Part shown: positions 1-48,304 of the stretch, one piece after another | Position numbering within the stretch: the first letter of the stretch is position 1 | Layout of the letters: each line of letters starts with the position of its first letter | IMG/VR virus record: IMGVR_UViG_3300046820_000683 | Coordinates: 1-48,304 of that record | Direction: 5' to 3' (one strand) | Source: a virus | Length of the DNA stretch: 48,304 nucleotides | The notes under the pieces: generated by a model | The model's database searches: none | Told to the model about the DNA's origin: nothing | What the model saw: the letters and a program-made list of their open reading frames with translations, nothing else | Position numbers and translations under genes: made by a program

Positions 1-1597
1 CTTCAATGATAGGTGCAGGAAGAACATCATCGTCCATCTGGTTCATATTTTCCAGTTGGATTTGTTTACGAATATCGTGGTTAACGATTTCTTTGAAGTA
101 TTGTTGAGTGGTTACCCAACCAAAAATAACTAGTGACATTACCAGGTCATCATTGGCACCTAACGCCGCAGCAAAAGAGTTCTTTTGTTGTTCAAAGGTT
201 GTTAATTCTGAATAGGTATCGAAGTCATTAATCAATAATTTGTCACCTTCAATCAAGGTTTTTAGGTTAGAACAACCAATTGCCTTAACCTGAGGTGACA
301 TTTTCAGACCCATTTGAATGCCACGAGCAAAACCAGCAGACAGTTGTTGTGGTTTCTTATTGCCTGTGTAGACTTTCCATAGATTTTCATACTCAAAGTC
401 GGCATGTAACGAGTCTGCCACTTGTGGATTGTTGTTGATTTCTACCAACACATATGCATCGTTGTAATATCTGGCTGCGTTATAGATGACGGTAGGGAAA
501 AGAATAGGTGTGATAGACGAACTTGCGTATGTTGCCACCTGTTTGTATGGTGTCTGTGATATGTCAATAACTTGAAATGCAGAACAGTCTAGGTTCTTAC
601 CTTCAGATACGTCAACACAGATACAGTATAAGTGGTCTGATTTTGCACCATCAGTTTCTTTGACTGGATGTTCATAGATTTTCATCAAGTCATGTGTTGC
701 AATTGGATCACGGTACGCAATCGTTTGTAACTTGTAACCAGATACCAGAGTATTGGATGAACCCAAGAACTCTGTTTCAAATTCTTGTCTGAACTGACGT
801 TCACTTGTGTTACGGATTGTTTCTTCTTTCCATGCCTCGTCACGGCCTGGTACCATAGACCAGTGAATCTCAAATGTTTTGTAGTTGTTCTTCTTGTTGA
901 TGGCATCCATCCACAACTTGTAAAACAAATTCATGCCGTTCGGTGTAGACACGATAATAATCTTGGAAGTTTTACCAGATGAAATAACAGGGTAAACTGA
1001 GTTAAAGAATTCTTCAGCAATGTTGTTTGGAACGAACGCAAATTCGTCCAAGAATACTAAGTTGAAAGAACCACCACGAACAGCGGACGATGAGGTAGAT
1101 GCCGCAACAATCTTAGAACCGTTTTCCAGTTCAACATTACCCTTATTCCATGTCACAACACCTTGTTGTAACCACATAGGTAAGTTTTCATACGCAAGTT
1201 GGTATTTACCAAGAATGTCACGAGCAAGTGAACCTTTGTTGGCCAGAACTGCAACGTTTTGTGTGTCACTGAATAGTGTCAACCAAAGAAGGTATGCAAC
1301 TGAAGTGGTAGTCTTACCGACCTGACGAGGACATTTAGTGATTGAGAATCTGTTTTCGTGGTAGGTGCGAATCATTTCCTTTTGAAATGGCCACATCTTG
1401 AACTTCATTAGACCTTCATCAACGTTAACAATCGTAACATAGTTCTCTGCAAAATAAATTGGATCTAATGAACACTTTCTATATTCTTCGATTGTCTCTT
1501 TGGTCCATTCAACTTTGACGCCAACTTTTTTTAGTAAAGGATTATCTCTATACGAGTCTTTGGCATCTAATGAATAATCGTCATCATCATCAATCAT
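1..1597 (-). CDS. gp17: Terminase large subunit gp17 (3' end cut by window edge)
   Basis: This is the ATP-driven DNA-packaging motor and headful nuclease, acting at the prohead portal. The frame is open from ATG at 1597 to the left edge, giving 532 codons; T4 gp17 has 610 residues, so the C-terminus is missing. The ATPase domain shows a Walker A CPRQVGKTT (about residues 89-97, Lys95), a Walker B LVFLDE (Asp184, catalytic-type Glu185) and a coupling motif STPNG at 217-221. The RNase H-like nuclease domain shows VDVSEG with Asp329, VEINNN with Glu386 and NDDLVMS with Asp483/Asp484, matching the T4 triad D401, E458 and D542. The ATG overlaps the gp16 stop (ATGA, 1594-1597), which indicates translational coupling. 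Motifs are seen directly; function follows from the family. Confidence 0.96.
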   Translation of the reverse strand, partial: MIDDDDDYSLDAKDSYRDNPLLKKVGVKVEWTKETIEEYRKCSLDPIYFAENYVTIVNVDEGLMKFKMWPFQKEMIRTYHENRFSITKCPRQVGKTTTSVAYLLWLTLFSDTQNVAVLANKGSLARDILGKYQLAYENLPMWLQQGVVTWNKGNVELENGSKIVAASTSSSAVRGGSFNLVFLDEFAFVPNNIAEEFFNSVYPVISSGKTSKIIIVSTPNGMNLFYKLWMDAINKKNNYKTFEIHWSMVPGRDEAWKEETIRNTSERQFRQEFETEFLGSSNTLVSGYKLQTIAYRDPIATHDLMKIYEHPVKETDGAKSDHLYCICVDVSEGKNLDCSAFQVIDISQTPYKQVATYASSSITPILFPTVIYNAARYYNDAYVLVEINNNPQVADSLHADFEYENLWKVYTGNKKPQQLSAGFARGIQMGLKMSPQVKAIGCSNLKTLIEGDKLLINDFDTYSELTTFEQQKNSFAAALGANDDLVMSLVIFGWVTTQQYFKEIVNHDIRKQIQLENMNQMDDDVLPAPIIE

Positions 1598-2010
1598 TCT
1601 TTACCTTTAAGTAACTTATTCAGTTCTGCGGTAGAACCAACAAATATTGCTTTATCAATTTTTGTTTCACCACTTTGTTGTTTACCATCCATAGTACGCA
1701 TTTGTTTTTGAACTGCCAGAAGTTCTTTGTTGGCATCCACCACATTCTTCATCAACGTGGCATAAACTTCAAATGCTCTTGGATGTTGACCTGCACTGGC
1801 AATCTGACGCAACTCTTCCATCGCATCTTTGCCATTATCTATCAAGTCTTGTAGATTAGATTTTGTTTGTTCATAGGCATCGACCAGGTCATTCTTTAGG
1901 TCTGGACCATCCACTGGTGTGTCTTTAATGACAGGCACCAGTGGTTTTGACTCCTGTTCGACAGGAGTTACATCAAAAAGTTTTTCCATGTTTTTGTCAA
2001 ATGTATTCAT
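1594..2010 (-). CDS. gp16: Terminase small subunit gp16
   Basis: Small terminase subunits recognise phage DNA and regulate the gp17 motor as oligomeric rings. This 138-residue protein is acidic and polar at the N-terminus, then has a mostly helical centre (about residues 35-105, with runs such as DAYEQTKSNLQDLIDNGKDA) and a basic C-terminal tail ending LNKLLKGKE. Size is close to T4 gp16 (164 residues), and it lies directly upstream of gp17 with an ATGA overlap, the standard 16-17 order. No clear Shine-Dalgarno precedes the ATG at 2010; Met8 is another possible start but also lacks one. The assignment rests on position, size and helical character more than on any single motif. Confidence 0.85.
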   Translation of the reverse strand: MNTFDKNMEKLFDVTPVEQESKPLVPVIKDTPVDGPDLKNDLVDAYEQTKSNLQDLIDNGKDAMEELRQIASAGQHPRAFEVYATLMKNVVDANKELLAVQKQMRTMDGKQQSGETKIDKAIFVGSTAELNKLLKGKE

Positions 2011-2021
2011 ATTTTTTCAAA

Positions 2022-3002
2022 TTAATTAGACTCGGTTATTGTTGTGTTTGCTGTCCAAGGTGATGCTGAATTGGCATTTAATGGATCAGGAACAATATTG
2101 ATTTCAACTCTTTGTGAAGGTACCACATTGTAAGAGGTGAATTTATAATTTGCGTTTGTTGATTGACCATATACCGGTTGTGAAGAAACAAAATTGCCAT
2201 CTATATTTACAAGACTTAATTTATTGTTTGACCAACCGGTAACTTTCGCCGAAGCTGTTGAGTTTATGGAACTGTAACCTTGATATACCAATTCACCTAT
2301 TTTGTAATCGCCGGTTCCTGTTGCAGGATTCATTGCAAATCTAACCACATCTTCACTGCCAATCTGTTCTAATATATTGGTGATAGAATTTGTAATAACA
2401 TTTGTGTTTGAAACTGGACCGTAAACGAAACCTTTGACAGTAAAGTTTAGTGTCCAAATTATCAGTCTTGGATCAGATTCTCTGTTGCCTTCATATTGTG
2501 TATCGTGTACCGCACTATTAAGAATAACAGGAATCTCTTTTATGATTCCCATTTCAGGAATCAAATTCAATTTGATTGTGTAGTCTGGTGTGAAGTATGG
2601 TAAGATATGTTCTATGACTTGTGTACCATCTTCAATGTTTCTGACATACAAATATAGGTTGAAATCAAAATTGTATGGCACTGGATTGTATTGACCTTTT
2701 ACACCAGTGGCTGTTTGTGCATAGTTTCTGATGTTTGTATTTTGTTTTCTGGAAGGATCATATGTCAGACCTACCATTTCAAAAGACAGTCTAGGTAAAG
2801 TTACTTGAACTTTTTTGTCCAAATTGTAATCTTCTTCCAGACGCAACACATAGTGTTCTTTGGGTGCATATGTGATAGGTACGATAAATCTCTCTGATTC
2901 GGAGTTATCTGGATTGTACCTGACCATGGTAATCTCATTGAATAGATTACCAAAACCCACAACCATTTTACGAATGATACGATTATAGAATGTATTTGCC
3001 AT
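2022..3002 (-). CDS. gp15: Tail sheath stabilizer / completion protein gp15
   Basis: In T4, gp15 caps the tail end that joins the neck and stabilises the contractile sheath. This 326-residue protein begins MANTFYNRIIRKMVVGFGNL and continues with a beta-rich region typical of the family in exT4 phages, including LPRLSFEMVGLTYDPSRKQN. It is longer than T4 gp15 (272 residues). Part of the excess is a C-terminal module around residues 235-300 with ELVYQGYSS, which resembles segments in gp14, gp8 and the gp7-position protein here. Its ATG overlaps the gp14 stop (TAATG at 3000-3004). The 14-15-16-17 order matches T4. Confidence 0.88.
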   Translation of the reverse strand: MANTFYNRIIRKMVVGFGNLFNEITMVRYNPDNSESERFIVPITYAPKEHYVLRLEEDYNLDKKVQVTLPRLSFEMVGLTYDPSRKQNTNIRNYAQTATGVKGQYNPVPYNFDFNLYLYVRNIEDGTQVIEHILPYFTPDYTIKLNLIPEMGIIKEIPVILNSAVHDTQYEGNRESDPRLIIWTLNFTVKGFVYGPVSNTNVITNSITNILEQIGSEDVVRFAMNPATGTGDYKIGELVYQGYSSINSTASAKVTGWSNNKLSLVNIDGNFVSSQPVYGQSTNANYKFTSYNVVPSQRVEINIVPDPLNANSASPWTANTTITESN

Positions 3003-3889
3003 TAAATGTCACCAAATGGGTTAGTTTCACTGAAGTCTATTATAGAATTTGCTTGTTGTTCTATATAGAGATTATCATAAGTTTCATTGTTAACATCTAC
3101 ATCCAACGGATCATACCTTGAAATTGTATATCTTGCATTACTTGACGCACCAATAACTAAAGTGTTGGCAGTAAATTCACCCATAACATTTGTAATGGAT
3201 AGAATTTTTGTGTTTGCAACCCACTCAGATACAGTACCAACAGCTGTTGCATTTGCAAATGTTTGGTCCGTTGAGTAGTATACTTCTTCTTTGTACTCGT
3301 AGTTGCCTGTACCACCAGACAACATTCTTATGTCGATGGTGTATGCAGAGTTGTCCACAACCATGTCGATATCTGGCACACCAGTGTCGATAATTTCTTG
3401 TGAGTACTTGAATTTCTCCATTTCAATTTCGTAGAAGAATGGTATCTTACGACCTAATGTAAAGAAGTCTTTTGTTTGATTCACAAACTTAATCTCAAAC
3501 AATTCACCAGTACCATTTAAAAATGGCACATAAATCAAATCACCTTCACGTGGTCTTGTGAATGTATTTTGTGGCACTCGTTGAGAGAACGAACGCTTAG
3601 AAATGATAACATTAACATTGTTTTTAATTTCTAGACCAAACTTGGAGAAGAATTCTCTTTCACCACTATACTCTAAAGCACTAGACAAATAGAATTCAAT
3701 TGGAAAAGCAGACTGAAATTTCTTAACCGGATCTTCACCATACAACAAATCTCTGGCAGTATCATTGTCATTCGGAAGATAGAAGGCGTCAGAACCCATA
3801 ATCTTAATTGATTCTACAATTAAGTCTTCCACAACTCTCTGTTCGTTGAGAGCGTTGTAGTTGTTGAAATACACACTTGTGGGGCACAT
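3002..3889 (-). CDS. gp14: Neck protein gp14
   Basis: Gp14 joins gp13 to form the head-completion neck that receives the tail. The 295-residue product starts MCPTSVYFNNYNALNEQRVV and includes GSDAFYLPNDN and the FSQRVPQNTFTRPREGDLIY region characteristic of exT4 neck proteins (T4 gp14 is 256 residues). Around residues 200-275 it carries a VYYS-type insert resembling one in gp15. The start codon overlaps the stop of the upstream HNH gene (TAATG, 3887-3891). Its likely Shine-Dalgarno, AAGG, lies inside the last codons of that endonuclease, so gp14 translation is tied to the mobile gene's 3' end. Confidence 0.88.
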   Translation of the reverse strand: MCPTSVYFNNYNALNEQRVVEDLIVESIKIMGSDAFYLPNDNDTARDLLYGEDPVKKFQSAFPIEFYLSSALEYSGEREFFSKFGLEIKNNVNVIISKRSFSQRVPQNTFTRPREGDLIYVPFLNGTGELFEIKFVNQTKDFFTLGRKIPFFYEIEMEKFKYSQEIIDTGVPDIDMVVDNSAYTIDIRMLSGGTGNYEYKEEVYYSTDQTFANATAVGTVSEWVANTKILSITNVMGEFTANTLVIGASSNARYTISRYDPLDVDVNNETYDNLYIEQQANSIIDFSETNPFGDI

Positions 3890-4449
3890 TATAATACCTT
3901 ACTTTCTTTTCTTTTTGCCCAAGAAATACGCATCGCTTCAGAAAATTTTTTTTGTCTTTCTGGGTCATTTTTATATTTTTCCATACTAATTTTACCAGCA
4001 TTACTTGCAAGTTTTTTCGTATCATTATTTTGTTTTCTGGTTTCAATAGACTTTTTTATATGATCCTCTGATATTTTTTTACCGGTGTGTATTTTCTTCA
4101 GTATTGCATTATGTTCTTCACTATTTTTGGAATTTTTACGACCTTCTATTAATGCTTTTTTATGTGATTCTGAAATTTTTCTTCCACGTTTAGCTGCTGC
4201 CATTTTCTCTCTAGTTTCGGCTGATGGTATTCTACCTTTATTCATATTTTTATGAATTTCATATATGATTTCTTCTTTGCCGATGTGACCACTTAAAGCT
4301 TTCCATGCAACATTATCTTGCCAGTTACCATATTTCTCAAACAAAACACGATGTGCTTCAGCGTGTTCTTCAACAGTCAGTTCTATTAAATTAGATGGAT
4401 CATCACTTCCACCCATGTGTTTTGGAATAATATGATGTTTATGTTTCAT
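3889..4449 (-). CDS. HNH homing endonuclease with NUMOD3-type repeats
   Basis: This is a free-standing homing endonuclease of 186 residues. The N-terminus carries the nuclease motif HHIIPKHMGG, then SNLIEL and EEHAEAH, giving the paired His, Asn and downstream His of the HNH fold (residues 4-33). The rest is basic and contains two or more NUMOD3-like DNA-binding helices, SAETREKMAAAKRGRKISE and a similar SEEHNAILKK...GKKISEDH copy. It sits one base after gp13 and overlaps gp14 by TAATG, so it separates two neck genes that are adjacent in T4. Such enzymes usually cut endonuclease-free alleles of a neighbouring gene and spread by repair. The likely target is the uninterrupted gp13/gp14 junction (inference). 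Confidence 0.92.
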   Translation of the reverse strand: MKHKHHIIPKHMGGSDDPSNLIELTVEEHAEAHRVLFEKYGNWQDNVAWKALSGHIGKEEIIYEIHKNMNKGRIPSAETREKMAAAKRGRKISESHKKALIEGRKNSKNSEEHNAILKKIHTGKKISEDHIKKSIETRKQNNDTKKLASNAGKISMEKYKNDPERQKKFSEAMRISWAKRKESKVL

Positions 4450-4450
4450 G

Positions 4451-5224
4451 TTAATTCATATACCAGTCTAGGATTCCACCGTAATTCTTTTCCATGTCAG
4501 CTTCTAAAGTTTTCTTTTCTTCTTCCGCTTCTTCATAGATTTTGTCGCCATTCAGAACGACACCACCTGGCAATTGAATACCACCAAACTTTTTAAGGTT
4601 GGAACCCCATTGTTTCTTAATCAATGCGGTTGCATATTCTTTTAACCAACGGTCATTCCAAACTTGGCCATATGTGTTTGGATCCAACAGTGCATAACAT
4701 TCTGCAACAACTGTGGTACCAACTGGTGCCTGAGATTGACCCCATGCCCAATCAATCATCAGTCTTTGCATGTGACGATTGAAACGAATAGGTACTTCAC
4801 CTGTGAACATTAATTCCAAAGAACGCAAGTGTTGTTGAGTCAGTGTATAGTTGATGTATGATGCCGATGTGAAGTCATACAATTCGTTTAGACGCAACTG
4901 GTATCTCAAATCAAACATATTAATTGAGGATTGTGAATCTTGGATTGGGAAAATGCGTGTAACACCAGTAATTTCTAGTGTGTTGTTCGCACGGTCTTGT
5001 GCCTGTGTCAGGTCCAAATAACGGTTATCAATGTCCGTTTGGTCTATTTTTTTGATGTAATAAACTTTTTGTAGACCGTCAAAATGGTAATCGTGCCAAT
5101 ACTGCAACGCATCGTCAATACGGTCTTCTATCTGGTCATCATCAACGTTGATATCTATGACTGGAAAACCAAGGCGTTTCAGGCAATAATTTTTGAAGGC
5201 GGCTCTATCTGTGATTGTGGCCAT
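4451..5224 (-). CDS. gp13: Neck protein gp13
   Basis: Gp13 forms, with gp14, the connector added to DNA-filled heads before tail attachment. The 257-residue product starts MATITDRAAFKNYCLKRLGF, followed by VIDINVDDDQIEDRIDDAL and QYWHDYHFDG, a hallmark N-terminal region of T4-like gp13. Later segments include RFNRHMQRLMIDWAWG and FGGIQLPGGVVLNGDKIYEE. T4 gp13 is 309 residues, so this is a shorter exT4 form. The start at 5224 has a strong Shine-Dalgarno, AAAGGAG, 8 bases upstream, and a late-promoter-like CTAAATACC just before it, so this gene probably begins the neck-packaging transcription unit. Confidence 0.9.
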   Translation of the reverse strand: MATITDRAAFKNYCLKRLGFPVIDINVDDDQIEDRIDDALQYWHDYHFDGLQKVYYIKKIDQTDIDNRYLDLTQAQDRANNTLEITGVTRIFPIQDSQSSINMFDLRYQLRLNELYDFTSASYINYTLTQQHLRSLELMFTGEVPIRFNRHMQRLMIDWAWGQSQAPVGTTVVAECYALLDPNTYGQVWNDRWLKEYATALIKKQWGSNLKKFGGIQLPGGVVLNGDKIYEEAEEEKKTLEADMEKNYGGILDWYMN

Positions 5225-5232
5225 TACTAAAT

Positions 5233-5252
5233 CTCCTTTATCAGGTATTTAG
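5233..5252 (-). promoter_or_regulatory. Candidate T4-type late promoter and strong RBS for gp13
   Basis: On the minus strand the 51-base gap holds CTAAATACC (5252-5244), similar to the T4 late -10 element TATAAATA and cyanophage-type variants. It is followed by AAAGGAG ending at 5233, 8 bases from the ATG. There is no -35 element, as expected for sliding-clamp-activated late promoters. The same TAAATACCT string occurs at 31883-31874. Assignment is by eye. Confidence 0.45.
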
Positions 5253-5275
5253 TTAATGGTAAAAACTTATCTTCA

Positions 5276-5698
5276 TTATTCGGAAGATGCCAACATCCAA
5301 CTAACAGTTTCATTGTTCCATACGTATTCATTTCCGTCATCAGGCCTAGGAATAGGTGGTATCCATAATAGATAATCGTTATCGAAAACCCATCCAACAT
5401 ATGGTGATTCTTCTAAAGCTGCTGCAGCTCTGAGTTCTTGTTCAAGAATAGGATCTGATACTATTTCATATCTAGTTGACACAACACCATCTATTATTTG
5501 ATAACCAAAGTATTCTATGGTTTCCCATGGTTTCAAAGGAACTTCACGTGGAGGAAATTTAAATACAAATTTTGCATACTTGTCTGTCGGTAATTCATCA
5601 TAGTTGAATTCAGGATAAGTTTGCATGAAGTTTGTTAACTCATATGGATGACCGTGTGGTAATCCGTCTTTTAATTCTATAATGTGTTTTTGTATCAT
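5276..5698 (-). CDS. Conserved hypothetical protein, possible fibre accessory
   Basis: A 140-residue acidic protein of unknown function. The N-terminus, KHIIELKDGLPHGHPYELTN, leads into a small mixed domain with FKFPPREVPLKPWETIEYFG. The C-terminus follows an aromatic pattern: YVGWVFDNDYLLWIPPIPRP, then DGNEYVWNNETVSW. This W-x-P-P-x-P...DG-x-x-Y-x-W-N-x-x-x-x-x-W pattern is one I associate with small proteins encoded next to tail-fibre genes in exT4 phages. The gene is last in the adhesin locus, 8 bases after the glycine-rich adhesin at 5707-7188. A role in fibre folding or attachment is possible, but no motif proves it. Confidence 0.6.
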   Translation of the reverse strand: MIQKHIIELKDGLPHGHPYELTNFMQTYPEFNYDELPTDKYAKFVFKFPPREVPLKPWETIEYFGYQIIDGVVSTRYEIVSDPILEQELRAAAALEESPYVGWVFDNDYLLWIPPIPRPDDGNEYVWNNETVSWMLASSE

Positions 5699-5706
5699 AA
5701 TTTTAC

Positions 5707-7188
5707 TTATAAAATTCCTGCATTAGTAGATGGGAATGACCTATTTAATCCCCAAATAATTCTAACTACACCCCAACCACCATCATTCGGGAACGTTGTA
5801 GCACTACTGTCACAACCTCCTCCTCCACCACCGCAGTTTCCTCCTCCATATCCGTTCGTCTGGGGAATTAAAGTACCTCCATCGGTTCCACCTAATGAAG
5901 CATAGTTGGGGTGATTGACATCCACTTTTGATCCACCAGTGCCGTGCCCTGCAAGGTTTGAGGTTGAGGTGCCTGCACCGCCAGTACCGCTAGCGCCGGC
6001 ACCAAATGCACCGGTTCCGCCGCCTGATCCGCCTTTACCAGTACTACCGGACCCGCCGCCGCCACCACCGCCGCCGCCAGAACCTGCGCCACCTGAAACG
6101 TTACCGAAAGCGCCGTTACCACCGTTTCCTGAATAACCACCTGCACCGCCGCCGCCGCCGGCAAGGGTTGCACTGTTTGATTGTGTTACTGTACCACCAT
6201 CACCACCACCGTCACCTGCGTTAACGCCTGTCATTGCACGAGTAGCTAATCCACTACGACCACCTCCACCGCCTCCTTGTGCAGATAGTGTTGATGTGTT
6301 TATGAACCATGATGATGTACCATCTTGACTTGAGTTTTGGCTTGTTGTTGCTCCATAACCACCACTTCCAGTATTTAATGAGTAACCTACACCAGCAGTT
6401 ACAGGTATGTTGTTTTTATATCTTAATGAACCTCCTCTTCCACCGGCTCCACCTGAAGTACTACGCAATCCTGCACCTCCGCCGCCAATGACTACTGCAT
6501 GTACTTTTGTTACGCCAGGTGGACATATCCAAGTTTGTGCACCGGATATATAAATTGATTCTCCAATTAAATCAGCGTCTATTTGTACCAACGCACTTAC
6601 TGATTTTCCTGAATTGGACTCTGTTGCAGTAAATGTACAATTAAAAACTTGACTCAGAGTAGGAGTGCCCGTTAGTTGATTGCCAGTAATTGAGGTTCCA
6701 TCAGGCAAAACATCTGCTGTAATTGTTACTGGACGACCCGAAGAACTAGTTGCATTGAATACCACATTTGAATTGGGTATGGCCACATTACAAGTGATAT
6801 AGAAATATGATGGAACTGTTGTCCAGGTTACTGCATCAGCTCTACCGGTTATTGAAAAACTTCTAGTAGATGTGTTGCCGTCTGTGTTGGAAGCTCTAAC
6901 TACAAAATCAGATTGTACTACACCGGTAATTGCACCAAGAGTTCCGGTTATTTGACCTGAACTACCTAAAGATAGTCCCGAAGGTAATGTGCCTGAGTCT
7001 AAAGTGAATGTTGTAGTTGAACTGGAATTAACTGATAGTGAAATGTTTACACTCGACTGTTCATAAAAGTCGCCAATTGAACCCGCTGTAGTTGTCCAAG
7101 TTAAAAAACCACCTTGAATCTGAGTCAATCTTCGTGACACCGTTGAGTATCCTGCAAATCCTCCAGTGATTGATGATATTCTACTCAT
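5707..7188 (-). CDS. Glycine-rich tip adhesin with two Ig-like (He_PIG-type) domains
   Basis: A predicted receptor-binding tip of 493 residues. The N-terminus MSRISSITGG matches the MERISSIFSP start of the 1181-residue adhesin at 21176-24721. Two putative Ig-like domains follow (about residues 30-112 and 113-205), with the LPSGLSLGSSGQITGT and LPDGTSITGNQLTGTP signatures. The rest is a glycine-rich domain opening with TWICPPGVTKVHAVVIGGGG, passing through long GG/GGG runs and closing with WGVVRIIWGLNRSFPST. Such repeats recall the polyglycine-II sandwich of gp38-type adhesins of T-even relatives (structural analogy only). It is the partner of the short shaft at 7208-7963. Plus-strand proline-rich ORFs here are shadows of the glycine codons. 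Confidence 0.8.
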   Translation of the reverse strand: MSRISSITGGFAGYSTVSRRLTQIQGGFLTWTTTAGSIGDFYEQSSVNISLSVNSSSTTTFTLDSGTLPSGLSLGSSGQITGTLGAITGVVQSDFVVRASNTDGNTSTRSFSITGRADAVTWTTVPSYFYITCNVAIPNSNVVFNATSSSGRPVTITADVLPDGTSITGNQLTGTPTLSQVFNCTFTATESNSGKSVSALVQIDADLIGESIYISGAQTWICPPGVTKVHAVVIGGGGAGLRSTSGGAGGRGGSLRYKNNIPVTAGVGYSLNTGSGGYGATTSQNSSQDGTSSWFINTSTLSAQGGGGGGRSGLATRAMTGVNAGDGGGDGGTVTQSNSATLAGGGGGAGGYSGNGGNGAFGNVSGGAGSGGGGGGGGGSGSTGKGGSGGGTGAFGAGASGTGGAGTSTSNLAGHGTGGSKVDVNHPNYASLGGTDGGTLIPQTNGYGGGNCGGGGGGCDSSATTFPNDGGWGVVRIIWGLNRSFPSTNAGIL

Positions 7189-7207
7189 AAATTTTATATG
7201 TTAAATT

Positions 7208-7963
7208 TTAACCATATGATGCGGATTGTCCCAAAACAATCCAAGCTGCACCTGTTCTTATTAAAGAAAACGAAAATATATCTCTCTTATTCGACCCACC
7301 TGTAGGTGCAGTTCCACCAATCCAATTAATTGTTTGTGAAACACCACCAATTTGAACTGCGTTGGGTATATATGCTGTTGCACCTTGTGCCACAATAATT
7401 GATGCAACCGATGTTCTATTATCTGTTGTTGGTACGTTTGTGAAATTGGCTGTCCAATTTGCAGCTGCAGCAACAGAAGAATGATAAAAAACATTACCTA
7501 CCGACATATCATAACTTGTCGTAGCAGAAACTGTTCCTGTTTGTAATACATCCAATGTTTCTTGGAATGTTACAGGCCCGACCACAGTTCCTCCGATAGT
7601 CAAGTCTAGTTTATTGTTAGACGAAGTAAAAGCGGAGTTTGCTTGTAGAAATGCACCGTTAGCATATAATGCAGCTGAGTTTGCAACATGAGTTGGTGTA
7701 TTTGCTCTTAAGAATGCTGAGTCTGCATTAGTTGTGGCAGTATTTGCTTGTGCATATGCCGAGTTAGCATAACTTCCCGCAGTAACAGCCTTAGAGTCTG
7801 CTGTTGTAGCATTAGTTGCAGCAGTATTTGCTGTTGTTCTTGCAAACGGGTCAGTTGCATTTCCAGGAACAATCTTCCAAGCTTGAAGTGATGTGTTGTA
7901 AATGTATGTTATACCATTTACAATTGTTGTTGCGTTATTTGATGGTGATATTGGAAATGACAT
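7208..7963 (-). CDS. Short fibre shaft/connector (cassette A')
   Basis: A 251-residue fibre protein. The N-terminal module (FPISPSNNATTIVNGITYIY, then W) is a common anchor of exT4 fibre genes. It is followed by DPFAR and about twelve alanine-core heptads (ADSKAVTAGSYANSAYAQAN type). The last 105 residues form a beta domain with VFYHSSVAAAANWTANFTNV that is clearly paralogous to the C-terminus of the 1349-residue protein at 24724-28773 (FYHSSIAANMTANFTNVPTT). Both genes are directly followed by a glycine-rich adhesin whose protein starts M-x-RISSI, so this domain probably specifies docking of that adhesin type (inference). Confidence 0.8.
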   Translation of the reverse strand: MSFPISPSNNATTIVNGITYIYNTSLQAWKIVPGNATDPFARTTANTAATNATTADSKAVTAGSYANSAYAQANTATTNADSAFLRANTPTHVANSAALYANGAFLQANSAFTSSNNKLDLTIGGTVVGPVTFQETLDVLQTGTVSATTSYDMSVGNVFYHSSVAAAANWTANFTNVPTTDNRTSVASIIVAQGATAYIPNAVQIGGVSQTINWIGGTAPTGGSNKRDIFSFSLIRTGAAWIVLGQSASYG

Positions 7964-7967
7964 TTTT

Positions 7968-7975
7968 TATTTATT
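7968..7975 (-). promoter_or_regulatory. Weak candidate late promoter before cassette A'
   Basis: Minus-strand AATAAATA overlaps the stop of the upstream propeller gene and lies 4 bases from the ATG at 7963. It differs from T4 TATAAATA by one base, but the spacing leaves almost no leader, so it may be simple AT-rich sequence. Confidence 0.2.
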
Positions 7976-9101
7976 AGTATATATTTGTTTGACCGGTAAA
8001 ATTAATTGATTTTGCCGTTGCATTTGTTACTCCTGTCATTGTAGTCGGAGTTTCAATGAATGTTATAGTGCTTCCCGTAACATTATATATTCTCATGGAT
8101 GATGTTGAACTTCCACTTGTTACAACGGCGACCGTATTATTATCATACCAATCTATGCCATTGCCAGTGCCACTTGGTAAAGTTGCTGGATCCGTCAATT
8201 TGGTGAGAACACCGCCACTGAAACTATAAACAGTAATATTTGGTGTGGTGTTGTGTGCTACTGCTAAATAATTTCCATCAGGTGAAAATCTCACATCATT
8301 GGCAGTGCTTGCTGGCAATGTAACTGGATCGGTTATTTTTGTTAAAGTTGAACCATTAAATGAATAAACAGATATAAAAGGTGTTAATGCGTGTGCAACA
8401 GCCAAATATGTTCCGTCAGGAGACCAAGCACATTTATTTCCTGTACTTGCTGGTAATGTAACTGGATTTGTTATTTTTGTGAAAGTGTCTCCACTACGAG
8501 AGTACACCGTGACAAAAGGTGTCGTGGCATGTGCCGTTGCTAGATAATTTCCGTCAGCTGAAAAAGCACAACCATTAACTGTACTGGCTGGTAAAGTTCC
8601 AGGATTTGTTAATTTGGTGAAGGTATTTCCTGACCTTTTATATATGGTAACAAAAGGAGTTGTGGAGTGACCAGTAACCAAATATGTGCCGTCAGGAGAC
8701 CAACAACAACTTTGTGCACTACCAGCTGGCAGTGTAGATGGATTTGTGACCTTTGTTAAATTTGGGCCTGAACGAGAATATATTGTGACAAATGGCGTTG
8801 TTGTGTGTGCTACAGCTAAATGTGATCCGGTCGGTGAGATGGCAGCATCATTGATAGAAGTTCCTGTGGGTGCAGTATCGACTGTGTATTCTGCTAAATT
8901 GAACTGGGTGTTATTGAAGTTTCTTCTTAATTGTAAAAAATAATGGGGTGCTGCTCCAGTAGTAACAACCATACCTTTAAAAAAGTATGGCCAACCTGTT
9001 GACACCAACTTGTCCGTTATTCCATTAAGTGTGGTAAAGCCTGTTTGATATGCGGTATTACCATTATTATTGTAGTAACCAATAATTTTATTGATAGGCA
9101 T
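7974..9101 (-). CDS. WD40-like beta-propeller tip adhesin
   Basis: A 375-residue protein with a propeller built of 46-residue repeats (138 bp). From about residue 84 to 330 there are six consecutive copies of a unit with WSPDGTYLAVAH (variants FSADGNYLATAH, FSPDGNYLAVAH), TPFVTVYSRSG, TFTKITNP and TLPAST. A degenerate N-terminal strand set (YFLQLRRNFNN) and a C-terminal SMRIYNVTGSTITFIE could close a seventh blade in velcro fashion (inference). The first 45 residues may be an attachment segment. The gene follows a short shaft and a 117-residue SYE-type protein, the position held by the LamG adhesin in cassette B. Binding to a receptor is inferred; no enzymatic motif is visible. Its ATG overlaps the upstream stop, with GAGG 10 bases ahead. 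Confidence 0.82.
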   Translation of the reverse strand: MPINKIIGYYNNNGNTAYQTGFTTLNGITDKLVSTGWPYFFKGMVVTTGAAPHYFLQLRRNFNNTQFNLAEYTVDTAPTGTSINDAAISPTGSHLAVAHTTTPFVTIYSRSGPNLTKVTNPSTLPAGSAQSCCWSPDGTYLVTGHSTTPFVTIYKRSGNTFTKLTNPGTLPASTVNGCAFSADGNYLATAHATTPFVTVYSRSGDTFTKITNPVTLPASTGNKCAWSPDGTYLAVAHALTPFISVYSFNGSTLTKITDPVTLPASTANDVRFSPDGNYLAVAHNTTPNITVYSFSGGVLTKLTDPATLPSGTGNGIDWYDNNTVAVVTSGSSTSSMRIYNVTGSTITFIETPTTMTGVTNATAKSINFTGQTNIY

Positions 9102-9451
9102 TAACTAACTTCCTCATAACTACACACGGCTTCCAAAAAATTATTTGCACCAGCGGACAGTCTTAGTGTATCACCTTCTTCCAAGTAGATTATCTTACTG
9201 ATTAAATCTAAGGTCGTACTGTTTGGAATGGTAATTGTATAACCCATTCTATAAGCTACAGAAGAACGAAACACTTCAACGTTTGCGCTCATTGGTGCGG
9301 TGTTAATATTACTGATGTATAATGCATTAATCTTCATCATTTTACCACTATTTGTACCGTTTGTTACGATTGCTGCAGAAGAAGTGGTAATTGATTGAAC
9401 TGCTGTTTTAGCTGTAACTGTTGTTAAACTTAATAAGTTTGGTGCTGCCAT
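9101..9451 (-). CDS. Small SYE-tail beta protein (paralogue of 16262-16624)
   Basis: A beta-rich protein of 116 residues. I place the start at MAAPNLLSLT (9451) rather than the in-frame Met at 9487, because the longer form would overlap the upstream gene and the paralogue at 16262-16624 has no such extension. Shared features are INALYISNI versus INSLVVSNI, a central VEVF/VDVF strand, IYLEEGDTLRLSA versus MYLQENDSIRLTA, and an almost identical C-terminus NNFLEAVCSYE. Its last codons contain GAGG, which serves as the probable Shine-Dalgarno of the next gene. The family sits between shaft and adhesin genes in both B-type cassettes. A collar or adaptor role is an inference. Confidence 0.75.
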   Translation of the reverse strand: MAAPNLLSLTTVTAKTAVQSITTSSAAIVTNGTNSGKMMKINALYISNINTAPMSANVEVFRSSVAYRMGYTITIPNSTTLDLISKIIYLEEGDTLRLSAGANNFLEAVCSYEEVS

Positions 9452-9452
9452 T

Positions 9453-9932
9453 TTATAATCCGTTTCCAAAAACTGTTGATAAACCATATATCACTGATGG
9501 TGATGTGCTTCCGCCTCCACCAGCATTTGTGGTTATCGCCGATGATGAGATATCGACCCATGCGTTTGATGTACCATCATTTATATATTGATACAAAATA
9601 TCTTCTGTTACTGAATACCATTGGTCACCAACGTTTGCTGTTACTGGTGTTGTATTGGATGCTTTATATATTAAACCACTGGCACCACCCGTATTTGCTT
9701 TTATGAAGGCTGCGTTTGCTTGAATGTAAGCAGAATTCGCCTGTGTTCTGGCAAAGGTGTCTGTTGGTGACAAAGTATTTGCCACATTGTAGACTGTATT
9801 TGCCTGCAAGAATGCTGACTGTGCATAACCCAATACATCAACACCAGAAACCACGACCGTATTGGCCGACAATTGGTCAACTGAGTAGTCCAGTGTTTGG
9901 TCAATGTTTGTTGGTTGTATTTTTGTTGTCAT
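9453..9932 (-). CDS. Short fibre shaft (cassette B')
   Basis: A 159-residue protein that reads as a miniature of the 1504-residue shaft at 16629-21143. Its N-terminus MTTKIQPTNIDQTLDYSVDQ parallels MPITQLQPFNLDSTKDYSLA, and both continue with LSANTVVVSG/VSASNIVATG. It has only about six alanine-core heptads around TDTFARTQANSAYIQANAAF, then a beta module with GDQWYSVTEDILYQYIND, and a C-terminal end VIYGLSTVFGNGL that parallels the AMTIVFGG end of the long shaft. The next gene is the SYE-tail protein in both loci. The reduced length suggests either a short-reach fibre or a contracted repeat array. Confidence 0.75.
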   Translation of the reverse strand: MTTKIQPTNIDQTLDYSVDQLSANTVVVSGVDVLGYAQSAFLQANTVYNVANTLSPTDTFARTQANSAYIQANAAFIKANTGGASGLIYKASNTTPVTANVGDQWYSVTEDILYQYINDGTSNAWVDISSSAITTNAGGGGSTSPSVIYGLSTVFGNGL

Positions 9933-9947
9933 TTTGCTTTTTTATTT

Positions 9948-9957
9948 TATTTATTTA
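9948..9957 (-). promoter_or_regulatory. Weak candidate late promoter before cassette B'
   Basis: Minus-strand TAAATAAATA overlaps the stop codon of the 2103-residue adhesin and lies about 15 bases upstream of the ATG at 9932. It resembles the T4 late element, but the run is low complexity, so confidence is low. Confidence 0.25.
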
Positions 9958-12900
9958 ATATCTAAAGGTGTTGTTGGTGGAGTAAATGTTGTTGTGTAAC
10001 GAACAGCTTTAGTGATTCTTAGGTCTTTTAGATATCCAGTTAATAAATATGATGATGTGTTATAAACTCCGATTTGATTTAGTGTATATGTTGTCATCAG
10101 TGATTGTGCCACAGTATAGTTGGTACCTGCTTGTGTTCCGTTGATATACACTTTCATAGTGGTACCACTCTTAGTAACAGCAATATGTGTCCACACTCCA
10201 GGAACTATTGTACCTATTGAACTTTGTTGCAATGACCAAGCAGCTCCGGTTGAGGACATCCATAAGTTCAGAGCACCGCTTTGTATTTGTAAACCAAACG
10301 CACAATAACCTGATGTGTTTGCATTTAAGTATAATATTGATTGTTGTGATGTTACACTCACTGGATATACCCAAGTTTCAAAAGTGAAGTCTGATGAACC
10401 AAAAGTCATATTAGGTGAAACTGGCACACTCAAATAATCACCAGTGCCATCAAAATAGATACTCTTTCCGGTGTTATATTGGAATGGGTTAGACAAGCTT
10501 ACACCTGGTGTTCCTGATAAAGTAAATGCCAAGTTATTCGGACTACTATCAATAAATTTATTTGATTGAAAAGTCAACAATGCCACTTGTGATGCTGTGG
10601 CACCTTGGCTTGTTGTTGTCAATGGTGTAGTTGATGGAGTAAATGCAGATGTGTAAAGTGCTGTGCCTTTAACCACTCGTAGGTTAGATAAATTACCTTG
10701 AAATTCAGCAGGTGAAACATGATAACCCATGTTTACTACTCCACCGGTGACAGTATAATTTGTGCTGTCAGCATTACTTGCTACTTGTGTTCCATCATAA
10801 TATAATTTAGTTGTTCCACTGGATCTAACAAATGCAACGTGATGCCATTTGCCGTCAATAACCGGAAGAACATTGAAAGTCCATAAGTTTGTGGCATTAT
10901 AAACAGATTGCCAATAGAATACTCCGTTGGCGAATACAATAGACCATCCACCACTTGTTTGTGAAATTATACCACCATTGATATCTCCGGTTTTTATCCA
11001 GAACTCAATGGTAAAATCACCAGTACCAAACGCAAAGTTTGTACTATTAGGCACAGTTATATTATCACCGGTTCCATCAAAATATGCACTGTAATAATTT
11101 CCTGCATACGGATCTTGTGGTGCTAGTAGTGTATTACCAAATGTATCTAAAACATTGGTGCTGTGATAATCAATAGTGCCACCAGTAGTGCCATTTATTA
11201 ATAAAGAAGAACTGTATCTATTTGCACCAATTGTAGTTGTTGGTGTTGCCGGAGCAGGTCCTGGAAAGAAGTTGGCTGTGTATAGAGCTGTCCTAGTAAT
11301 TCTAATATCTGATGCATAACCAACAAATGCCGCAGAACCAAAACCTATTAATAACGGATTGCCGTTATCAACTGCATCTACGGAAGTTCCAGAAGTATAT
11401 AACACTCCATTGACATATAACTTGGTAGTTGTCGTGGTTCTCACTAATGCAATATGATACCATTGATTAGCAATTGGTGTGAAAGATGTAATAAACACGT
11501 TGCTTGCACCATTAACTTGCCAAACCCATCTACTAGCGTCTGATTTTAATTCATAACTAGATGTTTTTTGGAATAATGTCCAACCAGTAAGTGTGCCAGT
11601 CCAATAAAACCAACCTTCAAGAGTAAAATCAGAACTTCCCAATTCTATGCTAGGATTATCCAATACGTTCAAGTAATAATTACCACCACCGTTAAAATAT
11701 ATGGAACCACTATTGACACTAGGTGAATAAGATACTCGTGGAGTATTTGTTTGGCCGAATGGATTGAATGTTAGTGGTTTGGTGTCGCCACTGGCAGTTA
11801 ATGTGAAATAGTTTGTACTATTATCGACCATTGTTACTGATTGGCAGGTCAATAAACTTGTATTTGCTACTACTGTTAATGGTGTTGTGCTCGGTGTAAA
11901 ATTTGAGGTGTATACTGCTGTTCCGTTTACTACTCTAACATTAGAAATATAACCTGCAAAAGCTAAAGTTCCAGCCGTAGCAGATTGACCACCTATTGTT
12001 ACTGTTCCTCCGATTGTAGATGAATCTGTTGCAGTAGCAATATTTGTTCCATCAACATAAACAGTCACGGTACTACCACTTCTCACAACTGCAAAATGAT
12101 GCCACGCATTATTAGTAACCGTTGTAGTTGGGGATATTGTTGTACCGGCTATCACTCTAACTCGTTGTCCCGGATTATCATTGTGTGCGTATTGAAGATA
12201 TAAATTAGTTCCGGCAGCGAATAGAGAGGGGAAATTTTGTATCTGAGTTGTTGCGTAGAACCAAAGTTCCACTGTGTAATTACCAGTAAATGATATTGAA
12301 GAAGTAGTTAATTGGTCTCCACTACCATCAAAGTAAACACTATAACTTGTCGGTACACTTGTTACACCACCAAATGGACTAAATGCTTGAACAGATACGT
12401 CACCATTTCTAGTGATATTAAAGCTGTTTGGTGATTCATCAATAAATCTATTGTCTTGGCAAGTTAGTAAACTTGTATTTGCTGATGTTGTTAATGGAGA
12501 GGTGCTTGGAGTAAAAGCAGAGGTGTAGAGTGCTTGACCTTTAACCACACGAAGATTTGATACATATCCAGTAAAATGTCTAGTGTCACTAATCTCTATC
12601 CAACGACCAATCGTTCCACCGTATGTTGTACCTGTGGTTATATTACTACTATTAGTAACTGAGCCGTCTTGGACACCGTTAACAAACAATCTTAATGATG
12701 TTCCAGACCTAGTTAACGCAACATGATACCAGGTATTTAACAAGTATGATGTTGATCCGGTGATAATATTAGATCCATTCCATACATTGAATTTTCCGCC
12801 TGATATGTAAACACACACACTAGCGGTTGAGTTAGGTCCTTGAGAATAAATGTATGCGTAATCTGCGGGATTTGCAGTGATGTATACCCACATTTCTATT

Positions 12901-15900
12901 GTAAAATCGCTGGTTCCGTAAGTAAAGGCTGCATTGGTGGAAGTAGTCAAGTAATCTCCAGTACCATCAAAGAAATTACTCCAACCATTCTGACTGTATG
13001 GACTAAATGTACCTTGTGTTACAACACCAGTTCTAGTAATGATATTATTAAAACTAGATTGATCCATGAAAGCACTGTTATTTGCTCCACCATTTGTTTG
13101 GCAAGTTAACAATACAGTATTTGCAATAGGTGTTAACGGTGCTTGTGGAGGTAAAAATGTGCCGGTGTAGAGTGCGGTACCTACTACTATTCTAGCGTCT
13201 GTAATATAACCAGTCCATGATTCGTTACCTGATGTAGCTGTGCCACCTATACCTAACGCAACACCACCGCTAGTAATAGATGTTGAATACGCAGTTATGG
13301 GAACACCCACACTTATACCGTTTATGTATAGAGAAATCGTTGTGCCGTTTCTGACAGCCGCTACGTGATACCAAGTGTTTGGTACTAATGTTGCCACACC
13401 GATACTTGAACCACCCTGTACATAAAATTGCCAGGTAGTGCCACTTCTTCTTAATAAGAACGCAGTTGTTCCACCGTTCCACATGTCAAATATGCCGCCG
13501 GTGCCAACAGATGTAGTTGCGTAAACCCATGCTTCCATGGTAAAATTGCTAGTGCCTAAATTAGGAAACTGTCCGGCCGGTAATGTTACTACATCACTGG
13601 TACCATCAAAATATGCTGAACCTAAATTAGTTATAGTAGTATTCGCAGTTGTCATGGTAAACGGACTTACTGCTATAGGTTGTGCTTGGCCTGCGTTTGT
13701 GATTGTTAAGTTGTTAGTTGAGTTATCAATTAGAGTTGCATTTTGACAAGTTAATAGTGAAGTGTTTGCTACTGCGGTTAATGAACTTGTTGGTGGAGTA
13801 AACGTTGTTGTGTATAATGCAGTGCCTTTTATTACACGCAAATTAGATATTAAGCCGGTATAAACAGCAGCTCCTCCATTGAAACCGATGTAATTTGTGG
13901 CACCGGAAACACCATATACCGTGCTATTAGTTGCTGATCCTACTGATACCCCATTAAAAAACATTCTTACTGATGTTCCGGATCTAGTGACAGCAACATG
14001 CGTCCATGTATTTAACGGAACCGCAGACGAAGAGGTGATTGCTACAGTACTATAGTTTGAAAATGTAATAAAGTTGGATGTAGAAAACGACAAATAGAAT
14101 CCATCAGGATTAGTTGCATTACACACAATAGCACCAAATTGTGCTACTGTTGATGGAGTATAAATCCATGCTTCAATTGTGAAATCACCACTTCCGAGTG
14201 CCATAGAAGCTGAAGCTGGAATAGTAAGATAATCACCAGAACCATCAAATGTTGTACTATAACCAGTATTGTATGCTGCCGTAGTCGATGTTACAAATGG
14301 ATGTGCTGAACTTACTGTTGTATCACCGTTCTTTGTAACTGTAAAATTATTAACTGAAGTATCAATTAATCTATTTGATTGACAGGTTAACAAACTTGTA
14401 TTTGCTACTGCTGTTAGTGGTGATGTTGGTGGTGTAAAATTAACAGTGTACAGTGCGGTACCTTTAACTACACGAACATTACTCATGTATCCATTGATGG
14501 GAAAAGCACCTACTGAATTTCCTCCGGGTGCTGTGCCGCTAGCACCAATTCCTAATTGTTGAGTAGAGTTAAAATTTACAGAACTAGTAGCAGTGCCAAC
14601 GGATATACCATTACGATATAATGTTACTGTTGTGTCACTTCGTACCAATGCATAGTGATACCATTGCCCAACTACTGCACCAGTTGATTCAGTAATTGCT
14701 GCCGAACCGTTCAAATAAACTATTAATGCTCCGTTACCATTACCTGTCTGAAATAGTATATCACCTGCGGATGTATAACCTTTAGTGAATGGTGTTTGAT
14801 AACCTGTGATTGAAATATAATAAATCCAAAATTCAATAGTGAAATTACCAGACCCCATTTGTAGTGTAGTATTGTCGGGAATAGTCAAATAATCACCAGT
14901 GCCATCAAAGTAGTTACTATAATAACCACCCATATAAGGATCAAAATTACTTGCTCTGGCATCTCCAGTAATTGCCAACTGGTAATTGTTCAAACTTGTA
15001 TCAGTGACAAATGTTGGTGTAGGAGTATTGGCACTCAACAACAGAACCGTATTATTCCAATTCAAATCACCAAGATTAATTGACCAACTAATAGTTCTTG
15101 TTGCAGAACGGTTTGTTGTGTCTGCTGTTGCAGTCAACAATGTTGTAACTGTTTGAGCAGCATTTGGTGTTCCTGTAATAACACTACCACTAATAGACAA
15201 ACCTGATGGTAAAGCATTTGCGGTATAGGTTATTGTTCTACCTGCTGCACTACTTGCACTCAATGTTACATTAGCTATTGGAGTACCACCAATCAATGAA
15301 TAAGAAGTTTGGTCAGCGGGTGAATTCCATGTCACAACATCAGGATTAATGTTGAATACCACATCACGTATTGCAGTTCTTGTTGTTGTGTTTGCAGTTG
15401 CTGTTAGTCTTGTGAATGTATTACCGACAGTGTTAACTGTACCGGAAATTACACCAGTTGTGGCATTTACTGTAATACCAGTTGGTACAGTGTTTGCGGA
15501 ATATACAACACTATAACCAGCCGCAGAAGATGCAGATGCAGTTACATTTGAAATAGGTGCATATTCAAAACCAGATATAACTTGATTATTTGTTGGAGTA
15601 GACCATGTCACCACATCTGTATTGATTGTCAGACTGAAAGAACGGTCTGAATCTTGTAATTGTCCGTCAGTTGCACGAATAGTAAATGAATATGTGGTCG
15701 AACCAGATTCTGCTGGAGCAGAACCGGACAACACGCCTGTTGCAGATAGTGATGTTCCTGGTGGCAGACTACCAGACAGAACACTATATGTTACAGGTGC
15801 ATCACCAGTGGCCACAAAAGTTGAACTTACATTTGTTCTTTCGTATTGTGAACCAACAGAACCTGCGGAAGTTGACCATGTTGGTACACCAGAATAAACT

Positions 15901-16262
15901 AGTCCTGGTACCAAAATACCAGTACCACCATTTGCGTTCATAACAATGATGGTATAACTACCAGATACATTCGCCGGAGAAGTGAAGGTTAATCTACCCT
16001 GGTCGAGATATGTCACAGAACCTATTGTACTGCCACCAACCATAATGGTGGCTCCTGGTGCGAAACCAGAACCGTACACAACGATAGTTTGTCCGCCAGC
16101 AGTAGATGCTGCGGTATCATCTAGTGGTACATATGAACCATTTGTTACGGCAAACGAAGTGACGATTGGTATTGGATATTCTGTCTGATTAAATCTATCA
16201 GCCTGAGAAAGTATACCATAACCATCGTTTGCTCTTTTACCTCTGCGACCAGAATTGTACAT
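9951..16262 (-). CDS. Giant adhesin: IPT/TIG, three Ig-like and eight LamG-type domains
   Basis: At 2103 residues this is the largest protein here and probably a receptor-binding tip. After MYNSGRRGKRANDGYG comes an IPT/TIG-like domain (about 31-130, GGQTIVVYGSGFAPGATIMV). Three He_PIG-type Ig domains follow to about residue 400, each beginning W-S/N-T/S. Eight concanavalin A/LamG-type domains then start near residues 446, 671, 884, 1097, 1310, 1523, 1727 and 1937. Each opens with a YFDGTGDYLTIP-like strand, has DFTIEFWIY, WYHVALVRSGTT and LYVNG cores, and ends with SNLRVVKGTALYT. Linkers repeat SLLTCQ...DNSTNNFT. LamG folds commonly bind glycans, so a polysaccharide receptor is likely (inference). 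The ATG overlaps the upstream stop, with GAGG 10 bases ahead. Confidence 0.88.
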   Translation of the reverse strand: MYNSGRRGKRANDGYGILSQADRFNQTEYPIPIVTSFAVTNGSYVPLDDTAASTAGGQTIVVYGSGFAPGATIMVGGSTIGSVTYLDQGRLTFTSPANVSGSYTIIVMNANGGTGILVPGLVYSGVPTWSTSAGSVGSQYERTNVSSTFVATGDAPVTYSVLSGSLPPGTSLSATGVLSGSAPAESGSTTYSFTIRATDGQLQDSDRSFSLTINTDVVTWSTPTNNQVISGFEYAPISNVTASASSAAGYSVVYSANTVPTGITVNATTGVISGTVNTVGNTFTRLTATANTTTRTAIRDVVFNINPDVVTWNSPADQTSYSLIGGTPIANVTLSASSAAGRTITYTANALPSGLSISGSVITGTPNAAQTVTTLLTATADTTNRSATRTISWSINLGDLNWNNTVLLLSANTPTPTFVTDTSLNNYQLAITGDARASNFDPYMGGYYSNYFDGTGDYLTIPDNTTLQMGSGNFTIEFWIYYISITGYQTPFTKGYTSAGDILFQTGNGNGALIVYLNGSAAITESTGAVVGQWYHYALVRSDTTVTLYRNGISVGTATSSVNFNSTQQLGIGASGTAPGGNSVGAFPINGYMSNVRVVKGTALYTVNFTPPTSPLTAVANTSLLTCQSNRLIDTSVNNFTVTKNGDTTVSSAHPFVTSTTAAYNTGYSTTFDGSGDYLTIPASASMALGSGDFTIEAWIYTPSTVAQFGAIVCNATNPDGFYLSFSTSNFITFSNYSTVAITSSSAVPLNTWTHVAVTRSGTSVRMFFNGVSVGSATNSTVYGVSGATNYIGFNGGAAVYTGLISNLRVIKGTALYTTTFTPPTSSLTAVANTSLLTCQNATLIDNSTNNLTITNAGQAQPIAVSPFTMTTANTTITNLGSAYFDGTSDVVTLPAGQFPNLGTSNFTMEAWVYATTSVGTGGIFDMWNGGTTAFLLRRSGTTWQFYVQGGSSIGVATLVPNTWYHVAAVRNGTTISLYINGISVGVPITAYSTSITSGGVALGIGGTATSGNESWTGYITDARIVVGTALYTGTFLPPQAPLTPIANTVLLTCQTNGGANNSAFMDQSSFNNIITRTGVVTQGTFSPYSQNGWSNFFDGTGDYLTTSTNAAFTYGTSDFTIEMWVYITANPADYAYIYSQGPNSTASVCVYISGGKFNVWNGSNIITGSTSYLLNTWYHVALTRSGTSLRLFVNGVQDGSVTNSSNITTGTTYGGTIGRWIEISDTRHFTGYVSNLRVVKGQALYTSAFTPSTSPLTTSANTSLLTCQDNRFIDESPNSFNITRNGDVSVQAFSPFGGVTSVPTSYSVYFDGSGDQLTTSSISFTGNYTVELWFYATTQIQNFPSLFAAGTNLYLQYAHNDNPGQRVRVIAGTTISPTTTVTNNAWHHFAVVRSGSTVTVYVDGTNIATATDSSTIGGTVTIGGQSATAGTLAFAGYISNVRVVNGTAVYTSNFTPSTTPLTVVANTSLLTCQSVTMVDNSTNYFTLTASGDTKPLTFNPFGQTNTPRVSYSPSVNSGSIYFNGGGNYYLNVLDNPSIELGSSDFTLEGWFYWTGTLTGWTLFQKTSSYELKSDASRWVWQVNGASNVFITSFTPIANQWYHIALVRTTTTTKLYVNGVLYTSGTSVDAVDNGNPLLIGFGSAAFVGYASDIRITRTALYTANFFPGPAPATPTTTIGANRYSSSLLINGTTGGTIDYHSTNVLDTFGNTLLAPQDPYAGNYYSAYFDGTGDNITVPNSTNFAFGTGDFTIEFWIKTGDINGGIISQTSGGWSIVFANGVFYWQSVYNATNLWTFNVLPVIDGKWHHVAFVRSSGTTKLYYDGTQVASNADSTNYTVTGGVVNMGYHVSPAEFQGNLSNLRVVKGTALYTSAFTPSTTPLTTTSQGATASQVALLTFQSNKFIDSSPNNLAFTLSGTPGVSLSNPFQYNTGKSIYFDGTGDYLSVPVSPNMTFGSSDFTFETWVYPVSVTSQQSILYLNANTSGYCAFGLQIQSGALNLWMSSTGAAWSLQQSSIGTIVPGVWTHIAVTKSGTTMKVYINGTQAGTNYTVAQSLMTTYTLNQIGVYNTSSYLLTGYLKDLRITKAVRYTTTFTPPTTPLDIK
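10390..14960 (-). repeat. Eight tandem LamG-domain repeats, period about 600-675 bp
   Basis: Coding tandem repeat inside the 2103-residue adhesin. Unit starts, marked by the YFDG codons, lie near 14925, 14250, 13610, 12975, 12335, 11695, 11080 and 10450 on the minus strand. Copies share short DNA blocks, for example the AACAAACTTGTATTTGCTAC type seen near 14390 and 11860, but are otherwise diverged. This suggests old duplication with ongoing exchange. Confidence 0.75.
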
Positions 16263-16624
16263 TAACTAATAGCCTCATATGAACAGACTGCCTCCAAGAA
16301 ACTATTTGCGCTTGCAGTCAATCTAATTGAATCGTTTTCTTGTAAATACATAATCAGACCTTTATCAATCGGTGTGAATGATGTATTTGCGGCAACCGAC
16401 ACTAGGTATGATAAACGAAAGGCTGTTGATTGATTTTTAAACACATCAACAGTAACACTCGCTGCACCTGTACCAGAGATATTGGATACCACAAGACTAT
16501 TTATCTTGTAAACCGAATTGCTGTTTGCTGGATTTGTAACTATTGATGTGGGTACAGTCGAAACGACCATACCGTTTGTATTGCCATAAATTGTAGATAC
16601 ATTTACTACGTTCATTTGAGCCAT
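16262..16624 (-). CDS. Small SYE-tail beta protein (cassette B)
   Basis: A 120-residue beta-rich protein paralogous to 9101-9451. It begins MAQMNVVNVSTIYGNTNGMV, contains YKINSLVVSNISGTG and VTVDVFKNQSTAFRLSYLV, and ends LQENDSIRLTASANSFLEAV then CSYEAIS. The stop overlaps the ATG of the giant LamG adhesin (TAATG, 16260-16264). The codons for the conserved Tyr-Glu near the end supply GAGG (16276-16273) 10 bases before that ATG, exactly as in the paralogue. Similar small proteins are, to my knowledge, common beside fibre genes of exT4 phages, but no function is established here. Confidence 0.75.
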   Translation of the reverse strand: MAQMNVVNVSTIYGNTNGMVVSTVPTSIVTNPANSNSVYKINSLVVSNISGTGAASVTVDVFKNQSTAFRLSYLVSVAANTSFTPIDKGLIMYLQENDSIRLTASANSFLEAVCSYEAIS

Positions 16625-16628
16625 TTAA

Positions 16629-19600
16629 TTATCCTCCGAATACTATTGTCATGGCAATAGCTTTACCTAATGTTGTTCCAGTGTTTGCTTTTGCAAATGA
16701 TAGATTGGCTTGCGTTCTTGCAAATTCATCTGTTGATGGGCCAAGCTCTCTGATTTGTATTTTTACACCACTTACTGGTGCTCCTCCAACAAATGATAAT
16801 GTTGTTCCTGAAATTGTATAGTCTGTTGTTGGTGTTTGTACGACACCGTTTTCAGTGACAATAACATTATTAACATTCGTATTTGCTGTTACTGTGTAAT
16901 TAGTTGTTGTACCATCACCAGTATAATTTCTAGTTACAAAGAATCCGTTTGGACTGGATCCACCTGTACCACCAGTATTTGCTTGACTGAAAGCCGCATT
17001 TGCCTGTATGAATGCTGCGTTTGCTTGTGTTCTTGCCCAAGAATCTGAACCAGAACCACCGCCAGTATTTGCCTGAGCGTATGCAGCATTAGCCTGTATG
17101 AATGCAGCGTTAGCTTGTAAGAAAGCGGCAACAACTGTCGTTGAAGAACCTGCGTTGTTGGCTGCCAAGAATGCTGAGTTAGCATAAGAACTTGCTGCAG
17201 ATGCATTTGTGAAAGCATTGTTTGCAACCGTGAATGCCGAATTGGCATATGATCCAGCAGTTACTGCCTTTGAATCAGCTGTTGCGGCATTAGTTGTTGC
17301 AGTATTTGCTTGTAGATACGCAGAGTTGGCATATTGACCTGCTGTTACGGCTTTACTATCTGCTGTTGCAGCATTGGTTACACCAGTATTTGCCTGAATA
17401 AAGGCACCGTTAGCATACAAGGATGCACCAGCGGCATTATTTGTGGCAGTATTAGCAACACCAAACGCCGAATTGGCATATGATCCAGCAGTTACTGCCT
17501 TTGAATCAGCTGTTGCGGCATTAGTTGTTGCAGTATTTGCCTGAGAATATGCAGAGTTAGCATATGAACCGGCTGTGACTGCTTTACCATCCGCAGTTGA
17601 TGCATTAGTTGTTGCAGTATTGGCTTGGACATAAGCACTATTTGCATATGATCCAGCAGTTACTGCCTTTGAATCAGCTGTTGCGGCATTAGTTGTTGCA
17701 GTATTGGCTTGAACATAAGCACTATTCGCATATGATCCAGCTGTAACAGCTTTACTATCTGCCGTTGCTGCATTGGTGGTGGCCGTATTTGCCTGAGAGT
17801 ATGCAGAGTTAGCATAATTTCCAGCTGTAACAGCTTTACTATCTGCCGTTGCTGCATTAGTATTTGCCGTTGCGGCATTAGTTGTTGCTGTATTTGCCTG
17901 AATAAATGCACCATTGGCATATACACCAGCTGAAGTTGCTGTTGTTAATGCAGTATTGGCTGTGGTGAAACTGGCGTTTGAAAATTCAAATGGTGCCGCA
18001 GCAGTATTTTGTATTGTATTGTCTACAAAAACAATTGGCTTTGTTGTCTTAACTCTTGCAGCATTAATTAACAATGCTGGGTTTGTTTTGCCTTGTGCAA
18101 AACCACCAACATACACCTCAACTGCATTATGTACACCAGTAGAATCTGTTGCTAGAATTAAGTTGCCGGATGTTTGTGCACCATTTGGTGCCGACATGAA
18201 CACATAACCTTCGTTACGACCAGTTACATTATATGTTGCGTCTGTGAAGTTATTGGATGTGATACCAACATCAATCCAACCGGCCGCATCTGCTCCATTA
18301 TTAGGATATGCCACCAAGTCAGCAGAAGATGATGTGCCGTTTGCGGTGTTATAGATGTATGTTTGAATGTAACCAGAAGAATTGCCCAACGATCCAATAA
18401 TTGGATTGGTTGCACCACCTAAGGCACTACCTGTATTGGAACCTACAAATGCAACAGTGCCGATGTTTATTGAACCTACGGTTTCAAGACCACCTGACCT
18501 AATAATATCATATTGTGCATTTGCAAAATCTACTGTTGATGTTGGTTCTGCAACAACATTACTGAAAAACTTCCAACGACCATCTAATCGGTCACGAACA
18601 ACACCAGTGTGTTGATTTCTACCTTGTACAAATGCACCAACAAGACCAATGTCTACTGTATTACCAGAATTTCCGTTTGCAAGAAATATTATCGAATCTG
18701 ATAATGTTAAATTGTTTGATGTGATAGATGTGGAATTTCCACCAAATGTAATGTTACCTGATACATTTAAGTTTTGTGAAATGGTAACAGAACCAGTAAT
18801 TGTACCACCAGACTGCACAAATGTTCTACCAATATTTGCAGCAGTAAATGCCGAGTTGGCCTGAATGAACGCACCATCTGTACGCAAAGATGTTGAGTTG
18901 GATGTGTTGTATGCGGCATTAGCCTGAATGAAAGCACCATTAGCATACAATGATGCACCTGCCGCATTGGTTGTGGATGTATTGGCCTGTATAAATGCTG
19001 CGTTGGCATATAATCCAGCAGAATTTGCCTTGTCAAACGCACCTTGAGCAAGAACTCTTGCTGTTGTATCTGTTGCACCACCACTACCACCAGTCAACAA
19101 ATCACTACCAACACCTGCACTTGCAGCACTCAAATCAATGTATGCACCACGAGCACTACCACCTTGTTCAAAGAATCTTAACTTGTTTTGATAAACGTCA
19201 ATTGTTACACCAGTGCCATTTAATGTGGTGTTAGTTATTGCTTTAGCTAATAATATTTCACCACCTTCGTCACCGCCAGTGGCCAATGCCGTCAATTTAC
19301 CTGTTAAGGTTAAATCACCATTGAATGTTCCTGTTGTATTTGCAAGTGCATTGTTTGCCTTTGTAAATGCTGAGTTCGCATAAGAACTTGCAGCCAAAGC
19401 ATTTGTTGTGGCAGTGTTTGCTTGAATGTATGCTGAGTTGGCATAAGAGCTGGCTGCCAACGCATTAGTTGTTGCTGTATTTGCTTGGGTGTATGCAGAG
19501 TTGGCATATGATCCTGCCGAAGTTGCATTTGTAACAGCTGCATTAGCTTGCGTAAATGCGCCGTTGGCATATACACCGGCGGAAGTTGCCTTAGAATCTG

Positions 19601-21143
19601 CTGCTGCAGCATTGGTTAAAGCAGTATTTGCCACCAAAAAACCAGAGTTTGCATATGAACTGGCTGCTAATGCATTAGTTGTGGCTGTGTTTGCTTGGGT
19701 GTATGCTGAGTTGGCATAAGAACCAGCAGTTACTGCCTTACCATCAGCAACAGAAGCATTAGTTGTTGCTGTATTTGCTTGGGTGTATGCTGAGTTAGCA
19801 TAAGAACCGGCAGTTACTGCTTTACTATCAGCTGTTGCAGCATTACTATTTGATGTATTAGCTTGTAAGAAAGCCGAGTTGGCATATGAACTGACTGCTA
19901 ATGCATTTGTTGTTGCTGTGTTTGCCTGATTGTATGCTGAGTTAGCATATGAACCAGCTGTTACTGCCTTACCATCAGCGACAGATGCGTTAGTTGTGGC
20001 TGTATTTGCTTTATCAAAAGCAGCATTAGAATTGGTTCTTGCAAAAGGATCAATTTGCGTGTCACTTACAATTGTATTTGCAAATGCGAAAGCTGCATTA
20101 GCATGTAAGAAGGCTGAGTTTGCATAAGAACCAGATGTTACTGCCTTACTGTCAGCTGTTGTTGCACTGGTGTTTGCTGTGCCTGCTAAATCATATGCAC
20201 TATTGGCTTGAATGAATGCCGCATTCGCCTGCAAGAAAGCAGCAACCACTGTTGTACTTGAACCTGCATTATTCGCAGCAGTAAAGGCTGCATTAGCATA
20301 TGAGCCTGCTGATGTGGCATATACTGTTGCAGTATTTGCCTGTGTGTATGCAGAGTTAGCATATGAACCAGCACTTACAGCCTTAGAGTCTGCTGTCGAA
20401 GCATTAGTTGTTGCAATATTTGCTTGATTGTATGCTGCATTTGCAGAAGTCCAGGCAGCAGTCGCAGTTGCTCTTGCTAGTCCGTCTGTTGCAGTACCAC
20501 CTGACAATGCATTTGCAAATTCAAACGCAGCGTTCGCTTGTATAAATGCAGCATTTGCATACAAACCTGCACCTATTGCATTTGTATTTGCAACAGTTAT
20601 GTTTGTGTTCTGTGTTAGGTTTACACCTTGCAACGCAGTGATGTTGGTTGCATTTGTGTTTGCTGCAATAAAGGCACCATTAGCATATAAAGAAGCACCG
20701 GCAGCATTAGTTGTTGCTGTATTTGCTTGTGTATATGCTGTATTGGCATATGTGCCTGTTACATTTTGTGATGCATATGCCGAATTTGCCTGAATGAAGG
20801 AACCGTTAGCATATAAAGAAGCACCTGCAGCATTAGTTGTTGATGTATTTGCTTGTGTATATGATGCGTTAGCCTGTATAAACGCACCGTTGGCATAGTC
20901 ACCTGCTGATGATGAACTACTTGCTGGGTTGTTTACGAATGTTAAATTGCCTGCACCATCAGTTTGTAGTAACTGACCAGAACTGCCACCATAAATATGT
21001 AAATTTCCTGCTGCACCTAAAGAAACATTTGCACCAGAAAAAATAATATTTCCTGTTGCAACAATATTACTAGCACTAACGTTTGCTAATGAATAGTCTT
21101 TGGTGCTATCTAAGTTAAACGGTTGTAATTGGGTGATTGGCAT
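16629..21143 (-). CDS. Long tail-fibre shaft with alanine-core heptad arrays (cassette B)
   Basis: A 1504-residue fibre shaft. The N-terminal anchor MPITQLQPFNLDSTKDYSLA matches cassette B'. Most of the length is heptads with Ala at positions 3 and 6 (SYANSAY, TQANTAT, TNAATAD, SKAVTAG), which predicts a multimeric coiled coil with a small-residue core. Arrays restart at DPFAR, DGLAR, DTTAR, DSWAR and DEFAR motifs. Beta modules interrupt them: a LSDSIIFLANGN...VDIGLVG module (about 794-881), an NEGYVFMSAPNG module (about 914-1014) and a GDGTTTNYTV module (about 1398-1457). The protein ends AMTIVFGG. Oligomeric state and attachment site are inferred; upstream lies a CTAAATA promoter candidate. 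Confidence 0.88.
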   Translation of the reverse strand: MPITQLQPFNLDSTKDYSLANVSASNIVATGNIIFSGANVSLGAAGNLHIYGGSSGQLLQTDGAGNLTFVNNPASSSSSAGDYANGAFIQANASYTQANTSTTNAAGASLYANGSFIQANSAYASQNVTGTYANTAYTQANTATTNAAGASLYANGAFIAANTNATNITALQGVNLTQNTNITVANTNAIGAGLYANAAFIQANAAFEFANALSGGTATDGLARATATAAWTSANAAYNQANIATTNASTADSKAVSAGSYANSAYTQANTATVYATSAGSYANAAFTAANNAGSSTTVVAAFLQANAAFIQANSAYDLAGTANTSATTADSKAVTSGSYANSAFLHANAAFAFANTIVSDTQIDPFARTNSNAAFDKANTATTNASVADGKAVTAGSYANSAYNQANTATTNALAVSSYANSAFLQANTSNSNAATADSKAVTAGSYANSAYTQANTATTNASVADGKAVTAGSYANSAYTQANTATTNALAASSYANSGFLVANTALTNAAAADSKATSAGVYANGAFTQANAAVTNATSAGSYANSAYTQANTATTNALAASSYANSAYIQANTATTNALAASSYANSAFTKANNALANTTGTFNGDLTLTGKLTALATGGDEGGEILLAKAITNTTLNGTGVTIDVYQNKLRFFEQGGSARGAYIDLSAASAGVGSDLLTGGSGGATDTTARVLAQGAFDKANSAGLYANAAFIQANTSTTNAAGASLYANGAFIQANAAYNTSNSTSLRTDGAFIQANSAFTAANIGRTFVQSGGTITGSVTISQNLNVSGNITFGGNSTSITSNNLTLSDSIIFLANGNSGNTVDIGLVGAFVQGRNQHTGVVRDRLDGRWKFFSNVVAEPTSTVDFANAQYDIIRSGGLETVGSINIGTVAFVGSNTGSALGGATNPIIGSLGNSSGYIQTYIYNTANGTSSSADLVAYPNNGADAAGWIDVGITSNNFTDATYNVTGRNEGYVFMSAPNGAQTSGNLILATDSTGVHNAVEVYVGGFAQGKTNPALLINAARVKTTKPIVFVDNTIQNTAAAPFEFSNASFTTANTALTTATSAGVYANGAFIQANTATTNAATANTNAATADSKAVTAGNYANSAYSQANTATTNAATADSKAVTAGSYANSAYVQANTATTNAATADSKAVTAGSYANSAYVQANTATTNASTADGKAVTAGSYANSAYSQANTATTNAATADSKAVTAGSYANSAFGVANTATNNAAGASLYANGAFIQANTGVTNAATADSKAVTAGQYANSAYLQANTATTNAATADSKAVTAGSYANSAFTVANNAFTNASAASSYANSAFLAANNAGSSTTVVAAFLQANAAFIQANAAYAQANTGGGSGSDSWARTQANAAFIQANAAFSQANTGGTGGSSPNGFFVTRNYTGDGTTTNYTVTANTNVNNVIVTENGVVQTPTTDYTISGTTLSFVGGAPVSGVKIQIRELGPSTDEFARTQANLSFAKANTGTTLGKAIAMTIVFGG
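17230..17910 (-). repeat. Tandem 84-bp coding repeats (28-residue shaft unit), about eight copies
   Basis: The unit encodes four heptads in the order SYANSAY, TQANTAT, TNAATAD, SKAVTAG. Several copies are near-identical in DNA: the minus-strand equivalents of GATCCAGCAGTTACTGCCTT recur near 17251, 17483 and 17650. High identity implies recent unequal recombination or conversion. A related, more diverged array lies at about 19370-20030 in the same gene. Confidence 0.8.
19370..20030 (-). repeat. Second array of 28-residue shaft units
   Basis: Diverged copies of the 84-bp shaft repeat encode heptads such as SYANSAY, TQANTAT, TNALAAS and ADGKAVT. The array lies between the DTTAR and DPFAR motifs of the same protein and is less uniform in DNA than the 17230-17910 array. 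Confidence 0.7.
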
Positions 21144-21167
21144 TTATGTGTTCTTATAGTTATCTAA

Positions 21168-21174
21168 TATTTAG
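21168..21174 (-). promoter_or_regulatory. Candidate late promoter before cassette B
   Basis: Minus-strand CTAAATA followed by TTAGATAA lies just after the stop of the upstream adhesin gene and 24 bases before the ATG at 21143. The 32-base gap has no strong Shine-Dalgarno. It matches the CTAAATA cores at 5252 and 28809. Confidence 0.4.
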
Positions 21175-21175
21175 T

Positions 21176-24100
21176 TTACTCGTTACCCGTTCTTGTTGAG
21201 GGGAATCTTCTTTGGTCACCTGGCCATATTAATCTTACTGCTCCATCACCACCATAACGAGCATATGTGCCTCCACCGCCACCATATGATGTACCAGAAC
21301 CACCCGAACCAGCAGTAGCATTGTTTGCATAATAAGTGCTGCCCGTTATAGTCCAACCTGAACCCGCTACACCATTAGCACCTTGACCTAACAATCCAAC
21401 GCCACCACCTTGGCCGCCAACTGGACGTGTACCATTAGCTGTGCCGCCGCCACCGCCACCACCGCCGCCTGATCCGTTTGTTGCTGCGTTTGTGTTACTA
21501 TAACCGCCACTGCCGCCGGTGCCTGAGTAACCACCTGCGCCGCCGCCACCTGATGCATAATTTTGAATTGTTACGCCGCCACTGCCGCCGTTGCCGCCGC
21601 CGTCACCAACAAAAGTTCCACCCCAAGAACCGCCGGCACCACCGAAACCACCAGCATTACCAGCAACTGTTGTTGCAGAAATAAAGAATGAATTTGTACT
21701 AGGTAAAGAAGCAGTATTAGCAACCCATTCACCACGGCGACCAACTTGAATTGTGTATGATTGACCTGGAACAACTGGAATATTATTTTTATATCCTAAA
21801 CCAGCACCACCGCCGGCATACGCTGGATATGAAAATTGGCTAGATGCACCGGTTCCACCTGCACCAACACAAACAGCAGAAACAGAATATACACCTTCTG
21901 GACACACCCATGTGTATGTTCCAAATGAAGTGAATTCTGCTTGTCCAATAGGTCTTGTATCTTCAGTTCTTGTGTTGGCGTCATATCTTCTAAGTGTACC
22001 AGGCCACATGATACGAACTGCACCAATGCCACCATAACCACCAGAGTTTAATAACCTATAATCACCACCGCCTGCGCCACCACCATAGTCACTACCTGTG
22101 TTTGTGCCATAAAGTTCTACAAGTTCACCTCTGTTTGAACCTGTGCCACCTTGCATACCAGGATTTCCTGCTGGAATATAAGAAGAACCTGATCCTGATG
22201 CACCCTTTCCTTGCAGTCCTACGCCACCGCCACCACCGCCTTTGCCGGTCGTTGTTGAATCAGCTGATGGAGCGCCACCGCCGCCGCCACCACTAGTACC
22301 ACCACCAGGAGCACCAGCCAAGGTATTACCACCTGTACCACCGTTACCAGTATACCCTGCAGCACCGCCGCCACCAGCTTTGTAATTCCCTGTTGATGAA
22401 GAACCACCAACACCGCCACTGTAACCATATTGTCCTATTCTAAATGAACCGCCTGGTACCGATGATGTGTAGAATGATGTCGGATTTGCACCAGAGTTTG
22501 CTCTTAGAATTACTGAGTTTGCATAACTCACACTCGTTCCATTTGATGAAACGTTATAACCATGTCTTGGTTTGTCAATGTATATACTTAATTGTTGTCC
22601 TGGTTCAACTCTGAAGTTGTTGATGAATGCTGTTGCACCACCACTGCCACCAGAGAATGAAGAATAACCATTGGCCTCAATTACTGTACTGCCACCACAA
22701 CCAACAGCCATAGCACTGATTGAATAAACATTTGCTGGAACAGTCCATGTTGTTTGAACAGTATTGAATGAATTTCCACCATTTTCTCCAACAAAAACTT
22801 CTTGGCCTGATGGTGGAGCAATTGACATTATCAATGTGTTTGCTGAGGATTGACCAACAGAATCAACTGTTCTTATCGTGAATGCGGTTTCTGGATAACC
22901 TGATGTTGCGTTGCCTGAAAGTATACCTGTGTTTGCATTAAATGTTATATTTGTGTTTGCTGGTATAGATGGTGTTATTGAGTATGTTACTGGCCCAACA
23001 TTACCTGAGATTGATACGGGTTGTAAAGATACAGCATAACCCATTTGTAGGTTTGCATATTGAATATTTTGTGTTACAGTATGTGTTTCCAAATTAGATG
23101 TTGGAAATGTTCTAAAATCGGAAGGCCATACAATACGAACTGCACCGTTTGCACCAGCAGAATAATAAAGTTGGCCACCGCCACCGCCGCCACCATATCT
23201 ACCACCAATGTTGAAAATTGTTGTGCCTATCGTGTTAGCAACTAAAGGTAAACCGTTTGAACCTGGTTGACCTGCTCTCAATGGATCGTTCATATTCAGA
23301 CCGGTCAAACCAGCAACACCTGATATTCCTCTACCATATAAACCTACACCACCACCTGCTGCGCCGCCGACTGTACTTGCACCTGCGCCGCCACCGCCTG
23401 CACCGCCAACACCAGCCGTGCCGTTTCCACCTGAAGTTGAATTGGCAACACCACCGTCACCACCTCTATTAATTTCAGTTAAATCGAATGGATAAGTTGC
23501 TTCTGTTCTTACATTATTACCTACTGTGGTGGTTGGAATTGTAATTGTAATATTGTTACCTGAATTATCTTTAAATGTACTATCTTGACATGTTAATAAT
23601 ACAGTATTTGTTATAGCAACTAAAGGTTCTTCTGATGGAATAAAATTACTTGAATATAATGCTCTTCCTTTTACCAATCTAAGATTGGAAATGTGTCCCA
23701 CGAATGAATTAGCATTTCCGGTACCGATATTTCCTATTGAAATAAAATCTGATGATGTGCTGAACGAACCTGTATAAGTTTTTGTATCTTCTGCTATGCC
23801 ATTTTTAAAAAGAGTGAAAGTATTTGCTGAACGTTGAAGTGCAACATGAGTCCAGGTATTGGAAGCGTACCACGTTGTGCCTATCAACAACGGTTCAAGA
23901 CTGTTAGCGCTATCGGGTATAACAACACCTAGATAACCAGTATAATTTTGTCCAAGACTAATTCTCCATTTTCCTGAATGTGCAAAAAAATTAGCACTAG
24001 TAACTAAAGTGGGGCCGGCTGCTGAATTTACTGTAAAACCACGAAGATTGTACCAAAATTCTAATGTAAAATCGGAACGTCCTAGAGAAAGACTATCGTT

Positions 24101-24721
24101 CGTTGATGTTCTTAATACATCACTTACTCCATCAAAGTATGTGCTATACCAGTTTGCAATTTCCGAACTTGTATAACCATAACCACCAGCTCCACCGGCA
24201 CCTAAGCCGCCATTAAAAGTTGTTACTCCCTGTGGCGCACCTGCGTTTCCTCCTGGTCCACCACCATCACCAATAAAAATTCGGCCACCAAGTCCTGATT
24301 GTGATATACCCTGAACAGTTGATGGACCTGTAGCAGTTCTTCCAAATTGACCTCTCTCAGCGAAAACAGTTGATGTGTTTCCGAACCAACTATTAGTTGC
24401 TAACACACGTGTTCCAGTTGGAGCGGTGTAACCACCTTGTCCGACTTGTAAATTGTATGTTAGTCCTGGAACAACAGTTACATTATTTTTGTATGCTAAG
24501 GCGCCGCCTCCTCCACCTGTTGCTGAATTGGTGGCACCACCTAAACCACCACCACCGCCAGCAATACAAACTACTGACACAGAATAAACACCAGCTGGAC
24601 AGGTCCATGTGTTTGGACCTACTCCTGTGTATATTGCTTCACCTACTATTGGATACTCAAATGCTTTTTGTATAGAAGCTGCAACAATTGTTGGTGAAAA
24701 TATTGAACTTATTCTTTCCAT
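21176..24721 (-). CDS. Glycine-rich tip adhesin with embedded LamG domain (cassette A)
   Basis: A predicted receptor-binding tip of 1181 residues. The start is placed at MERISSIFSP (24721), not the in-frame Met at 24760, because this follows the upstream stop by two bases and matches MSRISSITGG of its paralogue. Three glycine-rich domains each open with a W-T-C-P-x-G-V-like strand (TWTCPAGVYSVSVVCIAGGG, TWTVPANVYSISAMAVG, TWVCPEGVYSVSAVCVG) and close with a VRIVWP, VRIMWPG or VRLIWPG strand. A LamG-type domain (about 190-413, YFDGVSDVLRTS to LVKGRALYSS) lies inside the first glycine-rich domain. An Ig-like domain sits near 547-640. Polyglycine-sandwich folding is an inference. It follows the shaft whose FYHSS domain is shared with cassette A'. 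Confidence 0.85.
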   Translation of the reverse strand: MERISSIFSPTIVAASIQKAFEYPIVGEAIYTGVGPNTWTCPAGVYSVSVVCIAGGGGGLGGATNSATGGGGGALAYKNNVTVVPGLTYNLQVGQGGYTAPTGTRVLATNSWFGNTSTVFAERGQFGRTATGPSTVQGISQSGLGGRIFIGDGGGPGGNAGAPQGVTTFNGGLGAGGAGGYGYTSSEIANWYSTYFDGVSDVLRTSTNDSLSLGRSDFTLEFWYNLRGFTVNSAAGPTLVTSANFFAHSGKWRISLGQNYTGYLGVVIPDSANSLEPLLIGTTWYASNTWTHVALQRSANTFTLFKNGIAEDTKTYTGSFSTSSDFISIGNIGTGNANSFVGHISNLRLVKGRALYSSNFIPSEEPLVAITNTVLLTCQDSTFKDNSGNNITITIPTTTVGNNVRTEATYPFDLTEINRGGDGGVANSTSGGNGTAGVGGAGGGGAGASTVGGAAGGGVGLYGRGISGVAGLTGLNMNDPLRAGQPGSNGLPLVANTIGTTIFNIGGRYGGGGGGGQLYYSAGANGAVRIVWPSDFRTFPTSNLETHTVTQNIQYANLQMGYAVSLQPVSISGNVGPVTYSITPSIPANTNITFNANTGILSGNATSGYPETAFTIRTVDSVGQSSANTLIMSIAPPSGQEVFVGENGGNSFNTVQTTWTVPANVYSISAMAVGCGGSTVIEANGYSSFSGGSGGATAFINNFRVEPGQQLSIYIDKPRHGYNVSSNGTSVSYANSVILRANSGANPTSFYTSSVPGGSFRIGQYGYSGGVGGSSSTGNYKAGGGGAAGYTGNGGTGGNTLAGAPGGGTSGGGGGGAPSADSTTTGKGGGGGGVGLQGKGASGSGSSYIPAGNPGMQGGTGSNRGELVELYGTNTGSDYGGGAGGGDYRLLNSGGYGGIGAVRIMWPGTLRRYDANTRTEDTRPIGQAEFTSFGTYTWVCPEGVYSVSAVCVGAGGTGASSQFSYPAYAGGGAGLGYKNNIPVVPGQSYTIQVGRRGEWVANTASLPSTNSFFISATTVAGNAGGFGGAGGSWGGTFVGDGGGNGGSGGVTIQNYASGGGGAGGYSGTGGSGGYSNTNAATNGSGGGGGGGGGTANGTRPVGGQGGGVGLLGQGANGVAGSGWTITGSTYYANNATAGSGGSGTSYGGGGGTYARYGGDGAVRLIWPGDQRRFPSTRTGNE

Positions 24722-24723
24722 AA

Positions 24724-27700
24724 TTAACCGTAAGTAGCCATTTGACCAGTAACGACCCATGCGTTACCAACTCTTATCAATGTTAGTGTTTCTATTTGTG
24801 TTTTATTTGGATATAATGTTGGTGTTTGATTATTTAGCCACTTAATTGTTTGTGAAGCTCCATCAATTTGCACCACACTTGCATAGAATGGTGAATTGCC
24901 TTGATCCAGAATCAAAGCAACAGAAGTGATTCTTTCATTTGTCGTTGGCACATTTGTAAAGTTTGCGGTCATATTTGCTGCAATAGAACTATGATAGAAA
25001 ATTGTACCTTCATTTAAGTTGTGTACAACTGTACCTGTACCACCTGTCTTTGTGGACACCAGTTCTGTTGTTTCAGTTAATGTTGTCCAACCAGAAACGA
25101 ATAAACTACCTGCATATACACTAGATGCAACAACATTTGATGAAGAAATGGATGTTGATATTGAATTGACTGCTGCATATGCAGAGTTAGCCTGTATAAA
25201 TGCACCGTTGGCATATAATGAAGCTGAGTTTGCCACAGCAAATGCAGAGTTAGCATATGAACCTGCTGATACTGCTTTAGAGTCAGCTGTTGATGCATTT
25301 GTTACGCCAGTATTTGCTTGTGTGAATGCTGAGTTAGCATATGTGCCTGTCGTATTTTGACTTGAGAAGGCGGCATTTGCCTGTATGAAAGCACCATTAG
25401 CATACAACGATGCACCAGCACCATCATTTGCTGCGGTATTTGCTCTAGAGAAAGCAGAGTTGGCGTATGAACCAGCACTTATTGCATTACTATCTGCTGT
25501 GTTTGCCCGTATAAATGCCGCATTTGCTTGTACAAAAGCACCATTTGCATATAAGGATGGACCTGCTGCTGCACCAATTGTTGAGTTTGCCTGATTGAAA
25601 GCAGAATTTGCATGTAAGAATGATGCGTTTGAATTGTCATTTGCAAACTGTATAGAAATGGTAGCTTCACTGAAGTAAGCTTCATTGACCAAAGGCACAG
25701 CAGTGGTGATTTCTATTTTGGCACCGTTTGCTGGTGGACTAGAGAATGTTACAGTCTTATTTACAAGAGTGAAGTCGCTCTTTAATACTGTTGCGCCGTT
25801 GTAGTTAATGGTAATATTGTTTGCACCAACGGGAGCATCAACCAAAACAAAACTTGTAGTTGTACCATCACCAACAAAACTATCAACCTTGTATGCAAGT
25901 GTTGTTAAGAAGTTTGAACCAATCGCAATGTTGTTTGCAAAAGCAAATGCTGCTTGTGCTAGAATTGTGCCTGAATTTGCTTGTGAGTATGCAGCATTTG
26001 CATAAACACCCGTAGTATTTTGACTTGAATATGCAGCATTAGCCTGTATAAAGGCACCGTTAGCATACAGAGATGCCCCAGCGGCATTATTGGTTGCTGT
26101 ATTTGCCTGAGTGTAAGAGTTGTTTGCATATGTACCGGTTACATTCTGTGATTCATATGCAGAGTTTGCCTTTAAGAATGCAGCATTAGCCTTTTCAAAT
26201 GCGAACGCAGCAGTTACACCTGCATTAGCAGTATCATACGCACCTTGTGCCAATATAAATGCTGCATTAGCTCTTTCGAAAGCTGAGTTGGCATATGTAC
26301 CTGTTGTATTCTGACTGAAGTATGCAGAATTTGCCTTAATAAAAGAACCGTTTGCGTAAGTTGCGGCTGAGTTTGCTTGGTCATATGCTGAGTTGGCATA
26401 TGTACCTGTTGTATTCTGACTGAAGTATGCAGAATTTGCCTTAATAAAAGAACCGTTTGCATATATACCTGCCCCCAAAGCATCTGCAACGGCAACAGTT
26501 GATAACGTATATGCAGCGTTTGCGGCAATAAATGCAGAGTTGGCATATGAACCTGCTGAGTTTGCAGCAGTAAATGCTGAATTTGCATATGATGCAGCAG
26601 AGTTTGCCTGTTCAAATGCAGCTGAACCTATTGTTTGACCAATCAAACCCGCTTCTAATGCACTAGATATTTCTGTGTTTTGTGATGAATTTACGCCTGC
26701 TATGAGTGCTAAGTTAGCGACAGCTGATGATGCATTTTCTGGTGTGAATGTTAATGCATTTGTAACATCTGCTGATGATAATGTAACTGCACCACTTCTA
26801 GTGTTGAATGTAGTAACTGGTGTTTGATTACCAATAGAAGTGACACGACCATAAGCATCAACACTAATTTCTGGGTAACTATATGTGCCACCAATTACAC
26901 CTGATGATGCGAGGTCGATTGATAAGTTACCTGTTGTTGCACTTTGTGTAAGTCTGTTTGTCGAAACGACAGTTACGGACTGTACGACTGCATTTGCCCT
27001 AATGAATGCTGCATTGGCATGTGTGTGAATTGTATTTGCATAATCAAATAAGTTTACACCTTTGATAACAGCAGTATTTGATTCTAATCCACCAACTTTT
27101 AATGTGCCATATGTTGCTTGACCAAAATTGATTGTTGTGGTTGGTTCATCTGTTACACCATCAAACAGTTTCCATTTATCATCACTGTGGTCACGAGCAA
27201 GACCAGTGTGTTTGTATGTACCGTCACTGTAAGCACCAGTGAAGCCAATGTCAACCAAGTCGGTTGGATTACCGTCTGCAAGATAAATTAGTGAATCTGT
27301 TAGTGTCAGGTTATTGGAAGTAATAGTGGTTGCATTACCACCCAAATACAAGTTACCAGATACACGCAAGTCTTGGGAAATAACCACATTGCCAGTAACA
27401 ACCAATGCGTTTGCACTTGTCGTATTACTTACAGTCAAAACACCAGTAATAGTATCACCAGACTTGCTTACTTTACCTGAAATGAGAGTTTGTAAGTATG
27501 TGTTGGCTGTATCAGTATATGTAATAACGTTTACACCATCTTTTGTGGTGAAACTGTTTGCAACCAAAGGACGATAGACTTCTAATTTATCACCGTTCTT
27601 AAATCTTGCAACCTCATCATAACCAGAACCTTGAATAAAAACAATATCCGCATAAGCTGATGAACCTGTTGTACCAAAGTATACATTACCACCATAGTTT

Positions 27701-28773
27701 TGACCTGGATTGCCAACAACCATCATGTAACCATCGTTTGGTTTTACGAAACTAAATGCATTAGGTGTGGTGTTGTCATAATTACTACCAGCAAAACCAA
27801 AGTCTGCATAGTTAATATTGTCAGTACCATTATCAGCAGTCAAAACAAAGTCGCTTGTACCTTTATCTGATAGGTTTTGTTGGTTAACTTGTGAATAAAA
27901 ATCTGATGTGCCAGTAAACTGTGCAATCAGGTTAGGTAATATTTGGTATGAACCTGTACCAACAGCAAGTCTTTGGAAGACATTCGCTTGACCAGGTACA
28001 GTCAATGAACCTGCAACAGTAATTGATGTTGTGTTCGCTAATGCTGCGTTTGCTTTTGCATATGCAGAGTTTGCTTGTAGTTGACCCGCTGCAGCACTTG
28101 CTCTGGCAAAATCATCTGCTGCAGAACCAAGTGATAAATTATTTGCAAATGCAAATGCAGATTCAGCGTAAGTGCGAACATATGCAATGTCTGTATTTTG
28201 TTTAGAATCAACACCTTGTATATTAGTAATATTCAACGCATTTGTATTTGCTTGGTCAAAAGCCTTGCCTGCAAATATTAATGTGTTGGTGATATTAGTA
28301 TTTTGTGTTAAATTTACACCTTGCAGTACGGTGATATTTTGTGTGTTGTTGTTTGCAGTAACGAATGACGCATTTGCTTGTGTTAAGGCTCCGTTAGCAT
28401 ACAAAGATGCACTAGCTGCGTTAGATATTGCTGTGTTTGCCTGAGTAAAAGCAGAATTGGCATACACACCGGTTGTATTTTGACTGGCATATGCAGAGTT
28501 TGCTCTCAGAAAGGATGCGTTTGAGTAAACAAATGGCGCCGCAGCAGTTACTTGAATTGTACTGTCGCCTGTAAATCTTACCTCTGGAAATTCACCAAGA
28601 GTTGCAGCACGTGTGGCAATTAAATTGACCGAGTTATTTCCATCTAGGAAGAATAACTTACCATCCATTATGTTAATTGCTAATTCACCGGGAATGAGAG
28701 TACTTCTCAGTGGTTGATTGCCACCGGTATTTGAATAGTATAACTGAATCGGGGTTGAATTGGCTTGTGCCAT
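24724..28773 (-). CDS. Long tail-fibre shaft with FYHSS C-terminal domain (cassette A)
   Basis: A 1349-residue fibre shaft. The N-terminal adaptor (about 1-55) contains TPIQLYYSNTGGNQPLRSTL and GELAINIMDGKLFFLD, the GELA-type anchor widespread in phage fibres. Alanine-core heptads fill much of the rest, with a DDFAR motif, QGVNLTQNTNI insertions and polar SQNTTGVYAN units. Beta modules are a KPNDGYMMVVG domain (about 271-394), a LTDSLIYLADGN...VDIGFTG domain (about 481-557) and GDGTTTSFVL (about 961-1017). The C-terminal domain (about 1245-1349, IFYHSSIAANMTANFTNV) is paralogous to that of 7208-7963. It carries an exact 74-bp internal repeat. Upstream are CTAAATA and an AAGG Shine-Dalgarno 5 bases from the ATG. 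Confidence 0.88.
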   Translation of the reverse strand: MAQANSTPIQLYYSNTGGNQPLRSTLIPGELAINIMDGKLFFLDGNNSVNLIATRAATLGEFPEVRFTGDSTIQVTAAAPFVYSNASFLRANSAYASQNTTGVYANSAFTQANTAISNAASASLYANGALTQANASFVTANNNTQNITVLQGVNLTQNTNITNTLIFAGKAFDQANTNALNITNIQGVDSKQNTDIAYVRTYAESAFAFANNLSLGSAADDFARASAAAGQLQANSAYAKANAALANTTSITVAGSLTVPGQANVFQRLAVGTGSYQILPNLIAQFTGTSDFYSQVNQQNLSDKGTSDFVLTADNGTDNINYADFGFAGSNYDNTTPNAFSFVKPNDGYMMVVGNPGQNYGGNVYFGTTGSSAYADIVFIQGSGYDEVARFKNGDKLEVYRPLVANSFTTKDGVNVITYTDTANTYLQTLISGKVSKSGDTITGVLTVSNTTSANALVVTGNVVISQDLRVSGNLYLGGNATTITSNNLTLTDSLIYLADGNPTDLVDIGFTGAYSDGTYKHTGLARDHSDDKWKLFDGVTDEPTTTINFGQATYGTLKVGGLESNTAVIKGVNLFDYANTIHTHANAAFIRANAVVQSVTVVSTNRLTQSATTGNLSIDLASSGVIGGTYSYPEISVDAYGRVTSIGNQTPVTTFNTRSGAVTLSSADVTNALTFTPENASSAVANLALIAGVNSSQNTEISSALEAGLIGQTIGSAAFEQANSAASYANSAFTAANSAGSYANSAFIAANAAYTLSTVAVADALGAGIYANGSFIKANSAYFSQNTTGTYANSAYDQANSAATYANGSFIKANSAYFSQNTTGTYANSAFERANAAFILAQGAYDTANAGVTAAFAFEKANAAFLKANSAYESQNVTGTYANNSYTQANTATNNAAGASLYANGAFIQANAAYSSQNTTGVYANAAYSQANSGTILAQAAFAFANNIAIGSNFLTTLAYKVDSFVGDGTTTSFVLVDAPVGANNITINYNGATVLKSDFTLVNKTVTFSSPPANGAKIEITTAVPLVNEAYFSEATISIQFANDNSNASFLHANSAFNQANSTIGAAAGPSLYANGAFVQANAAFIRANTADSNAISAGSYANSAFSRANTAANDGAGASLYANGAFIQANAAFSSQNTTGTYANSAFTQANTGVTNASTADSKAVSAGSYANSAFAVANSASLYANGAFIQANSAYAAVNSISTSISSSNVVASSVYAGSLFVSGWTTLTETTELVSTKTGGTGTVVHNLNEGTIFYHSSIAANMTANFTNVPTTNERITSVALILDQGNSPFYASVVQIDGASQTIKWLNNQTPTLYPNKTQIETLTLIRVGNAWVVTGQMATYG
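26282..26355 (-). repeat. Exact 74-bp direct repeat, copy 1
   Basis: Identical to 26387-26460 by direct reading, with starts offset by 105 bp (35 codons), so the frame is preserved. It encodes heptad units around SAYFSQNTTGTYANSA. Identity without synonymous change points to a recent in-frame duplication. Confidence 0.85.
26387..26460 (-). repeat. Exact 74-bp direct repeat, copy 2
   Basis: Second copy of the repeat at 26282-26355. The intervening 31 bases encode a different heptad segment. Confidence 0.85.
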
Positions 28774-28802
28774 TGTTACCTTACTCTTAAAATATTATCT
28801 TA

Positions 28803-28809
28803 TATTTAG
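28803..28809 (-). promoter_or_regulatory. Candidate late promoter before cassette A
   Basis: Minus-strand CTAAATA (then TAAGATAATA) overlaps the stop of the 825-residue gene and lies 29 bases before the ATG at 28773. AAGG at 28782-28779 gives a Shine-Dalgarno 5 bases from the start. Confidence 0.4.
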
Positions 28810-31283
28810 AACATACCACCAGAAATCAAATTGGCCTGGAGTGTACCACCCAAAATTATATTACCTGTTGCGCCGATACCGCCATCAACGACAATTGTAC
28901 CTGATGTGGTGTTAGTGGAAGCAATCTGTGAATTGGCCACGATTGCACCAAAATTACCTAGACTTGAACCTGCTGTACCCGATACAGTGAATGATGCACC
29001 AGTATCACTTGCAAGAGAAATTGCACCACCTTCTGCGGAAATTGATGCGCCACCCAAGTCAATTGTGTTGCCAGCAATCCACAATTTTTTCCATCGTCTT
29101 GTGGGAGAACCCAAATCATATGTTACGTTAGCAGCAGGCAAGAAATGTGTTGCGTATGTATTTGCCTGTAACGTGGTTTGACCCTGTACTGTCAATGCAC
29201 CTGTTATGGTACCACCAGACAGTGGCAATGCGTTGTTTGCAACCACAAATGCAGCATTCGCCTGTACAAATGCACCATTAGCATACAAAGCACCAGAGTT
29301 TGCAGTCGCATATCCTGCTTGCGAAAAGGTGGTTAGATTAGTAATTGTGGTATTTTGAAATGTATTGATGTTTGTCAACTCAATTACATTTGAACCGTTG
29401 GTGTTCGCAGCATTGAATGCTGCTTGTGCATGGCTCTGTGCAGCATTTGCTCTTAAGAATGCACCATTGGCGTATAAACCAGCTGAGTTTGCCGCAGCAT
29501 ATGCAGAGTTGGCATACGTACCAGTTACATTCTGACTTGTATATGATGCATTAGCCTGTATAAACGCACCATTGGCATACAAACTGGCAGACACAGAGTT
29601 GTTTGCGGTTGTATTTGCAAAACTATATACGGCATTAGCCTGTATAAACGCACCATTGGCATATAATCCAGCTGATGTGGCATTTGCGGATACAGTATTT
29701 GAACTTGTGAATGCTGCGTTAGCTCTTGCAAAGGCACTATTTGCATATAAACTTGCTGATGTTACCGTATTTGCAGTAATGAAAGCCGCATTGGCCTGTA
29801 CGAATGCACCGTTGGAATACAGTTGTGACGAATCTGCTTTGAAAAAGGCAACGTTCGCAGTATCTCTTGCAAACTGGTCTGTTGTTACTGGTGTGGCACC
29901 AGTATTTGCCTTATCAAATGCAGCATTTGCATGTGCATATGCTCTGTTGGCACTTATTTGAGCTGTTGCACCTGTGTCATACGCAACACCAGTTAAAATT
30001 TCAACGTTGTTCGCCGCAGCAAATGCACTATTTGCTCTAGTGAATGCTGAGTTTGCATAAGAGCCAGCTACAGTTATGTTATTGGCATTTGTATTGCCTG
30101 ATGCAAACGCTGCATTGGCTTGTATAAATGCAGATACTGCTAATGTACCACCAGAAGATGCTGCATTGGCAGCTGCATATGCTGAATTGGCATAAGAACT
30201 AGCTGCCAACGCATTGGTTATTGCAGTGTTCGCCTGTGTGAATGCTGCGTTCGACTGTACAAATGCACCGTTGGCATATAAACCAGCACTTGTAGCATTA
30301 TTGGATGCTGTATTTGCCTGATTAAAAGAAGATGTTATGAACGGTTGTGCATTAATACCACCAACAAATATGTTATTTGCAACAACATTGCCCTTAAAGG
30401 TAGATGCATATACGTTTGCATATGCAAATGATGGGTTTGCAATATTAATTAGGTTGTTGGATGTTATCCTTGCAGTATAACCTTGAAAGAATAAAAATTC
30501 TTTTAAATTAGGATCACGGATTATACCTGCTGCGACATTTCCTGTGCCGGTATTATATTGACCAACAATACCAATGTCAACAGCATCTGTTGTGTTGTTG
30601 TTTGCAAGGTGAATTAAAGAATCGTTTACATATACATCGGTTGCAGTAACAGTAAATGTGTTACCTAAAACTGTCAATGAACCTGTTACAGAAAGGTCAC
30701 TTGTGACATTCAAAGAACCTGTTATTGTACCACCAGTATTTGCGATTGCACTATTTGCCTTGTTGAATGCTGCACCAGCAAAAGTGTTTACCGCAGAAAT
30801 AGCACCGTTTTGGTACGCATCAATATTGGATAATTCTATTACACCTGCGCCTGCACTGTTGGCAGCCGCAAATGCTGCATTGGCCTGAACGAAAGCTGAT
30901 TGAGCAACAGCGCCTGTGTTGGCCGCATTGAAAGCTGCCTGTGCTAATGTTGTTGCTGTGTTTGCTTGTGTGTAACCGGCATTCGCATGTCTGAATGATG
31001 AGTTGGCCTGTAAGAAAGCTGAATTAACTGTTGCGCTTGTGCCTGCCGCATTAGCGGTATCATATGCAAGTTGTGCAACGTTTGCTGCTGAGTTGGCTCT
31101 ATTGTATGCACCTATTGTTAGGCCAACAAAGTTATTACCACCAATTGCACGAACTTCCTGTGCAGTATTGCCAATATAGAGTGTATCATTTACGAAAGAA
31201 TAAGCTAACTGACCGTCAAACAGGAATGCCGGTTTAGTATTTGCATAAGACCTTAATATCTGTATGGTACTGGTATTTGCCAT
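28806..31283 (-). CDS. Tail-fibre shaft with GELA-type anchor and RRWKKLW domain
   Basis: An 825-residue fibre protein. The N-terminus (TIQILRSYANTKPAFLFDGQ, then LAYSFVNDTLYIG and IGG) is the exT4 fibre anchor module related to that of 24724-28773. Alanine-core heptads follow, with QNGAI and QNTTI breaks near residues 160 and 640. A VNDSLIHLANNN...VDIGIVG module occupies about 194-261 and a TTDQFAR restart lies near residue 470. The C-terminal part (about 700-825) contains YDLGSPTRRWKKLWIAGNTI and DLGGASIS, a module common at the distal part of fibre subunits, and ends LISGGMF. It may be a proximal shaft to which later-encoded fibres attach (inference). Its ATG overlaps the stop of the preceding small gene. 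Confidence 0.85.
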   Translation of the reverse strand: MANTSTIQILRSYANTKPAFLFDGQLAYSFVNDTLYIGNTAQEVRAIGGNNFVGLTIGAYNRANSAANVAQLAYDTANAAGTSATVNSAFLQANSSFRHANAGYTQANTATTLAQAAFNAANTGAVAQSAFVQANAAFAAANSAGAGVIELSNIDAYQNGAISAVNTFAGAAFNKANSAIANTGGTITGSLNVTSDLSVTGSLTVLGNTFTVTATDVYVNDSLIHLANNNTTDAVDIGIVGQYNTGTGNVAAGIIRDPNLKEFLFFQGYTARITSNNLINIANPSFAYANVYASTFKGNVVANNIFVGGINAQPFITSSFNQANTASNNATSAGLYANGAFVQSNAAFTQANTAITNALAASSYANSAYAAANAASSGGTLAVSAFIQANAAFASGNTNANNITVAGSYANSAFTRANSAFAAANNVEILTGVAYDTGATAQISANRAYAHANAAFDKANTGATPVTTDQFARDTANVAFFKADSSQLYSNGAFVQANAAFITANTVTSASLYANSAFARANAAFTSSNTVSANATSAGLYANGAFIQANAVYSFANTTANNSVSASLYANGAFIQANASYTSQNVTGTYANSAYAAANSAGLYANGAFLRANAAQSHAQAAFNAANTNGSNVIELTNINTFQNTTITNLTTFSQAGYATANSGALYANGAFVQANAAFVVANNALPLSGGTITGALTVQGQTTLQANTYATHFLPAANVTYDLGSPTRRWKKLWIAGNTIDLGGASISAEGGAISLASDTGASFTVSGTAGSSLGNFGAIVANSQIASTNTTSGTIVVDGGIGATGNIILGGTLQANLISGGMF

Positions 31284-31504
31284 TAAAAGAATCCGTTATC
31301 AATTGTAAGAATTTCGGCAGTAGCAGGACCGACCACAAAACTATTTGTGTTTGCACGATAAATGATTGGAAAACCATCTTGTGCGTTAGTCAAACTTAAA
31401 TCAGAAGCACTCTTTAACGTTCTGGTACCATAACTCAATGATGTTACGGACGGATTGTTTTGTCCTATCGTAACACGTACTGTTGATGGAGGTGTTGTTG
31501 CCAT
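31283..31504 (-). CDS. Small conserved fibre-locus protein
   Basis: A 73-residue protein: TVRVTIGQNNPSVTSLSYGT, RTLKSASDLSLTNAQDGFPI, IYRANTNSFVV and a C-terminal ILTIDNGFF. The V-R-V-T-x-G, L-x-x-A-x-D-G and I/V-Y-R pattern ending in D-x-G-F/T-F resembles small proteins near fibre genes in exT4 phages (from memory, unverified). No function is known to me. It lies one base from the preceding gene and overlaps the following shaft gene by TAATG, so it is translated together with that fibre and may be an anchor or trimerisation element. Confidence 0.65.
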   Translation of the reverse strand: MATTPPSTVRVTIGQNNPSVTSLSYGTRTLKSASDLSLTNAQDGFPIIYRANTNSFVVGPATAEILTIDNGFF

Positions 31505-31505
31505 T

Positions 31506-31859
31506 TTAGAACCTTGTTACTCTAGGTGAAACATCCATGGTGCCTTCCAATACACGAATGACTGTATTTGCAGTTCCAGGTACACCAGGAATAGAAATAG
31601 CCGCATCATATAGGTAACGACCTGGTGCAATGTTTGCGGTTGTTGATGAGGAAAGGGACAGTGCAATTGTTCCTGATGTTACATCAATCGTGCTTGTGAA
31701 TTCCGCAGTTGTGTTTGCAGAATAATAAGACTTTCTTATCTGACTTTTGGCTGTTGCGCCAGTCAAATCATAGTTGTTGCCATATACATCATCCAGTGCA
31801 ATTGAAATTTCAAATGTAGCACCTTGTTCTAAGTATAAATTTTGATATCCTGCGGCCAT
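31506..31859 (-). CDS. Conserved 117-residue structural accessory protein
   Basis: A beta-rich protein starting MAAGYQNLYLEQGATFEISI, then YDLTGATAKSQIRKSYYSAN, SGTIALSLSSSTTANIAPGR and YLYDAAISI, ending DVSPRVTRF. The pattern EQGATF...DLTGxTAxxQxRKSYYS...TIxLSL...TAxIxxGRYxYD is typical of a small phage structural family found near tail and baseplate genes. Its role is not established, but a small Ig-like or baseplate-decoration fold is plausible. It starts the cluster of three genes that leads into the 825-residue shaft, behind a candidate late promoter ATAAATACC and an AAGG Shine-Dalgarno 6 bases from the ATG. Confidence 0.65.
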   Translation of the reverse strand: MAAGYQNLYLEQGATFEISIALDDVYGNNYDLTGATAKSQIRKSYYSANTTAEFTSTIDVTSGTIALSLSSSTTANIAPGRYLYDAAISIPGVPGTANTVIRVLEGTMDVSPRVTRF

Positions 31860-31874
31860 TTTTTACCTTTTTTA

Positions 31875-31883
31875 GGTATTTAT
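31875..31883 (-). promoter_or_regulatory. Candidate T4-type late promoter
   Basis: Minus-strand ATAAATACC sits between the stop of 31883-32623 and the ATG at 31859. It is the best match in the window to the T4 late element TATAAATA (seven of eight with the preceding A). TAAATACCT is shared with the promoter candidate before gp13. AAGG at 31869-31866 is the Shine-Dalgarno. Confidence 0.5.
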
Positions 31884-32623
31884 TATCTTAATTCAAACCA
31901 TTTTACTCCAGTTGCACCACTATATGTTGCATCATATGTTGCACCATCAGGAACAATAAATGAAGCTATACCGGTACGTCTAGAATCTCCACCGGCACCA
32001 CCAGCGGCGAAAACAATTTCCTGGCCTTGACAATTAGCCCTCATAAGAAAACCAGCTTCTTGGCCAGCACTGCGTACCATTACCATGATTGCTCTACCGG
32101 TACTGTTTGTGTAAGTAGTTCCTAATGTTCTACTTGAAGTTACATCTCTCCACATTTGGTTTCCACCAAATCCAGATGGAACAGTCACAGCTCCCGTGCT
32201 TCCATTAACTGACGTTACACCACCATTGCCTGCGGTTGTTGCAGTAGTTGCGCTGCCTGCGCTTGTTGCATAATTAACACTTTTATTGGCATCTGCTGTG
32301 TTATCCACATTACCTAGACCAACCTTAGACTTTGACAATGTTAACCAAGTAGGATCGGAATAAGATCCATTTGTATATACACCGTTTGTAACTGTTCCAG
32401 AATTACCGGTGATGTTAACGCCATATGTTTGGTTGTTTGCTACCTGCGTTGCAGAAATAGTACCAGTCAACTGTGAGGTTGCAATACTTGGTGTTGCGTT
32501 GCCTGCATATGTCAAACGACCTTGTGCATCAACTGTAAATACTGCCTGTTGTGATGAACCACCATATGTTGCTGGTGTTACTGCGGTGTCTGCCAGTACC
32601 GATGGTTTTACTTTTGTTGTCAT
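31883..32623 (-). CDS. Tail-fibre protein with GLGNVDNT repeats and tip domain
   Basis: A 246-residue fibre protein. The N-terminal half has a VDAQGRLTYAGNATPSIATS module and the LSKSKVGLGNVDNTADANKS motif, both frequent in phage fibres. A Ser/Thr/Ala-rich linker (ATSAGSATTATTAGNGGVTS) precedes a C-terminal domain with MWRDVTSSRTLGTTYTNSTG, RAIMVMVRSAGQEAGFLM and WFELR, a small beta tip also found at fibre ends of other phages. The start overlaps the end of the S74 fibre gene (ATGA, 32620-32623), which suggests co-translation and perhaps physical association. Receptor binding is an inference from the tip-like domain. Confidence 0.75.
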   Translation of the reverse strand: MTTKVKPSVLADTAVTPATYGGSSQQAVFTVDAQGRLTYAGNATPSIATSQLTGTISATQVANNQTYGVNITGNSGTVTNGVYTNGSYSDPTWLTLSKSKVGLGNVDNTADANKSVNYATSAGSATTATTAGNGGVTSVNGSTGAVTVPSGFGGNQMWRDVTSSRTLGTTYTNSTGRAIMVMVRSAGQEAGFLMRANCQGQEIVFAAGGAGGDSRRTGIASFIVPDGATYDATYSGATGVKWFELR

Positions 32624-35412
32624 TTAATTTGTCCTTTTAACACTTCAACTTCAGATTTCAATTCCTTGATTGCTTCGATGATAAGTGGAACCAATCTCTC
32701 ATAACGAACTGTTAAATAATTTTCATCAATTGGTGCTGGCGCTACTGCTTCAGGTTGGACTGATTGCACTTTCTGTGCAGACACACCAACTTCACGGCCT
32801 TTTGATTCCAAACCAAGGCCTTTTGCAACATCGTTTAGTTCATAATAGAAACCTGTCAGTTGTTCGATTTTATCCAATGCGTTTTCAATTTTACCTAGAT
32901 TGTTTTTCAATCTTTCGTCTGAAACATAAGCGGTAATATTTCCTGTGGCCTTAATTTCACCACCAGTTTGTGAAACTGTACCACCACCAACCCACAGAGC
33001 ATTCATTTGATAATTGTTATCGGTCTTTAACGCATTAGCAGTAGATGCGGTTGTTGCTGATGATGCACTACCCGCTGAGTCTGCATAACCTACATGTGTG
33101 TCAGCATGTTCTGTGTCGCCATTGTAACCATATAATCTCCAACGAGCTCCCGTCCAATATGTTTGTACAGAATAATTACTATCATTATCACGGCGATACA
33201 ACCTGTATGGTCCAGGTCTAGTAGCACTTGTGTACATACCAGCTTGGCCTGTAATACCACTTGCAGGTACCGCAGCAGCTACACTTGCTGTACCTGCATT
33301 TCCTGTAATGCTGTGTGCGTATGTACCACCATCTCCCAAACGATTCGTTACATATGCGGTCGATGCAGCAACTGTACTACTCGTAGCGTTTGTTGCTGTT
33401 GGTACATTAACTGTTCCAGTGAAGGTTGGTGATGCTAATGTGGCTTTTCTAGTCTCAACGTCTTGCAAGGCCAACTGAATGGTGTTTGCTGATGTAACGA
33501 TTCCACCAAACGGAGAAGTGAAAGGAATATTATTGGCAAAGTAAGCATAAGATGTAAATGCATCAACTTCAATCATCAAAGATGAACCAGAAGGTATGGT
33601 AGAACCTAATGTTACGGAAGTTGAATTTGTTTCCGTATAGTCTGAAGGATACTGACGAACACCATCAATATAAACTCTTAACTGACCTGCACCTGGTGTG
33701 TATGTTGGTGTACTAAACACCGTTTGGTTTGTATTAACGGTTGGGAAAGAACGTGTTGTGTTAATTCTGGTACCAGGTTGTGTACCGCCACCGCCACCAC
33801 CAGAACCACCTGCTGCCCAATAATAAGTACCGACACCACCTGTTGCAAGAACATAACCAGATGGAACACCCGAAGCACTAGGCAACAAGTTGATTAATGC
33901 AGCAGTAGAAGAAGAACCGCCAGTACCACCTTGTGTTACTGCCAATGGATTAGATAGACTTAGACCTGCAAATGTTGGTGTTGCAGATGTTCTTAGGTCT
34001 TGCGATGTACTGATGAAGGCTGTATTGCCACCTGGTGTTGAGATTACAACACCGTTATTACTTGCAAGGGTTATACCACCATTTGTTGCTGTGATTCCTG
34101 AACCTGTTGTTCCTAAAATGGCATTAGCTGAGGTGTTTGCTCTTGAGAATGCTGCGTTTGCTTGACTAAATGCTGGTGCAATCTGTGGTGCCACATTGTT
34201 TGCAGCGGCAAATGCACCGTTAGCTTGTTCAAATGCTGAGTTGGCATAAGAGCCAGCAGAACCTACCGCTGCCTGCAAGAATGTATTTGCCTCAGTGATA
34301 ATATTATTCAATGTGTTTGCTACTCTTGCGGTAGCAACATCTGTTGTACTTGTTGATGTTAATGTGTCATTGATATATTCGTTTGTTACAACTCTATGAA
34401 ATGTATTTGATGTGACATTTTTAATGTCCCAATAACCTAGAGGTTGATTCCAACGGAACTCTGCATTAGCACCACTAGTACCACGATTTACAATAAATGA
34501 ACCAAATTGAGCAGTAGCTGAACCAGCATTAATCGTAAATACATTTGAGTTGTATACTGTTTGTCCATTGATAACGAAGTTGCCACCAACACTCAACTGT
34601 CCATTTGTTTGTACATTGTTGATGAACATTGTTGCACTGTTAGCATCAATTAAACCGGTTACATTAGCACTTGGTGTAGAAACAGATTGTGCATAGAATG
34701 TTCTGGCATTTAATGTTTGTGTATTGACTGATGAGTTTGCTTGTAATGTTGTGATGTATGCAATAGGTAATGTTGTAGTATTTGCATAAAGTATATCAAA
34801 GTCAGCTCTTGCTGTTGGTCCAAATACTGAATTTGTCACTACAATTCGTGGTGATACAACGTCAATGTTTGCATAGTAATGATCCGCAAAAGATGAACCA
34901 TCAATATACACATTCTGTGTGACTGATACATTGTTTGCAACACGAACAGTACCTGTGGCTGTTACTGAGTATAATTGTGAATCACCTTCAACAGTAGAAT
35001 TTCCTTTAACTGTGGTATTTCCAGTTACATTTAAATTGCGACCAACATTTGCTGTATTGGCAACTGTCAGGCCTGTATTTGCACCTAAAGCAAGTAGAGG
35101 ACCACCAATATTTGCTTGACCTGTGTTGGTTAAACCTAGTGATGTGTTGGTAAAATAAACTTGACCATCAACTCTTAGGTTGTTTTGCACATATACAGAA
35201 GAACCTACGCCTTGCGATTGTAATTGACCACCAAAGATTGCGTTGTTTGCAACTTGTAGACCAAGAGAGTTATCATTTAAGAATAATGTTCCTGTGGATT
35301 TGACATAGTTGTTTGCAGCAAGGTCGTTGTTCTCTTTTGCAAGAGTGTTTGTGTTAACAACCCATTCACCAAAGGTGTTTGCATAACTTAAAATTGAAAC
35401 TGTATTAGCCAT
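32620..35412 (-). CDS. Tail fibre with C-terminal S74 intramolecular chaperone
   Basis: A 930-residue trimeric-type fibre. The N-terminal two thirds alternate beta modules (for example FGGQLQSQGVGSSVYVQNNL and DGQVYFTNTSLGLTNTGQAN) with a few alanine-core heptads near residues 380-425. A GGGGGG linker leads into QLRVYIDGVRQYPSDYTE and PTFTGTVNVPTATNATSST modules. The last 100 residues are a peptidase S74 domain: SDERLKNN places the nucleophile at Ser831 and Lys836, the S-x4-K dyad spacing of endosialidase chaperones, followed by GVSAQKVQ and a C-terminal helix ending EALKELKSEV-like (IKELKSEVEVLKGQIK). After trimer folding the domain should cleave itself off before Ser831 (family knowledge). 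This is the only S74 domain seen in the locus. Confidence 0.9.
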   Translation of the reverse strand: MANTVSILSYANTFGEWVVNTNTLAKENNDLAANNYVKSTGTLFLNDNSLGLQVANNAIFGGQLQSQGVGSSVYVQNNLRVDGQVYFTNTSLGLTNTGQANIGGPLLALGANTGLTVANTANVGRNLNVTGNTTVKGNSTVEGDSQLYSVTATGTVRVANNVSVTQNVYIDGSSFADHYYANIDVVSPRIVVTNSVFGPTARADFDILYANTTTLPIAYITTLQANSSVNTQTLNARTFYAQSVSTPSANVTGLIDANSATMFINNVQTNGQLSVGGNFVINGQTVYNSNVFTINAGSATAQFGSFIVNRGTSGANAEFRWNQPLGYWDIKNVTSNTFHRVVTNEYINDTLTSTSTTDVATARVANTLNNIITEANTFLQAAVGSAGSYANSAFEQANGAFAAANNVAPQIAPAFSQANAAFSRANTSANAILGTTGSGITATNGGITLASNNGVVISTPGGNTAFISTSQDLRTSATPTFAGLSLSNPLAVTQGGTGGSSSTAALINLLPSASGVPSGYVLATGGVGTYYWAAGGSGGGGGGTQPGTRINTTRSFPTVNTNQTVFSTPTYTPGAGQLRVYIDGVRQYPSDYTETNSTSVTLGSTIPSGSSLMIEVDAFTSYAYFANNIPFTSPFGGIVTSANTIQLALQDVETRKATLASPTFTGTVNVPTATNATSSTVAASTAYVTNRLGDGGTYAHSITGNAGTASVAAAVPASGITGQAGMYTSATRPGPYRLYRRDNDSNYSVQTYWTGARWRLYGYNGDTEHADTHVGYADSAGSASSATTASTANALKTDNNYQMNALWVGGGTVSQTGGEIKATGNITAYVSDERLKNNLGKIENALDKIEQLTGFYYELNDVAKGLGLESKGREVGVSAQKVQSVQPEAVAPAPIDENYLTVRYERLVPLIIEAIKELKSEVEVLKGQIK

Positions 35413-35631
35413 TTAGTTTTTTTCCAATAGTTTTAACATCAGTTGTTTGATTTCGGATAATTCCATTTTGATGTTCTCGTGTTCTTTCTTCAGGTTATTT
35501 ATTTCATCCTTTTGGGCAGCCATCATGCGTCTTTTCTTATAATACTCCTCTAGACCCGTTGCATCTCTGTTGATGAGGGCCGTAGAGTTTGTATCACGGA
35601 CGAATTCTGTACCTTGAACTTTAAGTAACAT
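35413..35631 (-). CDS. Small coiled-coil protein, fibre or baseplate associated
   Basis: A 72-residue protein. The N-terminal half, MLLKVQGTEFVRDTNSTALI, NRDATGLEEYYKKRRMM, is followed by a predicted coiled coil from about residue 40 to the end, with EINNLKKEHENIKMELSEIK and QLMLKLLEKN. Similar short proteins, to my knowledge, sit among structural genes of exT4 phages. It is packed between the DUF4815-type gene (2 bases) and the S74 fibre gene (adjacent), so it is made with the virion proteins. It could help oligomerise a fibre or act as a scaffold. No function is assigned. Confidence 0.65.
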   Translation of the reverse strand: MLLKVQGTEFVRDTNSTALINRDATGLEEYYKKRRMMAAQKDEINNLKKEHENIKMELSEIKQLMLKLLEKN

Positions 35632-35633
35632 GA

Positions 35634-38600
35634 TTAGAATGTGGTGTTAACGTTAGAAGGCAATGCAATTGCTCTCAAATCGGTTGCATACGGTACATAT
35701 GTACTGTCTGATGATGTAAATACAATCTTGATTGCAAATTGACTGAACGATGTATATGTTTGTCCATTTGTACTGGTGTATGTTACATAACCTTGTTCCG
35801 TACCATCTGTTCCTGGTGCAAATGAATATTCAATAATATCATTACGACTCTTAGAATATTTAGAACCCGAACTGTTGATTGGTGTCATTAATTGCCATGA
35901 ACCATCATCAAAACGTTGTGTGTCATTACGATTTAGAATCTTGTAATACACATGAACGTCTGTATTGACAGGACGATATGCTGATAGGTAAACATTCAAG
36001 TCACCGGAATCAAAGCCTGCATCCAACACTACCTTCTTAGTAACATATTTTGCAGTCGCATTGCCACCAGACTTAGATGTTTCACCAGAAACAATTGCTG
36101 TGGCACCTGTTGCTGCACCAGAAGATGCAGAAATTGTTACGGTAGGCGTGGTGATGTAACCAGAACCTGGTTGTGTTACATAAACCGCAGTGACTTTGCC
36201 TGCAACTACATTTGCAACACCATAAGCCTGTGTTCCACCTGCACCAGTTGGAGCAGAGAATGACACAACAGCATTTGATGCATTGAAATTACTACCACCA
36301 TTTGTTACTGTGATTAAGTTGTTAGACAATTCACAGTTGTTAATGTTCCACTTGATTGCATATGTAGAGAGGCCTGCATCAGAAATGATAGGACTTACTG
36401 CATTATCGTTTGTTGATAACTGTGCATACAAAGAGAAAGAAGAACCACTATTTGCATCTAACATGCGTTTACCTCTTCCATCACTCAGGTAGATATCATC
36501 AGAAGATGGTGTACCAAATTTACCGGGACGGATGTTTACTGTACCTGCGGCGGTGCCGCCAACCAATGTTGCATTGTATGTATAGTTGATTGTTGTTGTA
36601 GTTGGCAAGAAGTCTGTTGTTGTGATGTTAAATGCATCAGCATAAATGCTTGTGTTAGACACAGAATCAATTACACCAGAAATATTGTTTGCATTTAGGT
36701 AATATTGAATGCCTTGTTCAACCAATGTTCTTTGTGGTAATTTCTTAGGCACCACATACTGTAATGTAGGTGTTGCACTTGTATCAAATACACAACGGTC
36801 TATCACAAACATTAGACTTTGATTTTGGTCAGCAGTCCATGTCTGTGAGTTTTGAGACACAAACAAACCACCAACATAAGGTGCACCACCAATCTTGGTG
36901 ATTGTTGATGGTGTTGGATCACTTGGTTGATTCTTAACTGAAGATGTTACAGCTGTATCACCACTTGATGCGGTCCAAACTGTATACTCTTTAGAGTTTG
37001 ATTTCAGAATGAAAGAATACAATACACCAGGTTGAATGTAAATTGGAACTGGGAACTGGAATGTTGTTGCAGTTGTTTTGTCCAAGAACTGTGGTGTGTC
37101 TGAGATATTAACTTGTTCTGGTGTCAAACTTACAATAGAGTTGTCCAATGTTTCACCATTTGGATAACCATTTAGTGTACCAACAATAGAAAGATTGATT
37201 GAAGAACTGTCTGATGTTGGTTTTGTTCTGAAGAAGAATGTTGCAGAACTTAAGAACAAACCATTTGGATAGTTATCTTTATCAAAGATAAATGTTTGTG
37301 CAACAGGATCCCAACGATTCGTAATGCTTGATGTGTTAGATGAAACTAATACATTGTTTGCATAGTTTGTTTGAATGAATGTTCCTTTTGCACCAGCTGG
37401 TGATGCACCAAAGTCCAATCTTTGTGCGTTGGTGTGTAGACCTTCTGAGTAGAAAGTGCCACGAGCAAATGTTGTTTCTGCACCAGAATTACCATTAGAA
37501 TCATCAATGCGTAGAACACGTTGACCTGTATGGAAAGTATTTGGTGGAATACTGAACACACCATATACTGTACCAGTTTGGTCAGTCTTGAATGTGCCTA
37601 TTGAATAGATATCACCCTTTGCAGTAGTAACACTTGAACTCAATACTGCTGTTTGATTTGCACCATAGTATGAAGAAATGGTTGCAGATTGACCAGCAGA
37701 TGTTCCTGTGTTGATGTAGATTGTATTACCAACATAGTAACCATTGGTTGTTGATGCTGTACCAGCTAGAACAATCTTTGTTGCTGTATCTGCGTTTGTA
37801 ATTTGACCACCAAAGTGTGATGTTGAACTCACTGAACCCGATGCGGTAGATGATGTATATGTACCACCTGAGTTAAAGAAACCATTTTGAACAATACCGT
37901 TGGTGGTGTAAGATGTTGTTGTACCATCAGCAGCAACATACAATCTTACTGTTGTAGATGTTTTCTTGTATACACCCAATATACGACCAGTAGGTGTGAA
38001 AACACCACCTGTGTAATAACCAATCACATCATTCTCATTGAATGCACCAGAAACATCTGTCAATTCAATGATGTTGGCCTTACGGACATACTTGTCAACG
38101 TTAACGTCATCGAAATAGTTATTAACTGTTGTGTTCAATAACATATCTTTACCACGAACAACAACTTGTTGTGGACGGATGTACGGCAGAATAGTAATAT
38201 CTGTTATGTACCCGTTGTTGATTGCATATGTGTTGTCAACCTTTTGGTATGCACCAAGAATGTTTTGTCTGGTTTGATTTTCGTATGTCTTTGAAGTGGT
38301 AGTGGTTGTTGTCCAATTACTTCCACCAGTAACATCAATATCAGTTGTGGTGATTTGTGTACCAGGAATACCCTTCCAGTCACCAACAGACATTGTTGTG
38401 ATAGTATTAGATTCACTGTACACCTGTAGGTTAGGATCAACCACCAATAATGCAGGTGCATAATCGGTATCTACCCAATTGTCCACATTAGGTGTCAAAT
38501 CTACCACACCTTGTCTAGAAACAAACGAGAATGGGTTAACATTCACTGTGCGTGATGCAAATTTTTGTGTTGCAACATTAGATGTTGAATATGGTAGACT

Positions 38601-41600
38601 GAAATAGTTTACCAAACCACTTGTATCAATTTCATAACCCAAAGATGCTGCTGAGTTTGCAGCCAACTTACCGATGTTATTGACTAAAGCAGTTGACTTC
38701 AACGGGAAGTTCTTAACTGTATGTGATGCAGTCAGTACACGGTCTCTACGGTTGATTGTTGCGGAATAATCCACACTCATTGTATCTGCAGCTGCATAAC
38801 TTGAGAAGTCGTCAACCAAAATACCATTCTTGAATCTGTTTAGGCCATATGCGTCAGAGATTTGTAGTGATTGTGCCTTTTGTTCCAACAAATTCAATGA
38901 AGTGTAGTACTCGACCTTGTTGATTCTGGATTCCAAACCAGAAATATCTTGCATAGTATAACGTTTGTGTTGTACTTTTTCGATAGACAGGTCAGAAATT
39001 AAACCTGCTGGTACTTCTGTTGAAATATAACCTGTATAAGGCGCATGTGTGATGTTGGCCAACACCAATGAACCATCTGGTTCTGTTGGTGGTAGTGGTG
39101 TTAATGAAGGAGAACCCTCAACAATCTTGAATTGACGGTCTTTACTTAGTGTCAACTTATCTTTTCTACCAAGATAATATTCAGAATCACCAACGAATGT
39201 TGTCAGGTCAACTGGTAAATTCAAACCATAGTTTTGTATACCTGTTGTTGAGAAACGGAAAGTGAAATCTGTCTGTGCATTTAATCTTGCTGGTCTAAAG
39301 TCTAAACAGTCACGCAGATTGTAAACAGTACCACCATTACTTCTGTAAGTTGGAATGTTTCTGTAATCTTCTGGTCGTGTTGAACTCACATAAGAAGTGA
39401 CTGCAAAGTAACCGTCACCACCTGTATGTTGGTAGTAATCAACTAATACTAGAATGTTACCAACGGGTTGTGGTGCACCTGGTTTCAATGTGATAGAGGC
39501 ATGGTCATAATAACCGTCTCTTTGTCCATTGTCGAAAATGTAATTGTTTGTAACATCATATGTTGGACTCGACAACATACCTGCATCTGGTGCTGTGCCT
39601 GAGTTCTTTGTGTCAATAATTTTTACGATGCGTTTAACATCAGACAAATACAATGGTTGTTTTTGACCTGGTGATACTAGTCCAGCATTTTGAATATACA
39701 CTTGACCTTTAGATGTTAATGCATCATCATCGACAAATGTATATGTGTTAACTTGTGTGCCAGAAGTGTTGACCACAGTTGTATTGGCTTGAATTAGGTT
39801 TTTATATTTTAAAATATAACCTGTGTTGTCTGCATTTTCAACAAACACTTTTGCAATAATCATTGCCGTGAATGGTAACAAATCAGTAGCAGCAAGTGTT
39901 GCAATAGATGATGTACTGTCTAAAGTTACAGTTCTTTCTGTAGCCACCCAAGGTACAATATCGCCGTTTTTAATTGTGGTATTTGAACCTTTATCTGTGA
40001 CAACCACAGTAAAGTTTTCCATTACTGTCTCTGCACTCAGTGTTGAACCTGGTGTTCCAAAGTGTGTGAAGATGCCTTGTAGTGCATTGCTGTAATTAAT
40101 TTCTGCTGTTACTGAACCACCAGCAGATGTGAATGATGTGTTTCTCCATATTTGTTGTGTTGTATATGAAGTATCTGACAGTGAAGAAACATAAGGATTG
40201 CCAACATTGAATAACAATTCTGGTGATCCTGGATTCTTTAGTTGTGTGTCACCTGAACCAACACTATTGGTTTTTCCTTGTGCGCTGATAGAAGATGACC
40301 CAAGAACAGCAAGACTACCATCTACGGACACCAAAGCCTCAGTATCTTTGATATCAAAATTCAATACGAATACGGAAGTTGTGTCTGGTGTTGTTGTCCA
40401 GTTTTGATTTAGGTATGCAACACGTGAAGAACCATTGTAACCGGTGATAGTTCTTGTGTCGCCTGCATTGGTACCGTTTGTGATTGTAATATTTACACCA
40501 TCATATGCATTGCTTGTTGCAGAGAATGTACCAGGCAAAGTGATTGTGTTTGTTGAACCTGCGGCTGCATTTGCTGATGGTGCACCGTTTTGTAGACCAT
40601 AAACATATGCTTTATAAATGTATGTATTGGCATTCGCACTGTTAGATGCGCTACTGTATACCAAATTGCGAATATAACCAGAAGCAACTGTTGTTGCACC
40701 ATATGTGGCTGCGTTTGTTCTATTGACGTTGTTTACATTTACGCAATGGAAATCCACTGGTTGTGAAGTTGTGAAGTCATAGAAGTCTTGTGAGTTACCA
40801 CGAACAGTATCCACAAAAACATAAGAACCATAGTCAACATAAACTGGACCATTTCCACGAGTTGCGGTTGTTCTTGCACGGTTGGATACCAAATCAATTG
40901 GTGTTGGATTTTCTACACGATAACCGTGTACATAAGCCAAACCTTTACCAACTGACAGTGTGTATTTTGTTGTATCTTCATTTACTTTTGGTGTCAGTTT
41001 GAAATCTTCTACAACATAATCACCATTGGTTTCATAGTCACGCTTAGCAAAGTAGTCATCAATAACATTGTATACTGATCCGTCAACCATTTTTGCGACA
41101 GAACCATTGGTCACACGAACCAATTCCACGAACGCATCGTCATCACCGAATTGAATTGGACGAGTTTCTAATGTTAACTGAATAACATATCTGTCAGCAC
41201 CTGGTGCTTGATAGTTGGAAGAACCAACGGCTGGATCCAATAATGATGCATCGTTTACATAATCATAAATTGTCTCTGTGATATTCAAACCAATACGGCG
41301 ACTTGGTGAATCATTGTATTTGTCGATGATAACAGTTTGTTCTTGAATTTGTACAAAGTGTCCTTCAATATAGAACACGCCGTCTGCAATAGAAGCAACA
41401 GAAGATTTACCTGTCGAATCATTGGCCAATGCCTGAACTGCAAGATTTGAGTTCACATCAAAGATTTCATCGTTGTCTGTGAAGTGTGTACCAGTTTTAT
41501 ATGCGACAACCAATGTTGGCGGATCACCTTCGCCACCAGTACCAGTTGGTACAGCCACTTGTAGAACTCTGGCAATAACATCACCTTCTGCACTTTGAAT

Positions 41601-41885
41601 CAACAGACCTTCCCATTGTGTCACATCAATTGCAACGTTATTGTAGGTAGATTGTAGTTTGATATAGTAACAATCAAAGTTAGTTGTTACCTGACCACCA
41701 GTTACAGGTGAATTCTGTTTGAAGATGTTATCTGCAAACTTTGTAACTTGGTTTTGAAGGATGGTTTGTGCCTGTGTTAATTCTCTAGCCTGAACTGCGA
41801 AACCTGGCTTGAAAAGAATACGATGGAAGTTCTTTGTTGAATCGAAATCATCGTAGTAAGGATCAACGTTAAAATACAGAGCCAT
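35634..41885 (-). CDS. Large DUF4815-type baseplate/tail structural protein
   Basis: A 2083-residue virion protein. The N-terminus MALYFNVDPYYDDFDSTKNF, HRILFKPGFAVQARELTQAQ, TILQNQVTKF matches the DUF4815 family of contractile-tailed phages. The domain runs through an IEGHFVQIQEQTVIIDKYND region and a central part with TVYNLRDCLDFRPARLN (about residue 860). The C-terminal third has a GYYTGGVFTPTGRILGVYKK module near 1292, then GGSNF and GSGYITTP repeats near 1865-1910 that also occur in gp8 and the gp7-position protein. In gene order it takes the place of T4 gp9-gp10, between gp8 and the fibres, so it probably links fibres to the wedge (inference). A strong AAAGGA precedes the ATG. Confidence 0.85.
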   Translation of the reverse strand: MALYFNVDPYYDDFDSTKNFHRILFKPGFAVQARELTQAQTILQNQVTKFADNIFKQNSPVTGGQVTTNFDCYYIKLQSTYNNVAIDVTQWEGLLIQSAEGDVIARVLQVAVPTGTGGEGDPPTLVVAYKTGTHFTDNDEIFDVNSNLAVQALANDSTGKSSVASIADGVFYIEGHFVQIQEQTVIIDKYNDSPSRRIGLNITETIYDYVNDASLLDPAVGSSNYQAPGADRYVIQLTLETRPIQFGDDDAFVELVRVTNGSVAKMVDGSVYNVIDDYFAKRDYETNGDYVVEDFKLTPKVNEDTTKYTLSVGKGLAYVHGYRVENPTPIDLVSNRARTTATRGNGPVYVDYGSYVFVDTVRGNSQDFYDFTTSQPVDFHCVNVNNVNRTNAATYGATTVASGYIRNLVYSSASNSANANTYIYKAYVYGLQNGAPSANAAAGSTNTITLPGTFSATSNAYDGVNITITNGTNAGDTRTITGYNGSSRVAYLNQNWTTTPDTTSVFVLNFDIKDTEALVSVDGSLAVLGSSSISAQGKTNSVGSGDTQLKNPGSPELLFNVGNPYVSSLSDTSYTTQQIWRNTSFTSAGGSVTAEINYSNALQGIFTHFGTPGSTLSAETVMENFTVVVTDKGSNTTIKNGDIVPWVATERTVTLDSTSSIATLAATDLLPFTAMIIAKVFVENADNTGYILKYKNLIQANTTVVNTSGTQVNTYTFVDDDALTSKGQVYIQNAGLVSPGQKQPLYLSDVKRIVKIIDTKNSGTAPDAGMLSSPTYDVTNNYIFDNGQRDGYYDHASITLKPGAPQPVGNILVLVDYYQHTGGDGYFAVTSYVSSTRPEDYRNIPTYRSNGGTVYNLRDCLDFRPARLNAQTDFTFRFSTTGIQNYGLNLPVDLTTFVGDSEYYLGRKDKLTLSKDRQFKIVEGSPSLTPLPPTEPDGSLVLANITHAPYTGYISTEVPAGLISDLSIEKVQHKRYTMQDISGLESRINKVEYYTSLNLLEQKAQSLQISDAYGLNRFKNGILVDDFSSYAAADTMSVDYSATINRRDRVLTASHTVKNFPLKSTALVNNIGKLAANSAASLGYEIDTSGLVNYFSLPYSTSNVATQKFASRTVNVNPFSFVSRQGVVDLTPNVDNWVDTDYAPALLVVDPNLQVYSESNTITTMSVGDWKGIPGTQITTTDIDVTGGSNWTTTTTTSKTYENQTRQNILGAYQKVDNTYAINNGYITDITILPYIRPQQVVVRGKDMLLNTTVNNYFDDVNVDKYVRKANIIELTDVSGAFNENDVIGYYTGGVFTPTGRILGVYKKTSTTVRLYVAADGTTTSYTTNGIVQNGFFNSGGTYTSSTASGSVSSTSHFGGQITNADTATKIVLAGTASTTNGYYVGNTIYINTGTSAGQSATISSYYGANQTAVLSSSVTTAKGDIYSIGTFKTDQTGTVYGVFSIPPNTFHTGQRVLRIDDSNGNSGAETTFARGTFYSEGLHTNAQRLDFGASPAGAKGTFIQTNYANNVLVSSNTSSITNRWDPVAQTFIFDKDNYPNGLFLSSATFFFRTKPTSDSSSINLSIVGTLNGYPNGETLDNSIVSLTPEQVNISDTPQFLDKTTATTFQFPVPIYIQPGVLYSFILKSNSKEYTVWTASSGDTAVTSSVKNQPSDPTPSTITKIGGAPYVGGLFVSQNSQTWTADQNQSLMFVIDRCVFDTSATPTLQYVVPKKLPQRTLVEQGIQYYLNANNISGVIDSVSNTSIYADAFNITTTDFLPTTTTINYTYNATLVGGTAAGTVNIRPGKFGTPSSDDIYLSDGRGKRMLDANSGSSFSLYAQLSTNDNAVSPIISDAGLSTYAIKWNINNCELSNNLITVTNGGSNFNASNAVVSFSAPTGAGGTQAYGVANVVAGKVTAVYVTQPGSGYITTPTVTISASSGAATGATAIVSGETSKSGGNATAKYVTKKVVLDAGFDSGDLNVYLSAYRPVNTDVHVYYKILNRNDTQRFDDGSWQLMTPINSSGSKYSKSRNDIIEYSFAPGTDGTEQGYVTYTSTNGQTYTSFSQFAIKIVFTSSDSTYVPYATDLRAIALPSNVNTTF

Positions 41886-41894
41886 TTTTTTCCT

Positions 41895-43274
41895 TTAGTA
41901 ACCTAATACAAATTTATATTGTTCTATACCATCAGCACTTCTGGTAACTCCACTTCTATTCTCAATGTGTGAGATGTAACCGGAGAAAATCGAGAAATCA
42001 GGTTCGCTGTATGATAATATTGTTCTTGTCGTTGTTGAAGTGTCACCTTTCAACGGAGAGTTGATTGTCGGTGTTCCTGTCATATTTAGAAGTCTTACCA
42101 CATTGGTTGCTGGGTCAAAACTCAAAACTCTTCCAAAAAATGATGCAGTTGCAAGGTCCAAACCTTGATATACTATCTCATCGTTTGTAAATGAACCAAA
42201 ACCTGGTGCCACGATGAAGTCCGTTGTTGTTTTGTAGATACTATCTGATGCAGGAATATAGTTTGAATATTGTTCGTCTAATGTTTTTGTTGTTGGATTT
42301 ACAATCAAACCTACTTGGTGATAGTCAATGTCTGTTGGTATAACATCGCCCTCTGAACCATTAAACTCAACGCTCAACATAACATGATTGCAACCTAGTT
42401 CGGAGATTGGATCGAACCCGTGGCCACCAACTGGCGATGTGGAACACTCCAAGATTGCACCAAAACCAATAGAAGTTGAGATTGCAACATTCGCATATGT
42501 GTAATTGCTGCCTGCGTTGGTCACAAGAATATCTGTGATAACTTCTCCAGAAATTACGGCAGTCGCTGTAGCATCTTTGCCGTCACCTGTAATTACTACG
42601 GATACAACTGAGTTTGCAGGATCATATCCAAGGCCACCATCCAATACGTTGATAACATCAATGTTACCTGCACCTGCCGTATTGTCTAATGGGTTTGGTA
42701 TATTTTTACCGATTGGAACTGGCAACCAAGATGAGTCCATGAATTTTAGTTTAGAACCAGCGTCAACTGTGTACATATACTTCCACTTATAGTCATCTAT
42801 ACCTTGGAAGATGTTACTTGCATTGTATGTACCTGGCTCAAAGTATGGTTCCTCAGTCGAGGCTGCACCATTATTATTCCATAAACACTTAAATACTTGG
42901 TCGTACCTATTTTTCACATAGTAAAATTTAGTTGGGTTTCCATTTTCATCCAACTCAAACATATCAACTGAGTCTATGTAACGGTCATAAATTGTGCCTG
43001 ATACCCAATCATATCGTTTAATCACAGGCGCAATATCGTTTGATGTGATGTGTTTTACTGCAAAGATATTCTTAAAGATTAACTTTAAGGATTTTGTATC
43101 TTGTGTCGGTATTGGTGGATTATTTTCATCTGGCCAAGGTTCTGCCTTTGCCAAGAAACAATATGTTTGACTGATGGATGTATTTGCTGGTGGAACTACA
43201 GCAACTGGCGCATAGTAAGTCTGTTCGACCTGCCCAACCTTTGCACCGTATGTAATGAGTGATTTATTTGCCAT
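41895..43274 (-). CDS. gp8: Baseplate wedge subunit gp8
   Basis: A 459-residue wedge protein (T4 gp8 is 334). Its core has the exT4 gp8 signature: LKLIFKNIFAVKHITSNDIA, PVIKRYDWVSGTIYDRY, FYYVKNRYDQVFKCLWNNNG and DDYKWKYMYTVDAGSKLKFM. Added to this are GGLGYDPANSVVSVVITGDG and NAGSNYTYANVAI near residues 218-255, and an EIVYQGLDLATASFFG module near 370; all three types recur in neighbouring structural proteins. In T4, gp8 dimers join gp6, gp7 and gp10 in the wedge. The AATAAATA string just before the ATG (43286-43279) could be a late promoter, but the region is AT-rich. Confidence 0.87.
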   Translation of the reverse strand: MANKSLITYGAKVGQVEQTYYAPVAVVPPANTSISQTYCFLAKAEPWPDENNPPIPTQDTKSLKLIFKNIFAVKHITSNDIAPVIKRYDWVSGTIYDRYIDSVDMFELDENGNPTKFYYVKNRYDQVFKCLWNNNGAASTEEPYFEPGTYNASNIFQGIDDYKWKYMYTVDAGSKLKFMDSSWLPVPIGKNIPNPLDNTAGAGNIDVINVLDGGLGYDPANSVVSVVITGDGKDATATAVISGEVITDILVTNAGSNYTYANVAISTSIGFGAILECSTSPVGGHGFDPISELGCNHVMLSVEFNGSEGDVIPTDIDYHQVGLIVNPTTKTLDEQYSNYIPASDSIYKTTTDFIVAPGFGSFTNDEIVYQGLDLATASFFGRVLSFDPATNVVRLLNMTGTPTINSPLKGDTSTTTRTILSYSEPDFSIFSGYISHIENRSGVTRSADGIEQYKFVLGY

Positions 43275-43284
43275 GATTTATTTA

Positions 43285-45141
43285 TTATGCATGAATGATG
43301 AAAACGAATGTGTTCGCAAGGTCACCATCAATACTGAAGTACTTTAAATATGCAGAACTTGTTGCTGGCATATTAAAAGTCGTTGAGTTTATTGTTGAGT
43401 TTAATGCAGAACATCCATGTGTAATAATTCTTTGAGATCCTGATGCATTAGTCAACCATAATTCAACAATTTTTCCAGTTTTATAATCGGAAAAAGATAC
43501 TGTCAAGTCATTAACTAAGTTAGCTTTAATTATTGAATCTGTTATGAAAGATATAGAAATAGTTGTTTGAGAACCTGATGGAAGTCTAGGTGTATACGCA
43601 AAACCTTTTTGTGGTTCTACTGTTCCCAAAAATGTTACAACATTTGCATTGAATGATGCAATTTGTGTAAGTGTGTTTGAACCATTCTCAATGTTGTACA
43701 TTTTGATGGCAGAACCACGAGCAGAATTGGTGTATGTTTCAGTTGCAACAAAATCAATATGTGCAATTCCGGGAGAAGGTGCGAATTGATTTGTACCATA
43801 TCCGTTTCCAGAAATACGCAACAACACATCACCAGATTGCACCGGTGCAGGATAATCCACATTACCTCTAGCAGTACGACCTGCAACTAAACCGTAAGCT
43901 GCACCGTTGGAACTGTAAGCATCAAATACGATACGAGATGGAACATTTTGTTTACCTGAAATGTGTAACATGTAACCATCATTAGCTGGAACTGCCACAT
44001 TGGCTGTTGCCTTAATTGTTATTGCTGCCTGGGTTGCAGTGAAGTTTGAGTTAGCAAGAACCATTGTCCCGTTAACTGTCATGTTTCCTGCGGAAGATAA
44101 AGAACCATTTAATAATGATAAGTTGCCAGTAACACTCAAGTTACCATTGAAAGTACCGGATGTATTCGCAAGTGCATTATTTGCCTTATCGAATGCAGAG
44201 TTGGCATGAGTATAACCGAAATATGCATAAGAAGATGTTGCATTACCAGATTCAAATGCAGCATTGGCTTGTATAAATGCACCGTTAGCATACAACGCAG
44301 CAGAGTTTGCAACATGACTTGGTGTGTTTGCTCTCAGGAATGCTGAGTTGGCATAGTTACCAGCGGTGACTGCCTTAGAATCTGCTGTCGATGCATTAAT
44401 AATGGCTTGTGCCGCAGTATCAGCAGCAGTATTGGCGAATGTTGCACCAGAGTTAGCAACAATAAATGCTGCGTTAGCCTTTAAGATGGCTGCGTTCGCA
44501 TGTGTGAAACTAGAATTGGCATGTAAGAATGATGCGTTACTGTATATGAAAGGTGCTGCTGCGGTATTCTGTGATGTATTATCTTGGAAGATGATTGGTT
44601 TACCAATCATTTTGAAACCTTGATTGTGTACAAACTGTGCCATTATACCACTTGAGTCTATGCTACCCAACAGAATAGAAACATTCTTGTTTGGAGTAGT
44701 TGTGCCTATCACCAGGTTACCACCAGGCGTTGCCGAGGTGTCGCCTTGAACAATCAGATAACCGTCCAAAGGTTTTGCGTAGGTGAAACCATCATAATTG
44801 TATGATGAACCATTCAGGCCCATATCAATATAGTATGTTGAATCTGTACCATTGTTTGCGGTAATAACAATGTCACCAGAACCATTGCCACTGTTGTTTT
44901 GTAGGTTTAGTTGTAGGTAGTTGTCTGATGAACCAGCAAACTGTGCAACAACATCGGGCAAAATAACTTCATTGTTGCCCACATTCAACACATTGTGTGA
45001 ATACAAACCTTCAGCGAGTGTTGTACCAGTAAATCTACCTGTTACATCGGTGATGGTGTCCACAGCCAAGAATATTGTCTGTGCTGTGTTGGCATTAAGT
45101 GCCGTAATTAATGGTAATTCCGAAATCTTTACTGTTGACAT
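43285..45141 (-). CDS. Tail-fibre-like protein inserted between wedge genes
   Basis: A 618-residue fibre protein located between the gp7-position and gp8 genes. It starts MSTVKISELPLITALNANTA, an exT4 fibre N-terminus. A beta module with PDVVAQFAGSSDNYLQLNLQ and KPLDGYLIVQGD (about 47-154) resembles modules in the long shafts at 16629-21143 and 24724-28773. Alanine-core heptads cover about 194-323. A SGNGYGTNQF region precedes a C-terminal tip (about 515-618: GFAYTPRLPSGSQTTISISF, GKIVELWLTNASGSQRIITH, GCSALNSTINSTTFNMP), a tip type I recall from many phage fibres. It ends FVFIIHA. Being co-encoded with the wedge, it may be a short fibre fixed at the baseplate rim (inference). Confidence 0.82.
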   Translation of the reverse strand: MSTVKISELPLITALNANTAQTIFLAVDTITDVTGRFTGTTLAEGLYSHNVLNVGNNEVILPDVVAQFAGSSDNYLQLNLQNNSGNGSGDIVITANNGTDSTYYIDMGLNGSSYNYDGFTYAKPLDGYLIVQGDTSATPGGNLVIGTTTPNKNVSILLGSIDSSGIMAQFVHNQGFKMIGKPIIFQDNTSQNTAAAPFIYSNASFLHANSSFTHANAAILKANAAFIVANSGATFANTAADTAAQAIINASTADSKAVTAGNYANSAFLRANTPSHVANSAALYANGAFIQANAAFESGNATSSYAYFGYTHANSAFDKANNALANTSGTFNGNLSVTGNLSLLNGSLSSAGNMTVNGTMVLANSNFTATQAAITIKATANVAVPANDGYMLHISGKQNVPSRIVFDAYSSNGAAYGLVAGRTARGNVDYPAPVQSGDVLLRISGNGYGTNQFAPSPGIAHIDFVATETYTNSARGSAIKMYNIENGSNTLTQIASFNANVVTFLGTVEPQKGFAYTPRLPSGSQTTISISFITDSIIKANLVNDLTVSFSDYKTGKIVELWLTNASGSQRIITHGCSALNSTINSTTFNMPATSSAYLKYFSIDGDLANTFVFIIHA

Positions 45142-45144
45142 TGT

Positions 45145-47970
45145 TTACCCCAATATAATTGTTCTGTCATCTTCTGTTGTTATTATTCTACCGTCTTCCG
45201 TCATTAGTTCTGGTATGTATATTGTGCCTACTGGTCCTAATAATCTAATTTGATTTCCCGATAGAGCACTGTTTGCAATCCATGATGTTCTTCTGACATG
45301 CAAATAAGAATTTGCTGCACTTGACAAATTACTTGTCAAATAAATTTTACCGTTTGCATAATCTATTGAACTGATTACTTTTTCTGTGTTGTTTGCAACT
45401 AATACTGTGTCACCAGGGAACATTATGTCCTTTAAAGGATATGCGGTGTCACTGTACACACCATTGTTCACAACATTATAGGAATCAGTTATAACTCTTG
45501 TAATATTTATGGTGTTTGAACCGGAATTTGCGGTTGCCGTGGCCACATTTGAGAAAGTCATCCAAACATTTGCATCGACTGTGATTGTATCTGAAACTGG
45601 ATCAACTTTGATAACCTTGGATATTACATTAGGACCATGTGCAGACTCTAGTGAAACGATTGTTGAGTTTGCAAAAATGATATCTGCAAGATTTGCACCA
45701 AGTAAATTGTTAAACTTGATGATGTTGTTGCTCTTATTGGTAAAATCTGTTGTTATTGTTGCCGTGGTGCCTGCTGCACCAATATAATAGTATAATGGTT
45801 TAACATCAAACAAAGCTTTCTGTACATGATAATCAAAATCAGATGGAATCTTGGCTGCCATTCTACCAATAACTCTCATACCACTTGGGTGCAACAAGTT
45901 CTTCAATACATTTCTATACTTTTCAATTTCTTTTTCAACTGTAATTTGATAAGTATAGTTATTATATTTTTCACTCTGCAATACACTGAATGAACTTGGT
46001 TGTCCTTGTGCGTTCAAGTATTGGCCTTGACTTAATGCCAAGCCATTTAAGAAAGATGCGGTTGCCTTTGCTGCACCATCACCATAATTCTTCACACCAT
46101 TTTGATTGTATGATGAATCTATGGCAGTATTTGCCATAATTAGATTGATGTTTCTATCAATCTTTAGTTTTACTGTTGGATCAGGGTTGGATGTGTAGTT
46201 AAACACACGCAAGTTGTATAAAGATTCTGCTGGGTCGTTGTATGGAGTCAACAATGCCACAGAATTGACTGTTGAACGATAAGAAGCAACTTCAACGTTA
46301 CTGCCTTGATAAATCACATCACCTTTTCGTGGAAGATCCAAGATAGAAACATTAGATACAACAATATCTTGTACCTTTAACGAAACATTTGGTGTAGACA
46401 CATAATCTTCACCTGCTGTTAATAATCTAATTGATGTTACTGAACCTGCACGGTCCACAATAACGGAGAATGATGCACCAGTGCCAAGAATACTAGGCAC
46501 AGTCAAAAATGCATTCGCAGCCTGATTGTTTGCAGATACAACTCTAAGTGCTGGTAGGTTTTCGTTTCTGTAACCAAGGCCACCCAATGGATATGTTGGA
46601 ATGTTTTGTGTGTAATCATAAACATATGCAACATTTAGAATGGAACCATTTGCTGTCACAGAAATAACATTTGCATATGCACCAACACCAGAACCACCTT
46701 CAATGATAATCTTATCGTTTGCTCTATATCCATGTCCTGGATTGGACACTTGGATTGGTGCCAAGATACCTAGTTTACTAAGGTCATCAAATCCACCAGT
46801 ATCATTTTCATAAGTTGATGTTGCTGATACTGTTGGTATTGTTGAGAATCCTCCACCACCATTTTCGACCAAGATAGATGATAATGGATATGTGGTAAAA
46901 TCTACAAAAGAAAATGCGTTGGCCAATGATGTATTGGCATTTGCAGATGGATTATTCTGCAAGAAAGTATAATTCGTATTGCCGATTGTTGTGAATCTGG
47001 ACAATGTAATTGAACTTGTTGGTGCGAAAGTAACATTAGCTCGTTTGCGTAGGTCAGGGTCAAAAGAACCTACTACGGCCTTTGCACCTAGGCCATCACC
47101 TGTAATATCAATCGAAGTGTTCGGAGTAAAAGTGTAACCGAAACCACCATTTACAACGTTGATACGCTGAATAGAACCTTTTGTTGTTGCAGAAACCTCG
47201 GCCGTTGCCTCAATACCTGTGTTGGAACTTAGTCCATTGAAAACAATTACTGGATCACCAACTTTGTATAGTAAACCTCTGGCTCTTGGATCAACTCTTA
47301 GTTGACTGACTTGACCAACAACCTTTGCTCTGAGATTTGAACCATTGATGATGATATCTTGATTGTTATTGTCTACAACACGAACAAATTCTCCAGACTC
47401 AAATAATCGTTCGATGTTTGAAATGAATACATCAATTTTATTACCGGAAATAACAGTGTTTTCAATGGTTGCAATAGATTTGGTTGTTTCACCAATGATA
47501 CGGTAATTATCTATCTGTAAGAAACGTTCGTCTTGTGTATTCAGTTTCAAACTCTTTGCCACATACCAAATACCATCAGATGCCTTGAACACAGCATCTT
47601 TTGTATTGAAGTATTCAAACTCCGAATTAAAAAGAATCTTAAACAGAAATTGATATGATGCAGGTGTACCTTTAGAATTGTACAACTGTTTGGCAACTTT
47701 TACAGCCTGTCTTTCATCAATTAGAGACTCTTTTGGAAAGTTTGGTAGAAAATCATTGGTGAAGTACTGCAAAAAATTGTTTGCAGTTCTATCTATATCT
47801 TTATAAGACAAAAGATTCTTAGAACCTTCTGTTACTTGACCCGTTTGTTCCATCCATTCATAGTATGCCTTCAGGAACAAAGAAAAGTTGGCATAGTCTG
47901 GGTTATCCCTGACAAATTCTGGTAACTGTTGTGTTACTAGTAGTGAAGTCTTATTATTGTTTACTATCAT
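45145..47970 (-). CDS. Baseplate wedge protein at the gp7 position
   Basis: A 941-residue structural protein between the gp6-like end and gp8, where T4 has gp7 (1032 residues). The N-terminal domain (about 1-130) has LPEFVRDNPDYANFSLFLKA, YYEWMEQTGQV, FLPNFPKESLIDERQAVKVA and YNSKGTPASYQFLFKILFNS, seen in exT4 wedge proteins. The middle carries a chain of GGFGYTF, GGGGFSTIP, GHGYRANDK and GEDYVSTPN units (about residues 278, 373, 415, 515) and a DVIYQGSNVEVASY module near 553. Near 680-730 lies QYLNAQGQPSSFSVLQSEKY and LLHPSGMRVIGRM, also typical. Assignment to gp7 rests on position and size, so it is given as probable. Its ATG overlaps the upstream stop (ATGA). Confidence 0.7.
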   Translation of the reverse strand: MIVNNNKTSLLVTQQLPEFVRDNPDYANFSLFLKAYYEWMEQTGQVTEGSKNLLSYKDIDRTANNFLQYFTNDFLPNFPKESLIDERQAVKVAKQLYNSKGTPASYQFLFKILFNSEFEYFNTKDAVFKASDGIWYVAKSLKLNTQDERFLQIDNYRIIGETTKSIATIENTVISGNKIDVFISNIERLFESGEFVRVVDNNNQDIIINGSNLRAKVVGQVSQLRVDPRARGLLYKVGDPVIVFNGLSSNTGIEATAEVSATTKGSIQRINVVNGGFGYTFTPNTSIDITGDGLGAKAVVGSFDPDLRKRANVTFAPTSSITLSRFTTIGNTNYTFLQNNPSANANTSLANAFSFVDFTTYPLSSILVENGGGGFSTIPTVSATSTYENDTGGFDDLSKLGILAPIQVSNPGHGYRANDKIIIEGGSGVGAYANVISVTANGSILNVAYVYDYTQNIPTYPLGGLGYRNENLPALRVVSANNQAANAFLTVPSILGTGASFSVIVDRAGSVTSIRLLTAGEDYVSTPNVSLKVQDIVVSNVSILDLPRKGDVIYQGSNVEVASYRSTVNSVALLTPYNDPAESLYNLRVFNYTSNPDPTVKLKIDRNINLIMANTAIDSSYNQNGVKNYGDGAAKATASFLNGLALSQGQYLNAQGQPSSFSVLQSEKYNNYTYQITVEKEIEKYRNVLKNLLHPSGMRVIGRMAAKIPSDFDYHVQKALFDVKPLYYYIGAAGTTATITTDFTNKSNNIIKFNNLLGANLADIIFANSTIVSLESAHGPNVISKVIKVDPVSDTITVDANVWMTFSNVATATANSGSNTINITRVITDSYNVVNNGVYSDTAYPLKDIMFPGDTVLVANNTEKVISSIDYANGKIYLTSNLSSAANSYLHVRRTSWIANSALSGNQIRLLGPVGTIYIPELMTEDGRIITTEDDRTIILG

Positions 47971-48304
47971 GTTTTGGCAGTAACATTAACAACAATGGCA
48001 TTCGCATCAAACGGATCAACTGTGATGATTCTATTGAATGAAGATGAAATAATTGTTGAGGTTGGATTAGCACTGATGGTAAATTGACCCAATTCATTGT
48101 TCACATTTAATGGATTAAATGAATTCAATGTAACTATACCTGCTTGGTAATCAATTGTGCCGACATTATTATTTAATACAGTCTTAACATTCTCTGTGTT
48201 ATTATAATATGTTCTAAGAGTACCATAACGACCTTCTAAGTTAACAACCAAAGAACCAGATTGTCCTGTTGTATCACTTGGTGCAGCAGTCACTACGGCT
48301 ATTG
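47967..48304 (-). CDS. gp6: Baseplate wedge gp6-like protein, C-terminal fragment
   Basis: The frame is open from the right window edge to TGA at 47969-47967, about 111 codons. A GTG at 48293 could be mistaken for a start, but codons further upstream (Ile-Ala-Val) stay open to the edge, so this is an internal valine of a longer protein. The visible end contains YGTLRTYYNNTENVKTVLNN, GTIDYQAGIVTLNSFNPLNV and VVNVTAKT. The Y-x-x-G-x-L-R-x-Y-Y...GTIDYxxGxVxLxxF pattern fits the C-terminal domain of exT4 gp6. The gp6-gp7-gp8 order supports this. The bulk of the protein is outside the window. Confidence 0.65.
   Translation of the reverse strand, partial: IAVVTAAPSDTTGQSGSLVVNLEGRYGTLRTYYNNTENVKTVLNNNVGTIDYQAGIVTLNSFNPLNVNNELGQFTISANPTSTIISSSFNRIITVDPFDANAIVVNVTAKT

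Follow-up and report, generated by a model that had tools for sequence, protein, structure and literature searches.

Alanine-heptad arrays in seven genes of an uncultured T4-related phage as likely alpha-helical shafts of tail fibres

Several fibre genes of the phage studied here encode long arrays of alanine-rich heptads, which raises the question of what these arrays fold into and what part they play in the fibres. The window, a virus record of 48.3 kb (IMG/VR record IMGVR_UViG_3300046820_000683, 48,304 nucleotides), carries T4-related phage tail and baseplate genes, and the phage is contractile-tailed, T4-related, aquatic and uncultured. Many minus-strand fibre genes sit between the sheath stabiliser and baseplate wedge genes:

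2022-3002: T4 gp15-type tail sheath stabiliser
41895-43274: gp8-like baseplate wedge protein
45145-47970: baseplate wedge protein

An HNH endonuclease-like gene (3889-4449, minus strand; just under the Pfam cut-off), possibly a homing endonuclease, lies between neck/tail completion genes, and a WD40-like beta-propeller protein with a tandem repeat of ~138 bp is encoded among the fibre genes (7974-9101, minus strand).

Ladders, in which the two alanines of each heptad stand three residues apart, were scored against composition-preserving shuffles (the ladder scan), and arrays were detected a second time with a heptad profile HMM over the window and its relatives. Both place alanine ladders, at heptad positions 3 and 6, in seven minus-strand genes (7208-7963, 9453-9932, 16629-21143, 24724-28773, 28806-31283, 32620-35412 and 43285-45141), where the sequence-only reading had counted six. 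That reading took 16629-31283 as the array region; the span does hold three array genes, but gene 21176-24760 within it has no ladder by the scan, and genes 7208-7963, 9453-9932, 32620-35412 and 43285-45141 lie outside it. Gene 21176-24760 (minus strand) is large and glycine-rich with a laminin-G/concanavalin-like lectin domain, and its product is a candidate receptor-binding protein. The features, all on the minus strand, are given below, with residue numbers referring to the gene named above them or in the same line.

16629..21143: array gene 1, 1504 aa; small beta-type domains separate several Ala-heptad arrays; PHROG tail fibre profiles
20655..20909: array, residues 79-163 (ladder scan, profile HMM)
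20073..20444: arrays, residues 234-357, in two registers (ladder scan, profile HMM)
20028..20051: joint motif DPFARTNS, residues 365-372 (joint pattern search)
19353..20042: array, residues 368-597 (ladder 375-599, 62/65 core Ala)
18834..19064: array, residues 694-770 (ladder scan, profile HMM)
17145..17978: longest array, residues 1056-1333 (ladder 1062-1331, 77/78 core Ala)
16965..17144: short arrays, residues 1334-1393, after a +2 register shift (AGSSTTVVAAFLQAN) and a DSWAR joint
24724..28773: array gene 2, 1349 aa (ladder scan, profile HMM)
25933..26619: arrays, residues 719-947 (ladder scan, profile HMM)
25177..25629: array, residues 1049-1199 (ladder scan, profile HMM)
28806..31283: array gene 3, 825 aa; arrays short and degenerate; follows the LtfC-like gene directly
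29400..29870: arrays, residues 472-628 (ladder scan, profile HMM)
31506..31859: LtfC-like protein (Pfam PF23926, 31.9 bits, cut-off 27; PHROG L-shaped tail fibre assembly)
7208..7963: mini-fibre, 251 aa; joint, 73-residue array and C-terminal beta head (AF2 with alignment)
7625..7843: mini-fibre array, residues 41-113 (ladder scan, profile HMM, AF2)
7211..7579: mini-fibre C-terminal head, residues 129-251; common to many phage tail fibre proteins
9684..9827: short arrays, residues 36-83 of gene 9453-9932 (ladder scan, profile HMM)
34129..34260: short array, residues 385-428 of gene 32620-35412 (ladder scan, profile HMM)
32743..32922: terminal Peptidase_S74 intramolecular chaperone of gene 32620-35412 (domain search)
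44179..44550: array, residues 198-321 of gene 43285-45141 (ladder scan, profile HMM, Ala period)

Two small paralogous proteins, 43% identical and of unknown family, are encoded directly downstream of array genes (9101-9487 after 9453-9932 and 16262-16624 after 16629-21143, all on the minus strand), and each fibre gene with its small protein appears to be one copy of a duplicated pair.

The claim of alanine at heptad positions 3 and 6 holds for gene 16629-21143, in which 816 of 1504 residues lie in ladders against 28.4 after shuffling; its top ladder score is 75.5, and none of 50 shuffles exceeded 9. Its longest ladder (residues 1062-1331) keeps a single register over 270 residues with one core exception. 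Gene 24724-28773 has 400 residues in ladders (3.6 shuffled) and the more degenerate gene 28806-31283 has 317 (9.2 shuffled). A length of 42 nm had been estimated for 280 residues at 0.15 nm per residue, and the arithmetic is right if the run is helical; relatives carry single-register ladders of up to ~390 residues at 88-89% Ala, or ~58 nm on the same proviso. Codons were compared among 22 28-residue units of gene 16629-21143. Synonymous differences reached 60% at position 3 and 52% at position 6, against non-synonymous differences of 2% and 13%, and at positions 1 and 7 the residue itself had changed in more than half of the comparisons. Since alanine is kept while its codons differ synonymously, the ladder is maintained by purifying selection, beyond what recent duplication alone would leave.

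The rest of the heptad is also patterned. In the profile of the window and its relatives, position 4 (b) is Asn in 72% and position 5 (c) is Thr or Ser in 74%, so that A-N-(S/T)-A forms a contiguous block conserved in each heptad; e, f and g are variable, with aromatics at e and g. The composition is high in Asn, Thr, Ser and Gly and low in charge. The strong conservation of Asn at b and Thr/Ser at c is found although these positions of a coiled coil should face solvent. A proline-bearing heptad, NTP(T/S)HVANSAALYANGAF, recurs in the arrays at 7625-7843 and 44179-44550 (both minus strand) and in relatives, and leaves the array register unbroken.

Do these arrays form helices or strands? Alanine periodicity within them gives one sharp peak at 3.50 residues and power near nil at 2.0. 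When AlphaFold2 (AF2) was given a 53-sequence alignment for gene 7208-7963, which carries a short array, the monomer was modelled as one continuous helix over residues 39-116 (block-mean pLDDT 78-93 over residues 41-110), and the beta head behind it was also modelled with confidence. Gap lengths between related arrays of the window and 65 distinct IMG/VR relatives are multiples of 7 in 305 of 351 cases inside arrays and in 109 of 233 outside them in the same comparison; the pairs are non-independent and aligners favour in-register gaps, and the more telling part is that 241 of the gaps inside arrays are odd multiples against 16 multiples of 28. Taken together, period, indels, codons and the aligned AF2 model favour a heptad-packed helix, and the arrays are predicted to be alpha-helical. 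Three points stand against the helix: a beta model obtained from a single sequence, the conservation at b and c, and the abundance of Asn, Thr, Ser and Gly, residues that form helices poorly.

The beta model came from the longest array of gene 16629-21143, for which AF2 without an alignment placed strands every ~28 residues. It would suit a beta-solenoid or other beta-repeat with a 28-residue rung, of which the heptads would be a by-product, and the contiguous A-N-(S/T)-A block points the same way. We rejected this model on the indel and spacing data, on its low confidence (mean pLDDT 56) and on the documented tendency of AF2 to invent beta-solenoids where a sequence repeats (PMC11795689). Successive YAN motifs are mostly 21 residues apart, then 28, 14 and 35, with no constant rung, and single-heptad indels dominate; on these sequence patterns, a fixed-rung solenoid does not permit such variation, while a heptad coil does. 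The 3-4-3-4 spacing of alanine would alternate between the sides of a strand, and a helix is what AF2 returns once it has a real alignment to work from, so that a beta-repeat is very unlikely. As this was the sole beta model, the predictions returned no confident beta or disordered fold for the arrays. Least probable of all is that they are mostly disordered, flexible linkers with a ladder that reflects only repeat expansion: low charge and abundant Thr, Asn, Ser and Gly would be in keeping with linkers, but alanine outlasts its codons, register is held for 270 residues with a single exception and the helix predicted with an alignment is confident. The coiled coil with an all-alanine core that had been proposed is backed in part, as far as the helix is concerned (period, heptad indels, lack of a constant 14- or 28-residue rung, AF2), and the helices may associate through the alanine positions. 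The number of chains in the bundle is a separate matter. One array gene carries a terminal S74 chaperone, a domain that acts as a trimer. The phage relatives for which there are data are likewise trimers: cryo-EM shows the shaft of DT57C LtfA (T5-like, PDB 8HQZ) leaving the tail as a three-helix coiled coil (PMC10713586), and CD, SEC/MALLS and EM have shown the PCoil domains in E. coli prophage fibres to be helical and trimeric (PMC3368898). Both lines weigh against helices arranged in twos or fours, antiparallel as in honeybee silk, or in mixed bundles of different fibre proteins. Alanine-rich cores are known in tetramers such as bee silk (PMC12284834), and a pattern common to seven genes of one phage would allow mixed bundles; we nevertheless regard these arrangements as unlikely.

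We consider it likely that the arrays are alpha-helical, alanine-packed rods that form the shafts of several different tail fibres in this T4-related phage. Each array would be one long alpha-helix, and the helices, most likely, by analogy, three identical parallel chains, would make a thin, stiff rod by packing through their alanine stripe (heptad positions a and d). Shafts would lengthen and shorten in evolution one heptad at a time. Short joints would restart the helix and reset its register; those that open an array often read D-x-aromatic-(A/V)-R. Small beta domains between arrays or at the C-termini may trimerise the chain or bind the host. A bolder reading, to which we give a low probability, is that near-pure alanine-core, nearly uncharged rods with Asn at b, Ser/Thr at c and aromatics at e and g make up a distinct coiled-coil packing class, in which the superhelix is very narrow and the b and c residues make contacts or build a regular polar lattice; at least seven fibre proteins of one phage would share it as their shaft module.

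Arrays keep one register internally and lose it at the junctions from one to the next, both in the window proteins and in 65 relatives, where breaks of short spacing occur once per ~200 array residues. With a constant frame over as many as 270 residues, the frequent loss of register that would have told against the heptad reading was not seen. Many arrays start with a D-x-(W/Y/F)-(A/V)-R-x-x-A-N joint, in which R lands at position e. The search pattern left D free but required R/K with a bulky residue two positions ahead and A/S/T-N/Q following, and D was found three before A/V in 107 of 115 distinct cases. The joints may be read as the canonical beta-layer of a trimeric coiled coil, defined by three extended residues ahead of position e and K/R at e; in the aligned AF2 monomer of gene 7208-7963 the helix starts at residue 39, ahead of the joint R. 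Between neighbouring arrays the register shifts by +2 in 27, +3 in 26 and +4 in 1 of 90 distinct contexts.

The mini-fibre head is found in phage fibre proteins whose upstream regions differ widely, and several viral matches to it bear the name collagen repeat proteins, so that the shaft behaves as an exchangeable module. The C-terminal domain of gene 24724-28773 resembles this head, as read off the sequence. A Foldseek search of the mini-fibre model gave no significant match in the PDB; against viral models, the matches covered ~130-150 columns, the size of the head.

The LtfC-like gene (31506-31859) lies directly upstream of array gene 28806-31283, and in 10 of the 12 relatives listed, a set with several nearly identical members, the LtfC-like gene is followed by an array gene no more than 1.5 kb away. 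The LtfC-like protein probably anchors at least one of the array fibres, as a lateral fibre, to the tail. LtfC was originally described in T5-like siphophages, and its PF23926 gene occurs here in a contractile-tailed, T4-related phage.

The contrast that had been drawn with the beta-spiral shafts of T4 is fair, but an alanine ladder is not new among phages, being shared by lambda Stf and DT57C LtfA. Lambda Stf (orf-401) has an A..A...A ladder in one register over 201 residues at 84% Ala, with one 42-residue window at 100% Ala and an Ala period of 3.48; it differs in being ~21% charged (33/160), against ~5% (14/270) in the window array, and in having no A-N-(S/T)-A signature. DT57C LtfA has 11 of 12 ladder alanines in its best 42 residues, and ltfC lies directly upstream of ltfA, the same order as that of the LtfC-like gene and array gene 28806-31283. 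Unlike the window arrays, LtfA is charged and less regular, with 76% Ala in its best long run; it belongs to a T5-like phage and not a contractile-tailed, T4-related one, and it ends in an S74 chaperone, which in the window is on gene 32620-35412, away from the LtfC-like gene. PCoil, from the collagen-like fibres EPclA/B, shares Ala-rich heptads with a loose A-X-X-A/S-X-X-S pattern and lengths that vary by sevens, but is Ser/Glu-rich and adjoins collagen, whereas the window arrays are Asn/Thr-rich with aromatics at e and g and no collagen. Outside phages, all-alanine cores reduce the superhelix radius in an Ala-mutant Lpp-56 trimer and in the honeybee silk tetramer (PMC12284834); these are unrelated proteins, and the silk is an antiparallel heterotetramer. 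Small core residues over at least 100 residues, lengths in multiples of seven and a predicted helix are shared with lambda Stf, PCoil and LtfA, and the arrays are probably fibre shafts of the lambda-Stf/LtfA kind, a kind established by relatives with experiments. What is new here is a purer, less charged Ala-heptad shaft spread over seven genes of one phage.

In the viral collection (IMG/VR), 395 of 462 pattern matches encode array relatives. None was confirmed in 84,980 prokaryote genomes, where no prophage home was found, and the PDB searched directly with the arrays gave no relatives. Against named phages, tblastn and blastn of an array gene gave a single match, outside the arrays, which low-complexity masking probably hides from such searches. 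The fibres of Methylophilales phage Melnitz-3 and MW202545 are without an Ala ladder. Neither phage_tail_N (PF08400), which matches lambda, nor Phage_fiber_2 matches the seven array proteins; Pfam Alanine_zipper (PF11839) reaches 15.9 bits, below its cut-off of 23.1, for gene 7208-7963 and matches none of the other array genes.

The Ala-heptad rod of lambda- and T5-type fibres would thus also be used, in purer form, by uncultured aquatic T4-related phages, and in the window phage one kind of shaft would be common to many fibre genes. Because structure prediction from a single sequence can take such repeats for beta-solenoids, database entries may misread shafts of this type. Being natural, long and regular, the arrays would be good material for learning how an alanine-only core holds a long rod together without charges.
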